Origin: Streptomyces sp. NRRL WC-3605
GTDB taxonomy: Bacteria > Actinomycetota > Actinomycetes > Streptomycetales > Streptomycetaceae
DNA length: 64,000 nucleotides
Direction: 5' to 3'
Assembly (NCBI RefSeq): GCF_001509795.1
Contig: NZ_LLZN01000059.1
Coordinates: 1 to 64,000 of the forward strand
Below are positions 1-64,000 of the stretch, one piece after another (the first letter of the stretch is position 1; every line of letters starts with the position of its first letter). A model generated the notes under the pieces. It searched no databases and was not told the DNA's origin. It saw nothing but the letters and a program-made list of their open reading frames with translations. The translations under genes were made by a program, and so were the position numbers.

Positions 1-131
1 CATAGGCAGACGGTACGCCTTTCGCGCTCGAACATGCCTCATGTGCCTTACAGGCTTGCCGGCCAGCTACGAGCAGGTTCGCTTGACAACCCTAGATAAC
101 CACGAGCGCCACCGGTGACTGGGACGCGATC
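1..131. other. left-edge junction before the helicase fragment
   Basis: This stretch contains no gene. The helicase reading frame can be followed upstream of its first start codon to about base 96, reading residues typical of the helicase family, and then meets an in-frame TAG at 93-95. Bases 1-92 do not read as helicase in that frame. A TTGACA box lies at 83-88 without a convincing -10. The change of character near 93-98 looks like a recombination or insertion breakpoint, or an assembly junction; which of these cannot be decided from this window. Confidence 0.4.
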
Positions 132-3100
132 GTGATGACGCACAACTCCTTCGGCCGCCTCGGGGTCCACCCCGTCACCGAGGCCACCTACCTGGAGGAG
201 CTGGCCAACGAGTACCGCGTCGCCCTGGGCGCGATCGACGGCGACGACGCCAACCAGCGGCGCATCAAAGAGATCGCCAAGATGGTCGACCGGTTCGACG
301 CCCGCGCGTCGGACCTGCGCTCGAAGGCCACCGACGCCGGCGTCACGTACGAGAACCTGGGCGTGGACTTCCTCCAGGTCGATGAAGCCCACCTGTTCAA
401 GAACCTCGCCCTGCCGGCCACGACCGAGGGCATGTCGCTCGGCAAGCCGTCCAAGCGGGCCACCGACCTCGACCTCAAGCTCATCGTCACCCGCGAGCGC
501 ACCGGCCGGGACAACGTCACCGCCCTCTACAGCGGCACGTTCATCTCCAACTCGGTGCGCGAGATGTACGTCTTCCAGCACTACACGATGCCCAAGCGGC
601 TGGAGAAGCTCGGGCTGGGCAGCCCGGACGCCTGGGCGGCGAACTTCATCCAATTCGAGTCCCGGCCGGAGGTCGGGGTCGACGGCGTCAGCTTCCGCCT
701 CAAGCGGCGCCCGGTGGAATACACCAACGCCGACGAGGCCCTGGCCCTGTTCGCGGAGGTCGCGGAGCTGCGGCCCCGCGAAGAGTTCAAGATCAAGCGG
801 CCCAAGCGTGTCGACCGCTTCATAGAGGTCGAGGCCACTCCGAATCTGGTCCAGTACGTCAGCTCGATCTCCGACCGCATCGACCAGATCCAGTCCGGCA
901 AGGTCAAGCCGTTCGAGGACAACATGCTCAACGTCATCACGGACGGCCGGAAGGCTGCCCTGGACCTTGAGCTGGTCGGGATGGAACCGGACGGCCCGGG
1001 CAAGGTCGGGGCTGTCGTCAGGAACGTCCTGGAGATTCATGAGCGAACCAAGAACCTGAAGTTCCCCGGCTACCCGGACGACGTCTCCGGCGGCCTCCAG
1101 CTCCTCTTCTGTGACCTGGGCACCCCGAGCAAGGACCGTGGCAGTCAGGTCTACGGCAAGATCCGCCGGGGGCTGATCGACGGCCTGCCGGAGGAAGGCC
1201 TCCCAGGCATCCCCCGCGAGCGCATCCGCTTCATCCACGACTACAACAGCGACCTCGCGAAGGAACAACTATTCTCCGATGCCCGCGCGGGCAAGGTCAG
1301 CGTCCTGTTCATGTCCTCGGAGAAGGGCGGGACGGGCGTCAACGTCCAGACCCTCGGCGTCGCGCTCCACCACGTCGACCCGCCGCACAAGCCCGCCGAG
1401 TGGGAGCAGCGCGAGGGCCGACTCGACCGCCCCGGCAACCTGCTCATCGACCTCGACATGCCAGTCGAGTTCTACCGCTACATCGCGCTGAACAGCTTCG
1501 ACAGCTACATGTTCCAGCAACTGGAACGCAAGCAGCGGCCCATCGTGCAGATCATGTCCGGCCGCAAGGTCGGCCGTGTCATCCAGGAGATCGACCCCGT
1601 CGGGGCGGGCTTCGGGCAGGCCAAGGCCATCGCCACGGGCAACCCGATGCTGTTGGAGCTGGCCGACGTCAACGGCGAGCTGACCATGCTCCTCAACGAG
1701 GCCGACGGCCACCGGCAGGCGCAGGCCCGCATGAAGCGCAAGGTCGAAGTCCTTGGCGACCAGATCCGTGACGCGGAGCGCACCCTGCCCTCCATGCGCG
1801 CCATGGCCGACGCGATCACCGCCGCCGGGGACGACGACACATGGCGCACCGCCGACGGCCGCCTCATCGACCCCGACGAAGTCGCCGGCGTCCTCGCGCA
1901 GACCGCACAGGGCTCCAAGCCCACCCTCGACCTGGACGCGGGCTACCGCTGGCGAGGCCTGCAAGTCGGCTTCACCTGGCACCGTCGTCAGCAGTTCGGC
2001 GGGATGACCTACGAGGGGTGGGCGCACCTGGTCGCGGGCGGACAACAGGTTGACGTTCGTCTGAACCTGAGCTGGTTCGGTAAGGGCCAGTCCTGGCGCA
2101 TCGTCAAGGCGCTGGGGGAGGCCGCCGACGAAGCGGCGACCGCCCCAGCCGAGATCGAGCACAAGGTCGCCAAGTGGCGTGCGGCGCTGGAGGACACCCG
2201 GTCCCACATCGGGCGCCCCTTCGAGAAACACGCCGATCTGGAAGCTGTCCGCGAACGCAAGGCCGCGTTGGAAGAACAGATCTCGGGTGCCGCCGTCGCC
2301 TCCGACCGCGAGAGCGGGGCGGGCCCGCAGTTCGATCCTGGCGCCGCCGGCGCCGACGGCGGCCGCGAGATGACCGAGGCGGAGATGGCGATGCACGACG
2401 CCACGGTCATGGCCGGGATGCTCGGCGGAACAGCCGTTGTCGTCAGCGAAGGTCAGATCATCGGCGGGGCCCGCGTGGTCAACCGCACGGACGTGGACCT
2501 GCAGACACCTGACCTGACCGATCCACGGCAATGGGACGAGGCTGTCCGCGCGTTCACCTCGGCCGCGGCCGCCGACGCCGACGTGCAGGCATGGGCGCAG
2601 ATCGACGCCAACGAGGGCGAGCCGTTCCGCGAGGGCTTCGCCGAATGGGCGCAGGACTGGGTCCTGGAGCACGCCAACCTCCCAGAGAACCGTCCGGCGT
2701 GGCTGCGCGCCTGGCTCGACCCCGAGGGGGCTGACACCCGCCGGGCCATCCTCGCCGAGGCCGCAGGGATCGCCTGGCAGCAGGCCCGGGCTGCCGCCGA
2801 AGTCGACCAGGCACCGCCCGCTGCGCAGGACACCCCACCCCGGGCCTCCGATCCGGAACCGGCACCGGCGCCCGAGGAGTCCGCCGCGCCTTCCGCGCCG
2901 TCGCAGGTCGGGCCCGAGGAACCCGCGCCAGCCGCACCAGAGGCGCCACAGGCACCCGCCGAGGACGCGGTCGAACCTGCCTCGGCGGCCTCGGCGGAGG
3001 CGCCGACCGGTGACGCAGACCGGCAGCCGCTCCTGCAGGGCCTGGTCAACGCCCTCGGCGACCGCGTCATGGTCGGCCATATCAGCGGCCCGCAGCCCGC

Positions 3101-6100
3101 CCGCACCCACCAGTCCGCCGGGTGGGCCATCATGGCCGTCCTCAGCGACGACCAGGTGCGCGGGCTCGTCAGCGCCGTCTCGGTCGACGGCCAGCCGGTC
3201 AGCACGGAGCCCGGCGCCATGCCCACCGAGCACGTACGGGAGTGGATCGCCGAGCAGCAGCAGACGCCGACGACCGCCTTCTACGCCTCCACCAGCAGCG
3301 AGCTGCCGCCCGCCTTGAGGGGCGACGGCGACGTCCGCCTATCGGCCCGCGCGAACGGGCTGACCATCGAACAGGGCGACGTCACCACCACGATCCTGTG
3401 GGAGGAACTCCCGGCCTGGATCGACGCCGCGGTGGCGCACAACACCGACAACCGTGATCCGTACAAGCCGTGGTGGCGGTACGGGCGCCTGGACCACGAG
3501 ATCCACTTCCGGCGCGACGAGAACAACCAGGCCATCCGCACCGCGATGAACGCATTGGCCGAAGCGCTGCGCGAGACCGTGCCACCGACCGACGAACAGC
3601 TCGCCGAAGCACGCGACCGGTACGCCCCGCCGGCCGCCGCGGCACCCGGCACCGCCACGGAGCCCGCGGCCGCCGACGAGGAGAACGTGCCGGAGGAGTC
3701 CGAGCAGCTCCCCGAGGACGCCGTACCGGTTCCGGGCGCCGAGGGCTACCACTACACCGAGGAAGGCCGCACCGTCCGCCTGTACACCGATGCGGGCGAA
3801 GAGGTCGGCACGGCGAAGTGGAGCTACAGCAAGTACCGCTACCTGGGCGACGTCCAGGGCGACACCGTCCGGGGCACCGAGGACAGCGCCACCGTGGCCA
3901 AGCGCATGGCCAACCATCACGCGGTCGTCTACGGCGACCGGGTGCACTGGCCGACGCTCGATGACCAGGGCCGTGACCCGGTCTGGATCCTGCACAACGG
4001 CTCCGACACCCTCGTCTTCGGCGTGAGCCCGGAGGACGACACCGCCCGAGCGGCGATGTGGACCGGCGGCGGCTTCAAGGAATCCCGCAAGGTCGGCGGC
4101 TGGTACGTGCCTCGCACCTGGAAGGAGCCGACCCGCCGGCAGCGCGTGGACGACGTCGTGCGTGTCCTCGCGGCCGCCGGCCGCACCGTCACCGTGCACA
4201 GCACCCGGGAGGAGCGCCAGCAGCCTCCCCAGCGGCCCGCGCGGCTGCCGGAGCTGGAGGTGACCGCGCCGAACCTGAACGAGGTGCCGCAGCTCTACAA
4301 CGCCGCCCCCTTCACCGACCAAGACGACCTGCAGGACGTACGGCGCCTGGAGGCCGCCTACGACCGGTGGAGCCAGCACCCCACCGTCCGGGCCTACCTC
4401 CAGCAGGACAACGACGCCCGGCCAGACGGCTTCGGCACCCCGGACAACCCCATCGCCGAACTGCACGCCACTTACCACCGGGCCCGGCTGGCGCTGCAAG
4501 AACCCGTCCCCGGCGGGCCGGACGAGATCGTCCGCCGGGTCCACGGAGTGGCCGCCTGGTGCATGGCGCTGGAGCCCGCCGTGGAACGGGATCTCCTCGA
4601 TCCCCTCCAGGACGTGTACGCGGCGGCCCACGGCCTCGCCGCCCGCTCGCAGGCCACCATCGCGGCCCTGACTGCGGACCGGGACGCGGCCGCCGAGGCC
4701 GCCCTCGCCCCGGCGGAGGAGGCAAGCGCCGCCGCGCAGCAGGATCAGGGCACCCGAGGCCATGCGGGCGACGCGCCTCCCGGCACCCTGGCCGACCCGG
4801 GCCTGCGCGAGCCCGCGCTGGAGACCTTCACGGCTGCGGCGCTCGCAGACCCGCGGGTCGCACAGGCGGCCCGCGCGAACGACATCAACAACTTCGTCGT
4901 CGCCGTGGCCTCCTGGTCCAGAGAGTGGCTGACCGGGCAGTGGGCGGACGTCTCGCCAAACGAATGGCCCGACTGGGTCCGCGCCTACTTCCGTGAGGGC
5001 GACAACGCCGTAGACGACCGCAACGGCCTGTACGCCGAACTGGCGGGCCCGCTCTATGCCCAATTCCGCACCACGGACACACAACCGGCTCCCGCGCCGT
5101 TCCCTGACCTCACCACCACCGAACCGGAGGAACAGCGCGATCCATCCAACAGCGGTGACGACAGCACGGTCACAGCCGCTGAGTCCCCCGCGCATCCGCC
5201 TACGAACGACGAGCCTGGGCCCTCCGGGCGGCCCGGGCCCGGCGAGTCGACAGAGGGTGAACTGGAGAACGGCGTCTCGGGAATCGCCATCGGTCGCGGT
5301 GTGGTCGAGCCCGGCATGCATGTGGAGTACCTGCCTGGGTTCCGCCCGGGTTCTCGCACTCGTCACCCCCACGGCGGCGTGATCGTCAGCGTGGGTACCA
5401 GCAACGTGCGCTGGCGGCCCTACAAGTGGCACCAGGACGTGCGCACCCCGCTGGAGCACATGCGCATCGACCCCACGTCGGAGGACCTTCGCCGCATCAG
5501 TGCCGCCTTGGACGCCGGGCAGACGCTGCCGAGGCACCCGGAGTGGACTACATGGAGCCTGGCCGAACACCTCGCCTACGCACAGCAGGCCACATCTGCA
5601 GCCGCTGGACCTCTGGTGATCATTCCCTGCGGGTCCTCGAAGCTGGATCACAAGGCTCCCGCCGGTGAGCTGTATGTCGGCCCGTATCACCGCAGCTGCC
5701 GGGAGGCCGCTGACGCCCTCACCGCCGACGGGGGCACCGTCCTGATCTTGTCTGCCAAGTTCGGCTTGGTCACTCTGGATCACGAGATCGAGCCGTACGA
5801 CTTGCGTATGGGTGAGCCGGGCTCCGTCACGGTGGAGAAGCTGCGCGAGCAGGCCCTCGACCTGGGGGTCGACGGAGCGCAAGAGGTCGTCATCCTGGCC
5901 GGGGAGACGTACAGCGACGCGGCGCTGCAGGTGTGGCCGAACGCTTCCACCCCGCTGGCCGGGCTCGGGGGACTGGGCTATCAGCGCAAGTACCTGGCCG
6001 AACTGGCCGCCCACGGGGCCGACGCCGCCGTTCCCCAGCCTTCTACGGAGTCGGCGCCGGCTGTTGCCGCAGATGCCGACGGGGATCCCGAGGGCCAGCT

Positions 6101-9100
6101 CAACGAGGGCGACGGTGACATCGACAGCGCGCGGGATGTCACAGACCCTCATACGCCAGCGGACGTCGAGCAGCCCATGCCAACACCCGCGCCCGACCGA
6201 GCTCGCGCCCCGCGAGGTGGAAGCCCGTCCGCACTCGACGCAGAAACCGAACAGCTCGGGTTGTTCGGCGACCCGGAACAGGACCCAGCAGAGGGCCCGA
6301 CCAAGCCGGAGACGGCCAAGGGCAGGGGGGCCGTTCCTGCGGACGAAGCACCTGCCGAGTCGATGACAACCGAGGATGAAAGGGGGGCACAGCTCCAGGC
6401 GGCACTCATCAAGGGCGAGACGATCGCCCCAGTGTCGTTCACCGACCAGCGCCAGGCGGCGGGCTGGATTCTGACAACGACGGGCGGGCACACGTTCCGG
6501 CTACGCCCTGTGGCGTATGCCCTTCCGGATGAGGACCAGTGGGAGGCCGGTCACGACGCTGACGGCTCCGGCTGGTGGGCCGCGAACGTGGACGACCGGC
6601 CCCTTGCCGCCGTGCTGGCGCGCATCCGTGAGGACTCGGCGACCCGTACCCGGTTCGCTTCCCTGTGGGCCCGGTACGGGCACCTGACGGCGCAGGCCGC
6701 CCAGTTCGAGACGACCACGGATCGCATCCAGCTCGAAGAGGGTGTGTACCTGGTACGCCGGTTCGGCCGCGTCGGCCTTATCGCGTCGTGCCGGTGGGGC
6801 TGGGAGCACCTGACCGACCCGGACGGCGCGCAGGGCCGCACTGGTGAGGACTGGTCCCGGAAGGGCCCGGACAACCGTCAGTACGCCGCCGAGTGGAAGA
6901 TCTGGAACTCAGCCCAGAGCGCCATTGCGAACGCACGGCTACGCGTCGTGGCCCAGCTCTCGGACGACATGGCCGACACTCCGGACGCGTACTGCGATGC
7001 GTCGACGCCGTACGTCGGCAAGTGCAGCGCGAAGCGCTCGGGCGCTCGGTACACGGTCGCCGTCGTCACTGACCAGGGCAGCGAGCTTGGTTGCTACACC
7101 GTGTGCGCACGCTGCCTGTCTCACCGGCTCCTGAACGACGAGGACAGGCACATCGGCCACCGCGACGTGCAGAGCCTCGTGGAGGACCTGGCCAAGGGTG
7201 ATCCGAAGGTGGGCGACCTGCACTGGAAGCAGTGGCCCGACCGAATCGCTGAGCTGGCCGGACAGATGCTGTCGGCCTCGCTCGATGCCGGAGAGACCGC
7301 GCCCTGGCCCGCCCAGGCTCTGACGAGTCAGATCCTCGCCGAGGCGTGCGAAGCCGGTGACGACCGCGCCATGCGAGAAGCGCGAGCACAGGCGAAGGCT
7401 GCGGGCGGAGACACGCAGGAACAGAAGCAGGCAGCGGCCGAAGTGGCCACAGCACGCCGGGATCGCGCCGCGCTGGTCGCGCGGCGCGGCGCGCCCCACA
7501 CGGAAGCCGCGAACGACGCCGACCATGTGGCCGTCGCCGTCCTCGAACTCGCCGGCTGGGGGGTGGAGGGTGGCGACGCGGCGCCGGAGCCTGCCGAGGA
7601 AGCAGCGCCCGAGGTCGTCAACGTCAATGCGCTGACCGTCAGGCCGCAGGAACGCAACGGCGAGCCCTCCCGGTATGAGTTCACCGTCACCGGCCCCGGG
7701 CTGACCGTCGGCGAGTACAAGATCTCCCACGACAACCAGGGCAAGGGCGCGCGGGGGATCATGTGGCGGGCGACCTGGCACGGTGTAGAGGCGTCGGGCC
7801 GGTGGGACGTGATCAGCATCGGTTCCGGCCGGGGCAAAGACGTGGCCCTGGCGGCCGTCGCTGAGCATGCGACCAAGACGGGCGGGGACTTGGCCACCGG
7901 GTTCACCGTCGCCCGCCGCATGCACTATGACGCCGGACTGTGGCTACTGCCGGAAGTCGGGGAGTCGGAGGCGATCCAGTACCACCCTGACGGCTCGTGG
8001 ACGATCACCGCCGAGACCGGCGCCCTTTACACAGTCCGCTGGGAATGGGAAGGCCGCACCGCCTCCGGTGGCCTGGCGCCGCTCCTGATCGAGGACCAGG
8101 CGGGAACCTTGATCGCATCCTGCACCGCCGTCGACGGCTACATGTCGGCGTGGGCGCCAATGCTCGAACGCCTCCGCCTCCACGCCACGGCGGTCGCTGA
8201 CGGGGTGCCGCACGCGACGGCCGTCACCCTCGGCGGCCCGGGGAGGTCGTGGGTCGAGGCGTGGTGTGTGTGCAGCTGGACCGAGCGCGCCGATGTCGCC
8301 GAGTACGCCGGCCGCGCCTCCGCCGGTGAGGCACTGGCTCTGGCGCACCGCCAGGCCCACGACCCGAAGACGCCGGCAGCGGCTGAGGCACCGGTCGCTG
8401 CTGAACTGCCGGAGCTGGACGTGGTGCTCCCGGACGTCGACCTGGCGACTCTCGACGTCGCCGGGCCGTACGAAACCGACGAGGAGGCGCAGACCGACAT
8501 CGACCGGTTGAGCACGGCGTTCGCGCAGTGGGACGCCCTACCCACCGTCCAGCGCTTCTACGAGACAGACCGGCAGCAGCGGCCCGACGGCCAGCGAATC
8601 CCGACGAACCCCGTCGCCGAACTGGCGGCGGCGTACCGGGATGCAGAGCGGATGCTGCGGGAAGGGCCTGTGGTCTCGCCCGACGACCTGGTGCTTGAGG
8701 TCCACACGGTGGCGGTCTGGAGCGGCGTCTTGGAGCCCGTGGTCGACGAGGACCTGCGCGGCCCTCTGAGGCAGGTACGGGAGGCCGCCGCCCTCCTGGC
8801 CTCCCGCTCGTATGCGACAGTCGCCGCTTTCGAAGCGGAGCTGACCGCCCTCACGGCGGAATCGGCAGAGCAGACCACCGCCACCACGGCAGCGACCGAA
8901 CCGCCACCCGCCAGCGCCCCCACCGGCGAAGGTCCCGGGGAGCCGCCTGTAGGCACGCCGACCCCGAAGGACACCGAGCCAGGGAGCGTCACGGGCGACC
9001 GCCCGGCATCGGATCCGCCAGTCGAGGCTGATGGCCCGCCTGTCGACACCGCGGGGGACACCGCCGCGGACAGCGGTCCGGCACCGGATGGCATGCCGGT

Positions 9101-11465
9101 CCCCCAGGACGCACCAGAGCCCCCAGCCTCGGTCCCGGTTGAGGGGATGCACGAGGCGCGGCGCGAAGCGGCGTTCCTCGAGCAGGACCGTCCCGAACCG
9201 ACGGACGGCGAACAGCAGATGCCGGAACCCGGCCCGGCGGCAACGCCGCCGATCCCAGCAAGCGAGGACGCCCCCAGTGACGAAACGGCGCGAGACGCTT
9301 CGGAGGAGCAGACCATGACCACCCCGCCGATCCCGGAGACTGCCGACGCACCATCGCCGGGCGAGCCGATTGCCGAGGACCCACCTGCACCTCAGCGCTA
9401 CGTCATGACCGAAGCGCTCGCCGGGGACCCGGGCTACCAGCTCCGCCTGTCTGGGCTGGACGGCCAGCGCGTCGACTCCGGCGACGTGGTGCGAGGCGAC
9501 CTCGTCATCGCCACTATCCACCCGAGTTCCGGAGGCGGATGGTACGCGGAGCTGAGCGACGAGCACCTGCCGGCCGACGCCACTCTCGTGACCGGCACGC
9601 CACAGGGCGCCGCCTCCAACGCGGCCATCATGTACTCCGCGTTCACCGGCGCCCCGTATGGTCCTCCGGCCAGCGTGGCCGTCGGTGACAACACCCGGCA
9701 GCGGGTGGACGTGCTGCGGGCCGAGCTGCGGGCCGCTGCCCTGCAGCATCGCGAAGCGATTTCCAGTGCTGCCGCCCGGGCCTACTACCCCGCCTCCGAG
9801 CAGAACGAATACTTCCGGGAGCTGGTCAGCAATCTCGACGGCCTGGCGGCGGCAGTCTCCGACTCCCACGGGTCGCAGCAGATGACGCAGTACCTCGACG
9901 GCGTCCAGAGGGCGGTCAACAACTGGGGCAGTGCCCTGCCAGCCGACCCGAGTGACATGGAGCGCCGCCAGCTGGCCTTCCCGCTGGCCCATCTTCTGTA
10001 CGACTCCCGGCGTCTACAGGACCAGGTGCAGGCCACGCTCGCCGCGGCCAAAGCGGAGCAGGCCGCTCTCGGTGAAAAGGCTGCACCCACCGAGCCTGAT
10101 GTGCAGCCCGCGCCCGCTGCGCCAGTGGAGACCGGGCCGCCGGGGAAGGCACCTACGGATTCCCAGACTCCCGAAGTTCCGGACTCACAGACCAGCAACG
10201 AGACGCGGGAGGAGCCTCCGGCAGCGCCGACGAAGCCCGCGAACGCCCCGGAAGGCTCGGACGGCGCTGCACCGCCCGAGGAAGCCCTCGCAGAGTTCCG
10301 GAGTACCGAAGTTCCGGACTCACAGACCAGCGCGGGGGAGCCTTCGGCAGTACCGATGGAACCAGCGGACACTCCGCACCCGGAAAGCGCGGACGGTGCA
10401 GCACCGTCCGGGGAGGACGGTCTGGCCCACGAAGCTGCCGCCGACGGCATCCGCCAGTCGTCGGAAGACACACTGCAGACAGCTCAGTCGGAAGCCGCAG
10501 CAGCGCAGTCCGGGGAGCTGCCGCTGTGGACTGGCACGAACGCCCCGCCTGCGGACACCGGAGCGACGGAGTCCTCCGTCATGCCGCTGGACGTCCGCGC
10601 CGAGTTCCAGCCGGTTCTGGAGAGCTGGAAGGAACACGTCCCGCCGGAGAACGGCACCGCCCAGGACCTGGTCGCCTCACTCGAAGCCGACCTGGCGACA
10701 CTGCAACTCGCCCTCGCCGAGGCGGTCACGCCTGCCGGACCCACCGCCACGCACCAGGACGCTGCCGTCCCCGACGAGTCGACGGCAGCGGCGGCGTCCC
10801 CTTCCGTCCATCGGCACGCGGGCGACGTCAACGCCGCCCTGCAGCAGGCAGACGCGCACGCCGCATCGCTCCAGGACCTCCCGGAGTGGCAGAAGATCCA
10901 GACGGTACGCGGCGCATTTGGTCATCTGTTCCATCTCATGAAGGAGAGGGCCAGGGAGCACTTCGACAAGCTGATGGGAGACCACCGGGTTGGTGAGTTC
11001 TTCCGGAAGGTCTCGATCGCCGCGTGCGACAAGGTCGCCGCGTTGGCACTGGCAGCGGCGGACCACCTTCGGCGACGGAGCGAGGGGAACGGGTCGCACG
11101 CGCCGGCCGCCGACGCTCTGCAGAACATCGCACACTCCTCGACCGCCTACGCCTCCGCCTCCGCCTCCGCCTCCGCCTCCGCCTCCGCCAGCAGCGTCAG
11201 CGGCTCGCTGATGGCATCACCGAACGACAGGCGCACCACAACGGTGAACATCCCGTCGATGAACAAGATGGGTGAGGCTCTCGCCCGTCCGTTGCCCGGT
11301 GCGACGGACGGGCGGGGGCCGCGGGTCTCCACGGCGGCCGCGCGGGGCCGGTCGAGCACGCGGTGCGGAGCCGAGACGAAGAAGCCCAGCATCGGGGAGC
11401 AGGCTGGACACCTGCGGCGCAGCGGGAGTGAGCGGCCGCAGGGCCTCAAGCCGAATCAGCGCTAG
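132..11465 (+). CDS. giant SNF2/DEAH-type helicase protein, N-terminally truncated
   Basis: 3777 codons. The first 450 residues are the second part of a superfamily 2 helicase of the plasmid/phage methylase-helicase kind: motif II VDEAH at 83-87 followed by LFKNLA, SGTFISNS, GGTGVNVQ near 398 and QREGRLDRPGN near 426. Motif I (Walker A) and any methylase domain that normally precede it are absent, so ATPase activity is doubtful. The rest is a mosaic of small domains joined by Ala/Pro/Glu-rich linkers: two internal duplicated pairs (797-890 with 1554-1646; 1374-1523 with 2757-2913), a DUF6884-like domain at 1828-1963, a Cys-rich segment at 2277-2333, a QLGLF motif at 2041-2045 and an Ala-Ser repeat near 3674. 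The start is GTG at 132, but homology runs a few codons further up. It is either a functional remnant or a large pseudogene. Confidence 0.75.
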   Translation: MMTHNSFGRLGVHPVTEATYLEELANEYRVALGAIDGDDANQRRIKEIAKMVDRFDARASDLRSKATDAGVTYENLGVDFLQVDEAHLFKNLALPATTEGMSLGKPSKRATDLDLKLIVTRERTGRDNVTALYSGTFISNSVREMYVFQHYTMPKRLEKLGLGSPDAWAANFIQFESRPEVGVDGVSFRLKRRPVEYTNADEALALFAEVAELRPREEFKIKRPKRVDRFIEVEATPNLVQYVSSISDRIDQIQSGKVKPFEDNMLNVITDGRKAALDLELVGMEPDGPGKVGAVVRNVLEIHERTKNLKFPGYPDDVSGGLQLLFCDLGTPSKDRGSQVYGKIRRGLIDGLPEEGLPGIPRERIRFIHDYNSDLAKEQLFSDARAGKVSVLFMSSEKGGTGVNVQTLGVALHHVDPPHKPAEWEQREGRLDRPGNLLIDLDMPVEFYRYIALNSFDSYMFQQLERKQRPIVQIMSGRKVGRVIQEIDPVGAGFGQAKAIATGNPMLLELADVNGELTMLLNEADGHRQAQARMKRKVEVLGDQIRDAERTLPSMRAMADAITAAGDDDTWRTADGRLIDPDEVAGVLAQTAQGSKPTLDLDAGYRWRGLQVGFTWHRRQQFGGMTYEGWAHLVAGGQQVDVRLNLSWFGKGQSWRIVKALGEAADEAATAPAEIEHKVAKWRAALEDTRSHIGRPFEKHADLEAVRERKAALEEQISGAAVASDRESGAGPQFDPGAAGADGGREMTEAEMAMHDATVMAGMLGGTAVVVSEGQIIGGARVVNRTDVDLQTPDLTDPRQWDEAVRAFTSAAAADADVQAWAQIDANEGEPFREGFAEWAQDWVLEHANLPENRPAWLRAWLDPEGADTRRAILAEAAGIAWQQARAAAEVDQAPPAAQDTPPRASDPEPAPAPEESAAPSAPSQVGPEEPAPAAPEAPQAPAEDAVEPASAASAEAPTGDADRQPLLQGLVNALGDRVMVGHISGPQPARTHQSAGWAIMAVLSDDQVRGLVSAVSVDGQPVSTEPGAMPTEHVREWIAEQQQTPTTAFYASTSSELPPALRGDGDVRLSARANGLTIEQGDVTTTILWEELPAWIDAAVAHNTDNRDPYKPWWRYGRLDHEIHFRRDENNQAIRTAMNALAEALRETVPPTDEQLAEARDRYAPPAAAAPGTATEPAAADEENVPEESEQLPEDAVPVPGAEGYHYTEEGRTVRLYTDAGEEVGTAKWSYSKYRYLGDVQGDTVRGTEDSATVAKRMANHHAVVYGDRVHWPTLDDQGRDPVWILHNGSDTLVFGVSPEDDTARAAMWTGGGFKESRKVGGWYVPRTWKEPTRRQRVDDVVRVLAAAGRTVTVHSTREERQQPPQRPARLPELEVTAPNLNEVPQLYNAAPFTDQDDLQDVRRLEAAYDRWSQHPTVRAYLQQDNDARPDGFGTPDNPIAELHATYHRARLALQEPVPGGPDEIVRRVHGVAAWCMALEPAVERDLLDPLQDVYAAAHGLAARSQATIAALTADRDAAAEAALAPAEEASAAAQQDQGTRGHAGDAPPGTLADPGLREPALETFTAAALADPRVAQAARANDINNFVVAVASWSREWLTGQWADVSPNEWPDWVRAYFREGDNAVDDRNGLYAELAGPLYAQFRTTDTQPAPAPFPDLTTTEPEEQRDPSNSGDDSTVTAAESPAHPPTNDEPGPSGRPGPGESTEGELENGVSGIAIGRGVVEPGMHVEYLPGFRPGSRTRHPHGGVIVSVGTSNVRWRPYKWHQDVRTPLEHMRIDPTSEDLRRISAALDAGQTLPRHPEWTTWSLAEHLAYAQQATSAAAGPLVIIPCGSSKLDHKAPAGELYVGPYHRSCREAADALTADGGTVLILSAKFGLVTLDHEIEPYDLRMGEPGSVTVEKLREQALDLGVDGAQEVVILAGETYSDAALQVWPNASTPLAGLGGLGYQRKYLAELAAHGADAAVPQPSTESAPAVAADADGDPEGQLNEGDGDIDSARDVTDPHTPADVEQPMPTPAPDRARAPRGGSPSALDAETEQLGLFGDPEQDPAEGPTKPETAKGRGAVPADEAPAESMTTEDERGAQLQAALIKGETIAPVSFTDQRQAAGWILTTTGGHTFRLRPVAYALPDEDQWEAGHDADGSGWWAANVDDRPLAAVLARIREDSATRTRFASLWARYGHLTAQAAQFETTTDRIQLEEGVYLVRRFGRVGLIASCRWGWEHLTDPDGAQGRTGEDWSRKGPDNRQYAAEWKIWNSAQSAIANARLRVVAQLSDDMADTPDAYCDASTPYVGKCSAKRSGARYTVAVVTDQGSELGCYTVCARCLSHRLLNDEDRHIGHRDVQSLVEDLAKGDPKVGDLHWKQWPDRIAELAGQMLSASLDAGETAPWPAQALTSQILAEACEAGDDRAMREARAQAKAAGGDTQEQKQAAAEVATARRDRAALVARRGAPHTEAANDADHVAVAVLELAGWGVEGGDAAPEPAEEAAPEVVNVNALTVRPQERNGEPSRYEFTVTGPGLTVGEYKISHDNQGKGARGIMWRATWHGVEASGRWDVISIGSGRGKDVALAAVAEHATKTGGDLATGFTVARRMHYDAGLWLLPEVGESEAIQYHPDGSWTITAETGALYTVRWEWEGRTASGGLAPLLIEDQAGTLIASCTAVDGYMSAWAPMLERLRLHATAVADGVPHATAVTLGGPGRSWVEAWCVCSWTERADVAEYAGRASAGEALALAHRQAHDPKTPAAAEAPVAAELPELDVVLPDVDLATLDVAGPYETDEEAQTDIDRLSTAFAQWDALPTVQRFYETDRQQRPDGQRIPTNPVAELAAAYRDAERMLREGPVVSPDDLVLEVHTVAVWSGVLEPVVDEDLRGPLRQVREAAALLASRSYATVAAFEAELTALTAESAEQTTATTAATEPPPASAPTGEGPGEPPVGTPTPKDTEPGSVTGDRPASDPPVEADGPPVDTAGDTAADSGPAPDGMPVPQDAPEPPASVPVEGMHEARREAAFLEQDRPEPTDGEQQMPEPGPAATPPIPASEDAPSDETARDASEEQTMTTPPIPETADAPSPGEPIAEDPPAPQRYVMTEALAGDPGYQLRLSGLDGQRVDSGDVVRGDLVIATIHPSSGGGWYAELSDEHLPADATLVTGTPQGAASNAAIMYSAFTGAPYGPPASVAVGDNTRQRVDVLRAELRAAALQHREAISSAAARAYYPASEQNEYFRELVSNLDGLAAAVSDSHGSQQMTQYLDGVQRAVNNWGSALPADPSDMERRQLAFPLAHLLYDSRRLQDQVQATLAAAKAEQAALGEKAAPTEPDVQPAPAAPVETGPPGKAPTDSQTPEVPDSQTSNETREEPPAAPTKPANAPEGSDGAAPPEEALAEFRSTEVPDSQTSAGEPSAVPMEPADTPHPESADGAAPSGEDGLAHEAAADGIRQSSEDTLQTAQSEAAAAQSGELPLWTGTNAPPADTGATESSVMPLDVRAEFQPVLESWKEHVPPENGTAQDLVASLEADLATLQLALAEAVTPAGPTATHQDAAVPDESTAAAASPSVHRHAGDVNAALQQADAHAASLQDLPEWQKIQTVRGAFGHLFHLMKERAREHFDKLMGDHRVGEFFRKVSIAACDKVAALALAAADHLRRRSEGNGSHAPAADALQNIAHSSTAYASASASASASASASSVSGSLMASPNDRRTTTVNIPSMNKMGEALARPLPGATDGRGPRVSTAAARGRSSTRCGAETKKPSIGEQAGHLRRSGSERPQGLKPNQR
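5613..6020 (+). other. DUF6884-like domain inside the giant protein
   Basis: Residues 1828-1963 read LVIIPCGSSKLDHKAPAGEL at the start, then a GELYVGPYHR element, ILSAKFGL and EPYDLRMG. I recognise this pattern from DUF6884 proteins of actinobacteria, which resemble the YaaA and tRNA-guanine-modification accessory folds. A link to nucleic-acid base modification is inference only. It is flanked on both sides by low-complexity linkers, which supports an independently folding module. Confidence 0.5.
11151..11189 (+). repeat. GCCTCC hexamer microsatellite in the helicase gene
   Basis: Six and a half tandem copies of GCCTCC encode an alternating Ala-Ser run near the C-terminus of the giant protein. 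Being a multiple of three it keeps the frame. Such runs are prone to slippage. The roughly 80 codons after it have a different, basic composition and may be a late C-terminal fusion. Confidence 0.85.
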
Positions 11466-11506
11466 GTGCCAGCATCTGAACTCCCGCACCCTGGCCTAGA
11501 CGGGCA

Positions 11507-12181
11507 TCAAGCGTGGCCCAGGGTCGCCGTGCCGTATCGCCACCCCATCGGCGCGGCTGGCGGGCTTGCCCAGTAGTCCTGGAAGCAGGGACGGCCGGGG
11601 TGGGTGCCAGCTTTGACGCGCGCGGCGCAGGCGCCTTCCCGCTTGTTGCAGGACACGCACAGCAGGCCGCGGACGAGGCCGGTGGTGTGGTCATGGTCGA
11701 TGGCGTAGGCGGGGGCGTCACAGGTGGCACAGTTGCCGTCCTGCATGTCGTGCAGACGCCACCACGCATACCAGCGGGGGATGCGTACCTTGGGCCACTG
11801 TTCGGGCAAGGGGCCGTGGTACGGACGGGGCATGTACCGGGGTGCGACCCAGTGGCCGCAGCGGTGTTCGGGCCGAACCTGGGTGGCGTGAACGAGGGGG
11901 CCCAGTTCTCCGATTAGCCATGGGACGACGAAGTCGTCGCGCCAGTGGCGGCAGCCGACAGTACTGAGGCCGCGGCTGGGGGACCACAGATGGTATCCGG
12001 CCGACCCGTCCAGAGGGCGGGTGGCATACCGCTCGTCGCCCACAGCAAACCGTGTGGGGGCGCAGGACGGACGGCGGCCCGGTAGGAACCCATGATCGGC
12101 CAGGAACTCGGCTATCAGCCCGTCCCTCGTCCCCCCGTTGGCGCCATCGGCCCCTGGGTCAGTGCGCTTCGCTGCGTTCAT
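11507..12181 (-). CDS. recombination endonuclease VII-like HNH nuclease
   Basis: 224 aa. The C-terminal third has the layout of phage T4 gp49-like endonuclease VII: a CATC zinc pair, then IDHDHTTGLVRGLLCVSCN with the HNH histidines and the second Cys pair, at about residues 150-180. This family cleaves branched DNA such as Holliday junctions; in actinobacterial plasmids and phages it often stands alone as an HNH nuclease. The first 140 residues are not recognised. The gene converges with the giant helicase gene, whose stop lies 41 bases away. The ATG at 12181 is the farthest start and has no obvious ribosome binding site, so the start is uncertain. Confidence 0.8.
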   Translation of the reverse strand: MNAAKRTDPGADGANGGTRDGLIAEFLADHGFLPGRRPSCAPTRFAVGDERYATRPLDGSAGYHLWSPSRGLSTVGCRHWRDDFVVPWLIGELGPLVHATQVRPEHRCGHWVAPRYMPRPYHGPLPEQWPKVRIPRWYAWWRLHDMQDGNCATCDAPAYAIDHDHTTGLVRGLLCVSCNKREGACAARVKAGTHPGRPCFQDYWASPPAAPMGWRYGTATLGHA

Positions 12182-12421
12182 GTCTGGACAAACGGTCGCG
12201 CTAATGCGTCGTTACTCTCATGCCCCTGACGATTCCACCTTCGCTGGGGACTATGCGGCCCGTATGCGCCGCGGCGGCAAGCACCGACAGTGGTGCAATC
12301 CGGCACAGAGGCTCCCTTACGCCGCTCAGCTTCATCCCGGCCGGACCTGCACCCCTCCTCTATCGCTGCCCGGCCGACGCGCGCATCCTGGACATGCCGT
12401 CTCCCTCGGAGGTGAACAACC

Positions 12422-12541
12422 ATGCAGTGTCCGAACTGTGGTGGCAGCGCTCAGCAAGGACCCGACGGTTCCTGGTCGTGCCCGCAGTGCGGGCCCATCT
12501 CCCATGCGACGCCCCGCATCTCGGTAGGGTCGCGGCCGTGA
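12422..12541 (+). CDS. 39-aa zinc-ribbon microprotein
   Basis: A short gene with a good ribosome binding site (GGAGGTG at 12408-12414, 7 bases before ATG). The product has two CxxC pairs (C3, C6, C20, C23) spaced as in a zinc ribbon, with little else. Its stop codon overlaps the GTG start of the next gene as GTGA (12538-12541), the usual sign of translational coupling. The two products are both zinc ribbons and probably act together. No named family was recognised; a nucleic-acid or protein-binding adaptor is the most that can be inferred. Confidence 0.7.
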   Translation: MQCPNCGGSAQQGPDGSWSCPQCGPISHATPRISVGSRP

Positions 12542-12759
12542 CCAGCAAGCGCAGAAACCTCAGCCCGAGTCCGGAGACCGCAGCAGCCGCAGCTGCATTC
12601 CTGGACACGCAGGAGATCACCACGACGGACTGTCGGCGCTGCGGCACAGAGATTCACGGGATCAATGGGCGCTACTCCTGCGGCAACTGCGGGTTCGTGA
12701 ATCACTGGTCCGAGGGCCACAACGTCCTGCCGTCCGGCGAGGACGACCTCCTCACGTGA
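12538..12759 (+). CDS. 73-aa zinc-ribbon protein
   Basis: Begins at GTG 12538, inside the stop codon of the preceding microprotein. C32, C35, C48 and C51 form two CxxC knuckles separated by 12 residues, a zinc-ribbon pattern, preceded by a basic, Ala-rich N-terminus. A TAGGGT box 7 bases upstream of the GTG could also give a leaderless transcript, so the gene may be expressed both by coupling and by its own promoter. A longer open frame extends upstream, but the coupled start and the Zn-ribbon gene it would overlap make GTG 12538 the better choice. Function unknown. Confidence 0.6.
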   Translation: MTSKRRNLSPSPETAAAAAAFLDTQEITTTDCRRCGTEIHGINGRYSCGNCGFVNHWSEGHNVLPSGEDDLLT

Positions 12760-12802
12760 TAGCCGGGGGAGATCCGAGCCGCCCCATCCCTCCTGTACAC
12801 GC

Positions 12803-13828
12803 CTACGCTGAATGTGCCGTCGTAGACCCCGCCGCCAGCCCCTCGGTGCGGGGCTCGGGAAGCGCGCCACCGGCCTTCAGTGCGGCGAAGTCGGCGCGGG
12901 CCTGCTCCACGGCTTCGGGATACGCCTCGCGCTTGGCGTGCTCGGCGAGCGCCCGGTAGATGCTGGCCACCGAGGGGTTCTGTCCCTTGCGCTTGCCGGT
13001 GGGGATGATCAGGTCGGGTTGGATCTGCTCGACGGACTCGCCGTTCGCGCGGCGACGCAGCACGGTGTGGAGCATGTCGTCGGTGATGACCGGCGGGCGG
13101 CCCCCGTGCTTACCTTTGCGGGCTGCGGTGTCGAGCCCCTCCAGGGTGGACTCGCGGATGTTCTCCCGCTCGGTCTCTGCCATCGCGGCGAAGAACGCGA
13201 ACAGTAGCTTCCCCGGCCCACTCGGGTCATAGATGCCTGGCAAGGGCCCGGCGAGCATCTCCAGGACCAGGCCATGGGCGGTGAGGTGGTCGGCGAGCGC
13301 CGTGAGTTCCGCGGCGTCGCGGCCGAGCCGCTTCATCTCGTACACGGTGAAGATGACGCGGCAGTGCGGGGCATGCGCCTTGACCTCACGCGCCGTCCTC
13401 AACGCCTCCTCGAACTTCGGGCGGACGCGTACGCGGGTGCTGATCTTCTCGCTGAAGATCTTGTCTCTCGGGATGCCGTGCTTGGCGAGGGCGTCGAGCT
13501 GGGAGTCGAGTTCCTGCCCCAGAGTCGAGCACCGCGCGTAGCCGATGCGGATGTCCGCGCTCGGCAGCTCTGGGTTGATCGGCGCCGGCGGCGGGGTGCC
13601 AGGTCGCCACGGACGGCCCGGACCGCGGTCGGCGGGGGTTGGGACCCGCAGCGTCTTCTTCAGCCGAGGAACCATGGTGAAGCGGCGGGTGTGGTAAGCG
13701 GAGGCGACCGCACCCCCACGTGAGCGGCACGGCGAGCCGGGCTGAGCGCCACACTTCGGACAGGCGTACTGCTCGACGTCGTCGGCGTCCGACTGGTGGG
13801 CCGCGGCGGGCTGCTGAGGATCGGTCAT
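12803..13828 (-). CDS. serine recombinase with N-terminal zinc finger
   Basis: 341 aa from ATG 13828. Residues 22-50 carry the CPxC-GSPC-YHTRRF zinc-binding module often fused to Streptomyces DNA-binding proteins (C23, C26, C34, H46). The resolvase domain follows with the catalytic Ser101 in YARCSTLGQ, then the conserved arginine region KRLGRDAAEL and the E-helix AMAETERENIRESTLEGL, and a C-terminal HTH. It is a small resolvase/invertase type rather than a large phage integrase. It would act on DNA sites to invert, resolve or integrate a segment. It is divergent from the HTH gene at 14054, and the shared intergenic region holds two 28-bp palindromic units that are good candidates for its binding sites. 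Confidence 0.85.
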   Translation of the reverse strand: MTDPQQPAAAHQSDADDVEQYACPKCGAQPGSPCRSRGGAVASAYHTRRFTMVPRLKKTLRVPTPADRGPGRPWRPGTPPPAPINPELPSADIRIGYARCSTLGQELDSQLDALAKHGIPRDKIFSEKISTRVRVRPKFEEALRTAREVKAHAPHCRVIFTVYEMKRLGRDAAELTALADHLTAHGLVLEMLAGPLPGIYDPSGPGKLLFAFFAAMAETERENIRESTLEGLDTAARKGKHGGRPPVITDDMLHTVLRRRANGESVEQIQPDLIIPTGKRKGQNPSVASIYRALAEHAKREAYPEAVEQARADFAALKAGGALPEPRTEGLAAGSTTAHSA

Positions 13829-14002
13829 GGGGCCGGATTTTCGCACAATGCAAGTCTCAGAAGGGGGACCGTGTCGCTTTTGAGTGAGAACGGGTTGTGC
13901 GAGCGAATCCGGGTGCGGCAGGGGTTTGGCGGTCCGCGATTGATCTTCCTCGCGCAAAGGATCGTTTGTGAGAGGTGGAGTACTGACCACGCCCGCCGAC
14001 TT

Positions 14003-14052
14003 CCGTCAGGGAGCGCCTGACGGATGCCAGCCGTCAGGACTAGCCTGACAGG
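14003..14052 (+). promoter_or_regulatory. leaderless promoter overlapped by two 28-bp-spaced palindromes
   Basis: CTGACG (14017-14022), an 18-base spacer and TAGCCT (14041-14046) sit 7 bases before the ATG at 14054, giving a leaderless transcript. Two inverted repeats with the same 8-5-8 geometry cover it: CCGTCAGG/CCTGACGG at 14003-14023 and CCGTCAGG/CCTGACAG at 14031-14051. They are 28 bp apart, one over the -35 and one over the -10. They suit autorepression by the HTH protein downstream or binding by the divergent serine recombinase. Confidence 0.6.
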
Positions 14053-14053
14053 C

Positions 14054-14785
14054 ATGACCGGTGTCGAGCATGAACCCGCCAACGAGCGTTACGCCTACAG
14101 CCGTACCGCCCTGGCCCGCCTCGCCCTCTCTGACGAACTACGCGAGCTCGCCGACCGCGCCGCCGCCGGCGTCCCCACGACGAACGACATGTGGGCCCAA
14201 CCCGGCGAAGTCGTCGGCGACGCACTCGACTTGGTGCACCAGGCCCAGGAGGCGTTGGTCCGCGCGGTGATCTATGAGCGTCAGAAGCACACAAGCTGGG
14301 AGGCCATCGGCGAGCAGCTCAACATGAAGAGGCAGTCCGCACACGAGAAGTACAGGGACGCCGTCGCAGAGTGGCAGCTCGCCCTACAAGAACCGCACTA
14401 CCCCGCCCCTTCTGGCGCGCCTGTACGCGGCCTACGCCTCCACGAGGCCGCATACGCGCCCACCACTGCCGGAGCACGGCTCGACGCGTGGGTGCACGAG
14501 CACATCCCGGCACAGCGGGAGACTGAGCACCCGGTCACCGGTCATCTGCCCGCCCTGAGTACGGCGGAGGAAATGGTCCAGGTCCTCGACGCGCTCAATC
14601 ACCTCTACGGCGACTCGCGCACCCCACCGGACCCGAAGGCCCGCGCACGCGTGATCGAGCGCAAGGCCGCTCTGCTCGACCGCATCGCCGTTGAACAGGG
14701 CCGCCCCGAAGCCGCCCAACAAGCCGAAGAGGCTCGCGCTCTTGCCGCGCAGCTCCACGCAGAAGCAGCCCAGGCGCCCGACTAG
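14054..14785 (+). CDS. helix-turn-helix protein of unknown function
   Basis: 243 aa. Residues near 80-105 (TSWEAIGEQLNMKRQSAHEK) look like a sigma-region-4-type helix-turn-helix; the C-terminal half is helical and rich in Ala, Glu and Arg. The start is the ATG placed 7 bases after a TAGCCT box, so the mRNA is probably leaderless. The promoter is covered by two palindromes, pointing to tight control, possibly by its own product. A strong intrinsic terminator follows the gene. It is divergent from the serine recombinase gene and could regulate it. Proteins of this general type are common and uncharacterised in Streptomyces. Confidence 0.7.
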   Translation: MTGVEHEPANERYAYSRTALARLALSDELRELADRAAAGVPTTNDMWAQPGEVVGDALDLVHQAQEALVRAVIYERQKHTSWEAIGEQLNMKRQSAHEKYRDAVAEWQLALQEPHYPAPSGAPVRGLRLHEAAYAPTTAGARLDAWVHEHIPAQRETEHPVTGHLPALSTAEEMVQVLDALNHLYGDSRTPPDPKARARVIERKAALLDRIAVEQGRPEAAQQAEEARALAAQLHAEAAQAPD

Positions 14786-14822
14786 AACCAGCACCGGCCC
14801 CGAACAAGCACAGACAAAGGGT

Positions 14823-14855
14823 CCCGATCGCGTGGTAGCGGTCGGGGCTCTTTTG
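14823..14855 (+). terminator. intrinsic terminator
   Basis: A nine-base-pair stem (CCCGATCGC with GCGGTCGGG, one T-G pair) is followed by a TCTTTT run. It lies 38 bases after the HTH gene stop. Confidence 0.8.
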
Positions 14856-14885
14856 ACGTCCTACAGGCGGGCTACCGCTACTCAT

Positions 14886-14931
14886 ATTGCGCGCTGCGAA
14901 ATTCGGCTCCTTGTCTACATTGCGCGCTGCG
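14886..14931 (+). repeat. 13-bp direct repeat upstream of the SH3-like gene
   Basis: ATTGCGCGCTGCG occurs at 14886-14898 and again at 14919-14931, 33 bases apart, about three helical turns. The pair sits 100-140 bases before the secreted SH3-like gene and is a candidate activator or repressor binding region. Confidence 0.55.
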
Positions 14932-15028
14932 GCAGAACTTTGACGCCCCCGCATACGACTCCGTTCACTGCATTGGGTCCTATTGGAAAGGCATCCGCAT
15001 GCGGTGTCGATATTTCCCGGGGGTAGAC

Positions 15029-15352
15029 ATGCAGATCCGTCGAACCGTGGTCGCTCTCCTGACGACAGCCCTTGCGGGCACTGGCATCGTTGCCGCAGGT
15101 GGCACGGCACAGGCATCCGACAACCGCTGCTACATCACCGCGTCGGCGGTCAACCTGCGCTCCAAGGCGACGACGAACAGCACCGCTCTGGGAGTGGCCT
15201 ACAAGGGCAACAAGTGCTCCAAGACCGACCTGAAGTTCAACTCAGGGCAGACCTGGGTGCGCATCAAGATGACGTCGGGTAACGCGAAGGGAAAGAGGGG
15301 CTGGGTGCGTGAGGACCTGGTCCACCTGCCCACCGTGGACATGCACTACTGA
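15029..15352 (+). CDS. small secreted SH3b-like protein
   Basis: 107 aa. A Sec signal peptide is clear: two Arg, a hydrophobic core and an AQA-type cleavage site near residue 30. The mature part begins with a Cys and contains VNLRSKATTNSTALGV, the usual start of a bacterial SH3 (SH3b) domain, and ends with GWVREDLVHL, its usual end. Such small secreted SH3b proteins bind cell-wall material or serve as spore or wall-associated factors; the role here is unknown. ATG 15029 is preferred because a GGGGG ribosome site lies just before it. Its neighbours give no operon context. Confidence 0.8.
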   Translation: MQIRRTVVALLTTALAGTGIVAAGGTAQASDNRCYITASAVNLRSKATTNSTALGVAYKGNKCSKTDLKFNSGQTWVRIKMTSGNAKGKRGWVREDLVHLPTVDMHY

Positions 15353-15442
15353 GAAAACCACTCCCTTCGTGCGGGAGGCGGAATGTCGAATCAGCCGGAA
15401 CCCGGTCGCGGGTGCCCGGCTGTTCGTCGTGTTGGGGCTGGC

Positions 15443-15625
15443 GGCTGGGGCCGCGTAGAGGTGGGGGCCCGCTGGCGGGCATGGCACGCTGATGCGCCGC
15501 CTGGAGCGTGCGGCTGCCTCGGTCAGCGCTTGATCCGCCAGCGAACGACGAGTATGGCGAGGCCATGAGGGCGGGTTCCGCGAGGCGGGAGGTCCTTTCG
15601 ATGTCGGTGACGGCGGCGGGCGACC
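15443..15625 (-). pseudogene. remnant of a pentapeptide/membrane protein gene 3' end
   Basis: This piece aligns over about 170 bases with the 3' end of the intact pentapeptide-repeat gene and its flank at 18150-18310. It keeps the IExTSRL-EPAL segment that in the intact gene forms the last membrane helix. The frame then breaks, and no start or repeat region remains. It is a decayed partial duplicate. The rest of the interval 15353-15705 shows no gene. Confidence 0.7.
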
Positions 15626-15705
15626 AGGCAGGCCAGCATCGCGGCGCTCCGGGGCGGTTTCGGTGGTCAGGTGCCGGCGGGCGGCGGTCACCGACATCGA
15701 CGACC

Positions 15706-16617
15706 TCAACGACGACGCAGGCCTGCCCGCACCTCGTCGAAGATGGGTTCGGCCAGGCCTGCGACGCGGCCGAGGGTCGTGGCGAAGGAATCGACATGTT
15801 CCCGCACCTTGGCTTCCCAGCCGGTCGGCTCGGTGAACAGGGCGGCACTCTCGCCTCCACGTGCTGCCAGGGCCGCTCGATCGTTCTGGTACTCCGCCCA
15901 GCCTCGGCGGAATTCCTCGCGGGCCAACAGCAGGGCCTTGGGCGGGATGCTTTCTCTCTCCAGCTGCTGCGTGACCTCGCCCTTGACCATCCAAAGGCCG
16001 ACGGCGTAGTCGAAGGTCACAGGTGACTCGGGGAGCCCGATGGTTCGCGCGTCCAAACGTGCCAGGCCGTCGGCATCGTGCCGCCATGGAGCGGCCAGGT
16101 CCTTCATCGCCGGTACCAGAGTGTCCCAGCGCGGACGACGGCTCTTCTCGCCGTCCAGGAGGAGTCGCTCCACACTGCGTCGCGTTTGTTTGCTCGCCTC
16201 GGGGTGGGCGAACTGGTCGATGACGGCCCTGGCTGTGGCGGTCCGGCTGGCATGTGAGCGTGCGCCCGCGCTGCGCGCGTAGGTGCGCAGGGCCCGCCGG
16301 GCCTGGTCATCGGTGATCACACGGTCGTCGTTGAGCCACATGCTGATGATCAGCGGTACGACCGTGTGATGGGGAACGCGAGGAAGCGGTGAGCGGCGCT
16401 TCGCTTCGAGGATCTTCCGGAAGAGGACGCGCTGCTCTCGAGCGAACAGTCCGGGGTCACTTCCCCGCTGAGTGGTCTTGCGGAACTGCGGCCGGGCGAG
16501 CAGGCCGTGCTCGACCCAGTCCTTGACCATGCGTGTGCTTGCGGGCGCCCCCAGACTGCGGGCGTCGGCGACGAGGTCTTCCGCGGTCCCGGCGACCGCG
16601 TCCTCGGGGTCTGTCAC
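15706..16617 (-). CDS. unknown protein with an N-terminal winged-helix-like segment
   Basis: About 303 aa from GTG 16617. Residues near 25-65 (a tract of STRMVKDWVEHGLLARPQ) resemble the DNA-binding helix and wing of MerR-like regulators; the remaining helical 230 residues were not recognised. The GTG sits 7 bases after a TACGTT -10 box on the minus strand, implying a leaderless mRNA, and a 14-bp palindrome ACGTTCTGGAACGT covers box and start. Longer starts upstream are possible. Autoregulation through that palindrome is a reasonable inference. Confidence 0.6.
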   Translation of the reverse strand: MTDPEDAVAGTAEDLVADARSLGAPASTRMVKDWVEHGLLARPQFRKTTQRGSDPGLFAREQRVLFRKILEAKRRSPLPRVPHHTVVPLIISMWLNDDRVITDDQARRALRTYARSAGARSHASRTATARAVIDQFAHPEASKQTRRSVERLLLDGEKSRRPRWDTLVPAMKDLAAPWRHDADGLARLDARTIGLPESPVTFDYAVGLWMVKGEVTQQLERESIPPKALLLAREEFRRGWAEYQNDRAALAARGGESAALFTEPTGWEAKVREHVDSFATTLGRVAGLAEPIFDEVRAGLRRR

Positions 16618-16630
16618 GTTCTGGAACGTA
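16616..16630 (-). promoter_or_regulatory. palindromic operator over a leaderless start
   Basis: ACGTTC-TG-GAACGT at 16616-16629 overlaps both the GTG start (16615-16617) and the TACGTT -10 box (16625-16630, minus strand) of the 303-aa gene. Binding here would block initiation. Confidence 0.5.
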
Positions 16631-16796
16631 CACCGAGATCCGGCCTCCGGGCCCGGACTTCCGGAAGGCCGAGCCGCCATGGTCAGAGGAAGCGGACGGT
16701 CGCTTCGCCCCACGACGAACCAAGGGGATGCAGCGCTCCGCTCACTTCGCACACGGACTGTCCATGTGCCCGATCACCGGAGGGAGACCACCCCGC

Positions 16797-17021
16797 ATGA
16801 CCACCTTGAATCCGCCCACCAACTCCCCGCAGCCCCAACAGCGACGCCAGCAGCACGATCCACTGCTGATCGTGCTGCTGGCGACTGTGGCAGGCCTGGT
16901 CGTCGCCGCGACGATGTATCTCGCCTATACCCACCCGCGCCTGGCCGTCCCGCTCAGTGTCGGCGGCACCTTCCTCAGCAGTCTGGTCACCATGTGCGCG
17001 CTTATGCTCCGGCGGCGCTGA
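16797..17021 (+). CDS. small two-helix membrane protein
   Basis: 74 aa with a Pro/Gln-rich N-terminus of about 22 residues, two hydrophobic segments (about 23-45 and 50-70) and an Arg-rich C-terminus. A strong ribosome site GGAGGGAG lies 11 bases before the ATG at 16797. Small two-helix proteins like this are common in Streptomyces plasmids, where some act in plasmid spread, but no specific family was recognised. It converges with the small membrane protein at 17260, with a long inverted repeat between them. Confidence 0.6.
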   Translation: MTTLNPPTNSPQPQQRRQQHDPLLIVLLATVAGLVVAATMYLAYTHPRLAVPLSVGGTFLSSLVTMCALMLRRR

Positions 17022-17173
17022 CCGGGATGTGCTGGCGCCCGGACCTACTCGTCACCGGCATCCGGTCGCTCAGCGGCCGGAACCCGCCGGGCCGTCGGGA
17101 AACTGGACCGTTACCGGCCGCACATGATGATGCGAGGTACTTTCGCCCGTAGCGGCCGGCGGGGACGGCGGTT

Positions 17174-17218
17174 CCCGAACGTCCCGTGGTCAGCGCGTTC
17201 AACCCATGGACGTTCGGG
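17174..17218. repeat. 11-bp inverted repeat between convergent genes
   Basis: CCCGAACGTCC (17174-17184) and GGACGTTCGGG (17208-17218) are perfect arms around a 23-base loop. The position between two converging small genes suits a bidirectional terminator, though no T-run follows; a recombination site is an alternative. Confidence 0.5.
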
Positions 17219-17259
17219 ATGGGGTTCACCAGTGGCAATCCGCCGCACTCCGCAGACTC

Positions 17260-17472
17260 CTACTCCCGGTTGCGCATGCTGAGCTGCACACCGCCGATGG
17301 CGGTGACCGCGGTGCCGATACTGCCGACGGCGGCGGCAGCCTCGGCGTTGTGGGTCAGCGACAGAATGACCACTGCCACGATGGAGATGAGCCCGGTGAG
17401 GACGGTCACCCACCTGAGCAAGGCGGAGCTGGGCTCCTCGGTCGCGGCTGTTGTACGGTCGACGGGCGTCAC
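17260..17472 (-). CDS. small membrane protein, paralogue of the 35197 gene
   Basis: 70 aa from GTG 17472, with GAGGAG at a good distance. It starts VTPVDRT, has two hydrophobic stretches (about 20-40 and 45-62) and a short polar tail. The protein at 35197-35403 begins the same way (VTHIDRT) and has the same layout, and both genes share a structured leader. Function unknown; the shared leader suggests common post-transcriptional control of two membrane microproteins. Confidence 0.65.
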   Translation of the reverse strand: MTPVDRTTAATEEPSSALLRWVTVLTGLISIVAVVILSLTHNAEAAAAVGSIGTAVTAIGGVQLSMRNRE

Positions 17473-17600
17473 TCGGTCAGTTCTCCTCACAGCAGGACGG
17501 ACCACTTCGACGTCACGAGAGGGAGACCTCCTCGGGGCCCTGGCTTTGGACGGCTGGCCACTTAGAGGTCTCCCTTCGTCGTGCCGAAGGGCTTTCGGTG
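17473..17600 (-). promoter_or_regulatory. structured 5' leader A (alternative hairpins)
   Basis: In the minus-strand transcript an 11-bp stem AGGGAGACCTC/GAGGTCTCCCT (plus-strand arms 17565-17575 and 17520-17530) can form. A competing 5' hairpin CCCTTC/GAAGGG (17586-17591 with 17572-17577) uses part of the same bases. The leader before the paralogue at 35403 keeps both pairings with compensatory base changes. This is the pattern of an attenuator or riboswitch-like leader; the signal is unknown. Confidence 0.55.
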
Positions 17601-17925
17601 AGGGACAACGGTACTAAGTGGGGTTGACAGTTGATGGGTGCTCGGGCCCTGCACCGCTTTGCACAAAACGGACGACTCAGGCGCCGGGGGAGCGTAACTT
17701 GCGCGTTCAGGTATGGTCCTGCTTGACCTCTTGCCTAACCTGAGTGAGTTTCAGAAACTGCAGGTCAGCGGCTTGTTCAGGGCCCTCATCACTGAAACGT
17801 TGACGTGACCCAAATCACCTGACCTGGCTGCCCTACCTGCGTGTTCGAAGCCGCCCCAGCGTGTCTCCGAACTCGACGTCGACGTCCAGTCCGGGCACGG
17901 AGAACTGCTCCTCCGTGCCCACCAG
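17601..17925. other. gene-free interval with small palindromes
   Basis: No gene is seen here. AGTTTC-A-GAAACT forms a perfect palindrome at 17747-17759, and CAGGTCAG (17761-17768) is inverted at 17819-17826. These lie next to the recombinase remnant and may be an old recombination site. Confidence 0.35.
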
Positions 17926-18080
17926 CTACCGCTTCCGCAGTGTCGACGGCTTGTCGGTCCGGTTGGCGAGCATCCGGCGAACGGTCTCCGCGTGCCATCG
18001 CTCCCCGCACTTCGGGCGGATGTCCTCCTCCAGCACGGCGCAGATCTCCCGCAGGGACAACTCGTCCTCGTCGCGAAGAG
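17926..18080 (-). pseudogene. serine-recombinase C-terminal remnant
   Basis: One minus-strand frame reads LRDEDELSLREICAVLEED, then a WHAETVRRMLANR tract and a stop. This matches the C-terminal Recombinase-domain helices of serine recombinases. There is no start codon or catalytic domain upstream, so only a tail remains. It has no clear similarity to the intact recombinase at 12803. Confidence 0.55.
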
Positions 18081-18224
18081 GGCGCGGGCACGCCCAGCCT
18101 GCTCCATCTACTCAGAGATGACCGACGGCCGGGCGCCGGACCAGCACGGCGGCTGGGGCCGCGTAGAGGCAGGCTCGCCGGCGGGGCACGGGCATCCTGA
18201 TGCGCTGTCTGGGGCGGGTCTGCC

Positions 18225-20216
18225 TCAGCGTTTGATGCGTCCGCGGACGGCGAGTACGGCGAGAGCCAGGAGGGCGGGCTCCACGAGGCGGGAGGTCATC
18301 TCAATGTAGGTGCCGGCGGTGGTCAGGTCCTGGCCGCTGGAGCGGAACACCACCGAGTTGAGCGTGCCGTTCAGGGCCTTCTCGAAGCGTTTTCCGGTGA
18401 ACCGGTTGCCCTTGGGGTTCTGCGGGGCGTCCTTCTCGATCTGGAAGGTGACCTTGCCTCCGCCGGGCGGCACGGTGCCGGTCGCTTCCTGCTTCGGGTC
18501 GTCCTTCGGCAGCCCGAAGCCCATCAGCAGTACGAGGGTGATCAGCATGGCGGCGGCGAGCCAGCCCAGGGCCCGCAGGGCGCGCAGGCCGTAGCCGGAC
18601 AGCATCCAGTAGGCGTGCAGCAGCCCTCGTTCGGCACGGGAGGTGGTGGCGCGGTCGTGGCGGCGCATCTCCATCTCGCCGTAGTAGAAGTCCGCGGCGC
18701 CCGGCTCGTTCTTACTGTCCTCGAACGCTTTGCGCAGGGCCCGGTACACCGGCGCCAGTTGTGTCGGCCCTGGCCGCCCGGCGTCGAGCACTGCCACGTT
18801 CCACCCCCTGACCGCCGCCGGCTGGGCCGCGCGCCAGTGGTGTTCCTCGGCGAGGGTGCGGCGTGGGGTGAATCGTGTCGGACGCCCGTGGCGCCAGTGC
18901 GTACCGGGCGGGACCGTGTCGAACGAGCAGGCACCTTCAAGCCTTACCTGGTCCAGGTGCACCGTCCCGGTGAACAGGCACCCCGACAGATCGACGTCGG
19001 CAAGGACCAGATGGGTTCCGTCCACTCCGCGCAGCGAGGCAATCCGCACCGCGGCGTCAGGTGTGCCGGCGAAGACCTGTTCCGTCAACTCACGATGGTT
19101 GGAGCGGACGAAGGGGGCAGCCTCCGCTGCGATGGTGAGGGGGTACTCGAAGACCGCATGGGTGAAGTCCACGGTGGCGTAGCGCAGCCGCACCTCGGCA
19201 GTGGACAACCAGTGGGTCCGTCGGCACACCAAGCGGCGCGCGGCGATCCTGAGGGTCGCCGGCCCGTTGAACACAGCCCCGGACAACCACACCTCCGCAG
19301 CGCACACAAGCGGCCCGAGGCTGACCCGCCGCTCGAAAGTCGCTGCCTCGAACTGGGCGTCGTTCTGGAAGGTTGCCGCCTCGAAATCGGCGTCGCCCTG
19401 AAAGGTGGCGGATGCAAAATCGGCGCCGCGTTCGAAGGTGGCCGACTTGAACCAGGCGGGGCCCTGGAAGGACGCTTCCCCGAACCTGGCGCGTCGGAAG
19501 GACGCTGCCTTGAACTCAGCTTCCTTTCGGAAGGTGGCCGACTCGAACCAGGCGCGGCCCTGGAAGATCGCCGACCGGAACCAAGCGGGGCCATGGAAGG
19601 TCGCCGACCGGAACGTGGCATCAACCTGGAAGGTCGCCGACTCGAACGTGGCGCCGCCCTGGAAGATGACCGACTCAAAGCCAGCGTCACCCTGGAAGGT
19701 CGCCGAATCGAACAAGGCGTTGAACTGGAAGGTCGCTGACCCGAACCAAACGGCATGCTCGAAGATCGCTGACTCGAACGCGGCGTCGCCCTCGAAGTTC
19801 GCCTGATCGAAGATGGCCCTGCCCTGGAACGTCGCCGACTCGAACCAGGCCTCACCCTGGAAGGTCGCCGACTCGAACCCGACGACATCCAGGAAGGTCG
19901 CCGAATCGAACCAGGCTCCACCCTCGAAGGTCGCCAACTCGAACCTGGCGGGGCCGAGGGATGCCTGCCCCGTGGCCGGGTCCCGGACGGCGTCGAGGAG
20001 GGCGTCAAGCAGGCTCTGAGTGAAGGGGGTGCCCCGGTGATCGACCATGGATCCAGGGGTCAGACCCGCCAGGTAGGCATTGCGGTCGCTGTCAGCTAGG
20101 TGGGCGAGGCACGCGGTGTGGCCGGGGACGCTTCTACCGTGACAACCCACCGGGTCGATAAGAGGGTTTGCGCTGTGTGCGCAGTGCCGCCACGGTGGCG
20201 GTGAGGATGTGCTCAT
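18225..20216 (-). CDS. pentapeptide-repeat protein with C-terminal membrane helices
   Basis: 663 aa. Residues 1-85 match the Streptomyces pentapeptide-protein N-terminus (CAHSAN, DPVGCHGRSVPGHTACLAHL, YLAGLTPG). Residues about 87-290 are a long run of xFxxATFxGxA repeats, a Phe-rich variant of the pentapeptide beta-helix. After an extra domain come two hydrophobic segments (about 555-575 and 640-658) and a basic end. The repeats form a right-handed quadrilateral helix that may mimic DNA or bind partners; the membrane end suggests a membrane-anchored receptor or channel-like protein. Function unproven. A broken copy of its 3' end lies at 15443. Confidence 0.85.
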   Translation of the reverse strand: MSTSSPPPWRHCAHSANPLIDPVGCHGRSVPGHTACLAHLADSDRNAYLAGLTPGSMVDHRGTPFTQSLLDALLDAVRDPATGQASLGPARFELATFEGGAWFDSATFLDVVGFESATFQGEAWFESATFQGRAIFDQANFEGDAAFESAIFEHAVWFGSATFQFNALFDSATFQGDAGFESVIFQGGATFESATFQVDATFRSATFHGPAWFRSAIFQGRAWFESATFRKEAEFKAASFRRARFGEASFQGPAWFKSATFERGADFASATFQGDADFEAATFQNDAQFEAATFERRVSLGPLVCAAEVWLSGAVFNGPATLRIAARRLVCRRTHWLSTAEVRLRYATVDFTHAVFEYPLTIAAEAAPFVRSNHRELTEQVFAGTPDAAVRIASLRGVDGTHLVLADVDLSGCLFTGTVHLDQVRLEGACSFDTVPPGTHWRHGRPTRFTPRRTLAEEHHWRAAQPAAVRGWNVAVLDAGRPGPTQLAPVYRALRKAFEDSKNEPGAADFYYGEMEMRRHDRATTSRAERGLLHAYWMLSGYGLRALRALGWLAAAMLITLVLLMGFGLPKDDPKQEATGTVPPGGGKVTFQIEKDAPQNPKGNRFTGKRFEKALNGTLNSVVFRSSGQDLTTAGTYIEMTSRLVEPALLALAVLAVRGRIKR

Positions 20217-20452
20217 GGGGCGGCGACTCCACGTCTCGGATGCCCCTACGGACGCTCTGCTGACGGAAACGGTTCGGGCTCCACCGACCGCGGCCGCATG
20301 CTCCTCCCTGTGCCCGGCTGGCTGGCGGATTTGAAGGGGTCACCGGCCACCACCGGGCACCTCTCACCCGGGCCGAGGCAAGGTGCTGTGGAGCTGCAGA
20401 GCAGCGTCTGAGCGGCACACCCGTGCTCTTTCGCTGGTCCGTCCCGCGGCGG
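20217..20452. other. intergenic upstream of the pentapeptide gene
   Basis: No gene is supported. It serves as the leader and promoter region of the minus-strand pentapeptide gene and the 3' flank of the P450 gene. No clear terminator hairpin was found. Confidence 0.3.
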
Positions 20453-21721
20453 TCAGTTGAGGGCCAGCGGCAGGGTTGTCATCCTGCGGAAGGCCACGCG
20501 CGGGGCCCACTGGGGCGGGGCTGCGATCTGCAGGCGCGAGAGCGGCAGGGGCAGGAGGGCCTTGAGCAGGACTTCGGCTTCGAGTCTGGCCAGGGTGCTG
20601 CCCAGGCAGTAGTGGATTCCGGCGCCGAAGCTGAGGTGTCCTGCGGGGCCGCCTAGCCGTCGGCGTACGTCGAACAGGTGGGGCTCGCGGTAGTGGGTCG
20701 GGTCGTGGTGGGCGCTGCCGACCATGAGGTGGACGATCTCCCCGGCGTTGATGGCGGCGCCGGCCAGCTCGGTGGGTTCGGCCGCCACCCGGCTGATCAT
20801 GTGAATGGGTGCGTCGTATCTGAGGACTTCTTCGATCGCGTCGGGGATCAGTTCGTCGTTCTCCTGGAGCTGGGCCAGTTGGTCCGGGTGTTCCAGCAGG
20901 AGCCGGACCACATTGGCCAGGAGGTGCGAGGTGGTTTCCAGGGCCGCGAGGATCATGAAGATCGCGATGGAGTGGATAGTGCTGTCGGCGGTGTCTCGCT
21001 CGGGCTCGATCGCGTCCCATCGCTGGATCCAAAGAGAAACGGGGTCTGTACCCGGTTTCCTCCGGCGTTCTTGCACCAGGTCGGCGAAGTAGAAACGGAG
21101 GCGGGCGGTCGCTGCGTCCGAGACCTCGATCTCGCTCGCGGTGGGGAACAGCTCCTGTGTGTAGACCTGGTCGTGGGTCAGGGCCCTCAGGAGGCCGTAG
21201 TCGGCTCTGGGTATCTCCATCCACTCACCTATGGTGACGACGGGGATCTCCTCGCTGACGTGCGTGACGAAATCCGCCGGGCCTTCCCTGAGCCGGTTCA
21301 TGTAGTGGTCGAGCTGTCGCTGTACGGCTCTCTGGATGACCGGCCGCAGCGAGTCCAGTACGCCGCCGTTGAACATGTTCCCGAGGAATCTGCGCAGCCG
21401 GGTGTGCTCGGGCGGGTTCTGCATCGGCAGGGTTTCATTCATTAGCAGGAACGATGGTGAGTTCCAGCGGCTGGCATCGTTGTCGCGGGTTCGCCATTCA
21501 CGGCTTGGGACCAGCCACTGTCTGCTCTTGAGGACCTGCTGGCAGAGTCGATACGAGTTGACCAAATGCCCGCCCCATGGGGCTGGGAGGATTTCGCCGG
21601 ACTCCCTGAGTCTGGCGTAGAAGGGCGCTGGGTCGCTCTGTCCGTCACTGGTTCGCAGCCGTGAGAAAAGGGTGATGAGCGCACGGCGGTTGGGGATCGT
21701 CGCGGTGCAGGTGGACGGCAA
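20453..21721 (-). CDS. cytochrome P450 (first)
   Basis: About 422 aa if it starts at TTG 21721, which has AAGGAG seven bases before it; ATG 21769 is an alternative that would give 438 aa. P450 marks are present: an I-helix segment MILAALETTS, with Ala-Leu-Glu in place of the common Ala-Gly-x-Glu, the ExxR motif EEVLR, and the haem loop FGAGIHYCLG with the Cys ligand near residue 372. Bacterial P450s of this class hydroxylate or cross-link small molecules using ferredoxin partners, none of which is encoded nearby. It lies beside a gamma-butyrolactone-receptor-like gene transcribed in the same direction. Confidence 0.9.
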   Translation of the reverse strand: MPSTCTATIPNRRALITLFSRLRTSDGQSDPAPFYARLRESGEILPAPWGGHLVNSYRLCQQVLKSRQWLVPSREWRTRDNDASRWNSPSFLLMNETLPMQNPPEHTRLRRFLGNMFNGGVLDSLRPVIQRAVQRQLDHYMNRLREGPADFVTHVSEEIPVVTIGEWMEIPRADYGLLRALTHDQVYTQELFPTASEIEVSDAATARLRFYFADLVQERRRKPGTDPVSLWIQRWDAIEPERDTADSTIHSIAIFMILAALETTSHLLANVVRLLLEHPDQLAQLQENDELIPDAIEEVLRYDAPIHMISRVAAEPTELAGAAINAGEIVHLMVGSAHHDPTHYREPHLFDVRRRLGGPAGHLSFGAGIHYCLGSTLARLEAEVLLKALLPLPLSRLQIAAPPQWAPRVAFRRMTTLPLALN

Positions 21722-22005
21722 CAGGGGACTCCTTGTGGCGGGCTCGGTGTTGAGTTGCGCGCCGAGCATGCCCTATCGCCTGTTCGCGCATGCGCCATGT
21801 GGCCTTCGGCGCCTGTTGCAGGCGTCACGTTTTGATCTGCGTCGCATTGTGGGCGCGATGAAAGGGCCGCCGCTATCCCGGATTCGTGCACGCCGTCAGC
21901 GTGAGGACATGGCGCTGGACCGCCAGGGGTGGCGTCAAAGGCCTCGTACTTCGCGGAACCACTGTTATGCCGTGAAGGTGACGGAGGGGGCCGGATACAG
22001 AGAAG
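21722..22005. other. P450 upstream region
   Basis: No gene is supported. It holds the P450 gene leader and presumably its promoter on the minus strand, but no unmistakable -35/-10 pair or receptor operator was found. Confidence 0.3.
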
Positions 22006-22034
22006 CCCCCTCGGAGTCCGGCTCTCCGAGGGGG
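22006..22034 (-). terminator. hairpin terminator after the TetR gene
   Basis: A perfect 11-bp stem, CCCCCTCGGAG with CTCCGAGGGGG, lies 19 bases beyond the stop codon of the minus-strand TetR gene. There is no long T-run. Confidence 0.7.
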
Positions 22035-22052
22035 CGCGCAGGATGCTTTGCG

Positions 22053-22754
22053 TCAGGCGCCGGCTGACGGCTCCGCCTCCGCCTTGAACCGCGAGTACAG
22101 GATTTCCCCTCGATGCCGCGAGACGTCGAGCTGGGCTGCGATTCCGTCGGCTCCGATCGCCTGCACCAGGTCCCGGTACATGTGCGCGATGCGGTCCTCG
22201 ACGTTGTGCATGCTCCGCCGGTCCAGGAGGGCGGGCATCATGACGTTCCCGGCCCAGCTTCCGGCGATTTCGTGAGCCGTCGCCTCAATGTCCACGAAGT
22301 TCTTCAGCTCGCCTGCTTCCTGGGCCGCGAGCAGTTGGCCTGCGTTGAATTTGACCCAGTCGGGCCACGGGGTGGTGTATTCCGGGTTGTCGACATGCGC
22401 GGCCGGAGCGAAGGACAGGCGCAGGGCCGCTTGCAGAGCGACTTCGTTTGTCAGCCGGTACGCAAGGATCATCCCGATATCAATGATCTCTTGGAACTTC
22501 AGCCGCTGCTCTTGCAGGCCGTCCATGGTCAGCGTGTCGTCCATGATGGCTTGGGCGATACTCGCCTTGCCTTCCTTGAACTGGAAGTACAGCGCACCCT
22601 TTGTTGTCGACGCGTGAGCGATGATGTCCCGGACCGAGGTTCCCTCGTATCCGTACTGGACGAACAGTTCACTGGCAGTGTCAATAATTCGCTGCCTCAG
22701 TAGCCGGGCGCGCTGCTGCTGCGGAGGGCGCATACTGCTCACTATTTCTCGCAT
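22053..22754 (-). CDS. TetR regulator, gamma-butyrolactone receptor-like
   Basis: About 233 aa from ATG 22754 (ATG 22733 is possible). The N-terminal HTH reads RIIDTASELFVQYGYEGTSV, then the family hallmark TTKGALYFQFKEGKASIAQAI, as in ArpA/ScbR receptors. The ligand domain has the Trp-rich PWPDW stretch near residue 130. Such receptors repress regulators or biosynthetic genes until a gamma-butyrolactone signal binds. No butyrolactone synthase (AfsA family) gene is in this window, so it may be a pseudo-receptor or respond to a signal made elsewhere. It lies between two divergent parts of a small biosynthetic locus. Confidence 0.85.
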   Translation of the reverse strand: MREIVSSMRPPQQQRARLLRQRIIDTASELFVQYGYEGTSVRDIIAHASTTKGALYFQFKEGKASIAQAIMDDTLTMDGLQEQRLKFQEIIDIGMILAYRLTNEVALQAALRLSFAPAAHVDNPEYTTPWPDWVKFNAGQLLAAQEAGELKNFVDIEATAHEIAGSWAGNVMMPALLDRRSMHNVEDRIAHMYRDLVQAIGADGIAAQLDVSRHRGEILYSRFKAEAEPSAGA

Positions 22755-22865
22755 TTCAGGCTGTCTGGTATCAGAACGAGGGAAATCACTCGCCCGGTCT
22801 CTGCGCGTCAAAGAATACCTCACTGAATTTTTCCTGATTACGGGAATGCTGGGCATTCGTGGTGA

Positions 22866-23081
22866 TCAGATGAGGATTTTGCGTGTGGGGACTGTCTCCA
22901 GGAGGCCGCACCCGTTGGGGCACGGAAGGGGCTTCTGCAGCTCGGACCGGGTCCGCAGCTCCAGGAACACGAGGGCATCGCAGTCAGCCGGACAGACTGC
23001 GTACGCGTTGAACAGCGCTCCTATCGGGCGCCGCCGGGCCTCGCAGCAGATGGCGTCAGGCGGACTCGTGTGTGTGCACAT
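22866..23081 (-). CDS. 71-aa cysteine-rich protein
   Basis: A strong ribosome site AGGAGG lies just before the ATG at 23081. The product has two spaced Cys pairs (C30/C34 and C54/C58) that could bind a metal, plus C12/C13. No named family was recognised. It lies upstream of the TetR gene on the same strand, separated by about 110 bases, and may be co-transcribed with it. Confidence 0.5.
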   Translation of the reverse strand: MCTHTSPPDAICCEARRRPIGALFNAYAVCPADCDALVFLELRTRSELQKPLPCPNGCGLLETVPTRKILI

Positions 23082-23184
23082 GCTTCCTCCTGGCGCCGCG
23101 TCGATGTGGCTCGTGGTGACCCTGTGGTTGCTGATCGCTTGACGTCCTCGCCAGCAGAGTTCCAGACTTGGCGCCGAAAGAACA

Positions 23185-23398
23185 GCCCAGGTGGGCTCTT
23201 ATGGGCTCGGGAACCGAGTTCGAACAGGGCATCACGGACTCTTCGGAGTGCGTGGCCCCGGTCGTTCCGGGCGTTCATCGAGGCGCGAGGGATTGATAGA
23301 AAGCCCTCTCACCAGCGGTGATCTTCCCGCCCAGTGGGGTCGCGCCGGCGGTTCGGGGGCGATCGAGTACGGTCATCTCCGAGCAGCCCAGGTGGGCT
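23185..23398. repeat. paired palindrome AGCCCAGGTGGGCT
   Basis: AGCCCA-GG-TGGGCT occurs at 23185-23198 and 23385-23398, exactly 200 bp apart, each preceded by C and followed by a TAT-containing stretch. They resemble two operators of one repressor. Confidence 0.55.
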
Positions 23399-23724
23399 GT
23401 ATGCGGGCGGCGTCGACCCTTCGACCGGGGCTAGGCGGGGCCTGCAAGCGGTTCGGCGGGGGCGCTCCGCGCGTTTCTCGTCGCGCAATGGAGTCGCGCA
23501 TATGCGGAGGGGGTCAGATGATCGCGGTCAGCGCCGTGGGGACACCGACCATGTCGGCGCTGAGAAGCGGTCGCACAGCCCTTTCGGCACGACTGTGCTT
23601 CTCCTGGCGAAGGGGGCTCCTCGTGGCGTGAGCACCTGATCGAGCGACGGAGGTCCGCCTCGGTCGCGACTACAGCCACAACTGCCGGTGCGGTCCCTCG
23701 TCCTGACCGAGGGCCAGAACGGCA

Positions 23725-23758
23725 GCGGCCGCTCTCCGTTGGCCCGGAGAGCGGCCGC
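23725..23758. terminator. strong GC-rich hairpin
   Basis: GCGGCCGCTCTCC and GGAGAGCGGCCGC are perfect 13-bp arms around an 8-base loop. It may insulate the downstream operon from upstream transcription; no T-run follows. Confidence 0.65.
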
Positions 23759-23830
23759 CCAATCCGATTTCGGCAGAAATCAGAACGCACCACCCAAGAT
23801 CGGAACCAACCAACCACCGGGGGCGCATAA

Positions 23831-23854
23831 GCAGGCGTGTCCTACCACGCCTGC
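23831..23854 (+). promoter_or_regulatory. palindrome at the probable promoter of the MFS operon
   Basis: GCAGGCGTG and CACGCCTGC are perfect 9-bp arms separated by 6 bases. A CATACT-like -10 box lies about 12 bases downstream. It could be an operator for a local regulator. Confidence 0.4.
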
Positions 23855-24324
23855 CTCAGGATAGTCATACTCGGCCGCCGCGCAGCCTCATCCGCGAGCC
23901 GCCCGATGTTGGCCGTCCTTCATGCCGGGCCCCCCTGTCCCATCAGGGAGTTCCTCGTGCACGCTGCACCAGCATCCGCTGCTCCACCCGCCTGGGCACG
24001 GCCTGACGCCCCCTCCGCGCACCTGAGCACGTCGTGCGCCGCGCGGAGCCTTCACGCGTAACGCCGTCGCCGCTTCCTCGGCCCCTGCTCCAGCCCCTGC
24101 GGCGGAGTGCTCCTGTACCGAGGCCTGCGGCCCCAGCCGACGCCACGCGGCGAACTCACCCGTCCCACACTCTCGACCTGTCGAGTGGTGAGTCTCGACC
24201 GACCCCCCAAGCATCCGCCGGCCGCACGGTCGGCGTACCTGGTAGCCGGTCACGCGTTCTTCGACGTCGGCACTCCACGCGTTTCTCGGCCACGGCCTGC
24301 CGTGGCTCCGTCCCTGGAGAGCCC

Positions 24325-25581
24325 GTGCCCCCCACTCCCCTGCCCGCAGCACCCCCGTACCCGACCGTCTCCGCTAGCCCGGCCCGCCGCGGCGGCCGCC
24401 CGACCGTGTGGGTCCTGGTCCTAGGTGCCAGTGCGGTCCGCGCTGCGGGCTTCGTCTACCCCTTCCTGTCCTACCGCCTGGCCGACCTCGGCTTTTCCAC
24501 GACCGGCATCAGCTGGGCCCTGACCGCCTTCGGCGTCGGCTGGCTCATCGGTCAGGTCCTGTGCGGCCGCCTCGCCGACACCCTGGGCCGTCGCACCACC
24601 CTCGTCGGCGCCATGCTGCTGGCCGCCGTCGTCCTGCCGCTGCTCGCGCAGGTGACGGCACCCCTCACCGTCGCCGCGGCGGCCGTGGTCGCCGGCGTGG
24701 TCTACGACGCGCCCCGGCCGGTCATCTCGGCGATCGTCGCCGATGGCATCACCGACGAGGCAGCCCGGGCGCGGATCACCGGCTGGCGGCACTTCGGGAT
24801 CAATGTCGGCGCGGCGATCACCGGCGCTGTCGGCGGCCTGTGCGCACAGACCACCGGGCTGCCCCTCCTGTTCTGGATCAACGGCGCCGTCTGCGCGGCC
24901 TTCGCTGCCGTCGTCCTGCTGGTCGTCGCCCCCGACCGGTCAGCGCCCCGGACGCGCGGCACGGCATCCGGTCTGCGGGCCGTGCGCGACAGCCGCCTGT
25001 GGCTGCTGTGGCTGGCGTCCATCCTCGCGCTGACCCCGGTGGCCGGGCTGTTCAGCATCCTGCCGCTGCTGATGGACCACGCCGGGATGTCGGCGGCCGC
25101 CTACGGCTGGACCCAGGTCGCCAGTGCGGCCGCGGTGCTGCTGCTGTCCATCCCGCTCAACGGCTGGCTGGCCCGGCGCACTCGGCACTCGTCCATGGTG
25201 GGACTGCTGGCCCTGAGCGCGCTGACGCTCGGCGCCGGCATGGGCTCGGCGGGCCTGGCCACCTCTCTGCCGCAGTACATGGCCGCCGCGGCGGCCGCCG
25301 TTCCGGGCGAGATCACGGTGTTCGTGGCCGCCACGGCGATCCTCGACCGGATCGCCCCGCCGCACGCACGGGGCCTGTACGCCGGGGTGTGGGGCTCCAC
25401 CCTCGCCATCGCCGTCATCGCCGCTCCCGCACTGGCGGGCTGGTCCCTGGCCCAGGGCGGCCCCGACCTGGTGGCCCTCATGACCCTTCTGTGCGGCGTC
25501 TGCGGCGCCCTCGTGTGCCTGCCGCTGGCCGCCCTCCTGCACAGCGGCGCACCGCAGCCGATGCCGCTGCCCGCCTCCTGA
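24325..25581 (+). CDS. MFS transporter
   Basis: 418 aa with about 12 hydrophobic helices. The loop after helix 2 reads CGRLADTLGRRTT, the conserved major-facilitator A motif. Helix 4-5 residues and the RITGWRHFGINVGAAITGAVGG segment match drug/proton antiporters. The GTG at 24325 follows TGGAGAG at a proper distance; the open frame upstream of it lacks membrane or family features. It is the first gene of a three-gene plus-strand operon with an ATP-grasp ligase and a P450, so export of, or resistance to, the product of that pathway is the likely role. Confidence 0.85.
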   Translation: MPPTPLPAAPPYPTVSASPARRGGRPTVWVLVLGASAVRAAGFVYPFLSYRLADLGFSTTGISWALTAFGVGWLIGQVLCGRLADTLGRRTTLVGAMLLAAVVLPLLAQVTAPLTVAAAAVVAGVVYDAPRPVISAIVADGITDEAARARITGWRHFGINVGAAITGAVGGLCAQTTGLPLLFWINGAVCAAFAAVVLLVVAPDRSAPRTRGTASGLRAVRDSRLWLLWLASILALTPVAGLFSILPLLMDHAGMSAAAYGWTQVASAAAVLLLSIPLNGWLARRTRHSSMVGLLALSALTLGAGMGSAGLATSLPQYMAAAAAAVPGEITVFVAATAILDRIAPPHARGLYAGVWGSTLAIAVIAAPALAGWSLAQGGPDLVALMTLLCGVCGALVCLPLAALLHSGAPQPMPLPAS

Positions 25582-25634
25582 ACTTCCCTGCTGCGGCCCG
25601 CCGCCGGGCCGCCTCCACCACGAAGGACACGACC

Positions 25635-26894
25635 GTGACCACCATCAGCCCACTCCTGGTCCTGGGCACAGGCTCCCTGCACTACCGAGAGCACTCGCTG
25701 CGCGGCCTCGCCGCGACCCGGCCTCTGGTCCTCGCCGACGACTCGCTGCCCGGCTGGGCCTCGCCGTACGTCCAGGACGTCCTGCGCGTCGACCTCAGCG
25801 ACGCGGCCGCCGTGGCGGCCGCCGTCAAGCAGTTCGCGGAGCACAGGCCGCTTGGCGGGGTGTGCACCTACCTGGAGCACCACGTCGAACTCGCCGCTCA
25901 GCTCGCCGACCAGCTGGGCCTGCCAGGCCACAGCCCGGCCTCGGTCGCGGCCTGCCGGGACAAGGCCCTCACCCGTCGGCGCTTCCACGAGCACGGCGTC
26001 CCCTCCCCCCGCAGCGTCGCCGTCGCCGTCGAGGAGGAAGCCGTCCATCACGCCCGGCTGCTGGGCTACCCCGTGGTCGTCAAGCCGCGCGGGATGGGCG
26101 GCAGCGCCGGGGTCCGCCGCGCCGATACCGACGCCGAGGTCCGCGACGCCTACCAGCGGGCGACCTGGGAGAGCGTGCTGGGACTGGACGCCTACGCCGT
26201 CGACGGGGTCCTCGTGGAGGAGTACCTGGACGGCCCGGAGATCAGCGCGGAGACAGTCGTGGTCGACGGATACGTCCACATCGTCGCCATCACCTGCAAG
26301 AGCCTGGGCGCGGAGCCGCAGTTCCTGGAGACGGGCCACAGCGTCGACGCCCGCGATCCGCTGCTCGATGACCCGGCCGTCTCCGACGCCGTCACCCGCG
26401 CCGTGCGGGCCTTGGGCCTCACCCACGGTGTGCTGCACGTCGAGCTGCGGCTGACGGCGCACGGCCCGTTCCTCATCGAGGTCAACAGTCGGCCCGGCGG
26501 CGACCTGATCCCCCGCCTGGTGGAGCTGGCCACCGGCGTCGACCTGATGGCCGTGGCCGCCGACCTCGCCACCGGAACCGACCCGGACCTGGCCCTCACC
26601 CACGAGCGGGCGGCCGCCGTCGCCTTCCTCTACCCCACGGTCAGCGGCCGCGTCTCCCAGCAGACGGCGCCTGCAGACCTGCGCGAGGAGCCGTGGCTGG
26701 AGCGGCTGGTGTGGACCCGCTACCTCGGCCAGATCGTCAGCGGCCCGCCCCGGGCGACGATCGCCGACCGGCTCGCGCACTGGGTGGTCGTCGGCGAGAG
26801 CGCCCAGGACTGCCAGCAGCGGCTCGCCTCGGTCCGCGAACGGATCTCCAGCCAGGTCGGCGGCCCCGGGCACACCACCGCCTGCATCAGCTGA
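25635..26894 (+). CDS. ATP-grasp ligase (amino-acid ligase-like)
   Basis: 419 aa from GTG 25635 with GAAGGA before it. The order of parts matches the ATP-grasp carboxylate-amine ligases: an N-terminal Rossmann-like domain, then YPVVVKPRGMGGSAGV (ATP-binding Lys and Gly-rich loop), LVEEYLDGPEISAE, and FLIEVNSRPGGDLIP with the Glu and Asn that hold magnesium. The last feature is typical of BacD-type L-amino-acid ligases and carnosine synthase. The enzyme would join a carboxylate to an amine, for example to make a dipeptide, using ATP. It sits between an MFS exporter and a P450 in one operon, so it is probably the bond-forming enzyme of a small pathway. Confidence 0.85.
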   Translation: MTTISPLLVLGTGSLHYREHSLRGLAATRPLVLADDSLPGWASPYVQDVLRVDLSDAAAVAAAVKQFAEHRPLGGVCTYLEHHVELAAQLADQLGLPGHSPASVAACRDKALTRRRFHEHGVPSPRSVAVAVEEEAVHHARLLGYPVVVKPRGMGGSAGVRRADTDAEVRDAYQRATWESVLGLDAYAVDGVLVEEYLDGPEISAETVVVDGYVHIVAITCKSLGAEPQFLETGHSVDARDPLLDDPAVSDAVTRAVRALGLTHGVLHVELRLTAHGPFLIEVNSRPGGDLIPRLVELATGVDLMAVAADLATGTDPDLALTHERAAAVAFLYPTVSGRVSQQTAPADLREEPWLERLVWTRYLGQIVSGPPRATIADRLAHWVVVGESAQDCQQRLASVRERISSQVGGPGHTTACIS

Positions 26895-26957
26895 CCCACC
26901 CCTCGCTCACGCTGCCCCGCCCGGTCAGCGCCGCTGCACCACTTCGGAAGGACTGAC

Positions 26958-28196
26958 ATGACGCTCGACGCCACCGCGGCCGCCGCCGGCTGCCCCTACC
27001 ACCTGGACGCCACCGGAGCCGGGACACACCAGGAGGCCGCCGCGTTGCGCGCGCTCGGCCCGGCCGCCCGCACCACCCTGCCCGGCGGGGTCGACGCCTG
27101 GACCGTCACCGACCCCCGCCTCATCCGCTGGCTGCTGGCCCACCCGGACGTTTCCAAGGACGCCTCGCAGCACTGGCCCGACTACATCCGCGGAGACATC
27201 CCCCAGGACTGGGTCCTGCGGATGTTCGTGGACGTCCGCAACGCCTTCACCGCCTACGGCAAGGAGCACCGCCGACTGCGCCGCCCGCTGGCCGCCGCGT
27301 TCACCCCGCGCCGCGTGCGCGCCCTCATCCCCCAGATCGAGGCCATCACCGACAGCCTGCTCGACAACCTCGCGGCCGCCGGCTCCGAGGACGTCGTGGA
27401 CCTGCGCGAGCACCTGACCTGGCGGCTGCCCCTCATGGTCGTCAACGCCATCTTCGGCACCCCCGACCACCTCACCGACGCCTTCCGGGACGCCGCCGGG
27501 GCCATCTTCGTCACCGACGACTCCGCAGCCGACCCGTCCCGGATCTACGGCCTCATCCACGAACTAATCGCCTACAAGACCGCCCACCCCGGCGAGGACC
27601 TCTCCACGGTGCTGATCGCCGCCCGCGACGCCGGGGAGATCAGCGACCAGGAGCTGGCCGACAGCTTCGTGCTCATCATCAGCGCGGGCCACGAGACCAC
27701 GGTCAACGCGCTGGGCCACGGCATCGTCAACCTGACCACCCACCGCGACCAGCTCGCCCTGGCCACTTCCGGGGCCGTCCCCTGGGACCAGGTGGTGGAG
27801 GAGATCCTGCGCCACGAGCCCCCCGTGGCAACGCTGATCATGCGCTTCCCCACCCGCGACCTCCACGACGCCGTCAGCGGCATCACCTTCAAGCAGGGCG
27901 AGCCGATCGCCATCAACTTCGCCGCCGCCGGCCGCGACCCCCACACCCACGGCGACAGCGCCGAGGCCTTCGACATCACCCGCGCCCGCAAGGACCACCT
28001 GTCCTTCGGTCACGGAGCACACCTGTGCGTCGGAGCGGAGCTTGCCCGCATCGAGACCCGCATCGCCTTGAAGGCCCTCTTCACGCGCTTCCCCCACCTG
28101 CGCCTCGCAGTCGACCCCGCCGACCTCCAGCCCTTTCCCAGCAACGTCTCGAACGGCTACCTGAGCATCCCGGCCCACCTGGGCCCCACCGTCTAA
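26958..28196 (+). CDS. cytochrome P450 (second)
   Basis: 412 aa. ATG 26958 follows GGAAGGA. It has the I-helix AGHETT at 243-248, the ExxR motif EILR at 282-285 and the haem loop FGHGAHLCVG with the Cys ligand at 357. The N-terminus reads CPYHL, typical of soluble actinobacterial P450s. It is the third gene of the operon and would oxidise the ATP-grasp product. It differs clearly from the P450 at 20453, which lacks the usual I-helix glycine. No ferredoxin gene is adjacent. A 17-bp hairpin terminator lies 64 bases after the stop. Confidence 0.92.
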   Translation: MTLDATAAAAGCPYHLDATGAGTHQEAAALRALGPAARTTLPGGVDAWTVTDPRLIRWLLAHPDVSKDASQHWPDYIRGDIPQDWVLRMFVDVRNAFTAYGKEHRRLRRPLAAAFTPRRVRALIPQIEAITDSLLDNLAAAGSEDVVDLREHLTWRLPLMVVNAIFGTPDHLTDAFRDAAGAIFVTDDSAADPSRIYGLIHELIAYKTAHPGEDLSTVLIAARDAGEISDQELADSFVLIISAGHETTVNALGHGIVNLTTHRDQLALATSGAVPWDQVVEEILRHEPPVATLIMRFPTRDLHDAVSGITFKQGEPIAINFAAAGRDPHTHGDSAEAFDITRARKDHLSFGHGAHLCVGAELARIETRIALKALFTRFPHLRLAVDPADLQPFPSNVSNGYLSIPAHLGPTV

Positions 28197-28260
28197 CCGC
28201 CGGGACCGGCGCAGCCCTGGTCAGGCTCGACCGCATTGCCACCTCTGCGGGCCCGGTCCG

Positions 28261-28302
28261 CCTGGGGTGCCGCTGCCCCTCCCCTGGCAGCGGCACCCCA
28301 GG
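28261..28302 (+). terminator. 17-bp-stem terminator after the P450
   Basis: A 17-bp perfect inverted repeat (28261-28277 with 28286-28302) surrounds an 8-base loop. It closes the MFS, ATP-grasp and P450 operon and separates it from the IclR unit. Confidence 0.85.
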
Positions 28303-28381
28303 TCCTCGAACACCTGCCGCTCGGCCACCGGCCTCCCGTCCTTCCGCCCATGGCACTCGAACCCCCAAGGAGAGCGCACAC

Positions 28382-28420
28382 ATGATCAACTCCGAGTGGA
28401 AGCACACGGACGCCCGATGA
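28382..28420 (+). CDS. 12-aa peptide MINSEWKHTDAR overlapping the IclR gene
   Basis: A twelve-codon frame with a strong ribosome site (AAGGAGAG, 7 bases before ATG). Its TGA overlaps the IclR start as ATGA, and the IclR gene has no ribosome site of its own, so the peptide is very likely translated and at least serves translational coupling. It contains a Trp-Lys-His triplet. P450-cross-linked ribosomal peptides are known with precursors as short as five residues and with aromatic-x-His cores, so a precursor role next to two P450 genes is conceivable. That remains inference, and a terminator separates it from the P450 gene. Confidence 0.6.
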   Translation: MINSEWKHTDAR

Positions 28421-29349
28421 GCGGCGCACAGGCAACAGCTCACCTCGCGCTGCAGGAGCATGCGCGGCCGGGCCCCGGCGCAGCCAGTGAGGGCACCCGC
28501 GACGGACAGGCTCGAACGGGCGGCACCCTGCACGCCAAGCGGGTCCTGCTCGTGGAGCAGGCCTTCATCGACTTGCCGGGAGGGCCCGCCTATGGCCCCA
28601 GTGAGATCGCCGAGGCCACGGGGCTCAACGTCACCGTGGTCTACCGGATCCTCCAGTCCGGTCTGGACACCGCGACGTTCGTGCGCGTACCGCCCGGCCG
28701 CTACCGGCTCGGCCCCGGCGCCGCGAAACTCGGAATGCAGGCCATGGCCAGCACGCCCGGCCCCGAGACCTCGCGCCCGCTCCTGCAGCGGCTCAGCCGC
28801 ATCGTGGACGGCTTCGCGATGCTGACAGTCCTCTCCCCCTACGGCGGTCCCCGCCAGGTCTGCATCGACACAGCACCAGGGCGCTGGGGCTTCGACGCAC
28901 TGGGTCTGACCGCCACCCAGCTGATGGAGATCAGCACCTCCCTGCGAGTCGGCGCCGCCGGCCGCGTCATCGCGGCGCACCTGCCGCCCCCGCTGGCCAA
29001 GCGCATCATCCGGCAGCCACCACCCGCCGGAGCGGGCCCGGGCGCCCTGCACGATCCGCACACCTTCGCCGCCAGCCTGCCTCGGACCCGCAGAGCCGGA
29101 TACGCAGTGGGACGCCAGGAAATCCCGGGCTGGGACGCGGTGGCCGCACCCGTCCTATGGGGCGACGCCGTCTACGGCGCCGTCTCCGTCCTCAAGCCCT
29201 CCGCCATGATGGCCAAGGACCTCGCCCTGCCCGTCGCCGCGACCAGAGCCACAGCCGAACGGCTCACCCAACTGCTGTCGGACAGTGGTGCCGCGACAGC
29301 ACTGGCACCGCCTCCGGTCCGCATCGGCCAGCAGCACCGTCATCGATAG
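28417..29349 (+). CDS. IclR-family regulator
   Basis: 310 aa. After a 40-residue Gly/Ala-rich tail, a winged helix spans about 45-105 (EIAEATGLNVTVVYRILQSG is its recognition part), followed by a GAF-like ligand domain with the family spacing GAAGRVIAAHL and RRAGYAVGRQEIPGWDAVAAPV. IclR proteins bind small acids or aromatic ligands and control adjacent catabolic or biosynthetic operons. The start overlaps the stop codon of the 12-codon peptide, so translation is coupled. It probably regulates the MFS, ATP-grasp and P450 operon just upstream. Confidence 0.85.
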   Translation: MSGAQATAHLALQEHARPGPGAASEGTRDGQARTGGTLHAKRVLLVEQAFIDLPGGPAYGPSEIAEATGLNVTVVYRILQSGLDTATFVRVPPGRYRLGPGAAKLGMQAMASTPGPETSRPLLQRLSRIVDGFAMLTVLSPYGGPRQVCIDTAPGRWGFDALGLTATQLMEISTSLRVGAAGRVIAAHLPPPLAKRIIRQPPPAGAGPGALHDPHTFAASLPRTRRAGYAVGRQEIPGWDAVAAPVLWGDAVYGAVSVLKPSAMMAKDLALPVAATRATAERLTQLLSDSGAATALAPPPVRIGQQHRHR

Positions 29350-29422
29350 ATCGTGCGCTGACCAGGGCCCTTGAGCTTCCAGTCTGGTGCCGCCCGGCGG
29401 GTGGAGCGAGCCCTCACCCGCC

Positions 29423-29428
29423 TAGAAT
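29423..29428 (+). promoter_or_regulatory. leaderless -10 box (TAGAAT)
   Basis: TAGAAT lies 7 bases before the GTG at 29436, the classical Streptomyces leaderless arrangement. No clear -35 is seen. Confidence 0.6.
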
Positions 29429-29435
29429 CGAACAC

Positions 29436-29786
29436 GTGAACGACAATCCGTCCCGTCTCGACTTGCTTCGCTTCGCGCGCCGCGTCGTGGTCCAGCAGGC
29501 GACCGCGGCGCTGAACCAGATCGACGGGTGGATTGCCGATGAGGAGCGGCGAGAGGCCGAACGCCGCCAAGGGGAGGAGCGGCGGCCGCCTCCCCCGGCC
29601 TGGCTGGTCCAGTACGGCCTGAACCGTACGAACCTCGACGCCGTCCACACGGGAGACTGCTGGGCAGCGGCCAAGAGCGGCCGGTGCCGGCCGGTGAGCC
29701 GGGAGCAAGCCCTCGATGCTCTGCGACAGCATGTGACGCCGTGCGTCCACTGCCGTCCGGATACAGAACTCGGCCTGCTCGACTGA
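29436..29786 (+). CDS. DUF6233-family protein
   Basis: 116 aa. The pattern is that of the Streptomyces DUF6233 family: an N-terminal helix (LDLLRFARRVVVQQ), a basic Glu/Arg coiled stretch, then PPPAWLVQYGL, HTGDCWAA, CRPVSREQALDAL and CVHCRPDTELGLLD. The two conserved Cys near the end may bind metal. Function is unknown, and members are scattered over accessory regions. The GTG start directly follows a TAGAAT box, so the transcript is leaderless. Confidence 0.8.
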   Translation: MNDNPSRLDLLRFARRVVVQQATAALNQIDGWIADEERREAERRQGEERRPPPPAWLVQYGLNRTNLDAVHTGDCWAAAKSGRCRPVSREQALDALRQHVTPCVHCRPDTELGLLD

Positions 29787-29820
29787 TGGCGGCCCAGCAC
29801 CCGCGTGGAAGGCATGAGCC

Positions 29821-30798
29821 ATGTGGATGCTGCCAGAGCCGATGCTCGCGGCCCCTGTAGCGGACTCGGCTCTACCCGAGGGGTGGGCGGGCGAGGTCAA
29901 GTGGGACGGCTGGCGAGCGCTTCTGTCGTGGGACGCCGGGCGCCTGGTGCTGCGCTCCCGCAGGGGCACGGACCTCACCCCCAGCTTCCCTGATCTGTGC
30001 TCCGGCGCGGTCCAGCTCCCTGACGCGACGGCTCTGGATGGGGAGGTGGTCGTATGGGAGTCCGGTCGGCTGGCCTTCGAACGGCTCCAGGGCCGCCTCC
30101 AACGACGAGGCGCCGGCGCGGCTCGGCTGGGTGAGCAGTGGCCCGCCCATTACGTCGCCTTCGACGTGCTGCGGCTGGAGGGCGCCGACACCACCGCATG
30201 GCCGTACCGGCGCCGCAGGGCCGCTTTGGAGGACCTCTTCGCCGAGCATCGGCTCACCGCGCCGTGGGCGCTGTGCCCGTCGACCACGGACCCGGCCACC
30301 GTCCAGGAGTGGCTGACGGGCTGGACCGCCGTGGGTGTCGAGGGCGTGATCTTCAAAAGACTGGAGGACTCCTACCAACCGTCCGTGAGGGCCTGGAGGA
30401 AGTACAAGGTCCGGCATACCGAGGACGCCATCGTGGGTGCGTTCACCGGCTCACCGGCTGCTCCGCGCACGCTTCTGCTGGGGCGGTACGACACTGACGG
30501 GCGCCTTGGCTACGTCGGGCGGAGTACGACGCTCCCGCAGACCGCAGGCCAGGCGGTGTCCAAGTTCCTCAGCCCTACCGAAGACCATCCGTGGACGGGC
30601 TGGACGTTCAGCGCAGGGTGGGGGTCGCGCGAGAGCCTGCATGTCACCCTCGTAGCGCCTGAGCTGGTGGTGGAGGTCGGCGTCGACGTTGCACGCGACG
30701 GAGCCGGACGTTGGCGCCACCCGGCGCGCTGGCACCGGATGCGCCCGGACCTGTCGCCCTCTGACCCCCCGCGTTTCACCCCGGGAACGGCGGGCTGA
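29821..30798 (+). CDS. ATP-dependent DNA ligase (LigD/LigC type)
   Basis: 325 aa. The nucleotidyl-transfer motif EVKWDGWRAL puts the AMP-accepting Lys at 27. Other ligase motifs are visible: the SRRGTD loop, LDGEVVVW, FDVLRLEG, VEGVIFKR and WRKYKVR, followed by an OB-fold region. The size matches a free-standing ligase domain of bacterial LigD, without polymerase or nuclease domains. It converges with a Ku gene 60 bases away, so the two form a minimal non-homologous end-joining set that could repair or recircularise the element after breaks. Confidence 0.9.
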   Translation: MWMLPEPMLAAPVADSALPEGWAGEVKWDGWRALLSWDAGRLVLRSRRGTDLTPSFPDLCSGAVQLPDATALDGEVVVWESGRLAFERLQGRLQRRGAGAARLGEQWPAHYVAFDVLRLEGADTTAWPYRRRRAALEDLFAEHRLTAPWALCPSTTDPATVQEWLTGWTAVGVEGVIFKRLEDSYQPSVRAWRKYKVRHTEDAIVGAFTGSPAAPRTLLLGRYDTDGRLGYVGRSTTLPQTAGQAVSKFLSPTEDHPWTGWTFSAGWGSRESLHVTLVAPELVVEVGVDVARDGAGRWRHPARWHRMRPDLSPSDPPRFTPGTAG

Positions 30799-30858
30799 CG
30801 GCACCGCGCATGCTCGGCGACCCGCCCGCCGGCCGGACAACGACCTTGGGCTCCTGGG

Positions 30859-31749
30859 CTAAGCCGAGCGCGGCTTACGGGCGGGAGCCTTCTTCGCGGT
30901 CTTCCTGCCCGGCTGCTTCTTCGCCGCCTTCTTTGTCTTCGGCAGCTCGTGCACCTCGGCATCCTCCCCGCGAGCGGTGCGGGCCTTGGCCACAGAGTCC
31001 TGGAGAGCGGCCATCAGGTCGACGAGCTGGCCCGGCTGCTCCTGCTCCGGTGCCTGCGGCAGAGGTTCATGCTCCCGCTTGGCCTCGATGATCTTTGCTA
31101 TGGCGTCTGTGTATGCGTCCTCGAACTCGGGCCCCTCAAGGTCGTCGCGGGACATCGACTCCATCAGCGCGAGCGCACCGTCGATCTCCTCTTCGGACAC
31201 CTCCGTCGGCGGTGGCAGCAGCTCGGCGGGGTCGCGGATCTCGTCCGGCCAGCGCATGGCGTGCAGCACGAGAGCATCCTCGCGAACCCTGATCAAGCCC
31301 AGGCGCTCGCGTCCCGACCAGGCATAGCGGGCGACCGCCACCTTCGAGGAGCGGCCAAGAGCCTGGACGAGGAGCTTGTACGGCTTGGCGGCGACCTGGC
31401 CGGACGGGGCGAGGTAATAGCCCTCGCCGATACGGATTGGATCGATCGACTCCAGCGGCACGAAGCCCGCGATCTCGATGGCCTTGGCCGTCGGCAGCGG
31501 CAGGTTCGCCAGGTCCGCGTCGGTGATGGTGACGACCTGGTCGCGGGCGTACTCGTAGCCCTTGCCGATCTCCGACTGGGAGACCTCGCGGTCCTCCAGC
31601 TCGCACACCTTGCGCACCCGCACCCGGCCCATGTCTTCCAGGTGGTACTGGTGGAAGCGGATGGAATGGTCCTCGGTGGCCGACTGGACGTTGCAGGGCA
31701 CGGTGACCAGGCCAAACGTGATCGCGCCGCTCCAGATGGTTCGGGGCAT
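30859..31749 (-). CDS. ku: Ku DNA-end-binding protein
   Basis: 296 aa from ATG 31749 with GGAGG before it. It opens MPRTIWSGAITFGLVTVPCN, the usual bacterial Ku start, then IRFHQYH, RVRVRKVCE, ELEDREVSQSEIGKGYEY and LLVQAL, forming the Ku beta-barrel ring. The C-terminal 40 residues are a Lys/Ala-rich tail that in other bacterial Ku proteins binds DNA and recruits the ligase. Ku encircles double-strand ends and recruits LigD-like ligase. The partner ligase is the convergent neighbour. Confidence 0.95.
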   Translation of the reverse strand: MPRTIWSGAITFGLVTVPCNVQSATEDHSIRFHQYHLEDMGRVRVRKVCELEDREVSQSEIGKGYEYARDQVVTITDADLANLPLPTAKAIEIAGFVPLESIDPIRIGEGYYLAPSGQVAAKPYKLLVQALGRSSKVAVARYAWSGRERLGLIRVREDALVLHAMRWPDEIRDPAELLPPPTEVSEEEIDGALALMESMSRDDLEGPEFEDAYTDAIAKIIEAKREHEPLPQAPEQEQPGQLVDLMAALQDSVAKARTARGEDAEVHELPKTKKAAKKQPGRKTAKKAPARKPRSA

Positions 31750-31832
31750 GAGGTACCTCCGCGACAGCCCCGAGCCCAGCCAGCCTACGAGCGGCCCTGG
31801 CTCACCGCGAGGCAACCCGTGAGGTCTCCCGG

Positions 31833-32915
31833 CTACCGGCTGTGTCGCCGATGCGGCTGCCCTGGAGCTTGGGGACCGCCCGTCGGGCCTGTGGGCCTGT
31901 GCTGCTGGGGGGAGCGCACGGCCGGCGGGACGGTGTGCGTGGTGGAGCGGCCGCGTGCTGCGGCGGTGCTGACGGGCAGCTTCGAGGCGTCGGCGGCCCA
32001 CAGCGGTCCGAGGGCTCGGTGTACGGCGGTGTCCGCCGCCGGGTGGAGGAGAGGGCGGGCCAGGTCGGCGATGGCGCCCAGCTCCTGCAGCGGCTCGACG
32101 CGGCCGGGCCCGGGAAGCTGCTCGATCCGCCGGCGGGTGCGGGCCACGGTCGCGGCGAAGGCCAAGGATTCCTGTTCCGTCCAGGCGCGGTCGCGTTCGC
32201 CGGTGACGGCCTGCGGGGTGCCAGGGGTGCGCTTCCACTGTCCGGTGCTGTCGAGCTGGTTGCTGTAGACGACATGGGCGTCTCTGCGGACGACGAAGAC
32301 GGCCGTGGCGAGGCGGTCGGCGTCGATGCCGACAGCGGCTCGTACGACGCCGCGGTAGCAGGCGTCGTGAATGCCACGGTCGATCATCCGCCCCTGCCCG
32401 AAGGCCTGGACCTGCTGGAGGTAGCGGTCCAGCGCTCCCAGGCGGCTCATCGACTCGTGCACCGCGACGACGGGAACCTCGACGCGGTACCCCGCGGCCC
32501 TGAGCCGTGCGGCGGGCTCCTCGAAGTCGCGCGGGTCGCGCATCGCCGACTCCAGCACGATGTCGAAGCGCTGCTCGATCGCGTACGCCTCGGCGGCCTC
32601 CATCCACCGGTGTCCGTCGATGCTGGTGTAGGCGCCGGCGGTGGTGTCGTCCGCGCGCATCAGCTCGTCGTACTTCGGGTGGTAGGGCTTGTAGGTGTCC
32701 AGGTTGATGTTCACCGGCTCGCCCCGCCCGGCGAGGGCCTGCGTAGCCAGTGTGGTGATGGAGGTCTTCCCCGCGCCGGTCTGGCCGGACACGATGACGG
32801 CGATCGGCTGGTCCTGCCGTGTGCCGGTGAGCTCGGCGGGCACGATCTCCTCGCGGAAGATCTGCTCGTTCTCGCCCTCCGGCAGGACGTAGCGGGTGCG
32901 GTCGACGTCGGTCAC
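31833..32915 (-). CDS. zeta-toxin family kinase
   Basis: 360 aa from GTG 32915. The Walker A motif GQTGAGKT is at 44-51, followed by NINLDTYKPYHPKYDEL, where zeta toxins hold their catalytic Asp and substrate-binding residues, and FDIVLESAMRDP. Zeta proteins phosphorylate UDP-N-acetylglucosamine and halt wall synthesis in the absence of antitoxin. The C-terminal 90 residues are Pro/Arg-rich and unordered. The start overlaps the stop of the small gene upstream by four bases (GTGA), the expected arrangement of an antitoxin-toxin operon. It likely stabilises the element. Confidence 0.85.
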   Translation of the reverse strand: MTDVDRTRYVLPEGENEQIFREEIVPAELTGTRQDQPIAVIVSGQTGAGKTSITTLATQALAGRGEPVNINLDTYKPYHPKYDELMRADDTTAGAYTSIDGHRWMEAAEAYAIEQRFDIVLESAMRDPRDFEEPAARLRAAGYRVEVPVVAVHESMSRLGALDRYLQQVQAFGQGRMIDRGIHDACYRGVVRAAVGIDADRLATAVFVVRRDAHVVYSNQLDSTGQWKRTPGTPQAVTGERDRAWTEQESLAFAATVARTRRRIEQLPGPGRVEPLQELGAIADLARPLLHPAADTAVHRALGPLWAADASKLPVSTAAARGRSTTHTVPPAVRSPQQHRPTGPTGGPQAPGQPHRRHSR

Positions 32916-33205
32916 CGCACGGCCCGCAGCTGCTGCAGGAGGCGGGCGCTCTCGGCGGTGACGGCGTCCACGGCCGGGCGGTCGGCGGGCGTGAGGCTCT
33001 TGCGGCGGGCGGACCACTGCGCCCGCTCGGCAACGAGCGTCTGGGCCCGTTCGGCGTCGTCGGCCGCCCTCGCCTCGGCGATCAGCCGCGAGTAGGCACC
33101 GACCACGTGGTTGATGCCCTCCAGCGCCACCTCGAAGGCCGTTCCGTCTTCCGTCGACCAGGTCGCCGCGCCCATGCCCTGCAGAGCCGGTCCGGGGTCC
33201 GTCAT
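32912..33205 (-). CDS. putative antitoxin partner of the zeta toxin
   Basis: 97 aa, mostly helical and acidic/Ala-rich, without a recognised DNA-binding motif. It precedes the zeta-like kinase gene and overlaps it by four bases, so it is assigned as the antitoxin on context and size (epsilon-type antitoxins are about 90 aa, three-helix). No sequence match to epsilon is claimed. Confidence 0.65.
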   Translation of the reverse strand: MTDPGPALQGMGAATWSTEDGTAFEVALEGINHVVGAYSRLIAEARAADDAERAQTLVAERAQWSARRKSLTPADRPAVDAVTAESARLLQQLRAVR

Positions 33206-33385
33206 GATGTGCCCTCCCGTTGGATGCGTCGCCGTGTCACGCCCGTGCCAGCACTGGGCTGACCACGGCGTATCGCGACGCGGTCATTGTCGCGTCGTCT
33301 GGCGCCCCGGGAGTGGGGATCTGCGGGAAGTCGCGCCGTGCCCGGCGGATATTGCACCCAGCGCAATCAGCTCTCGGCGCGTGGC

Positions 33386-34003
33386 TCACCCAGGCGTGCC
33401 GGTCTCGGCGGACAAGGACCGGACCTTGGTGCAGGCAGTTTTGAGGGCGCCCCACAGCCGTTCGGGACGCATCCCTGTCGCCTGCCGCACCTGCGTGACG
33501 AGCCCTGCCGGGTCGTCCATGCCGTGCTGCCGTCGGGCCAGGTAGTGCTGCGCGGTGAGAGCGGCCTCCGCCGCCATGGCGATGGAGGCTTTGGCGTCCG
33601 CTGTACCCACCACGTGGCCGACCCGGCGCATGTGGTCGACGTACTCGGCGATCCGGCGCGGATCGTCCTCTACCTCGGCAAGCCGAGGTACGTCCGGAAC
33701 ACCCCGCACCGTGCGCCACTCAGCCGGGCACTCCCGCTCCAGGATGTCCGCGAACACCGAGATCAGGAGCAGGTTTCCGGCGTCCCGGCTCCCCTCGGTC
33801 GGGCCGAGGAAGTCCAGTACCAGCTCCAGTGCCCGGCCCACGTCGTCCGCCTCGTCGGCCAGCAAGGCCTCCGCGACCATCTGAGCCTCTGCCGGCGAGG
33901 GACGGTTCTTCACGGACAACTCCGACAGGAAGGTGCTCCATGGTGCTCCATCAGCAAGCCGATCTAGGGCCGTGTGCTGACGTAGGTCACCCTGGGACCC
34001 CAC
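33386..34003 (-). CDS. unknown helical protein
   Basis: About 205 aa if it starts at GTG 34003, which lies inside the upstream zinc-protein gene and has a poor ribosome site; the start is uncertain. From PWSTFLSELSV onward the protein is helical and Ala/Glu-rich. No domain was recognised. It overlaps the end of the zinc-protein gene by about 40 bases and is probably in its operon. Confidence 0.5.
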   Translation of the reverse strand: MGSQGDLRQHTALDRLADGAPWSTFLSELSVKNRPSPAEAQMVAEALLADEADDVGRALELVLDFLGPTEGSRDAGNLLLISVFADILERECPAEWRTVRGVPDVPRLAEVEDDPRRIAEYVDHMRRVGHVVGTADAKASIAMAAEAALTAQHYLARRQHGMDDPAGLVTQVRQATGMRPERLWGALKTACTKVRSLSAETGTPG

Positions 34004-34164
34004 TTCTCCCTCGCCGAGGCCAGACACCAGGTGCACAGCGGCGAGCCTCCCTTGCCGTAGCGGTGCGTCTTGCGCTGACAGACAGCGCAGAGACCCACCT
34101 CGCTGCCAAGACAGGTGAGAACGGAGTGGTCCGGCTCTGTGACCGGCGGTACGGGAGTCGTCAT
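33964..34164 (-). CDS. 66-aa zinc-knuckle protein
   Basis: ATG 34164 gives 66 residues with C26/C29 and C44/C47 forming two CxxC pairs 14 residues apart, plus a single Cys at 18. It is probably a zinc-binding nucleic-acid or protein adaptor. The gene runs into the unknown gene at 33386 in the same direction. It resembles the zinc microproteins at 12422-12759 in style but not closely in sequence. Confidence 0.6.
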   Translation of the reverse strand: MTTPVPPVTEPDHSVLTCLGSEVGLCAVCQRKTHRYGKGGSPLCTWCLASAREKWGPRVTYVSTRP

Positions 34165-34343
34165 GGTGTTCCTGTCCGGGTGGCTGATACACGCCACCTC
34201 AGGACCAGGATAGCCAGCAAATAGCACAGGGGTTCTATCCGCCAGGCCGACTGGCTCCCGCCGATATGACCTTTGCACTCACATGGGCGGAGTCGAGCGG
34301 AATCTCCTGATCACGTCCATGCGGCGTGGGCTATCAACGGAGC

Positions 34344-35003
34344 ATGATCAACCACGCGCTGCGCGGTCTCTCCGCTGCCGTCCTCGCTCTCTCTTCCTGC
34401 GTCGCACTTGCCGCACCGGCTCAGGCAGACGAGACGCTTCCCCTTGCTGACGCGGTGGCCACTCTGCCCGTGGCTGCTGAGTCCCGTGACGGCTACAGCC
34501 GCGATGAGTTCCGCCACTGGAACAGTGGTGACCTCGCGGACGGCTGCAACACCCGAGCCGAGGTCCTCATCCACGAGGCCGTCGACGCCCCCGCCGTCGG
34601 CCCCGGCTGCCGCCTGACGGGAGGCGCCTGGTTTTCCTACTACGACGGCGCCATCGTGACGTCGGCGCCCGGTCTCGACATCGATCACATGGTGCCGCTC
34701 GCCGAGGCCTGGGACAGCGGCGCCTCGGCCTGGAACGCGCAGCGCCGCGAAGCCTATGCCAACGACCAGGGCGCCGAGGCCTCCCTGGTCGCTGTGACCG
34801 CGCGCTCCAACCGCAGCAAGGCAGACCAGGACCCAGCTGATTGGCTGCCGCCGGCCGCCGAGGTGCACTGCCGCTATCTGGCGGAGTGGGTGGGGACGAA
34901 GCTGCGCTGGCGGCTCGCGGCGGATGAACGCGAACTCGAAGCCCTCGATGAGGCAGCGGCATCCTGCCCCGCCCAGACGGTGAGCTACGTACCGGCGCCC
35001 TGA
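34344..35003 (+). CDS. secreted HNH endonuclease
   Basis: 219 aa. Residues 1-29 are a signal peptide with a short charged start, a hydrophobic core and APAQA-type cleavage. The mature protein contains LDIDHMVPLAEAWDSGAS with the HNH Asp114-His115 and SNRSKADQDPADWLPP, the pattern of the DUF1524/HNH family of secreted Streptomyces nucleases. Such enzymes degrade extracellular DNA or act in competition. ATG 34344 has CGGAG before it. There is no immunity gene beside it, which fits an extracellular role. Confidence 0.85.
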   Translation: MINHALRGLSAAVLALSSCVALAAPAQADETLPLADAVATLPVAAESRDGYSRDEFRHWNSGDLADGCNTRAEVLIHEAVDAPAVGPGCRLTGGAWFSYYDGAIVTSAPGLDIDHMVPLAEAWDSGASAWNAQRREAYANDQGAEASLVAVTARSNRSKADQDPADWLPPAAEVHCRYLAEWVGTKLRWRLAADERELEALDEAAASCPAQTVSYVPAP

Positions 35004-35196
35004 CCCCGCGGCCGCCACCCGCCTCGCCTCGATCCGACGGCCGCCTTCGCGGCCGGGGGGCCTTGTCAGACCTTGGTCCTACTGTGGCCCTCGGGTGGAA
35101 GTCACGAATCACGAGGAGAGTGTCGATCTTGAGCTGCGCCAGGCGTCGCGGAGGACACCCGGCGCAGCCTCGGTCACGTCGGATCCCCCGGGGGGG

Positions 35197-35403
35197 TTAC
35201 TTCCGGTGGATCTGGACGGTGACCTTGACGACGACGCCGCTCAGGATGCCGGCGGCCGCGACCGCGATGGCCGCTTCTTCGTTGCCGGTGAAGGCGAGAG
35301 CAAGGACAGTGGCGAGTGTCGCCAAGGTGGTGAGGACTGCGGCCCACGCGTAGGCGCGGCCAGAGTCGTCCGTACCGGCTGGGGTACGGTCAATGTGCGT
35401 CAC
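35197..35403 (-). CDS. small membrane protein, paralogue of the 17260 gene
   Basis: 68 aa from GTG 35403, with AAGGAG 9 bases before it. It begins VTHIDRTPAG and has two hydrophobic stretches, with a charged end. It resembles the 70-aa protein at 17260 in N-terminus and overall plan, and the two leaders share covarying stems. Function unknown. Confidence 0.65.
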   Translation of the reverse strand: MTHIDRTPAGTDDSGRAYAWAAVLTTLATLATVLALAFTGNEEAAIAVAAAGILSGVVVKVTVQIHRK

Positions 35404-35525
35404 GGCTTACGGCTCCTTACGACGGATCGGTAGCCCGACGTCAGGCGAAGGGGGACCCCGGTCGCGAAGTCGCTTTCTCAGGGCATGACTTCGCAGGGGT
35501 CTCCCCTCGTCATCGGAAGGGCTTC
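35404..35525 (-). promoter_or_regulatory. structured 5' leader B (paired with leader A)
   Basis: The minus-strand leader forms a long stem from GGGGTCTCCCCTC (35496-35508) and GAAGGGGGACCCC (35447-35459). An inner perfect stem GCGAAGTC/GACTTCGC (35464-35471 with 35487-35494) and an alternative 5' hairpin GAAGGG/CCCCTC (35516-35521 with 35503-35508) accompany it. Leader A at 17473-17600 keeps the outer and alternative pairings with changed base pairs, which argues for a selected RNA structure. Confidence 0.6.
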
Positions 35526-35555
35526 ATGACTTGCCTCAGACTCTAAGGGGCAGTC

Positions 35556-35639
35556 CTGACAGTGAAGAGATCCAGACGCCGTAACAAGCGGCACTGACAG
35601 TGCCTGATGCGCCCACTCGCAATACACCACGGCACTGAC
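35556..35639. repeat. three CTGACA repeats, two palindromic
   Basis: CTGAC occurs at 35556-35560, 35594-35598 and 35635-35639. The second lies in the palindrome GCACTG-A-CAGTGC and the third in GGCACTGACATGCC. Spacings of 38 and 41 bases suggest a multi-site operator upstream of leader B. Confidence 0.5.
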
Positions 35640-35718
35640 ATGCCATCCACCCGTATAACGGCAGGTCAGAGCCATGCAGCGCAGGATCTACAGATCTCTC
35701 CCAGAGGGCGAAGCACCG

Positions 35719-35756
35719 TGACCCATCTCACACCCTGAAATACATGAAATGGGTCA
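35719..35756. repeat. 8-bp inverted repeat TGACCCAT/ATGGGTCA
   Basis: Perfect 8-bp arms at 35719-35726 and 35749-35756 with a 22-base AT-richer loop. This lies about 125 bases beyond the end of the conjugation operon and may be its terminator or a regulatory site. The remaining bases up to 35880 hold no supported gene. Confidence 0.45.
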
Positions 35757-35880
35757 TCAAGGACTCTCTCGGCTCGCCGATGTCGAGGGTCATGCGGCGG
35801 CGATCTCGTCGCCCGGCTGCGTGTGCCAGCGCCCTCATCGACCCGCACACCAACCCTCATCACGTAGTACTTCGAGTCTC

Positions 35881-36474
35881 TTAGCCCTCGGCGTGGGTCC
35901 ATGCACTGGGCACTAGGCCGGGCATGCGGTGGTTGATCGAGTGCTCACCCTTGGTGCAGCCCGCGAACGGGCCGGTGGACCCTCGTAGCTCTCGCAGGGC
36001 GGGGTCCATGTGGTCGCGGTGCCAGACTGAGGGGCCGGTGTATCCGCAGGTGGCTGGGTCCGTCAGTTCTTGCCAGGCGAGCCATGCGGCGTGCAGGCGG
36101 GCGACTGCCACGGGGTGTTCCCACCACAGATGGCACCATCGGGCGTCAGCCGACGGCTCGGCAAGGTAGCCGGGCACCAGCACACCCTCCACCCACTCGA
36201 TGAGAGCGCGGAGTTCGTCGTCGTACTGCGGCGAGTCGAGCAACAAGATGAAGGGCGGGTACTTCCACTCTGCTTCCTCGTCGTCCTCGGTAGGGACGTC
36301 CCCGCCGGCCGTCTCCTCGTCGGTGGCAGGCCCGCCCGGCCCGTCCTCGGTTCCGTCGGCGAACTCCTGGACCAGGGCGGTGAGCCGGGCGACCTTGACC
36401 TTGAGGTCCTCGATGTCCTCGAACATGCCGACCGGCACGTCCATCTGCGGGACGTCGTCGGGTTCATCGGCCAT
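35881..36474 (-). CDS. DUF4913-family protein
   Basis: 197 aa from ATG 36474; it overlaps the upstream VirD4-like gene by 11 bases. The N-terminus has a coiled-coil (EDIEDLKVKVARLTALVQEF), then an acidic linker, then the DUF4913 pattern: LIEWVEGVLVPGYLAEP, RWCHLWWEHPVAVARLHAAW and VWYRDH-like VWHRDHMDPAL. DUF4913 proteins occur at the end of actinobacterial conjugation operons, next to the coupling protein. A role with the coupling protein is inferred from this position. Confidence 0.8.
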   Translation of the reverse strand: MADEPDDVPQMDVPVGMFEDIEDLKVKVARLTALVQEFADGTEDGPGGPATDEETAGGDVPTEDDEEAEWKYPPFILLLDSPQYDDELRALIEWVEGVLVPGYLAEPSADARWCHLWWEHPVAVARLHAAWLAWQELTDPATCGYTGPSVWHRDHMDPALRELRGSTGPFAGCTKGEHSINHRMPGLVPSAWTHAEG

Positions 36475-38203
36475 TGCGGGCGGCCTTCCGCTGCTCGTAC
36501 GCGGCCACGGCGCGCTTGGTGATGGCGGCCTCCTCCTCACGCATCTGCGGGCCGATGTGCGCCATGGCCTCCTCCGCGTACCAGGGGCGCAGGCTGATCT
36601 GTGCGACCGGCATGCCGGTGGACATCAGCAGGGCCGTGCCCTTGCGCATGGCGCGGATCTCGGCGGGGTCCAGGACCTGCTCGCGCTGCTCGCTCCAGCT
36701 GCGGCTGGAGCCGTCCTTGCTCTTGGAGTACGAGCCGCGCTCGATGTAGTGCGCGCCGGTCAGGGAGCTGATGTCCTGGGCGAACTTGGCGTCGTCCATC
36801 CCGACGCCGATCACCTTGCGCGTGGCCGCGCTCCACATGGCGTCCATGCCGACCTCGCCCCAGGCCCGTACGCCCTGGCGGTAGCTCTGCAGGATCGTGA
36901 ACGGCGTGATGCCGCGCGATCCGAGGTGGGAGTACAGGTCAGGCAGGTCGGCGATCCGGCAGATGTTGGCGGCCTCGTCCAGGACCGCGCGCATCGGCTC
37001 GGGCAGGCGGCCGCCGTGGCGCTCGCCCGCCTCGGTGGCGGCGGTGAAGACGGCGTCGGCGACCGCGGCCACGAGCGCCGAGGACGGTCCGCCCTTCTTG
37101 CTCAGCAGATACAGGGTGTCGGTGCTGGTGGCGAAGGCCTCGGGGTCGAAGCGGGCGCGGTGCTTGTCCGGGGTGACCCACGCGAGGACCTTCTCGTCGC
37201 GCAGCGCGGACATGGCCGTACGCGCGTTCTGGTAGATCCCGGACTGTGTCTCCTCGGCGATGTTGATGGAGGAATCGACCTGCTCGGCGAGCACCGGCTC
37301 GTGCTGGTAGAGCACACGCAGCGGCGCCTTCTCCTTCGGGTCGGCCAGCCATGCCATGACCTCGCGGACGGTGGTGCCCTCCCACCAGGCCGCTCGGAAC
37401 AGGCCGGTGAGGAGGTCTCCGGCGGCCTGGGACCAGAACGGGTCGGCCTGCTCCGAGGTGATCTGGGTGACGAAGTGCGAGGCCAGACGCTCGGCGCCTT
37501 CCAGGGTCTCGGCCTGCGCCACCAGGTCGACCCACATGTCCCGTTCGGCCTGCGCGACGCCCTGAGTGTCGAACAGGAAGGTCTGCCCGGCCCTGGCCCG
37601 GCTGCCGCGCGTCGCGGCGTAGACGTCCGCCTTGTTCGACGTCATCAGCAGGGCGCCAGGCGCCTCCTCCGCGACCGGGATGGCCAGCGACGTCGACTTG
37701 CCCGCGCGCGGCGCCATGATGGCGATGTAGGTGTCCTCGTCCGATCCGCGCAGCTCGATGCCGGACGGCAGGTGGTCGCCAAGGAGGACGCCCCGGTCGC
37801 GTGCCGGGAGCTGCGAGGCCTTCGCCCCCTTCAACGAGGCGCGCAGCCGGGTCGCGGTGCGGGCGGCGTGCTTCGGTGTCAGCTCACGCACCTGGTGCAG
37901 GGTGGCCAGGCTGGAAGGGTTCCTGAACCACTTGAAGGCCCAGCGCAGCCCCCACACGAGGAACACCACGACCGCCAGGTCGGCGACGGTGGCGCCGACG
38001 AGAGACGCGGTCTGCGACTGCGGCCACACCGTCGCCCAGTCGCTGACCATCCGGTAGACGGTCAGCGGGGAGGCCGGGGCCACGTCCTCGCCGGTGGCCA
38101 GTGCGCCGCCAGCCGCTCCCGCCCAGGTCGCGGCGGACAGCGTCACGACGCCGCCCGCCAGGATCGCGGCGCCGGCCCATGCCCGGTCGTCGTCCGTCAT
38201 CAT
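36464..38203 (-). CDS. VirD4/TraG-like coupling protein
   Basis: 579 aa. Two N-terminal membrane helices (about 10-38 and 66-92) are followed by a P-loop ATPase with Walker A APRAGKST at 164-171, a Walker B region near VLDEAANI and a conserved QSYRQ segment. This is the TraG/TraD/VirD4 coupling-protein plan, a hexameric ATPase that brings the relaxase-DNA complex to the secretion channel. The start ATGATG overlaps the stop codon of the VirB4-like gene, so the two are translationally coupled. It is part of the minus-strand operon that starts near 44300. Confidence 0.9.
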   Translation of the reverse strand: MMTDDDRAWAGAAILAGGVVTLSAATWAGAAGGALATGEDVAPASPLTVYRMVSDWATVWPQSQTASLVGATVADLAVVVFLVWGLRWAFKWFRNPSSLATLHQVRELTPKHAARTATRLRASLKGAKASQLPARDRGVLLGDHLPSGIELRGSDEDTYIAIMAPRAGKSTSLAIPVAEEAPGALLMTSNKADVYAATRGSRARAGQTFLFDTQGVAQAERDMWVDLVAQAETLEGAERLASHFVTQITSEQADPFWSQAAGDLLTGLFRAAWWEGTTVREVMAWLADPKEKAPLRVLYQHEPVLAEQVDSSINIAEETQSGIYQNARTAMSALRDEKVLAWVTPDKHRARFDPEAFATSTDTLYLLSKKGGPSSALVAAVADAVFTAATEAGERHGGRLPEPMRAVLDEAANICRIADLPDLYSHLGSRGITPFTILQSYRQGVRAWGEVGMDAMWSAATRKVIGVGMDDAKFAQDISSLTGAHYIERGSYSKSKDGSSRSWSEQREQVLDPAEIRAMRKGTALLMSTGMPVAQISLRPWYAEEAMAHIGPQMREEEAAITKRAVAAYEQRKAARNGR

Positions 38204-39795
38204 CGGCTGTCGCCTCCCGCCCTCGGTGTGCGGCGCCGGTTGGTGTCCGTGCGGTACAGCCGCTGCTCGGTCGCGGTGAGTTCGAGCGCGGCCGCGATGC
38301 CCGGCCTGGTCCCGATCTTGATCAGATACTTGCCGCGGCCGGGATGGCGGGCCCGTTCGTCCTCCGCCGGCGGACCTTGGCCGTCGTCCTGGTCGTCGTA
38401 GCTCGGGTCGATGTCCAGGCCCGTGCTTGTGGCCGACGACCACGAGCCGATCATCATGCGTTCCTGCTCCGTCAGGCTGCGTTTGCCGGTGACGCGGCGC
38501 AGCTCCTCGTCGGTGGACGCGCCGATCACCCACGTGTCGCAGCGGTCCATGAGCCCTCGGGCCTTCGCCCGGTCCATCTCGGTGGGCAGGGCCTCGACGT
38601 CGAGCAGGGAATGCGTGACGTAGATCGTGACGTCGTCCGTCGTGCGGTTGAGGCGGCTGATCGCGTCCATCGCGTCGACCAGGCCCGGCCCGGAGCGCAG
38701 GGCCCGCCACATCTCGTCCATCGGCAGCACGAGGCGACGGTCCATCAAGCCGATGCTGCGGGCGGAGTCGATGCTGGAGTACGTGTAGGCCCAGGTCGCG
38801 ATCATCCCGGCGGACACGACGTCGTTGCCGCGGGCCCGCAGTGCGGAGATGTCCACGGAGACCGCGGGGGCGGCAATGTCCAGGGGTGTGGTCGTCGGCC
38901 CGTCGAAGAGGCCGCGCAGCGGGCCGCCGATCAGGTTGTCGAGCCCGGCGATGGCGCTGCGGGTCAGGTCCCGGTAGCGGTCGCCCTCGGCGGCCAGCTT
39001 GGTCCGCAGTTCCTCCGGGGCGGCCCGCAGTACGTCGACCACGTCCTTGACGATGGGGTCGCTGCCGGTGGCCTGACCGGCGGAGGCGACCTGCACGGCC
39101 GTGTCCAGCGCGCTGCGTTCGATCTCGTTCGGGGTGCGCCCGAGCCCGTGCTTGGTCGACAGCAGGGCGACCAGGGTCTCGAGTCTGCGGCCGTTGAGGA
39201 CGTCGAGCAGAGCCTGGCGCCGGTCGGCGGGCAAGGCCTGCGCGTGGCCCTTGAGCGGGCCGCTGTCCAGGGGGTTGATGCGGCCGATGCCGTCGCCGAT
39301 CCGTACGACGCTGCCGCCGAGCTCGCGGATCAGCTCGCTGTACTCGCCCTTGACGTCGCCGGGGACACAGACCATGTGCCCGAAGGCCGAGTACACCAGA
39401 CAGATCCTCTTGACCAGGGCGGACTTGCCCGCACCCGGCTGCGACATGACCCACACGCCGGGATTGGTGGTGAGCTGGCCCGTCCAGCCGGAGGGGTCCA
39501 GACACACCAACTCGCCGGTGAGGACGTCCCGTCCGACCGGCACGCCGCGCGGCGGCAGACCGGAGCCCAGCAGGAAGGGGTAGATGCCGCCCGCCTGCGA
39601 GGTGGGGCCGGTGTAGACGGTGCCCGCGTCCTCGACGGTGGCCCGGCCGCCGAACCTGCCGCCCCACCCGAGCCGGGGAGCGAACCGGCTCCGCAGCTTC
39701 CTTGCGGCCTGGCGCTCTGCGCGGGTCGGGGCCTGCTCGGTCGTCCTGGTGACCCGCTTGGGCGTGGTCACCACGGTCTTGGGCTTGCGTGCCAT
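38200..39795 (-). CDS. VirB4-like conjugation ATPase
   Basis: 531 aa. Walker A QPGAGKSA is at 119-126 and Walker B is in LVLPMDEMWRAL, followed by DVTIYVTHSL and DTWVIGAS. The layout is that of VirB4/TraC/TrsE ATPases that energise type IV secretion. The start overlaps the stop of the SCO6880 gene by one base, and the stop overlaps the start of the VirD4-like gene. The first 50 residues are basic and unordered, without the N-terminal domain of classical VirB4, whose equivalent may be the separate SCO6880-family protein upstream. Confidence 0.88.
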   Translation of the reverse strand: MARKPKTVVTTPKRVTRTTEQAPTRAERQAARKLRSRFAPRLGWGGRFGGRATVEDAGTVYTGPTSQAGGIYPFLLGSGLPPRGVPVGRDVLTGELVCLDPSGWTGQLTTNPGVWVMSQPGAGKSALVKRICLVYSAFGHMVCVPGDVKGEYSELIRELGGSVVRIGDGIGRINPLDSGPLKGHAQALPADRRQALLDVLNGRRLETLVALLSTKHGLGRTPNEIERSALDTAVQVASAGQATGSDPIVKDVVDVLRAAPEELRTKLAAEGDRYRDLTRSAIAGLDNLIGGPLRGLFDGPTTTPLDIAAPAVSVDISALRARGNDVVSAGMIATWAYTYSSIDSARSIGLMDRRLVLPMDEMWRALRSGPGLVDAMDAISRLNRTTDDVTIYVTHSLLDVEALPTEMDRAKARGLMDRCDTWVIGASTDEELRRVTGKRSLTEQERMMIGSWSSATSTGLDIDPSYDDQDDGQGPPAEDERARHPGRGKYLIKIGTRPGIAAALELTATEQRLYRTDTNRRRTPRAGGDSR

Positions 39796-41246
39796 CAGTC
39801 CCTCACGAGCGGGTTGTAGCCCAGCGGCAGCGTGGCGGCGAAGACGGCGCCCTGTGCGCCGTAGGCGGGCCTCATGCGGATGCCCCTGGTCGCCTTCACG
39901 GCGCGCTCCAGCTCCTGGCGGGCGGCGGGCAGGTCGGCGGCGGATCGGGCCGTGGTCGTCACCATGAGGGTCCAGTCGACCACCTGGGAGCCGCCGGCGA
40001 CCTGTGCGGCGGCCCGCTCGGCGCGCTCGGCGTCGGCCCGCTGGCTCCACTTGGCGCGGCCCTTGACCTCGGCGGTGGCGGCCGCCCGCTGGTGGGCGTT
40101 GCTGATCTCCCTCTCCAGGACCGCTTCGCCCTCGTAGGGGTCCAGGACCCGGTAGGCGAGGGTGATGCGCCGCTGGAAGCGGCCCGGGGCCAGCAGCGGC
40201 AGCAGCACGCTGTAGGCGATGGGACGTCGCGGCATCTCGCGCAGCACCCAGCTCAGCGACACTCCGCCGTCGTGCGCGTAGGTCTCCCATTCGTCGTCGG
40301 CGGCCTGCGGGCCGCACTCGGACCAGCTGAGTTCCTCGAAGTCCTTGTCCCGGGCGTTGAAGGTGGCCGGGTCGTACGCGCTGCGCACCAGGCGGCGCAG
40401 GTCGACGTCGGTGGCCCGGCGCATGATGTCGGTCCCGGTGCCGGACAGGTCCAGGCCGTCGACCACCTTGAGGGTTTCCGCGACCTGTTCGGCGAGGTCG
40501 GCCGGCGGGTTCGCGGACGCGGTGGGATCGACCGTGACGGACATCCACGGCGCCACGCTGGCCGTGGCGTGCGGGGTCGTGCGCACCAGCTCGTCGATGA
40601 TCTGCTTGGCGAATTGTGGGGCGTTGGGGTCCTTGCGGACCTTCACGTCGTCGCCGAGGGCCTCCCCCGCTCCCGGGGTGATCTGGATCGTCACCGAGGC
40701 GCCCTTGATCTGCTCGTCGGTGCTCATCGCGTCCAGCACGGACGACCAGGTGCGCAGGGAACTCTGCACGGCGCCGGTGGGGGCCATCAGGCTGCCGCCG
40801 GGGGCCAGGAGCGTCGTGACGGTCATGTGGCCGCTCGCCCGGTCGTGGACCACCCCCACGTGCTTGCCGGTCGTCGGGTCGTGAGCGCGGATCAGGGTGG
40901 AGGAGGCGCCCACTCCCGGCAGGTCCAGCGCGTAGGGGTGCGGCAGCAGCACCCGCCGGTAGGAGGTGGCCTCGACCCTGGCCGCCCGCCGCCAGGCCAC
41001 CTTGGCCCAGTAGTAGGACAGAGCGGACATGCCGTGCCGCCGGGCGGCGGCCAGGGCGATCAGCGCGCCCGTCACCGGCAGGGTGACCACCAGGGTGACC
41101 GGCGCCTGGACGCCGATGATGCCCTCCGCGACCAGGACCACGGTCGAGATGATCGTCGCCGACTTGGACAGCCCGCCGAAGCCGAAGCTGCGGCGGGCAC
41201 GGAACCCTTCCACCAGCAGGGCCTGCGGCACCTCGTGCGTGGTCAC
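39795..41246 (-). CDS. SCO6880-family conjugation protein
   Basis: 483 aa from GTG 41246, which overlaps the VirB6-like stop as GTGA. Two membrane segments lie at about 30-75 (IISTVVLVAEGIIG and VTLVVTLPVTGALIALAAA). The remaining sequence matches the SCO6880 family in Streptomyces, for example SALSYYWAKVAWRRAARVEA and YRRVLLPHPYALDLPGVGAS. The family sits beside VirB4-like genes in actinobacterial type IV secretion loci and probably provides the N-terminal membrane part of the ATPase complex. Confidence 0.85.
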   Translation of the reverse strand: MTTHEVPQALLVEGFRARRSFGFGGLSKSATIISTVVLVAEGIIGVQAPVTLVVTLPVTGALIALAAARRHGMSALSYYWAKVAWRRAARVEATSYRRVLLPHPYALDLPGVGASSTLIRAHDPTTGKHVGVVHDRASGHMTVTTLLAPGGSLMAPTGAVQSSLRTWSSVLDAMSTDEQIKGASVTIQITPGAGEALGDDVKVRKDPNAPQFAKQIIDELVRTTPHATASVAPWMSVTVDPTASANPPADLAEQVAETLKVVDGLDLSGTGTDIMRRATDVDLRRLVRSAYDPATFNARDKDFEELSWSECGPQAADDEWETYAHDGGVSLSWVLREMPRRPIAYSVLLPLLAPGRFQRRITLAYRVLDPYEGEAVLEREISNAHQRAAATAEVKGRAKWSQRADAERAERAAAQVAGGSQVVDWTLMVTTTARSAADLPAARQELERAVKATRGIRMRPAYGAQGAVFAATLPLGYNPLVRD

Positions 41247-42742
41247 TGCGCACTCCCCCCGTTCCCGATCTGCCGACTCGCGCCCTGCACGGTGTCGTTG
41301 ACGCCGTCCAGGACCTGGATCCCGATGCCGACGGGCCCGGCCACCGCAGCGGCCGACGCTGCGGGTCCTGCCGCGCCCGCCGCGGCGGAACCCTGAGCGC
41401 CGACCGCTGCGGTGGAGGGCGCGGCCGTGCCGTCGGGTGCGGCCTGGCCGTTTGGCTGGGCGGCCGCCTGGTTGCGGGCTGCCTGCGCCTGGGCGTCACC
41501 GCCCGAGTGGCCATCCTCGCCTTCGCTGTTGCCCTGACCGGCGCGGCTGCCCATCGTCTGCTCGACGTAGCGGGCGTGCTCCACGGCGCTGGCGGGCTCC
41601 GCGCCCCCGCCGCTGGGCCCGTCGTTGTTGTTCCTGCCGCCGAAGTAGCCCGCGGCTGCGGACAGCGCTCCGCCCGCGCCACCGGAGGCCAGCCCGTTGC
41701 CGACGGCCGCACCGAGCGGCGCGAAGATCTTCGTGAGCGGACCGGGGGCGAGGACCGCCAGGACCAGGGTGGCGCAGCCGCGCAGCCATTCCGCCAAGGT
41801 CTTGGCGTGTCCGAACTCGGCGAAGCCGGTGCAGATGATGACGGCCAGGATGGGCTTGTAGGCGACGATCACGAGTCCGCTGGTGATCAGCTTGGGCGCC
41901 CACTGGCGGGTGGTGTCGCCGCCCGCCCGGCCTCCGCCGGCCACCGGCAGCAGCAGGCAGATGATGGGGATGGCGGACTGCCGCAGGAACACGAGCACCA
42001 GCTGGATGAAGCCGATCAGCAGCAGCACAGCGACGACGCACAGCATGGTGATGGGGTTGGAGACGGCGGCGGGCACCATCACGCCGACGATCCTCTCGTA
42101 GGCCTTGCCGTCGTCTGCGAAAGTGGCGTCGACCAGCCCGGCCGTCAGGGCGTCCCCGGCGGTGAGCAGCAGCGCGAACATGCCCACGCCGATCGCGGAC
42201 AGCAGGGTGTTCTCCACCCAGCCGAGCATCGCCCGCCCCGCGTGTTTGGACTGCCCGGTGACGGCCATCTTCCCGAGCTGCCACATCATTCCGAAGGCTG
42301 CGATCACCAGGCCGAGCCAGACGAGCATGCCCGCCAGCGTGGCTTTGCCGCCCCACAGGCCGGTGCCCTCCAGGTCGACCGACGGGCCGAGGAGGGCGAC
42401 GGTCAGAACCTTCTTGAGGACCCACTTCACCGCATCGGCGCCGGCGTTGATGATGTCGCCCAGGAGGGACTCCCAGACTTCCTTCCATGCCCCCTTGATC
42501 TTCTTCTCGGTTGCCTCGCCGATCTTGTCGCAGATGCTGCTCATGCCGTTGGCGGCGGCGCCCGGGCTGGCCCCGCCGCCGCTGATGATGGCGCCGAGGA
42601 TCGGGCCGGTGGAGATCTGGCAGGCGCCGTCGGTGACGTCGCTGATGATCCCGTCGGCCCGCGCAGGCGGGGCAGCGGCCACCGCCGACACCCCGAACAC
42701 CATGGTCAGCGCCAGGACGAGGACGGCCAGTCGGCGCCTCAC
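41243..42742 (-). CDS. VirB6/TrbL-like membrane protein
   Basis: 499 aa from GTG 42742 (RBS GGGAGG; GTGA overlap with the gene before). A signal peptide (about 1-34) leads to 5-6 long hydrophobic helices between about 120 and 350, including LAGMLVWLGLVIAAFGMMWQ and ITMLCVVAVLLLIGF. The last 130 residues are Gly/Ala/Asn/Gln-rich and polar. The plan is that of VirB6/TrbL channel proteins. It lies in the expected place between the VirB8-like and ATPase genes. Confidence 0.8.
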   Translation of the reverse strand: MRRRLAVLVLALTMVFGVSAVAAAPPARADGIISDVTDGACQISTGPILGAIISGGGASPGAAANGMSSICDKIGEATEKKIKGAWKEVWESLLGDIINAGADAVKWVLKKVLTVALLGPSVDLEGTGLWGGKATLAGMLVWLGLVIAAFGMMWQLGKMAVTGQSKHAGRAMLGWVENTLLSAIGVGMFALLLTAGDALTAGLVDATFADDGKAYERIVGVMVPAAVSNPITMLCVVAVLLLIGFIQLVLVFLRQSAIPIICLLLPVAGGGRAGGDTTRQWAPKLITSGLVIVAYKPILAVIICTGFAEFGHAKTLAEWLRGCATLVLAVLAPGPLTKIFAPLGAAVGNGLASGGAGGALSAAAGYFGGRNNNDGPSGGGAEPASAVEHARYVEQTMGSRAGQGNSEGEDGHSGGDAQAQAARNQAAAQPNGQAAPDGTAAPSTAAVGAQGSAAAGAAGPAASAAAVAGPVGIGIQVLDGVNDTVQGASRQIGNGGSAQ

Positions 42743-43530
42743 GAGGCCTCCCGGATCGCCGTCCACCCCGCCCGGTTGAAGGCCTCGTCACCCGGAGCGG
42801 CCATCTTGGGCTGGCCGTCCTTCCGCGCGGCCGCCAGGGCATCCTGGGTGACCGTCCCGCTCAGCTTCCAGTCGCCGCCCTCCCACCTCACGCCGTTGAC
42901 GACGCGGGTGTAGGAGCTGGCTTCCTCGGCCGTCTCGCCGTTCTTGCGCACGACCCGGCTCAGCAGGAAGACCGAGACCTCGTCCGCCGACTCCTTGATG
43001 ACCTTGAAGCCGACCACGTTGCTGCGCACGTACGCGCCCGCCGGCAGGGGCTGGCCTACGGCCACGCTCATGCTCTTGTGCAGCGCCTTGTCCGTCTGGA
43101 TGGCCTGCAGCTCGATCTGCTCGGCGGTGTCCGGGGACTGGTCGGCCTTCGCCACGTAGGAGTGGTAGATGCGCAGCTGCTCATCGACGTTCGACCGACC
43201 GGCCTCGATGGCGGTGGTGTTGGCGGCCGCCGCCATGGCCACGGCGCCCTGCGTCGTGTGCGGGAACCTGGTCTCGCTGCCCCGGTTGTCGGTCCGCTCC
43301 CCCCGCGGGAGCGCCGCCCATCGCTGCGGCTCGGTCCAGTCCTCCGGAGCCCGGTAGCTCGCCGACGGGCTCGCCGGGCTGGACACGCTCGGACTCGCGC
43401 CGCCCTTGCCGTTCGTGCCCGGCTCCTCGTCGTCCCCGCTGAGCGTGACGTAGGCGGTCAGCCCGAGCACGACCGCGGCCGCGATGCTCACGGCCCAGAT
43501 GCCCTTGCTGTTGCTGGTGCGTGATGCCAT
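42739..43530 (-). CDS. VirB8-like membrane-anchored protein
   Basis: 263 aa from ATG 43530. One helix (about 8-28) is followed by a Ser/Pro-rich stalk and an outer domain of about 190 residues containing ADEVSVFLLSRVVRKNGET and GVRWEGGDWKLSGTV, the alternating beta pattern of an NTF2-like VirB8/TcpC fold. This assignment rests on the single helix, the fold-like tail and operon position rather than on a strong sequence match. It would be an assembly scaffold of the secretion channel. Confidence 0.65.
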   Translation of the reverse strand: MASRTSNSKGIWAVSIAAAVVLGLTAYVTLSGDDEEPGTNGKGGASPSVSSPASPSASYRAPEDWTEPQRWAALPRGERTDNRGSETRFPHTTQGAVAMAAAANTTAIEAGRSNVDEQLRIYHSYVAKADQSPDTAEQIELQAIQTDKALHKSMSVAVGQPLPAGAYVRSNVVGFKVIKESADEVSVFLLSRVVRKNGETAEEASSYTRVVNGVRWEGGDWKLSGTVTQDALAAARKDGQPKMAAPGDEAFNRAGWTAIREAS

Positions 43531-43531
43531 G

Positions 43532-43822
43532 TCAGCCGCCCGCAATGCCGTTGAGGATCGTGATCAGCGAACCGCCCAGCAGGATGGCCGCCACTCCGCC
43601 GCCCATCCACTTGAACGGCTCCGACCCTCCGCTTCCGCGCTGCTTGTCGGAGACGGCCAGCTTGTAGACGCCGAACCCTGCTCCCCCGGCGCCGGCCAGG
43701 ACCACCAGCCACAGGCCGTAGCCGAAGATCTGCGACACCGTTCCGTTCAGTCCCGGGATGGGGGTGGGTTCCGCGCCCGGGATGATGCCGGCGAGCGTGG
43801 CCACCTCAGAGGCCATGGTCAT
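43532..43822 (-). CDS. small membrane protein, VirB2-like position
   Basis: 96 aa from ATG 43822 with GGAAAGGAA upstream. Two hydrophobic segments at about 30-52 and 70-93 flank a Lys/Arg-rich loop (YKLAVSDKQRGSGG). In type IV secretion operons a short two-helix protein in this place is usually the pilin-type VirB2 subunit; classical pilin cleavage features are not obvious, so this is positional inference. It ends one base before the VirB8-like gene. Confidence 0.55.
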   Translation of the reverse strand: MTMASEVATLAGIIPGAEPTPIPGLNGTVSQIFGYGLWLVVLAGAGGAGFGVYKLAVSDKQRGSGGSEPFKWMGGGVAAILLGGSLITILNGIAGG

Positions 43823-43826
43823 CAGG

Positions 43827-44300
43827 TCATTTCCTTTCCAACGCGCGCCGCAGCTTTGCCGCTGCGGCCTGGACGTCCTTGTGCTGCAGGGCCTCCTCCG
43901 GCCCCGCGACCGCGCGCAGCACCGGCAGGTACGGCACCCTCGCCGTCCCGGCCAGCCGCCCCTCCAGGGCGCGCACCAGGTACCGGGCCTGGGCCACCGG
44001 GCGAGCCGGGGCATCCGCGACCAGCACGAGCCACGGCCTGGGCCGAGGGCCCCAGTGCCGGAGCATTTCCTCGAGGCTCGTGGCGCTGTAGACGGTGGTG
44101 TCGGCCACCAGTACCGGCTGGACCCCGTACGGGATGGTCTCGCCGACGGCCATCACGCGGGCGGCGCCCCTGCCGTCGGGATCGAGCATCCGGGCCACCG
44201 TGGCCACCACAATTCCGTACCCATGCACGGGGATCAGTGCGTGCCGCAGCATGACGGGCGCCGCATGCTCAGGTGTTGGCGTCACTGAATGGGCAATCAC
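43827..44300 (-). CDS. DUF6668-like protein opening the conjugation operon
   Basis: 157 aa from GTG 44300 with a GGGGGGAG ribosome site. Segments such as PYGVQPVLVADTT, PRPWLVLVADAPARP and ARVPYLPVLRAV recall the DUF6668 family found at the head of actinobacterial conjugation operons, whose members often hold a P-loop; here the phosphate loop is not evident. It is the first gene of the operon after the divergent promoter region. Confidence 0.5.
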   Translation of the reverse strand: MIAHSVTPTPEHAAPVMLRHALIPVHGYGIVVATVARMLDPDGRGAARVMAVGETIPYGVQPVLVADTTVYSATSLEEMLRHWGPRPRPWLVLVADAPARPVAQARYLVRALEGRLAGTARVPYLPVLRAVAGPEEALQHKDVQAAAAKLRRALERK

Positions 44301-44634
44301 GACACAACTCCCCCCTGTATGACTACGTTTATTCGGCACTGTCTTGGCCCTGCAGGGCCGATAAGGCTAGCGTGACCCACCGCAAACCTATCTGGCGTTT
44401 CCTGCTGGTCACAGGGCTGGAAGCAGGGCGCACACCCCGTATTTCGCCACGCGAAATGAGCGCGCCCGAGCGGAATTCACATACGCCGAGACGAGCCGAA
44501 GAAGTGGTATCCACTTCAACGAATCACGGCCCGCCGCGACTAGGGGATGAACGGCGAATTCGAGCCCCACATCGACCGAAAACGAAGCACCAGCGGACCG
44601 TCAAGAAGGCAGAGATTCAGCGGGGGGACAACGC
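44301..44634. promoter_or_regulatory. divergent regulatory region of the conjugation operon
   Basis: No gene is seen in these 334 bases. GGCCCTGCAGGGCC at 44346-44359 is a perfect 14-bp palindrome, and ATTTCGC-CAC-GCGAAAT at 44441-44457 is a second perfect inverted repeat. They lie between the start of the minus-strand transfer operon and the plus-strand lytic transglycosylase gene, so both units are probably controlled from here. Confidence 0.55.
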
Positions 44635-45699
44635 GTGAAGGTGCTCATACGGGCTGCTGCCGCAGGCGTCATCGCGTTCGTGATGGCGGTCATCGGCCTG
44701 GTGGCGCTCGTCCTCGTGGACGCGGACGCCGAAGCCACCGAGGTATCCGACGGAGGTGGCGGACTGCGGGGAGTGCCCGCCGAGTTCCGCACCTGGATCC
44801 TCAAGGCCGACGATGAATGCAAGGAACCCGGGATGACCCCGGCACTGCTGGCCGCGCAGCTGTACCAGGAGAGCAAGTTCCAGACCTCCCCGCAGGCCGC
44901 CACCTCCCACGCCGGCGCGCAGGGCCCCGCGCAATTCATGCCGGGAACGTGGGCCACCTGGGGGCGGGACGCCGACGGCAACGGCGAGGCCTCGCCCTGG
45001 GACATCGGCGACGCCGTCATGGCCCAGGGCCGCATGATGTGCTCCCTGCTCAAGCAGGCCAGAGCCTCGGGCTACGGGGGCGACGTGCGGGCGCTCGCCC
45101 TGGCCGGCTACAACGCCGGGTGGGGCCGGGTCCAGCAGTTCCGCGGGGTGCCGCCGAAGTCGTTCGCGGGCGGCGAGACCTACAACTACGTGCAGATCAT
45201 TCTGTCGACCATGAAGCGGTTCGAGGGCCCGGCACGGCTCACCGTCGAAGGCTCCGGAACCGGCCCCGACGCCCTGCGCAAGGCAGCCACCCAGATGGGG
45301 ACCCCGTACGCCTGGGGCGGCGGCAACGCCAGCGGCCCTTCGACCGGGTTCTGCGACGGCGTCAACGGCTACCTGGACGGCCGCTGCTCCGCCTCCTCCA
45401 CCGTCGGGTTCGACTGCAGCAGCCTGGTCATGTACGCGTACTGGCCCCACGTGAAACTGCCGCGCACGGCGGCCGCCCAGTACGGAGCCACCTCCGACCG
45501 CGCGGTCTCCCGCAGCGACCTCAAGCCCGGAGACCTGCTGTTCTGGAGTCACGGCGGGTCCGGCGCCATCTATCACGTCGCGATCTACGCGGGTGACGGC
45601 AACGTCCTGCACGCACCGCGCACAGGACGGAACGTCTCCCTCGCCCCTCTCACCTCCGCCATGCCCCAGCGGGACTACTACGGAGCCACCCGCCCTTGA
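44635..45699 (+). CDS. bifunctional lytic transglycosylase / NlpC-P60 peptidase (VirB1-like)
   Basis: 354 aa from GTG 44635 (RBS GGGGGGA). A membrane anchor (5-30) precedes an SLT-like domain with the catalytic Glu79 in LYQESKFQ, GPAQFMPGTWATWG and ALAGYNAGWGRVQQF. The C-terminal domain is NlpC/P60 with Cys261 in FDCSSLVMYAY and His314 in YHVAIYAG. The enzyme cuts both glycan and peptide bonds in the cell wall and serves as the VirB1/TcpG-type enzyme opening the wall for the transfer apparatus. It is divergent from the transfer operon. Confidence 0.92.
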   Translation: MKVLIRAAAAGVIAFVMAVIGLVALVLVDADAEATEVSDGGGGLRGVPAEFRTWILKADDECKEPGMTPALLAAQLYQESKFQTSPQAATSHAGAQGPAQFMPGTWATWGRDADGNGEASPWDIGDAVMAQGRMMCSLLKQARASGYGGDVRALALAGYNAGWGRVQQFRGVPPKSFAGGETYNYVQIILSTMKRFEGPARLTVEGSGTGPDALRKAATQMGTPYAWGGGNASGPSTGFCDGVNGYLDGRCSASSTVGFDCSSLVMYAYWPHVKLPRTAAAQYGATSDRAVSRSDLKPGDLLFWSHGGSGAIYHVAIYAGDGNVLHAPRTGRNVSLAPLTSAMPQRDYYGATRP

Positions 45700-45706
45700 C
45701 CGGATG

Positions 45707-45738
45707 TGTCCACCGCTGGACATGTACAGTGGTGGACA
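45707..45738 (+). promoter_or_regulatory. leaderless promoter inside an inverted repeat
   Basis: TACAGT (45725-45730) lies 7 bases before the ATG at 45738. TGTCCAC (45707-45713) and GTGGACA (45732-45738) form an inverted repeat that spans it, with GGACATG repeated directly at 45718 and 45734. This suggests an autoregulatory operator. Confidence 0.5.
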
Positions 45739-46301
45739 TGTTGAAGACCTATGCGGTGATGGTTACCCCGCAGGACTACCCCCCGGCTTTCATCGGTCCG
45801 TTCATCGCCAAGACGAACGCTGAGCGCTACGCCGAGCGGATCGGGCGGTTCGAGAGCCGACGCACGAAGAACCACGTCGACGCCTTCGTCGTCACCGCCA
45901 ACCCGCGCAACAAGCATCTGGACCCGCGGTTGCCCACCGACCCCTGGACCCTGGGCCGACTCATTGACGAGGAGGAGGACCAGGATGTCGTCCCCTGCCT
46001 GTACGCCCGACTCGAAGCCCAGCTCGGGGCTGACGTCGCGGAGAAGGTCTGGTCCCAAGCCACCGGGTGGGAGGGCAACAGCATCTCCGGCCGCGAGCAG
46101 CTCCTCGCCTCGGCCGAGGACTGGCGCACTCAGCGCCTCGGTGCCGTGAACGCCCTCAAGCGCATTGCGGTCGAGCTGTGGAACGACGGCATGGAGAACG
46201 TCCAGGACATCAGGCGTGCGACCGGACTCTCCCGGACGACGGTCTACGAAGTCCTGCGCGCCGCCGACATTGACCCCGCCGCGCGCGACTCCGAGCAATG
46301 A
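45738..46301 (+). CDS. unknown protein with C-terminal HTH
   Basis: 187 aa. Residues 150-180 (NVQDIRRATGLSRTTVYEVL) are a helix-turn-helix of the resolvase/XRE kind. The first part (MVTPQDYPPAFIGPF, TNAERYAERIGRFESR) is unknown. The ATG directly follows a TACAGT box and an inverted repeat, so the gene likely represses itself. Its position between the transfer and mobilisation genes suggests that it controls transfer. A hairpin terminator follows. Confidence 0.65.
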   Translation: MLKTYAVMVTPQDYPPAFIGPFIAKTNAERYAERIGRFESRRTKNHVDAFVVTANPRNKHLDPRLPTDPWTLGRLIDEEEDQDVVPCLYARLEAQLGADVAEKVWSQATGWEGNSISGREQLLASAEDWRTQRLGAVNALKRIAVELWNDGMENVQDIRRATGLSRTTVYEVLRAADIDPAARDSEQ

Positions 46302-46305
46302 GCAT

Positions 46306-46349
46306 CGAACCTGGGTTGCAGCCTACGTCCGGGTCGCAACCCGGGTTCG
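46306..46349 (+). terminator. 14-bp hairpin after the HTH gene
   Basis: CGAACCTGGGTTGC (46306-46319) pairs with GCAACCCGGGTTCG (46336-46349), with one wobble. It lies 4 bases after the HTH gene stop. Confidence 0.65.
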
Positions 46350-46440
46350 AGCACCGACATGGCATGTGGGCCTCAGCAACGTGCTCTTCAGCGGACCCGC
46401 GCTCCCGGTCTCGCTCGTGAAGCCCAATTAGCAACCCCCG

Positions 46441-46596
46441 TCACAGCTTCAGCAAGCCGACCGCGACCACGAGGACAGCCGCGCCGAGCGTCAGCGCCGG
46501 GATCGCCGCCGGGTACGTCACACCGACGAGCACCGCGACCACGGCGCATAGCAGTGCCAGAATGAAGCGGGTCATGGGGTCGGTCGGGGTCGGCAT
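46441..46596 (-). CDS. 51-aa membrane microprotein
   Basis: ATG 46596 has GAGGAG before it. The product has a short polar start and two hydrophobic stretches (about 9-25 and 29-49). It is the last gene of the mobilisation block. No family was recognised. Confidence 0.55.
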   Translation of the reverse strand: MPTPTDPMTRFILALLCAVVAVLVGVTYPAAIPALTLGAAVLVVAVGLLKL

Positions 46597-46719
46597 CGCA
46601 TCTCCTCTGCTCGGAACGGTGCGCTGACACTGCCGGTTGCGGGGGTTAGCCCCGCAAGCCGCGTACGCCGCACCGTGCGTGCCTGGACGAAGTCCCAATC
46701 CGCCCCCATTGCGCGGCAG

Positions 46720-47865
46720 CTATCGGGTCTTGCCGCTCCTTGATGCAGGCCCTGCTTCGCGGTGCGCAGCCGCGCCGGGCACGGCCGGTGCCGGACCCTT
46801 CCCGACCGCCTTAGTAGGGCCCACACTCGGCGAAGTCGCTCGGGCCGCCGCGGTGCTCACCTTCGCCCCCGGGCGCGTCGGCGAACCGACCGGCTTGCGC
46901 AGCGCGTCGTTGGCCGCTTGGACCAGGCGCCGCCCCATCTGCGGCTGCGGCCCCTCCCGCCACGAGGTGTCCGTCGACAGCTGGGCCAGGTGCACGCCGA
47001 CCGGCTGCCCCGCTGTCTCCATGGCCGCCATCCTCGCGGCCAGCAGCGGCCACTGACGCGCCGACAACAGGAGGTCCGCCTCCCGCTCCGCGCCAGGCAG
47101 AGCCTCGCGGACCATGCGCGCGAAACGCTGGTTCTCCGACGAGGCAATGGAGAGCTGGCGAAGGGCCCGCTCACGGTCTCCGAGGTCAAGGTCCCTGGGG
47201 ACGTCCAGCCCCACCGTCAGCGGCCCGTACGACAGCGTCGCGTCCCTGCTCGTGGTGGGCACCTCCGCTATGGCAAGCACCCTGGCGACCGCCTGGTCGA
47301 CGCCGACGCCCTCCTCGTGCGCGTACGCGAGGATCGCCCTCACGTCGACTCCGCGCTCGTTCAGCGTCGCCATCGTCCGTGCCATCTCCGGCCATGCCGG
47401 GGAGGACAGGATGGCCTCGCGCACCGGTCCCGCCGGCAGCGTCTCGCGCAGCGCCTTCGCCCACTCCTCGGTGCCCTCGTGCTTCACCTTCTCGGCGTTC
47501 GCCGCTACCTGGTCCCGCACCGTCACGGCGATCTCGCCGACCCGGGGCAGCAACGCCTCCAGGTCGACCCCGGCCCGCTTGAGCGCCATGAGCTGCTGGG
47601 CGAGCTGCGGCCAGTCAGCGCCCGCCAACAGAGCCGCAGCGACGTCGTCCGGCAGGAACTTCTTGACCTCCTCCGAAGCCTCCCCTGCCGCCTTCTCGGC
47701 GTCCGGGAACTCGTCCGCCTTCCCGGCCCGCTCCTGCTGCTGACGGCGTACCGCATCCGCGATCGCCATGACCAGACGGAACGCCATCACGGAGGTCTGC
47801 ACCGCCTCGGCGACGGCCTCCATGAAGGCCTCCCCGGGGCGTTCCTCCGGCATCGGCATCGTCAT
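46720..47865 (-). CDS. relaxase-associated protein with repeated helical units
   Basis: 381 aa. After an N-terminal helical part, three units of about 45 residues recur, each containing an A-W/QWP-x-L/MAxxM/LxxLxxAG core: DWPQLAQQLMALKRAG, AWPEMARTMATLNERG and QWPLLAARMAAMETAG. The C-terminus of the relaxase just upstream has the same unit (AWPALRTRLAAVENAG). It therefore probably binds, or evolved from, the relaxase and acts in the relaxosome. It starts 14 bases after the relaxase stop. The Ala/Pro-rich tail is unordered. Confidence 0.7.
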   Translation of the reverse strand: MTMPMPEERPGEAFMEAVAEAVQTSVMAFRLVMAIADAVRRQQQERAGKADEFPDAEKAAGEASEEVKKFLPDDVAAALLAGADWPQLAQQLMALKRAGVDLEALLPRVGEIAVTVRDQVAANAEKVKHEGTEEWAKALRETLPAGPVREAILSSPAWPEMARTMATLNERGVDVRAILAYAHEEGVGVDQAVARVLAIAEVPTTSRDATLSYGPLTVGLDVPRDLDLGDRERALRQLSIASSENQRFARMVREALPGAEREADLLLSARQWPLLAARMAAMETAGQPVGVHLAQLSTDTSWREGPQPQMGRRLVQAANDALRKPVGSPTRPGAKVSTAAARATSPSVGPTKAVGKGPAPAVPGAAAHREAGPASRSGKTR

Positions 47866-47879
47866 GTCCGCTCCCCTCG

Positions 47880-49649
47880 TTACCGGGCCCGAGGCGGGCC
47901 CTTGCGCTGCTCGTCACCCGGCGGCCTACGGGTCGGCCCGGATGCCCCCAGCAAGGGCGGCCCACTGCTCCGGCCGGCGTCACCGGTCGACGTCGGCGAT
48001 GGGCTTCTTCCGGTGACCGGCGTCGGCGCACCGCGCTGGCGGCTCCACCCGTCCAGCCGCCATGTAAGCACCTCGGCGACGGATTCCGCAGAGGTCAACT
48101 GCCGTTGTGCGGCCACCCTGGTGAGGACCTCGACCGGGTCATCCCCCGCGTTCTCGACAGCGGCCAACCGGGTGCGCAGCGCGGGCCATGCCGGGTCTGC
48201 GAGCACCGCACGCGCATGCTCGGGGACAGCCTCCTGCAGCACGCCCGCCATGGGGCGCTCTCCCGAGACGGCAGGGGTCCGGCGGACGCCCCCGGGCCGG
48301 GTGGTCGTGCGCTTCGGACGGGGCTGGTAGTCACGCGCCGCGCTCGCACCAGCGGTCACCTCGACCGCCTCACGCAGCAGCCGCCCGGCTCGCCCGGAGG
48401 CCTCCGCCTGGGCGCGGTGCTCCTGTGCCTGGTGCCAGCGGTGAGAGGCCTCGATCGCAGTGGCCAGAGCGAGCAGGAAGCCGAGTGCGGCCACCGCGTC
48501 GCTCCTTCCGGCGGCGGCCGCCGACCGGGACAGCATGTATGCCGACTCCCGGTAGAGGCTGCGCGCCTGGCCTTCCAGCGCACGGTCGCCCGGCACGCGC
48601 GAGGCCCGCTCGAACTCGTAGGCCGCGTCACGCAGTCGATCGCGCACCATGCGCGGCGAGATCACCGCAGCGATGACGATGAGGTCACCGAGTGCGGCGA
48701 CGTCCCCGGCCCCCTGGCGCAGACCGCCCGCGCCGAGCTGGTCGGCGGCCGCACGTACACGCCGCTCCGCCTCCTGCCACATCTCCGCCGGCGCGACAGT
48801 CGGCACCGAGACGGGTCTCGTCCAGCGCTCCCGTACGCGCGGCAGGGACAGATCGGAGGCGAGCCGGGCGCCGGGAAACCACACCGCGCGCTGCCCGCCA
48901 TCACGGTCACCGGGCAGGGCGACGGAGTACCCGGTGATGTTCCCGTCTGGCGCGACACGCTTGTTCACCCGGACTCCGGCGGCGGTCAGCCGGGCGAAGA
49001 AGTCGTCCTCGTTCGCGGCGGCGGCCGCGGCCTCCCGGACCGTCCGCTGCAGCGTCACCCGCGCCGGCTCCGACAGCCCGCGCCGAACGGCTTTCTCCTG
49101 CTCCCCGGTCTTCGGCCACGTCCGCGCGGTCTTGTCGCCATGGGTCAGCCGACGCAGCCCGAACTCGGCCTCGAACTTCCGGGCGGCGGCGTGCATCTTC
49201 GGGATGTCCTGCCGCAGTCGCGGCTGACGGCCGTCCTGCCTCGCCTGCGTCGCGACGATGTGAATGTGGTCGTCGGCATGACGGATCGCCACCCACCGGC
49301 AGCCCTGATCGTCACCGTGCTCAGCGATGCCGGCGGCGTGCATCATCTCGCGTGCGACCTTCGCCCATTCCTGGTCCGTCAGGAGCCGGTCCTCGGGGGC
49401 GTTGCGCACCGCTACGTGGTAGACGTGCTTGGCCGGTCGCTTACCGAGCAGGGCGTGCACCGGAGCGTCCAGGATGAGCGCCAGGTCGGCGATCGTCATG
49501 TGCGGCGAGCGCGCCGGGTCCTCGACGAAGGGGTCGTCCCAGGAAGCGACCATGTGCGGGTTGGTGTGCTCGTCACGCTTCCCGGGGCCGTACAGGTAGG
49601 CCAGCAGCCCGCAGGTGTCCGTGCCGTCCCTGGCCTTCTTCGGCATCAT
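47880..49649 (-). CDS. MOBP-type relaxase
   Basis: 589 aa. The N-terminal relaxase domain has a Tyr-rich start (GLLAYLYGPGKRDEH), the HVYHVAVRNAPEDRLLTDQEW motif and the metal-binding histidines H124, H128 and H130 in RHADDHIHIVAT. These are the motifs of plasmid mobilisation nucleases that nick oriT and stay bound to the strand's 5' end. The C-terminal half is helical, with coiled-coil and one repeat unit shared with its neighbour. The gene overlaps the MobC-like gene stop as ATGA. oriT is expected just upstream of the MobC gene, where a palindrome-rich tract occurs. Confidence 0.88.
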   Translation of the reverse strand: MMPKKARDGTDTCGLLAYLYGPGKRDEHTNPHMVASWDDPFVEDPARSPHMTIADLALILDAPVHALLGKRPAKHVYHVAVRNAPEDRLLTDQEWAKVAREMMHAAGIAEHGDDQGCRWVAIRHADDHIHIVATQARQDGRQPRLRQDIPKMHAAARKFEAEFGLRRLTHGDKTARTWPKTGEQEKAVRRGLSEPARVTLQRTVREAAAAAANEDDFFARLTAAGVRVNKRVAPDGNITGYSVALPGDRDGGQRAVWFPGARLASDLSLPRVRERWTRPVSVPTVAPAEMWQEAERRVRAAADQLGAGGLRQGAGDVAALGDLIVIAAVISPRMVRDRLRDAAYEFERASRVPGDRALEGQARSLYRESAYMLSRSAAAAGRSDAVAALGFLLALATAIEASHRWHQAQEHRAQAEASGRAGRLLREAVEVTAGASAARDYQPRPKRTTTRPGGVRRTPAVSGERPMAGVLQEAVPEHARAVLADPAWPALRTRLAAVENAGDDPVEVLTRVAAQRQLTSAESVAEVLTWRLDGWSRQRGAPTPVTGRSPSPTSTGDAGRSSGPPLLGASGPTRRPPGDEQRKGPPRAR

Positions 49650-50077
49650 GCCCGCGGCCGCCGTTCACGCATCACCTGCCGCGTCGCCTCGTCCATGCGT
49701 TGGATCGTCTTGAGTATGGCGTCCAGTGTGGCGGCGAGCTGGGCACTGGTCACCGTGCCATCCGCGTTCAGTGCCTTCGCGATCTGGTTGACGTTGTTGC
49801 CGATCCGCGAGGCCTGATTGCGGGACTGGATCAGCTCGGCGATGAGGTCGCGGGCGTCGACGGAGACGGGCACGACCTTCTCCGTGGCTACCTTCATTGC
49901 GGCGTCGCCCACCCATGCGGCCAGGGCCTGGTTGTCGCGGGCGGCGGCCTCACGAATGATCGTCAGCTCGGTGTCGGTGTAGGAGACCTTGATGCGCGTG
50001 TTGCGACGACTGTCGGTCTCGCGTTCGCGGTAGCGCGCGCTGCGGCGTCGCCCGCTCGATGCCGGCGGCTCTGCCAC
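49646..50077 (-). CDS. mobC: MobC-like mobilisation accessory protein
   Basis: 143 aa from GTG 50077. A basic N-terminus and TRIKVSYTDTELTIIREAA form a ribbon-helix-helix-like start, followed by LIQSRNQASRIGNNVNQIAKALN, the hallmark stretch of MobC relaxosome proteins. MobC binds near the nick and melts oriT. The gene overlaps the relaxase start and reads away from the palindromic tract at 50100-50182, which is the expected geometry. Confidence 0.8.
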   Translation of the reverse strand: MAEPPASSGRRRSARYRERETDSRRNTRIKVSYTDTELTIIREAAARDNQALAAWVGDAAMKVATEKVVPVSVDARDLIAELIQSRNQASRIGNNVNQIAKALNADGTVTSAQLAATLDAILKTIQRMDEATRQVMRERRPRA

Positions 50078-50099
50078 GCGAGCCCCCCCCCTCCCCCTC

Positions 50100-50182
50100 G
50101 GTCCGTGCTCGGACCAAAGATCACCGGCCGACCACAGTAGTGGGCCAAAGGACGGTGATCATGCAAACTGGGCCCAGTTTGC
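50100..50182. promoter_or_regulatory. candidate origin of transfer (oriT)
   Basis: A dense set of inverted repeats lies just upstream of the mobC and relaxase genes. GGTCCG/CGGACC is at 50100-50115. GATCACC (50119-50125) pairs with GGTGATC (50154-50160) and encloses CCAC-AGTA-GTGG (50132-50143). The 20-bp perfect palindrome GCAAACTGGGCCCAGTTTGC is at 50163-50182. The set has the look of an oriT with a nick site inside nested hairpins. Confidence 0.6.
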
Positions 50183-50307
50183 ACTAACTCGCTTCCGGCC
50201 GTTACTGACCCCTTAGAAGCTGTCAGGTCGCATGTGGGTGCCGCTCAACAACGGACGCCAGTACGGTGTTTCACCGCGAGCACCGGTCGCTGACTGCTGG
50301 TCAGCCA

Positions 50308-50313
50308 TAGGAT
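50308..50313 (+). promoter_or_regulatory. leaderless -10 box (TAGGAT)
   Basis: TAGGAT lies 6 bases before the ATG at 50320. No clear -35 is present. Confidence 0.5.
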
Positions 50314-50319
50314 CGGCGC

Positions 50320-50700
50320 ATGCCAAGCGCAGACGAGATCCTGCAGAAAATGAAGGCCCTCCAGGCGCAGCGTGAGGAGTCGATCGAGCCCCTGGTCGGC
50401 ATCCTGGCTCAGCGCAGTGAACTCCTGGACCAGCTCGCCGCCCTGGAGGAGCCGTACGGCCGGGCGTACGTCGCCGCCGAGGTCGGTGGGTGGACACCCG
50501 ACGAGCTGGCGAAGATGGGCGCGGAGGAACCGGCGAAGCGTCCGCGGGCCCGCTCGCGGCGGTCGCGGGCGGCGGCGCGGAAGGCCGAAGAACGGACGTC
50601 CGCAGCAGCCTCCGAGGGGGCCTCGCCGGCTGGGACGATCCCGGCTCAGGACGGGGCGGCCGCTGACGAAGCGACGGCGGTCAGTACCGCAACGGCCTGA
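50320..50700 (+). CDS. unknown coiled-coil protein
   Basis: 126 aa. The first 60 residues are helical with heptad-like leucines (ILQKMKALQAQREES, ILAQRSELLDQLAALEE) followed by WTPDELAKMG; the rest is a basic, then Ala/Thr-rich tail. The leaderless TAGGAT box sets the ATG. It faces the methyltransferase gene across a strong bidirectional terminator and lies on the other side of the putative oriT from mobC. No family recognised. Confidence 0.65.
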   Translation: MPSADEILQKMKALQAQREESIEPLVGILAQRSELLDQLAALEEPYGRAYVAAEVGGWTPDELAKMGAEEPAKRPRARSRRSRAAARKAEERTSAAASEGASPAGTIPAQDGAAADEATAVSTATA

Positions 50701-50725
50701 CCGTTCCACCGTCCAGTACGCACGC

Positions 50726-50752
50726 GAAGGGCCCCGCATCGCGGGGCCCTTC
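50726..50752. terminator. bidirectional terminator
   Basis: GAAGGGCCCCGC and GCGGGGCCCTTC form a perfect 12-bp stem with a 3-base loop between two converging genes. Confidence 0.9.
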
Positions 50753-50780
50753 GTCGTTGACGCCTGTTCTCGCCTGCCTG

Positions 50781-52463
50781 TCAGACGGCGGGCTTCCAGT
50801 CGGCGGGCGGGCTCGCTGTCCGCGGGGCGAACAGGGTGCGCAGGAGGGTCTGCTTCCCGAACAGTGTGAGCTGGTCTCCGGCCTTGGGGCGGGCGTCCGA
50901 CTCCGCCCGCTGGTTCAGCTGGTACAGCGCCGCCTGGTAGCCGGAGACCGGCTTGTACCAGTCCTCGCCCTGGACCGCGGCGGAGATGGCGGCGCCCATG
51001 AACGGCGACACGGCGTCGGCGATCATCTGGGCGATGTTCCGGGTCCCCTTCGCTCCCGCCCGGGCGGGGATGTAGGTCCACGGGTAGTCCTGGCGGAAGC
51101 CGACCAGGACGCCGAGATCCGGCAGGGACACCGTGGTGGTCCCCTCACCCTGCGGGACGTCGGCGGGGCGGAACTTGATTCCGTACCAAGGGGCGGTGAC
51201 GCACATGCCAACTCGGTTGAGGGGGAAGCTGCCGCCGCCGATCGGCTTGCCGGTCGCGGGGTTGACCTTGCGCTTGCCGCGGGTGTCGGCCCACCAGGTG
51301 GCCGGAAGGTTCAGGGCCTGTGCGACGGTCACGACCGGGAGCGCGGGGCGGCCCTGGTAGGGCTCGATCCGGCGGTCCAGCTCGGGCATCCAGTCGGGCA
51401 GCTTGCCGGTCTTCTTGAGCACGTGGGCGAACATCTCGCGGGCCGCCGCCTGGCCGTCGACGTGGTCGGCGTAGCGGGGCTGCTTGTAACGGGTGGCGAC
51501 CATCCAGGCCCGTTCGCGGTGGGTGGCGGCGCCGAAGTCTGCGGCGTCCGCGATCTGCCATGAGCACCATGCCCAGCCGAAGCCCTCGACGCTGGTGATC
51601 TCGGACTGGATGGCTTCCGCCAGGGCGGGGGTCTGCTTCAGCAGGTTCGCCGACTGCTCCATGGTGATGGAGATCAGGGGAGCGCCGATCTGCACGAGGC
51701 ACATGGGCCAGATGAGCATCTCCGCCATGAGCGCGGTGCGCTCGTCGGAGACCGCCGACGCGGCCCACTCGCGGAACTCAGCCGGGGTCATGTTGGGGGG
51801 CAGGTGGCCGCCGCCGCACAGCTCGCCCCAGCCGTGCGCGTCGGGGTGGTCCTCCATGCCGTCGATGACGCCGGTGAAGTAGTGGTGGGGGCCGCCGTAG
51901 AGGCTGCACAGGTCGTCCACCTCCAGGAAGCCGAACGCTTCGGAGGCCTGCCACATGATGCTCTGGAGTTCGGAGATCTCCTGGCTGTTCCAGGCGGAGC
52001 GCTTGCCGCCGTCGGAGAGGGTCTGGCAGGGGGGCGAGCCGTGGAAGCGGCGGGTGCCGCGCAGGGCGGGGTGGCGGGGGTCCAGCGTCCTGATGTCCGC
52101 CTCCACCACCCAGTAACCGGCCGCCCGGGCCGTGGCCGCTGCGTCCCGGTTCTGCTCGATGAGCACCCAGTCGCCGCCGTCGTCGACCAGCTCGCGGCCG
52201 GTGGCCATGCCGCCCGGTCCGCCGAAGGCCTCGACGCCGCGCTCGGGCTCGCCCTCCTGCCAGGTACGCGCCCAGTGCGGCGGGTAGGGGAACGCGAAGT
52301 CGGTGCACGCGCGGCAGTCGGCGCAGTCCGCGCCGGTCTCGCACACGGTGCAGTTGTCCTCGCACGTCCAGCCGTCCCAGTCGTACACCGCCGGCTGGAA
52401 GCCGTTCGCGTACGGACGCCCGTCCTCGTCCGTGGCTGCGGCGGTGTCGTGCACCTCGTCCAT
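50781..52463 (-). CDS. C5-cytosine DNA methyltransferase
   Basis: 560 aa. Motif I is EAFGGPGGMATG (79-90), motif IV is GSPPCQTLS with the catalytic Cys146, motif VI is a variant SITMEQSAN (EQS instead of ENV), and motif VIII GAATHRERAWMVATR is easy to see. An N-terminal cluster of six Cys (34-53) may bind zinc. Near the C-terminus QLTLF (531-535) is a beta-clamp-like pentapeptide, followed by LLRTLFAPRTA. No restriction enzyme is beside it, so it is an orphan enzyme, perhaps protecting the element or marking its DNA. Expression comes from promoter element E1. Confidence 0.88.
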   Translation of the reverse strand: MDEVHDTAAATDEDGRPYANGFQPAVYDWDGWTCEDNCTVCETGADCADCRACTDFAFPYPPHWARTWQEGEPERGVEAFGGPGGMATGRELVDDGGDWVLIEQNRDAAATARAAGYWVVEADIRTLDPRHPALRGTRRFHGSPPCQTLSDGGKRSAWNSQEISELQSIMWQASEAFGFLEVDDLCSLYGGPHHYFTGVIDGMEDHPDAHGWGELCGGGHLPPNMTPAEFREWAASAVSDERTALMAEMLIWPMCLVQIGAPLISITMEQSANLLKQTPALAEAIQSEITSVEGFGWAWCSWQIADAADFGAATHRERAWMVATRYKQPRYADHVDGQAAAREMFAHVLKKTGKLPDWMPELDRRIEPYQGRPALPVVTVAQALNLPATWWADTRGKRKVNPATGKPIGGGSFPLNRVGMCVTAPWYGIKFRPADVPQGEGTTTVSLPDLGVLVGFRQDYPWTYIPARAGAKGTRNIAQMIADAVSPFMGAAISAAVQGEDWYKPVSGYQAALYQLNQRAESDARPKAGDQLTLFGKQTLLRTLFAPRTASPPADWKPAV

Positions 52464-52565
52464 GTCCTCTGTCCTTGATCGTTGAGGCTTCTCGGTGGTG
52501 CCGGTCCGGGATTCCCGCCCCGCTCCGACACTGCTAATTCAATCAACTTTTAGAAGACGCGTCAA
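52464..52565 (-). promoter_or_regulatory. promoter-leader element E1
   Basis: The minus-strand promoter has TTGACG at 52560-52565, a 17-base spacer and TTGAAT at 52537-52542. The leader holds the common GGCGGGAATCCC core and CCTCAACGATCAAGGACAGAGG before the methyltransferase ATG. The same box and leader occur at E2 and E3. Confidence 0.8.
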
Positions 52566-52598
52566 GACGTTTGCGCAGGTCACAGGAGGTTTCACCCT

Positions 52599-52893
52599 GG
52601 CGTCCGGACGCCATACGACCGCCTCGGTCGGGGGGCTCCCTCCTCGGTCGGGCAGGCGTCAGCCGACCGCGGGCCGCGTCGGGGTGCCGGGCTCGCCGGA
52701 GGCGACCGCCGCAGGCGGCTTGGCCTGGCGGTCCGGCGCGGGCTGTGGTCCCCTCCGGGTGCCCGTCCGGGGAGGGAGTCCCCCGACCGCCCACCCCCCC
52801 CTGCACCATCCACTCACCGCAAGGTCGGCCCGCGTCCCCCCGCCCCCTCCGAGAGAGGGCCGGGGGGTGTGGGGGGCGGCGCCCCCCGCGTCA
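52599..52893. repeat. about 290-bp direct repeat R1
   Basis: This gene-free block matches 59511-59800 (R2) closely along its length, in the same orientation. It is G-rich on the plus strand with two runs of six G separated by TGT, and it abuts the stop of the 603-aa gene. Homologous recombination between R1 and R2 would remove about 6.9 kb. Confidence 0.8.
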
Positions 52894-54702
52894 CCACAGG
52901 GCGGCCTGCAGGGTGCCCGCCTCCGGTGCCCGGAACGATGTCGCAGCCGATTCCCGGGCGGGCGCGGACGTCGCCGGCGGGGCGCCTGGAGCGGGCTTCA
53001 CCTTCGCGGCCGGGCGGGCCGGAGCCGGGCCATCCTTGAGGCACGCGCACCGGCACCACCACACGCACGGTTCACCGTCCGGCCGCAGGATGAGCCGGGC
53101 GACGGCGATCCCTTGATGGTTGGTCACCCAGTCCTGGTTCCTGTCGACGTCCGGGCCGCCCCTCTGCCGGTGGACACAGATGTCGCACCGTCCGTTGAGG
53201 CAGTTCCAGCAGGTGCCCCGCTCACACATGCTCCACCGGGCGAAGCCGTGCGGGTACTTGCGCTCGATCTGCTGGATGTGCTCCGGCCAAACGTGCTCGC
53301 GCACCCAGGCGCCCGCCTCCTCCGGCATGGGCGAGGCGTTGGGGACCGGGTCGATGATGCCCATGATCAGGGCGGCCTGGAAGTTGAGCGCGGCCGTGTC
53401 CCGGACCCGCTTGCGCTCCTCGACGGTGAGGACCCGCTGGGGGCGCCGGATGACCGTACGCACGTCGCGCGCGGGACGCTGTTCGCGGGCGGCACGCGGG
53501 GCGAACAGGCGTCGCAGCAGGGGCTGCTCGGCGCGCACGGCGGTGTCCGGCGGGACGGCCCGGGACGCCTCGGCGGCGGGCCGGAGTCCGCTGCCGGGGC
53601 AGGCCTCGGCAGCGGTGCGGGTGGGCTTGTGGGGGGCCAGGACACCGGCCACGGTGGCCTTGCGCAGTCCGCAGCAGGGGCACCGGACGGCGCCCTCGAC
53701 GGCGGGAGCCGGAGCCGGGACGCCGGGGCAGTAGCCGCCCTCGTCCTCCCACTGCTCGGTGGCCTCGCGCTCGGCGCGCACCTCCTGCTCGGCGAGCGTC
53801 ACCGGCCGCCGGTACCGGCCCACGGCGCCGTACTCCAGGGCGGGCAGACGGTGGGCGGCGGCCTTCTTGTCGTCCATGCGCTTGTGCCGCTTCGCGACGC
53901 GGGCGTAGCGGGCCTCGTACGCCGCGGTGTCGCTGTCGTACAGGCCCGCCGGGTGCAGCCGCGCGAGCTCCAGAGCGACCTTGCCCATCGGGGTCGGCGT
54001 GAGCACCTGGACGCTGTCGGGGGCGGCGGCCGCGGTGAGGAACCCGGCGGCGTGCAGGGCCTGTGTCCGCTCCCGGTGGACCCTGCGGCCGCCGCTCCAC
54101 ACGCCGCGCTCGGCGGCCTGCCGGGCCTGCCCGTCGCGCCAGTACAGGCGGCCGGTCTCCGCGGCCTCCATCACCCGCACGTGCCCGGCGCTCCAGCCGA
54201 GTGCGGGCACGGCGCTCTCGGCGAGGAAGGCGTTCATGCGGGCGAGGTGGCGGTTGTCGCTGTCCATGCCGGTGGCGGCCCGCTCGACGGCCTCCCGCTC
54301 GGCCTCCGCGCGGCGTAGCTCGCTCTCCAGCTCGGCGCGCTCCTGGGCGGTGAGCTGGCGCTCCAGCTCAGTCCGCAGCGCGGCGGCCGTAACCTCGATC
54401 CCGGCCGCCTCCTGGGCGCGCACGGCGTGGTCGACGGCGCCACGGGCGCAGTGGCGCAGCGCACTGCCCGGCATCTGCGGGTCGGCCGCCCACCGCTCGG
54501 CCCGGGCGGCGCACCCTTCGGCCTCGACGGCCTCCCGGTGCACCGCGTGCATGACCTCTTCGAGGCGCGCTTCGCTGCGGGAGCTGCTGCGGCACATGGC
54601 GGTCAGCGCGTGGTCGTCAGCGGCGGCGGCGAGGTCGGCGGCCTCGCGGGCCACCCGGAGGCAGGTCTGCGGGGTCGGCTCCCCCGGCTCGCTCTCGTCC
54701 AT
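52891..54702 (-). CDS. 603-aa cysteine-rich protein of unknown function
   Basis: Long helical, Glu/Arg/Ala-rich first half. A CPCCG pair lies in the middle, followed by LLRRLFAPRAA (about 394-404), which nearly repeats the LLRTLFAPRTA of the methyltransferase. The C-terminal part is packed with Cys: MCERGTCWNCLNGRCDICVH, then CVWWCRCACLKDG, a likely metal-binding domain. No family recognised. It has its own promoter element E2, and its 5' end (MDES) resembles that of the methyltransferase (MDEV), because both genes sit behind nearly identical leader sequence. Confidence 0.65.
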   Translation of the reverse strand: MDESEPGEPTPQTCLRVAREAADLAAAADDHALTAMCRSSSRSEARLEEVMHAVHREAVEAEGCAARAERWAADPQMPGSALRHCARGAVDHAVRAQEAAGIEVTAAALRTELERQLTAQERAELESELRRAEAEREAVERAATGMDSDNRHLARMNAFLAESAVPALGWSAGHVRVMEAAETGRLYWRDGQARQAAERGVWSGGRRVHRERTQALHAAGFLTAAAAPDSVQVLTPTPMGKVALELARLHPAGLYDSDTAAYEARYARVAKRHKRMDDKKAAAHRLPALEYGAVGRYRRPVTLAEQEVRAEREATEQWEDEGGYCPGVPAPAPAVEGAVRCPCCGLRKATVAGVLAPHKPTRTAAEACPGSGLRPAAEASRAVPPDTAVRAEQPLLRRLFAPRAAREQRPARDVRTVIRRPQRVLTVEERKRVRDTAALNFQAALIMGIIDPVPNASPMPEEAGAWVREHVWPEHIQQIERKYPHGFARWSMCERGTCWNCLNGRCDICVHRQRGGPDVDRNQDWVTNHQGIAVARLILRPDGEPCVWWCRCACLKDGPAPARPAAKVKPAPGAPPATSAPARESAATSFRAPEAGTLQAALW

Positions 54703-54803
54703 GTCCTCTGTCCTTGATCGTTGAGGTTTCCCGGTGGTGCCGGTCCGGGATTCCCGCCCCGTCCGACACTGCTAATTCAATCAAGTTCTAGGGTGCGGGT
54801 CAA
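54703..54803 (-). promoter_or_regulatory. promoter-leader element E2
   Basis: TTGACC (54798-54803), 17 bases, TTGAAT (54775-54780), then the same leader as E1 down to the ATG at 54702, with only a few differences. It drives the 603-aa gene. Confidence 0.8.
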
Positions 54804-54851
54804 GCTGAATTCGCAGCTCAGAGGGCGGTTTCTCGGTCTCCCCTGTGACAT

Positions 54852-54896
54852 GCGACGGCCAGCGCCTACCCCGTCGGGCGTGGCGCTGGCCGTCGC
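54852..54896 (-). terminator. 15-bp stem terminator at the end of the six-gene unit
   Basis: GCGACGGCCAGCGCC (54852-54866) and GGCGCTGGCCGTCGC (54882-54896) are perfect arms, placed just after the stop of the HTH gene. Confidence 0.8.
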
Positions 54897-54909
54897 GTCG
54901 CGGTCCGCT

Positions 54910-55518
54910 TCAGGTCTGCTTGCGGGCAGCGGTGACGATCCGCTTCCAGGTGCTCAGGCCTCCGCCGTGGCGCTCTGCGAGGGCGGCGGCGACCTCGCCC
55001 GCCTTCCGGTCCGGCTCCGCGGCCAGAACCTCGGCCGCGAGCGTGATCCGGGGATCGGGACCCTTCGCCGGCTTGCGGCCGGCGACCCCTGCCCGGCTCC
55101 GGCTCATGGGATTGGAGTCGGCGTACGCCCACAACTGGCGCCGGGTGCGGTACTCGCGCACGCGCCCGCTCGGCAGCTCCTCGACCCGCACCGGAGCGGG
55201 CCACCCCGGCGGCGGGTTCTCGCGGTAGTGGCTGATCGCGCTCACGTCGATGCCGAGCACCCGGGCCTGGTCCGCCGGGGGGAGTTCCTCGTCGGGGTTC
55301 CCGCTGCGGTCCACGCCGCTCTGGGAGCGCTGGTAGGCGGCAAACCACGCCTCCCACTCCCGCAGCTCCCAGTACAGGGTGCGGCCTTCCCTGCGCGCGG
55401 CCGGATGACCGTTGGCCTCACGGTCCGCCCACAGGTTGCGCAGGGTGGCATCGCTGTAGCCGCTGCGCTCGATCAGGTCGGCTCGGCTGGCGTACTGGCG
55501 GCCGTCGATGGTCCTCAC
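54910..55518 (-). CDS. HTH DNA-binding protein
   Basis: 202 aa from GTG 55518 with AGGAGTG before it. The N-terminus contains YASRADLIERSGYSDATLRN, a MerR/excisionase-type helix-turn-helix, and WELREWEAWFAAYQRSQ. A second possible DNA-binding part is GGGLSTWKRIVTAARK at the C-terminus. No family name is offered. It is the last gene of the E3 operon and may be a regulator or replication-partition factor. A start-associated element separates it from the PP-loop gene. Confidence 0.65.
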   Translation of the reverse strand: MRTIDGRQYASRADLIERSGYSDATLRNLWADREANGHPAARREGRTLYWELREWEAWFAAYQRSQSGVDRSGNPDEELPPADQARVLGIDVSAISHYRENPPPGWPAPVRVEELPSGRVREYRTRRQLWAYADSNPMSRSRAGVAGRKPAKGPDPRITLAAEVLAAEPDRKAGEVAAALAERHGGGLSTWKRIVTAARKQT

Positions 55519-55666
55519 TGCGTGCACTCCTGGTGGTGTCGGTCGTGGATACGATGGTGCCCGGTTCGGTTTTGGGCTTGTTGAGGGCCCTCGGTGGCCG
55601 GACCGCCGGCCCGGCGGGATTCCCACGCTTTTGCGCCCCGCCGGGCCGCTTGATGTCCGGGGCCGG
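55519..55666 (-). repeat. start-associated element E8
   Basis: Between the PP-loop gene and the HTH gene lie a GC-rich hairpin with a GCGGGATTCCC core (plus strand) and a TTGTTGAGG stretch, the same two marks as in the other intergenic elements, although this copy is the most divergent. Confidence 0.5.
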
Positions 55667-56545
55667 TCAGCTCCGGGCGCGCTCGATGATCTCGCGCAGG
55701 CTGATCGACTTCTTGAACTGGTGGCCCATGTCCGTCTCGGCCTGGGCGTACTCCTCGAACAGCTCGGGGTTGAGCTGCGCACTGCGCACGAGGTCGTCGG
55801 TGTGCGCGAGCGGGCAGGCCCGGCAGCTCAGGCGCCGCATGCCTTGGTCGTAGGCCTCGTGATGCTTGATGCCGTTGTCCCGGTGGGCCTTCCAGACCTG
55901 ATCGGTGCTGAGGTGGTGGACTGGGAGCCACGTCGTCACCACGCGCAGCGTGCCCTTGCCGCTCATGCGGTGGCGCTCCAGGACCGGCTTCCTGGCGCGG
56001 GCCGGGGACTCCTCGGCGCGCATGCCCATCGCGTACCCGGCCCGGACCGGGCGCCCGAGCCTTAGCTCGGCGCCGACCTCATCCACGTAGTCGCGGCCGA
56101 CCGCGGTCTTGGTGTCGCTCGTGCAGTAGCGCGCGAAGTGGCCGGGCCAGTTGCCGTGGGCGCGGATCCGCTGCCACAGCGACTCCCACAGCTTGCTGCG
56201 GCGGACGGCGAAGGGGACGCCGTACTGCTTGGCGTGTGCGCGGGCGACTTCGAGAGCGCCGGGCCACTCGACCAGGTGGCCGCGCTCGGTGGTCCCGAGG
56301 TCGCAGTGCAGGATGCGGACCTTGTGGAGCTGGCCCGCCTTGTCGGCCTGGGTGCAGACCTCGTGCACCGTGGACCCGCTGTCCTTGCCCCCGCTGTCGC
56401 CGATGACCACGACGTCGTGGGCGTCGAAGTCGAATTCGGCGGGCTCCGCCGGCGACTTCGCTGGCACGGCCGGCGGGGCGAACAGTTCCAGCTGTGCGGC
56501 GGCGCACCCGGTGGCGCACGGCGGGGTGAAGGGCTTGTTCGTCAC
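55667..56545 (-). CDS. PAPS-reductase/DndC-like PP-loop protein
   Basis: 292 aa from GTG 56545. The PP-loop is SGGKDS at 51-56, after VVVIGD. GMRAEESPAR (174-183) and Cys141, Cys241 and Cys244 follow, the last two in SCRACPLAH. These are the marks of the PAPS reductase/DndC superfamily, where the loop binds ATP or a nucleotide and the Cys hold an iron-sulphur cluster. QLELF at 18-22, followed by AP, is a beta-clamp-like motif. It would activate sulphur or another substrate for a modification reaction. No DndB/D/E partners are seen. It lies in the E3 operon. Confidence 0.8.
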   Translation of the reverse strand: MTNKPFTPPCATGCAAAQLELFAPPAVPAKSPAEPAEFDFDAHDVVVIGDSGGKDSGSTVHEVCTQADKAGQLHKVRILHCDLGTTERGHLVEWPGALEVARAHAKQYGVPFAVRRSKLWESLWQRIRAHGNWPGHFARYCTSDTKTAVGRDYVDEVGAELRLGRPVRAGYAMGMRAEESPARARKPVLERHRMSGKGTLRVVTTWLPVHHLSTDQVWKAHRDNGIKHHEAYDQGMRRLSCRACPLAHTDDLVRSAQLNPELFEEYAQAETDMGHQFKKSISLREIIERARS

Positions 56546-56639
56546 AGTCGTCTCCTGGTTGAGGTGTTCGGTGTGGTCGTGCCGGGCCCCGGCGGGGGAG
56601 CGGGATTCCCGCCCCGCTCCCCCGCCGGACTTGCGCCGG
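56546..56639 (-). repeat. start-associated element E4
   Basis: A perfect GC hairpin around GGCGGGAATCCCG is followed on the minus strand by CACCGAACACCTCAACCAGGAG and the GTG at 56545. It carries no promoter boxes. Confidence 0.75.
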
Positions 56640-57641
56640 TCACTCGGTCCCGGACGGCGTCCCCTGCAGCGTGGCGAGCCACGCCGTGACGGCCTGGACG
56701 CAGTCGGCGAGCTGGTCGGCCGGACGCGTCGTCAGCTCGCGCTCGGCGCCGGTGCCGTCACCCGCGAGCACGGTCCACTCGTCGCCGGGCGCGGGGGCGC
56801 GGTCGACGGTGATCTCTTCGTCGTTGCCGTAGCTGCCGAGGTAGAGCACGGCGTAGGGCTCGGCCAGCATGTCGGGGAAGTCCGGGCTGGTCTGGTCGCC
56901 GCCGATGACGAGCCACGTGTTCCCTGCGTCGTCGTCCCGGTGTGCGGTGATGCCCTGTTCGGCGAGGGCCGCCCGGGCGAGCTGCTCGGCGGTCTCCCCC
57001 ACGCCCCTCTCCGGCGCGCTGCCGCCGCACTGCTGGACCTGGGTGAGGACGGCTGCCACGAGACCGGAGGTGTCCTCCTCGTAGGGGCGGCGCTGGCCGT
57101 AGGAGTCGTACACGTGGACGGAGCGGCCGTTGCGGTCGATCCGTGACGCCTGCCAGCTGGCGTGGTCCCGCACAAGGTGGTGGATGCTGACCTCGGCGCC
57201 GCGCGTGCCGTCGCGGTCGGCGGCCGTACCGGAGACGGTGATCTCGGTGCCGTCGGCGAGCGGCACGCGGACGTAGCGCCCCGCGCTGTCCTGCCGGTTC
57301 AGGCAGCGCACTCCCGTCGCGCGGAGCTGGGCGAGGGGGGCTGTGATCACCTCGTCGTCGGCGGCCGCCGCCTCGCCGACGTGCTGCTCGATCAGGTCGC
57401 GAACGGCCTGCACGGGCACGTTGCAGCAGTAGCGGCCGTCCATGTTGCCGCCGGTCAGGAACACTTCGGCGGGGTCCTCGTCCTCCCAGCCGCTGGCGTC
57501 GGGGGCGGGCAGGCCGGGCCAGAGGTAGACGTCGACGGCGTCCGCCCCGGCGGCGATGACGCTGATCGTGTGGCCGTCGGCCAGGCGAAGCGCGCCGTTG
57601 GTGCTCTGCGTGATGAGGCGGTCAAAGCGTGCGGTACTCAC
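56640..57641 (-). CDS. unknown protein (333 aa)
   Basis: GTG 57641 has CAACAGGAG before it. The protein is acidic and contains several beta-rich stretches (ALRLADGHTISVIAAGADAVD, VLYLGSYGNDEEITVD) and a helical centre, with no motif that I recognise. Some segments (GNTWLVIGGDQTSPDFPD) recall small accessory proteins of actinophages. It belongs to the E3 operon between the PP-loop gene and a 201-aa gene. No function assigned. Confidence 0.55.
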   Translation of the reverse strand: MSTARFDRLITQSTNGALRLADGHTISVIAAGADAVDVYLWPGLPAPDASGWEDEDPAEVFLTGGNMDGRYCCNVPVQAVRDLIEQHVGEAAAADDEVITAPLAQLRATGVRCLNRQDSAGRYVRVPLADGTEITVSGTAADRDGTRGAEVSIHHLVRDHASWQASRIDRNGRSVHVYDSYGQRRPYEEDTSGLVAAVLTQVQQCGGSAPERGVGETAEQLARAALAEQGITAHRDDDAGNTWLVIGGDQTSPDFPDMLAEPYAVLYLGSYGNDEEITVDRAPAPGDEWTVLAGDGTGAERELTTRPADQLADCVQAVTAWLATLQGTPSGTE

Positions 57642-57719
57642 AGAGTTCTCCTGTTGAGGTTGTCGGTGGGGCCCGGGCGGGCGGGTATTCCCGTCTCCGC
57701 CCGCCCGGGCGGGTGTGGG
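57642..57719 (-). repeat. start-associated element E5
   Basis: A hairpin of CCCGCCCGGGCGGGCGG with its partner, core GACGGGAATACCCG, then CCCACCGACAACCTCAAC and AGGAG before the GTG at 57641. Confidence 0.75.
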
Positions 57720-58325
57720 CTACTGCTGGTAGGCGGTGATCAGCTCACGGACCTTCTCGTCTCCGACGCACCCGGCGGGCGCTCCGAATTCCGCGGAGGC
57801 CGGGTGCCGGTGGGTGCTGGGCAGTTCGCCGTTGCGGCCACGCTGGTGGGACCAGTAGCGCGGACCCTGCCAGCCGCACAGCTCGCACTTCTGCCACCAC
57901 GGGTTGTCGCTGCCGGGGAAGCCCGTGTACGGCGTCCAGCGGTGCAGGGCCAGGGCGGCCATCACCTTGGTCGCCGCCTCGACGTTCCGGGGGGTGTGCG
58001 GCATCCGCGGGTGCAGCAGGGGCACCGGGCCGTCGAGCACCGGCACGGCGGCGGTCACGTCCTCCAGCGCCAGGGCGGTGATGCGACCGGCGGCGTACTG
58101 GGCGGCCACCTGCTCGGCGGCCGCGCGGGCGGCGGCCTGAGGGACGCCGCGACGGCCCTGCTCGGGGCGGCCGAGGTTGCGCTCGCCCTCGCTGGTGAGG
58201 GTGAGCCAGTCGCGGTGCCAGCGGAACACGGCGCCGATCACGGTGGTCTCGCCGATCAGGACCGGGTAGCGGCGCTCCCAGTCCGGGGTGCCGAGCCGGT
58301 AGGCCAGGGCGGTGGTGGTGGTCAT
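57720..58325 (-). CDS. unknown protein (201 aa) with a CxxC
   Basis: ATG 58325, RBS AAAGG. Contains YPVLIGETTVIGAVFRWHRD, a helical middle and CELCGWQGPRYWSH, a possible metal site. Members of this group seem to be small accessory proteins. E3 operon. No family recognised. Confidence 0.55.
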   Translation of the reverse strand: MTTTTALAYRLGTPDWERRYPVLIGETTVIGAVFRWHRDWLTLTSEGERNLGRPEQGRRGVPQAAARAAAEQVAAQYAAGRITALALEDVTAAVPVLDGPVPLLHPRMPHTPRNVEAATKVMAALALHRWTPYTGFPGSDNPWWQKCELCGWQGPRYWSHQRGRNGELPSTHRHPASAEFGAPAGCVGDEKVRELITAYQQ

Positions 58326-58416
58326 CTGTGCTGCCTTTCGCTGAGGTTGTTCGGTGTGGGGGCCGGTGGCGCGGGCGGGGATTCCCGCCCCCGCCCGCGT
58401 CACCGGCGTCTGTGGG
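58326..58416 (-). repeat. start-associated element E6
   Basis: A hairpin with core GGCGGGAATCCCCGCC, then CACACCGAACAACCTCAGCG, then the AAAGG ribosome site and ATG 58325. Confidence 0.75.
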
Positions 58417-58986
58417 TCAGCGGCAGGTGGGGCTGCCGTAGACCAGGCAGCCGTGCCGCTTGTGGGTCATGAACTCCAGGTGGTCCCGGCACATGCGGGG
58501 CGTCCACGGCGTGGAGATCGGGAAGTAGGTGCAGCCGTCGGGGTCTTGCTGGGCGGCCCGGGCGGCCTCGTCGCCGTCGTACAGCTCGCCGTCACTGCCG
58601 CCGTCCGCGATGCGGATGGCGACCCACCCGTGGCCGCCGCCTTCCAGGTGCCTGTCGATGACCTCGACCATCCGGGCGGCGGCGTTGAACAGGGCGTAGT
58701 CGAGACGGGCGATGCCGGCGGCGTGCGCGTGGCTGACGGCCCGGAGGGCCAGCAGGCTCAGCGACTCCGACCCGGCGTCCAGGACGGAGCCCATCAGCTC
58801 GTCCCACTGCAGCTCGCGCTCGACCGGGTGGTCGGCCTGGCGCTCGACGTGCACCACGCGCCGCTCGGGGATCCGGTCCTCGCGCATGTGCTCGGCCCAG
58901 GTGGTGAACGGATCGCGGTCGTCGGCGATGACGAGGTACACGTCCGGACGCTTCACCCAGTGGGCGGGCACCTGGTTGATGGTCAT
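58417..58986 (-). CDS. unknown protein (189 aa)
   Basis: ATG 58986. Contains YLVIADDRDPFTTWAEHM, VRELQ-like VERELQWDELMGSVLD and WVAIRIADGGSDGELYDGDE, and ends CLVYGSPTCR. It may have a nucleotide- or cofactor-binding fold at the start, but nothing is firmly recognised. E3 operon. Confidence 0.5.
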   Translation of the reverse strand: MTINQVPAHWVKRPDVYLVIADDRDPFTTWAEHMREDRIPERRVVHVERQADHPVERELQWDELMGSVLDAGSESLSLLALRAVSHAHAAGIARLDYALFNAAARMVEVIDRHLEGGGHGWVAIRIADGGSDGELYDGDEAARAAQQDPDGCTYFPISTPWTPRMCRDHLEFMTHKRHGCLVYGSPTCR

Positions 58987-59075
58987 GAAAAGTGGGCCCT
59001 TCGTTGTTGAGGTTGCTCGGCGAGCCGCCGGGTGGGCGGGGATTCCCGCCCCCGCCCACCCGGCGGGATCAGATG
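58987..59075 (-). repeat. start-associated element E7
   Basis: A hairpin with core GGCGGGAATCCCCGCC, then CGCCGAGCAACCTCAACAACG and GAAGGG before ATG 58986. Confidence 0.75.
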
Positions 59076-59354
59076 TCAGGCCCGGTGGGCCGGGTTGGTG
59101 ATCACACGGAACGCGGTGCCGTTGCCGCCGATCAGGACCACACCACGGGCGAGCTCGGCCACGCGCGCGGGAATCTCGCCGTCCTGGAAGCCAGCCCTCT
59201 CCAGCTGGAACCACAGGCAGCCCGCCACGTCCTGGGGCTCGGTCGTCCAGTCGCCCTCGGCTGCGGTGATCCACTCCGCGCCCATCGGGCGCCACTGCCC
59301 CAAGTGCTTCGAGGCCTTCCATTCCGCGGGCCACCCGGCCCTAACGTCGGTCAT
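59076..59354 (-). CDS. unknown 92-aa protein
   Basis: ATG 59354; the first gene of the E3 operon. Contains WITAAEGDWTTEPQDVAGCL, FQDGEIPARVAELARGVV and ends with NPAHRA. No family recognised. The composition is like the other small proteins of the operon. Confidence 0.5.
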   Translation of the reverse strand: MTDVRAGWPAEWKASKHLGQWRPMGAEWITAAEGDWTTEPQDVAGCLWFQLERAGFQDGEIPARVAELARGVVLIGGNGTAFRVITNPAHRA

Positions 59355-59469
59355 CTGTACGCCTTTCGCTGAGGTTGCTCGGTGTGGGCTCCGCGAGCCC
59401 GGCGCCGGGCCGGGATTCCCGCCCCGTTCCGACACTGCTAATTCAATCAGGTTTTGGGGTGTGGGTCAA
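59355..59469 (-). promoter_or_regulatory. promoter-leader element E3
   Basis: TTGACC (59464-59469), 17 bases, TTGAAT (59441-59446), then TAGCAGTGTCGGA and a leader with the GGCGGGAATCCC core and CACACCGAGCAACCTCAGCG. This is the promoter of the six-gene unit that runs to 54910. The first 40 bases match E1 and E2 almost exactly. Confidence 0.8.
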
Positions 59470-59510
59470 GCTAAAAGCCCAGCTCAGACGGCCCTTTTGC
59501 AGCTCGATCC

Positions 59511-59800
59511 GGCGTCCAGACGCCACACGGCCCGCCGGTCGGGGTGCTCCCTCCGCGGCCGGGCAGGCGTCAGCCGACCGCGGGCCGTTCCGGGGTGCCG
59601 GGCTCGCGCTTGCGCGACCGCCGCAGGCGGCTTGGCCTGGCGGCCCGGTGCGGGCTGTGGTCCCCTCGGGTGCCCGGCCGCGGAGGGAGCACCCCGGCCA
59701 CCCACCCCCGAGCCCACCCGCTCACCTCAAGATCACTCCCGGCCCCCGCCCCCTCTGTGGAGGGCCGGGGGGTGTGGGGGGCGGAGCCCCCTGCATCACG
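59511..59800. repeat. about 290-bp direct repeat R2
   Basis: Direct repeat of R1 (52599-52893), in the same orientation relative to its E promoter. It also contains the two G-runs (GGGGGG-TGT-GGGGGG), which could fold as a quadruplex or, on the other strand, resist polymerases. Confidence 0.8.
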
Positions 59801-59838
59801 GCAGACGGCGGGAGTACGGCAAGAACGCCGCACCCCCG

Positions 59839-59904
59839 CCCTGTTGTGCCGGAACAACGCGATGCGGGCGCGAAGGGGGCTGTTGTTGGGTCGACACAAC
59901 AGGG
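59839..59904 (-). terminator. 10-bp inverted repeat past the DUF2637 gene
   Basis: CCCTGTTGTG (59839-59848) and CACAACAGGG (59895-59904), perfect arms with a 46-base loop, just past the DUF2637 gene stop. It may end that transcript. Confidence 0.5.
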
Positions 59905-59909
59905 CGCGG

Positions 59910-61379
59910 TCAGGTGATGTGGTCCTCGCGCCATTCCTTCATCGCCTTGGACACCGTGGCCGGCGCGACACCGATCCGCTCGGCGAACTTCGCCTGGGAG
60001 GGCGGCGGCTGCTCGGTCTCCTTGGCCCGGAGGAAGTCCTCGGCCAGACGCCGGCGTCCGGCCCGGTCCTCGGTGTAGCGCTCGCCCGGGTGTTCGCGTC
60101 CCTCCCCGACCGCGAAGCCGACGGCTCCTTCGCGGTAGCCGTTCGCACCGTTCACGGTGGAGCTGCCCGCGTACGCGAAAGCATTCGCGGCGAGCGACGC
60201 GGCGTTCGCGCCCACCAGTTCGCGGTCGCCGTTCGCGACGGGTCCGGCCGGGCTGTACGGGGCGGGCACGGTGCTCCTGACGACCGATCGCGCGGGGGCG
60301 GCCGCAGGGACCGATGCGCGTTCGCGGTGCGATTCGCGCAGGTCAGCGCCAATTGGAGGGGTCGCGTCGGTGACCGCGAACGCCGGGTGTTCGCTTGCCG
60401 GTCCTCCGGGCGTTCGCACGGTCTCCATGCCGGTGAGGTGACTGTTCGCGGCGGCCGGTCCCACCGGCCCGGCGTTCACGCTCGGCACCTCGACGCCGTT
60501 CGCGGCGTTCACGGTGTTCGCGGCGCCGTCGAGCGGGGTCGCGTTCGCGCGGTCGGTGTTCGCGGCGTTCGCGCGATCGGTGTTCGCGCGATCGGCGTTC
60601 GCGGGGAACAGCTCGGCGTTCGCGATCAGCTGGGCGGGGATCGGGAGACCTCGGCCGGCGTCGCGCATGGCGCGCAGCTCGACGGGGCGGGCCTTCTGCT
60701 TCCACTTCCTGCCGTACTTCTCGCGCAGCTCGTCGCGCAAGGTGAGCCGGTCGCGCTCCAGGTCGAGCGCTTCGGCGCGGGTGTAGACATCCCACAGCCT
60801 CATGCGCCGCCACACGCCGAACGTCGGCAGGGGTGCGAGGACCCAGCGGGCGATGCCGAGCGGCTCGAACTGGCGGCCGTCGGCGATGCGGGCACGGCGG
60901 GCGATGGCCCGGCGCAGGGCCTCGGTGATGACCACGACCAGTCCGGGCATCGTGGCGTGGGCGGCGGCCTCGACGTAGTCCATCCATCCGGCGGAGCCGT
61001 CCGGCGGCCACCCGCTGGAGGCGTTGAACACGACGGTGGCCACGGTCAGCACCCAGGCGAACCACCGCAGGATCGGGGCCGGGGTGCGGATCGCGCACAG
61101 GAACAGATCCGCGGCGATCAGCCCGATGATCCCGACATCGATGCCGACAGGGAAGACGTACGAGAACCAGCCCCACCCCCAGCCGAGCGCCAGGTCGCGA
61201 ACGGAGCGGTAGCTACCGGTGAAGCCGATGACCGCAAGAGCGAGGGCGTTGACCGCGACGACGGCGGCGGAGGCCAGCAGGCCTCCTCGGATGGGGACCA
61301 GGGCGTCGCCGTCGGCGGCGGTGCTGCTGGCGGGTATCGGCGGTCGTCGCTCAGCGCCGGTCACCGCGTGCGTGGTCAC
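59910..61379 (-). CDS. DUF2637 membrane protein with C-terminal HTH
   Basis: 489 aa from GTG 61379. The N-terminal 170 residues hold four hydrophobic segments with the DUF2637 layout (SYRSVRDLALGWGWGWFSYV, FPVGIDVGIIGLIAADLF). Next comes an Asn-Ala repeat tract rich in NADRANTDRANAA units, then a Ser/Pro linker, and at 460-485 AKFAERIGVAPATVSKAM, a helix-turn-helix. DUF2637 proteins recur on actinobacterial conjugative plasmids, often near the transfer control region. The fusion of four membrane segments to an HTH suggests a membrane-bound regulator or a partition-type protein. It opens the 3' flank of R2. Confidence 0.8.
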   Translation of the reverse strand: MTTHAVTGAERRPPIPASSTAADGDALVPIRGGLLASAAVVAVNALALAVIGFTGSYRSVRDLALGWGWGWFSYVFPVGIDVGIIGLIAADLFLCAIRTPAPILRWFAWVLTVATVVFNASSGWPPDGSAGWMDYVEAAAHATMPGLVVVITEALRRAIARRARIADGRQFEPLGIARWVLAPLPTFGVWRRMRLWDVYTRAEALDLERDRLTLRDELREKYGRKWKQKARPVELRAMRDAGRGLPIPAQLIANAELFPANADRANTDRANAANTDRANATPLDGAANTVNAANGVEVPSVNAGPVGPAAANSHLTGMETVRTPGGPASEHPAFAVTDATPPIGADLRESHRERASVPAAAPARSVVRSTVPAPYSPAGPVANGDRELVGANAASLAANAFAYAGSSTVNGANGYREGAVGFAVGEGREHPGERYTEDRAGRRRLAEDFLRAKETEQPPPSQAKFAERIGVAPATVSKAMKEWREDHIT

Positions 61380-61476
61380 GGCGGGACACTCTCCTCGTTC
61401 TCGCGGGCAAGGTGATCAGCACCGTACGCCGAAGTGGCGTACGAGCGGAGGACTCGGAGCCTTAGGCATGGAGAAG

Positions 61477-61502
61477 GCCCCCGCCGAAAACCGGCGAAGG
61501 CC
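61477..61502 (-). terminator. hairpin between the 61529 gene and the DUF2637 gene
   Basis: A GC stem of GGCC...CGCCG/CGGCG...GGCC type lies 27 bases beyond the small gene on the minus strand. It is a reasonable terminator. Confidence 0.55.
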
Positions 61503-61528
61503 ACCAAATCAACTCGAAGGGTGTGCCG

Positions 61529-61702
61529 CTACTTGCGGCGCGTCCGCATCGCGGCCGCGCCACCCCAGGCGACGCCGGCGAAGGTGAGCACGTCCTTGGC
61601 CGCGCCGAACTCGCCCATCAGCAGCAGCACGATCGCGATGACGAACGCCACGGCCCCGAGGACCGCGAGTCCGGGGGTCGCGGCTAAGCGCTGTCTGACC
61701 AT
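61529..61702 (-). CDS. 57-aa membrane microprotein with a TTA codon
   Basis: ATG 61702; no good ribosome site, so it may be coupled to the XRE gene just upstream. One long hydrophobic stretch (about 11-31) then AKDVLTFAGVAWGGAAAMRT. Codon 6 is TTA, a leucine codon that in Streptomyces depends on bldA tRNA and is mostly used in development- or secondary-metabolism-linked genes. No family recognised. Confidence 0.5.
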   Translation of the reverse strand: MVRQRLAATPGLAVLGAVAFVIAIVLLLMGEFGAAKDVLTFAGVAWGGAAAMRTRRK

Positions 61703-61740
61703 CAGGCAAAGCGCCAGCGCGGCGCCTGGGTGGTTGGAGG

Positions 61741-62412
61741 CTACGGCCGGGACTTAGCGGTGTCCTCGTAGATCTCGACAACGTCGCGTGCCTGCCAGGC
61801 CAGCCGGTAGGCGAGGGCGATGACCTGGAAGATTTCGGCCGTGCTCGGCAGTTCCTTGTCGGGGAACTGGGACTGGACGTGGTGGTAGTGGACCGCGTCG
61901 GCAACGGCGGTGACGCCGGCGGGGAGCAGGCCGTCCTTCTCGGCGCGCTGGTAGGTCTGCACGACGTTCGATGACCAGTTTCCCGGGATGTCGCCGTAGT
62001 AGCAGTGCGCGAGTTGTAGGGCGCACACGCGCAGGACCTCCCAGCTCGATGCGATGGCCCGCTTCGGATCCGTCGGCGCGACCGCGACCGCGTCCTCCAG
62101 GCTCATGCCGGTGGTGATCTCGGGGATGTCGGCACCGGGGCGCACGGAGGTGAGCCAGTCGGGTACCGGCTGCACTGCGGCTGGCCGGCCGCGCGCCGCG
62201 ACCCATCGCTCACGAAGGTCGTCGGTGTCCGCGCCGAGCGCAGCGGCGAGCTTGTCGACGAGCGGCCAGGTGGGCAGTCGCCGTCCGGCGAAGGCCTCGC
62301 TGATCGTGCTCTTGCCGTACCCGGTCCGTGCCGCCATCTGACGGGTCGAGGGGGCGCCCGCCGCGGCGTGCAACTGGCGGAGCTGGTGGGCGAAGGCCTC
62401 AACTGCGGTCAC
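61741..62412 (-). CDS. XRE-type transcriptional regulator
   Basis: 223 aa from GTG 62412 with GGAGGT before it. Residues 20-55 (STRQMAARTGYGKSTISEAF) are the HTH; the rest is a long helical domain with a PDWLTSVRPG start and a C-terminal LAYRLAWQARDVVEIYED, which resembles the output domains of large Streptomyces XRE regulators. It is divergent from the sigma-like gene at 62724. The shared region holds six copies of a TGTCCGG-type box, a likely binding array. Confidence 0.75.
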   Translation of the reverse strand: MTAVEAFAHQLRQLHAAAGAPSTRQMAARTGYGKSTISEAFAGRRLPTWPLVDKLAAALGADTDDLRERWVAARGRPAAVQPVPDWLTSVRPGADIPEITTGMSLEDAVAVAPTDPKRAIASSWEVLRVCALQLAHCYYGDIPGNWSSNVVQTYQRAEKDGLLPAGVTAVADAVHYHHVQSQFPDKELPSTAEIFQVIALAYRLAWQARDVVEIYEDTAKSRP

Positions 62413-62723
62413 AGCAACCTCCGGTGGTGCGTCTGCGCCCGCCCAGCGTAGAGGCGTCCGGTGTCCCTGTCCGGCTCTGTCCGGGAACCGTCCGGACAGC
62501 GCCGCAACTGTGCCGGAGTGCTGTCCGGACACCCGCCGGACACGGTTTCGTTGACATTGCCGCCCCGTAATTGGCCCCCGCCGAAAAGGGATATGGGCGT
62601 CCGGCGATGACTTTCGGCGTCACTTTTAAGGAATCTCGGTCCCGCTCTGCATATACGAGGCGACAGACACGTTAGAACCAGCTTCGACCCTCGGGTCATG
62701 CGGACGCGGAGACAAGGAAGAAC
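62413..62723. promoter_or_regulatory. divergent regulatory region with TGTCCGG array
   Basis: No gene lies here. TGTCCGG or its complement CCGGACA occurs around 62455, 62468-62474, 62478-62484, 62490-62498, 62522-62531 (the palindrome TGTCCGGACA) and 62536-62542. TTGACA at 62551-62556 may be a promoter, and CATATACG and GTTAGAACC lie closer to the sigma-like gene. The array suggests cooperative binding by the XRE protein or an iteron-type origin. Confidence 0.65.
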
Positions 62724-63587
62724 ATGCGCTTCAACGACACGGGGGGCCCGGACACCCACGCCCGGGGCTACACCAACGACACCGAGGACGACGGGCAGGA
62801 CCTGCCCGAGGACGTCCAGAACGACGTGGACCGCGTCGCCGACGCGGTCGCCGCGGGCTTCCGGGGCCCGGTCTGGCACCAAATGGCCGAGGAGCTGTAC
62901 GCCTACTCCTTCGGCCGCCTGTGCGCGGCGATGCGCCGGACGGACAAGCTCATGCGCCTGACCGCGAAGTCGAGGACTCCGCTGGCGATGACGGACGAGG
63001 ACCGCGCCACGCTGTACCGCAGCGCCCCCGACCGCGAGCATCTGGCCATCCTGACGCTCAACGTCGCCATGGAGACCTTCCCCCAGCGGCTCAAGATGGG
63101 CGGGTACGACCCCGCTCACAACCGCGGCAAGGACGGCAAGGCCTCCAACCTGACGTCGTACTTCTACGGCCGGTGCGGACTCGTCTTCCCCAGGGTCTTC
63201 TACATCTGGCGGGCCGAGCGCACGGACCGCTTCCTCCTGCACGCCGTGCGGATGGGTGATGGCGTCCTCGCTCACGCGCTCGGGCAGACGGGCCCCGAGC
63301 CGGTCCCCGAGGACGTCGGCGACCTGTGCGACGCCCTCACCGACATGATCAACAGGCTCAAGCCGCGCGACCGGGCGGTGTGGAACCTGACCGTGGACGG
63401 CCTTAGTCAGGGCGAGATAGCCGACGTGCTCGGCATCAAGGTCGGTGACGTCGAGAACGCCCGCTACCGCCTGCGCAGCCAGGTCAGGACGCGCAGGCGC
63501 AGCGGCGAGCTGTACGTCCCGCCGGGCGTCGAAGCCGAGTGGGCCCGCGCCCGCGCGATGGCCAAAGCCAGGAAGAAGGCGGCCTGA
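62724..63587 (+). CDS. sigma-70-like factor (region 4 HTH)
   Basis: 287 aa, RBS AAGGAAG. The region near 210-255 (LKPRDRAVWNLTVDGLSQGEIADVLGIK) is a sigma region-4 HTH that contacts the -35 box. The middle (TSYFYGRCGLVFPRVFYIWRAER) is not a clear region 2, so it may be a divergent ECF-like factor or an HTH regulator. It is followed at an overlap by a membrane protein gene, like sigma/anti-sigma pairs. It may read the E1-E3 promoters, which is untested. Confidence 0.7.
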   Translation: MRFNDTGGPDTHARGYTNDTEDDGQDLPEDVQNDVDRVADAVAAGFRGPVWHQMAEELYAYSFGRLCAAMRRTDKLMRLTAKSRTPLAMTDEDRATLYRSAPDREHLAILTLNVAMETFPQRLKMGGYDPAHNRGKDGKASNLTSYFYGRCGLVFPRVFYIWRAERTDRFLLHAVRMGDGVLAHALGQTGPEPVPEDVGDLCDALTDMINRLKPRDRAVWNLTVDGLSQGEIADVLGIKVGDVENARYRLRSQVRTRRRSGELYVPPGVEAEWARARAMAKARKKAA

Positions 63588-63895
63588 TGAGCACCCCGAT
63601 GCAGCAGCCGGGGCCGCCCCCCGTACCGCCGACGCCCCGGCCGGGCGCGACGCGGGTGACGGGCGCCACCGTGCTCGGCGGAGGCGCCGCGATCAGCGCG
63701 CTCACCTTCGTGGGCGCCCCCTGGTGGGTGGTCGCCGTCGCCGTGGTGCTCGCGATCGTGACGCCCGGCACGATCCTCTTCGTCCAGGCCGTCGTCCCCC
63801 AAGATTCCGAGCACAAGCGTGACCTCTGGCTGGCCCTCATCCGGTTCCTGGAACGCCGCCGGGTGCGCAGGAGGACCGGCCGGAACCGCCAGTGA
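63587..63895 (+). CDS. small membrane protein after the sigma-like gene
   Basis: 102 aa; the start overlaps the stop codon of the sigma-like gene (TGATGA). A Pro-rich N-terminus precedes two hydrophobic segments (about 23-45 and 48-67) and a basic tail. Position and coupling would fit an anti-sigma factor, but the usual anti-sigma motif is absent, so this is only a suggestion. Confidence 0.6.
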   Translation: MSTPMQQPGPPPVPPTPRPGATRVTGATVLGGGAAISALTFVGAPWWVVAVAVVLAIVTPGTILFVQAVVPQDSEHKRDLWLALIRFLERRRVRRRTGRNRQ

Positions 63896-63930
63896 GCGGC
63901 CGCTGGCGCCACCGGGCGCCACAGCACCGA

Positions 63931-63968
63931 GGAAGGGCCCGACGGTCGCGACGACCCCGGGCCCTTCC
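63931..63968 (+). terminator. terminator after the sigma-like operon
   Basis: GGAAGGGCCCG (63931-63941) pairs with CGGGCCCTTCC (63958-63968), a perfect 11-bp stem with a 16-base loop. It closes the sigma-like/membrane-protein pair near the window edge. Confidence 0.8.
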
Positions 63969-64000
63969 AGTGCAATGTGCTTCCTCCCTGGCGGGCGCCG

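Follow-up and report, generated by a model that had tools for sequence, protein, structure and literature searches.

A candidate family of bipartite mRNA leaders preceding nearly all genes of an operon in Streptomycetaceae mobile elements

Results

A block of eight genes with one leader each

The window (the whole 64,000-nucleotide stretch analysed) is part of an 88.8-kb contig similar to circular Streptomyces plasmids that carry mobilisation and T4SS genes. Between 50.8 and 59.4 kb it carries eight minus-strand genes, and the same kind of leader lies upstream of each of them (8/8 genes, one copy per gene), as the first-pass annotation had claimed. In plus-strand coordinates the eight loops start at 59422, 59049, 58388, 57694, 56612, 55626, 54757 and 52518, with all copies on the minus strand. 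The features are as follows.

59441..59469, minus strand: promoter of E1, TTGACC-N17-TTGAAT (position-matrix score 82.7, shuffled contig -21; missed by the general scan)
59368..59439, minus strand: E1, class B leader, its hairpin located at the predicted transcript start and followed by the tail (E 2.3e-10)
59076..59354, minus strand: gene 1, 92 aa, without Pfam family
59006..59066, minus strand: E2, class A intercistronic leader with long perfect stem (E 1.8e-9)
58417..58986, minus strand: gene 2, 189 aa, without Pfam family
58340..58405, minus strand: E3, class A leader (E 1.3e-11)
57720..58325, minus strand: gene 3, 201 aa, without Pfam family
57653..57711, minus strand: E4, class A leader, loop variant ACGGGAATA (E 1.5e-4)
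56640..57641, minus strand: gene 4, 333 aa, without Pfam family
56558..56629, minus strand: E5, class A leader (E 5.3e-11)
55667..56545, minus strand: gene 5, 292 aa, PAPS-reductase/DndC-like
55580..55653, minus strand: E6, class C leader whose loop contains an inner mini-hairpin, tail to start codon about 60 nt (E 0.0021)
54910..55518, minus strand: gene 6, 202 aa, predicted tandem winged-helix/excisionase-like, candidate regulator (weak structural matches, best E 0.019)
54775..54803, minus strand: promoter of the 54.8-kb copy (matrix score 78.5)
54720..54773, minus strand: class B leader, 54.8-kb copy (E 1.8e-8)
52891..54702, minus strand: gene 7, 603 aa, DUF6248
52537..52565, minus strand: promoter of the 52.5-kb copy (matrix score 57.2)
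52481..52535, minus strand: class B leader, 52.5-kb copy (E 7.7e-9)
50781..52463, minus strand: gene 8, 560 aa, DNA cytosine methylase
47880..50077, minus strand: mobC (49646-50077) and relaxase (47880-49649), 3' of the block in the same direction; context, outside the leader system

Each leader had been described as a hairpin around a core followed by a CACCGA.. tract, a picture that needs some correction. The hairpin is confirmed and the core GGCGGGAATCCC is exact in six of the eight copies (the 57.7-kb copy reads ACGGGAATACC and the 55.6-kb copy GTGGGAATCCC), but the stem pairs around the loop GCGGGAAT, and the "core" is this loop plus its closing GGG/CCC. The tail is present as well, but the tract originally given for it, CAACCTCAAC, is exact only in the 59.0- and 57.7-kb copies (2/8), the other six having CAACCTCAGC (two copies), ACACCTCAAC, GGCCCTCAAC, AAACCTCAAC and AAGCCTCAAC. 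Across the 7.58-Mb genome the core 12-mer occurs six times, always in the block (backward control, 0). A covariance model found nine places in this genome at E<=1, namely the eight leaders (E<=0.0022) and one stray (0.35), and at E<=0.01 the eight leaders and nothing else, with 150 of 18,296 first-look candidates scored. Compared with shuffled sequences, four window copies fold clearly better (z -3.7 to -4.7); the three promoter-bearing class B copies and the 55.6-kb copy (E6) fold no better than shuffles (z -0.4 to -1.3).

Two familiar identities were considered for the hairpins. Intrinsic termination was rejected, since no GC stem followed by a T run occurs in 50500-60000 (0 found; shuffles, 2.6). 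A known RNA family was likewise set aside, as none of 4227 Rfam models reaches its gathering score on the window, and the one match at E<=1 in 52400-59950 (0.34) is to a microRNA family on the plus strand.

The shared promoter

Three copies had been said to carry a near-identical promoter, TTGACS-N17, and this is borne out: TTGAATTAGCAGTG occurs exactly in three places, each preceded by TTGACS at 17 nt. A position matrix run over the 88.8-kb contig returned these three promoters (scores 57-83) and no others above the cut; it was trained on 56 leaders including the window's three, and its control was one shuffled contig, which reached -21. A general sigma-70 consensus scan of 50.5-60.0 kb called no promoter and so missed these three; it accepts only -10 elements with A in second place, unlike TTGAAT. 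The promoter accompanies 56/56 of the leaders that were sorted as class B by hairpin side and have sufficient upstream sequence. Conservation reaches 90% or more for TT in the -35 element and for AA, TTGA and ATT in the -10 zone, and many copies have a CTGAnCTGC-like box 5' of the -35. In seven sequences the matrix gave 22 hits (2-4 each), most of them training sites and one outside a tagged block. Because promoter copies on the window's contig lie only inside the block, a role of the leader as a co-regulation tag, one of the two functions first suggested for it, is plausible.

Leaders in two types of mobile element

Well beyond this locus, we gathered 185 leader copies preceding 22 protein clusters (15 with at least two members), in agreement with the initial view that unrelated genes share the leader. 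Besides the plasmids there is a second element type, which includes a phage-plasmid with capsid genes that is typed non-mobilizable; nine of its loci hold 26 copies between them at E<=0.01, and the leaders are thus more than recent duplicates of one locus. A single downstream protein cluster is common to both element types, with one copy in the main group (L080). Leaders are dense where they occur: six plasmid stretches, counted from the first tagged gene to the last, comprise 49 genes, of which 45 are tagged, and the copies within any one locus lie on a single strand.

A pattern scan of the GTDB genome collection yielded 56 stretches, 32 of them from Streptomyces, Wenjunlia or Streptacidiphilus, and 30 of these 32 match the model at E<=0.01 (L033 and L038 do not); none of the 24 stretches from other taxa matches. 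Among viral contigs, a first scan gave matches in 0/6 stretches and two further scans in 6/29 new ones. Searches by rank found at least 6/295 genomes in the genus at E<=0.001 (a lower bound, as 17 candidates were scored of 9,177-21,220 first-look candidates per genome, among the rows listed), 6/41 in the family at E<=0.01 (three with a single hit), 2/41 in the order at E<=0.001, and 1/60 in the class at E<=0.001, the source genome itself. By eye, the single hits in G307 and G308 lack the leader layout. G324 has hairpins with the loop CGGAAT and a tail nearby, and the G353 hit, on a 1.26-Mb contig, is a hairpin with CTCAAC and without CACCGA before a 453-aa frame without Pfam family. No leader reaches E<=0.05 on the methylase plasmids L098 and L099, which come from another Streptomyces and from Nocardia.

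Anatomy and position

The stem arms differ between copies yet covary. Double changes occur in 9 of 11 pairs, with a covariation score of 0.434 compared with 0.129 for shuffled and at most 0.105 for slid alignments. The loop is GGGAAT in 182/185 copies, a figure that the search model partly favours, and the tail, CACCGA..CCTCAAC, mostly ends 9-22 nt 5' of a start codon. This holds for 156/161 class A and B copies as against 617/3,680 random positions treated in the same way, so the copies sit just before starts as the first-pass annotation had anticipated. A start codon could be assigned for 159 of the 161, and among these copies the interval holds for 91/93 of class A and 65/66 of class B. A simpler rule (start within 30 nt) gives 89.7% of the 185 copies and 38.7% of the 3,680 random positions.

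Classes A and B were finally sorted by promoter, class A being defined by its absence; an earlier text-rule sorting differed in 10/185 copies, and older sortings underlie the cluster counts, promoter conservation, promoter matrix, tagged-gene density, openness comparison, stop-to-hairpin count and G-T/A-C test. In the main group all 24 class C leaders precede one gene family, 59-70 nt away, and keep GGGAAT beside an inner mini-hairpin. In three second-type loci the class C tail GGCCTCAC is followed, as judged by eye, by its own complement, which looks as if it masks the tail.

Discussion

With moderate confidence, we propose that bipartite mRNA leaders forming one family, each about 60 nt long, co-regulate nearly all genes of an early or establishment operon in mobile elements of Streptomycetaceae, and that the leader probably switches or stabilises the genes of the block jointly. 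The first part would be a stem-loop whose arms change freely while pairing and which displays a near-invariant GGGAAU, and the second a tail rich in A and C, CACCGAnnnACCUCAAC, whose end normally lies 9-22 nt from the start codon. Class B leaders would form the head of the transcript, with the hairpin after one shared promoter and a predicted start at about +1. Class A leaders would act inside the operon, where the hairpin appears to occupy the gap from a stop codon to the next start (the stop-to-hairpin count had no control). A common trans factor, which might be an RNA-binding protein, a ribonuclease or the ribosome itself, would read loop and tail and thereby set the translation or stability of all tagged cistrons together, while the shared promoter would co-regulate transcription. 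What the sequences show directly is the anatomy and covariation of the leaders, their spacing from starts, their concentration in one block, the common promoter, the greater predicted openness of the ribosome sites, the presence in two element types and a mosaic exchange of genes across the leader; the acting RNA, the trans factor, the direction of its effect, the transcript starts and the establishment role are inferred from these. Points against the proposal are the divided strand tests, the unremarkable folding of the window's class B copies and of E6, the four block genes with another kind of hairpin, and the general scan that called none of the three promoters.

Gene 6 was considered as a universal factor and dropped. 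BLAST matched this helix-turn-helix gene to nothing among the second-type sequences compared, and on the phage-plasmid a class-C-like leader precedes a ChlI-like gene unrelated to it. Its profile gave one match among solved structures (E 0.14), and its best Foldseek match (E 0.019) is TraN of Enterococcus, with a low TM-score. At E<=1e-8, BLAST of 685 open frames covering 97.5 of the 103.5 kb of the phage-plasmid against the window's contig matched in two places, one being gene 5 and the other a frame at 77.7-79.2 kb; gene 5 is the only block protein matched in the second-type sequences compared. Pairing of the loop with ribosomal RNA was also considered, and a 16S search of this draft genome gave nothing.

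A bolder form of the proposal, which we put forward only tentatively, is that two kinds of mobile element share one operon-wide RNA switch, in which a single factor reads the GGGAAU loop and CCUCAAC tail, class C tunes the response by tail masking, and gene swaps at the leader put newcomers under the switch at once. Among the matches listed, judged by titles and the starts of abstracts, we found no published description of the element. If our reading is right, this would be a structured leader family, so far undescribed, whose members mark whole operons, not single genes, in an antibiotic-producing genus. It would point directly to plasmid genes that act together and perhaps early, could serve as bait in looking for the factor, and would be a natural case of plug-in gene modules under shared control.

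The alternative that survives best, though we judge it unlikely, is that these are general mRNA-stabilising and insulating hairpins joined to an unstructured ribosome landing site, the stem blocking nucleases and shielding the ribosome site from pairing without a dedicated factor. Stable stems and an A-rich, G-poor tail would suit such a role (tail region A 0.33, T 0.07, G 0.20; comparison genes A 0.20, T 0.11, G 0.36). So would the more open ribosome sites, with a predicted openness of -30..-1 of 0.573 in genes with a leader and 0.410 in those without (45 vs 107 genes, p 1.4e-12), a difference that is at least partly one of composition and whose comparison set includes genes with coding sequence upstream. 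Moreover, the hairpin of the remaining four of the 49 block genes is another GC stem that lacks both loop motif and tail, and short inverted repeats in the leader of plasmid p576 are thought to lengthen RNA half-life, according to PMC8708921. However, insulation leaves unexplained the GGGAAT loop, even if its constancy partly reflects the search model, as well as the conservation of the tail in 15-22 protein clusters and both element types and the retention of the class C tail 60 nt from the start.

A further possibility, which we regard as improbable, is that the leader is primarily a site of recombination or gene swapping, similar in concept to integron cassette sites, its position before starts being a consequence. 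The 16 nt 5' of the stem and the 5' arm are more alike between copies that share the upstream gene (differences 0.069, CI 0.031 to 0.115, and 0.065, CI 0.008 to 0.114), and copies with a common downstream gene are more alike in the tail-to-start stretch with the ribosome site (-0.121, CI -0.194 to -0.061). Genes have therefore been exchanged across the leader, and in aligned pairs the change-over falls in the tail or ribosome site. The original suggestion that the leader travels with its gene thus applies to the ribosome site but not to the pre-hairpin sequence and 5' arm. The tail itself tracks neither neighbour (-0.023, CI -0.095 to 0.049), the intervals for the 3' arm and linker include zero, and upstream genes were assigned by picking the longest frame with a nearby end, a rule that can mislead in GC-rich DNA. 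Homologous recombination of the ordinary kind among repeated leaders would yield the same mosaics, which need no recombinase, and an active cassette-gathering device, the other function first suggested, is unsupported. Start spacing, class B leaders behind promoters and base composition all fit a regulatory role.

Less probable again is that the hairpins work in single-stranded DNA form while the element enters by conjugation, as leading-region sites of the Frpo/ssi kind that serve early transcription or priming. The block lies upstream of mobC and the relaxase gene and is read towards both, as could hold for leading-region genes expressed from the transferred strand, and its methylase and DndC-like genes suit early anti-restriction. 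The strand tests are compatible with DNA as well as RNA: RNA folding should favour the coding strand, and G-T versus A-C counts are 15 vs 14 in class A and 42 vs 18 in class B. On refolding both strands, the antisense strand was lower for class A (37/55, sense 18/55, p 0.026) and the sense strand for class B (24/37, antisense 12/37, p 0.004), where wobble overlaps the initiation sequence; G-U pairs on sense and antisense strands numbered 58/36 and 98/45, with loop-closing G-U only on the sense strand. Against a DNA role, the promoter precedes the hairpin instead of lying within it, and the leaders also occur on the phage-plasmid.

Finally, ordinary duplication of this one locus, to which the near-identity of two window class B leaders and the 79% identical repeat 5' of E1 and E8 might point, is very improbable and was rejected, because arms that differ between genes still pair (of 116 class A stems, a set of 27 that are less than 80% alike to each other covary at 0.378, compared with 0.158 shuffled and at most 0.180 slid, with double changes in 12/14 pairs, a count reached by 23/500 shuffles) and because leaders recur in the second element type.

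Comparison with Known Systems

Integron attC sites combine variable paired arms and fixed motifs in a module made of a gene and the hairpin that follows it, and the leaders resemble them in all of these respects; the start-codon spacing and promoter copies of the leaders point instead to expression. Frpo/ssi sites (PMC11541004) are likewise hairpins 5' of genes adjoining the mobilisation region. However, Frpo hairpins contain the promoter itself, whereas here the class B promoter with its -35 and -10 precedes the hairpin and class A has none by definition.

For cluster K mycobacteriophages, PMC3203893 describes SAS, a 13-bp word placed ahead of the starts of genes from different families that is proposed to act in translation initiation, and ESAS, 17-bp imperfect inverted repeats with a consensus and a variable spacer of 4-13 bp. 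These share with the leaders a short repeated tag before the starts of unrelated genes and a word that is rare in the host genome. The contrast already drawn by the first-pass annotation is correct: ESAS has consensus arms and a variable spacer, and the leaders are the reverse, with arms that vary and covary, a fixed loop and a separate tail. Sequence, host and element type also differ, and in a word comparison the SAS word GGGATAGGAGCCC, allowing up to two changes, does not correspond to the words conserved here, GGCGGGAATCCC and CACCGA..CCTCAAC.

A further comparison is with EGeRS1 and EGeRS2, establishment gene regulatory sequences of pLS20-family plasmids, of which EGeRS2 is a promoter plus an operator adjoining its -35 (PMC8708921). 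In that account EGeRS stand before the first gene of an operon and are paired with a repressor, whereas here nearly every inner cistron is also tagged; gene 6, a predicted DNA-binding protein, and the CTGAnCTGC-like box might be counterparts of repressor and operator. Hosts and sequences differ as well. Both systems repeat one upstream region at the head of several plasmid operons, with short inverted repeats in the p576 leader, and an anti-restriction gene there corresponds to a methylase and a DndC-like gene here. As with EGeRS2, several copies of one promoter head plasmid operons in the elements studied here, and these operons may likewise be early ones.

A common leader tags one contiguous block of plasmid genes

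The first-pass annotation held that each minus-strand gene of the block is preceded by a common kind of leader, and this is borne out, with hairpin, tail and ribosome site present ahead of all eight genes. The locus comprises the following features.

59.4 to 50.8 kb, minus strand: eight genes, encoding 92, 189, 201, 333, 292, 202, 603 and 560 aa
55667-56545, minus strand: gene for a DndC-like PAPS-reductase protein, the fifth of the eight
59560-59800 and 52650-52880, minus strand: a block of ~240 bp, repeated at 79% identity and lying upstream of the promoters of two class B leaders, E1 and E8 (those of genes 1 and 8)

Pfam names three of the eight proteins (PAPS-reductase domain, DUF6248 and cytosine methylase), and genes for MobC and a relaxase lie downstream on the same strand. 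The window covers bases 1-64000 of a contig 88,814 bases long, within a 7.58 Mb genome of 136 contigs. When 72,556 plasmid records were searched by megablast, 20 matched the block, all from Streptomyces; the six inspected are circular according to their records and 76-100 kb in size, and five of the six stretches carry an annotated mobilisation protein. Records of S. albidoflavus NBC_01110 and S. reticuli TUE45, two strains with a plasmid of this kind, are among those used. The phage collection held no match to the block. The ~240 bp repeat contains inverted repeats of 22 bases (22 and 20 matches) that start 135-143 bases apart, and is possibly a separate non-coding element.

Among 152 genes examined in six plasmid stretches, edge genes excluded, the leader precedes 45 of the 49 annotated genes between the first and last tagged gene and none of the 103 other same-strand genes; this zero follows from the definition of the block, and it means that the tagged genes are contiguous. 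At four block genes (L007 11423, L008 10326, L009 14002 and L012 12714) a different GC hairpin, lacking loop motif and tail, was seen by eye. A promoter matrix found 22 sites in seven sequences (six of them stretches of 19-30 kb rather than complete plasmids), 21 of which are inside the block, and shuffled controls, one copy per sequence, never scored above -20. The sole site beyond the block is in L008, upstream of a NUDIX gene in a different plasmid module; there the promoter copy at 2681-2807 is accompanied by a loop variant (GTGGGAGT) and has no covariance-model match.

Leader structure and association with start codons

In strong copies the arms are, for example, GGGCGGGG/CCCCGCCC and longer, closing on GCGGGAAT; between genes the arms vary, and the loop and closing GGG/CCC are nearly constant. 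Among 29 aligned elements, both sides have changed in 9 of 11 stem pairs, and covariation is 0.434, compared with 0.129 for shuffled and at most 0.105 for slid alignments. Because relatives inflate such scores, the test was repeated on 27 stems of class A whose arms share less than 80% identity, the second element type included, which gave 0.378 versus 0.158 shuffled and at most 0.180 slid, with 12 of 14 pairs doubly changed, a count equalled by 23 of 500 shuffles.

A covariance model built on the 29 elements and run on 77 sources (725,794 bases) returned 198 matches at E<=0.01. Removal of 13 from four loci duplicating others (L013, L014, L019 and L023) left 185 copies in 41 loci, three of them (L017, L018 and L024) being loci of the second element type. 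The loop is GGGAAT in 182 copies, GGGGAT in two and GGGAAC in one, a constancy that is partly built in since model and pattern both favour GGGAAT; a copy with CGGAAT occurs in genome G324. A loose linker follows the hairpin, and then the tail CACCGA..CCTCAAC, which ends in CTCAAC in 155 of 185 copies. The tail ends 15.2 nt before the start codon (sd 4.5), and the hairpin-to-tail distance has an sd of 6.3 (n=159).

A 60-codon frame starts within 120 nt of 184 of the 185 copies, as against 2,925 of 3,680 random positions, and within 30 nt of 89.7% versus 38.7%. When the start is picked by its ribosome site, it lies 9-22 nt away in 156 of 161 class A and B copies and at 617 of 3,680 random positions. 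The 183 downstream proteins form 22 clusters by BLAST single linkage, 15 of them with at least two members; the other seven are singletons, some of which may come from wrongly called frames.

A leader-like hairpin with CTCAAC and without CACCGA (L139 9507-9556, minus strand, from G353:C3) precedes a 453-aa frame that has no Pfam family; it sits on a 1.26 Mb contig, a rare case beyond plasmid-sized contigs. A leader block within a 7.16 Mb Streptomyces mexicanus contig (L031 4038-6425) suggests that leader-bearing elements may also integrate.

Three classes of leader and a second type of element

Class A leaders (94 of 185) are intercistronic; under an older sorting, and in a count without a control, the upstream frame ends at most 160 nt before the loop in 100 of 103, with a median of 28 nt. 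In class B the hairpin lies downstream of a promoter made up of TTGACY, a spacer in which AAAACTTGA is conserved, and a -10 of GAGTAT or TTGAAT; many copies have a CTGAnCTGC-like box further upstream. This promoter was present in all 56 leaders sorted as class B by hairpin side that had enough upstream sequence; the later sorting, in which the promoter itself defines the class, gives 67 of 185. A general promoter scan fails to recognise these promoters. Transcription would start ~7 bases past the -10, which would place the beginning of the hairpin at about +1.

In class C (24 of 185) an inner mini-hairpin replaces the GC of the loop, GGGAAT is kept, and the tail lies 59-70 nt from the start codon. 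These 24 precede one gene family only, that of the HTH gene 6. The link does not hold everywhere, since class-C-like leaders of the second element type stand ahead of other genes. In that type a complement downstream of the tail GGCCTCAC would allow the two to pair, as judged by eye (L097, L105 and L110).

The second type includes the Streptomyces record pSITFR-21c (103.5 kb, typed as non-mobilizable), to which BLAST of the distant locus G077 led. Its genes for a major capsid protein, a minor head protein, an amidase and ParB indicate that this record, the one of its type examined for capsid genes, is a phage-plasmid. Three of its leaders score E<=3.2e-6, and a fourth, class-C-like, scores E 0.23. 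A further six contigs, each bearing 2-4 leaders, came from two scans of viral contigs; their 18 matches all have E below 0.01. In total the type comprises 26 copies in nine loci, three of these copies being also counted among the 185, with the tail ACCGAnnnCCTCAC; the start codon is 2-24 nt past the match in 24 copies and 55-56 in two of class C. One downstream cluster is common to both types, via a single main-group copy in L080. Of the block proteins, the DndC-like PAPS-reductase alone is matched by BLAST in the pSITFR-21c, G077 and G072 stretches, at 34-37% identity.

Exchange of genes across the leader

We took class A copies carried by different plasmids and compared the likeness of each segment with the sharing of upstream or downstream neighbours. 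Where a pair has only the upstream gene in common, likeness is higher ahead of the stem and in the 5′ arm; where it has only the downstream gene in common, likeness is higher in the stretch that joins tail to start; the tail itself prefers neither neighbour. When plasmids were resampled (26 plasmids, 585 discordant pairs), intervals excluded zero for the pre-stem stretch, 5′ arm and tail-to-start stretch and included it for the 3′ arm and linker; two other runs, with non-independent pairs, gave the same direction. Individual pairs change over at the leader. Loci L046 and L043 share an upstream gene (96% alike) and are nearly identical until a few bases from the start codon, past which they are unrelated (58%). 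L046 matches L049 at 98% downstream, with a different stem. Judged from these sequence comparisons, modules have been swapped across the leader on plasmids, an exchange that requires no special enzyme.

Function and comparison with known systems

Several features argue that the leader acts as RNA: its spacing from the start, a tail adjoining the ribosome site, a promoter-hairpin pair where transcription is predicted to begin, ribosome sites that are more open (predicted openness 0.573 with the leader versus 0.410 without) and occurrence in an element with capsid genes. This reading is not certain, because in a wobble test class A leans to neither strand and only class B to the sense strand, and refolding of both strands leans slightly to antisense in class A. 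We favour, with moderate confidence, co-regulation through a putative reader of loop and tail; the main rival is factor-free stabilisation.

A literature search that covered few subscription papers gave no description of the element among the matches listed. Integron attC sites offer one comparison system. Nearest in concept are the start-associated sequences SAS/ESAS (PMC3203893), which had been proposed as an analogue of different sequence; that comparison holds, in that start association is alike and both the sequence and the part that stays conserved are unlike. For Frpo (PMC11541004), the promoter position does not fit. Nearest in plasmid logic are the EGeRS of pLS20-family plasmids, repeated upstream regions that head operons, with a repressor within the regulon and, in p576, a leader that carries inverted repeats (PMC8708921).
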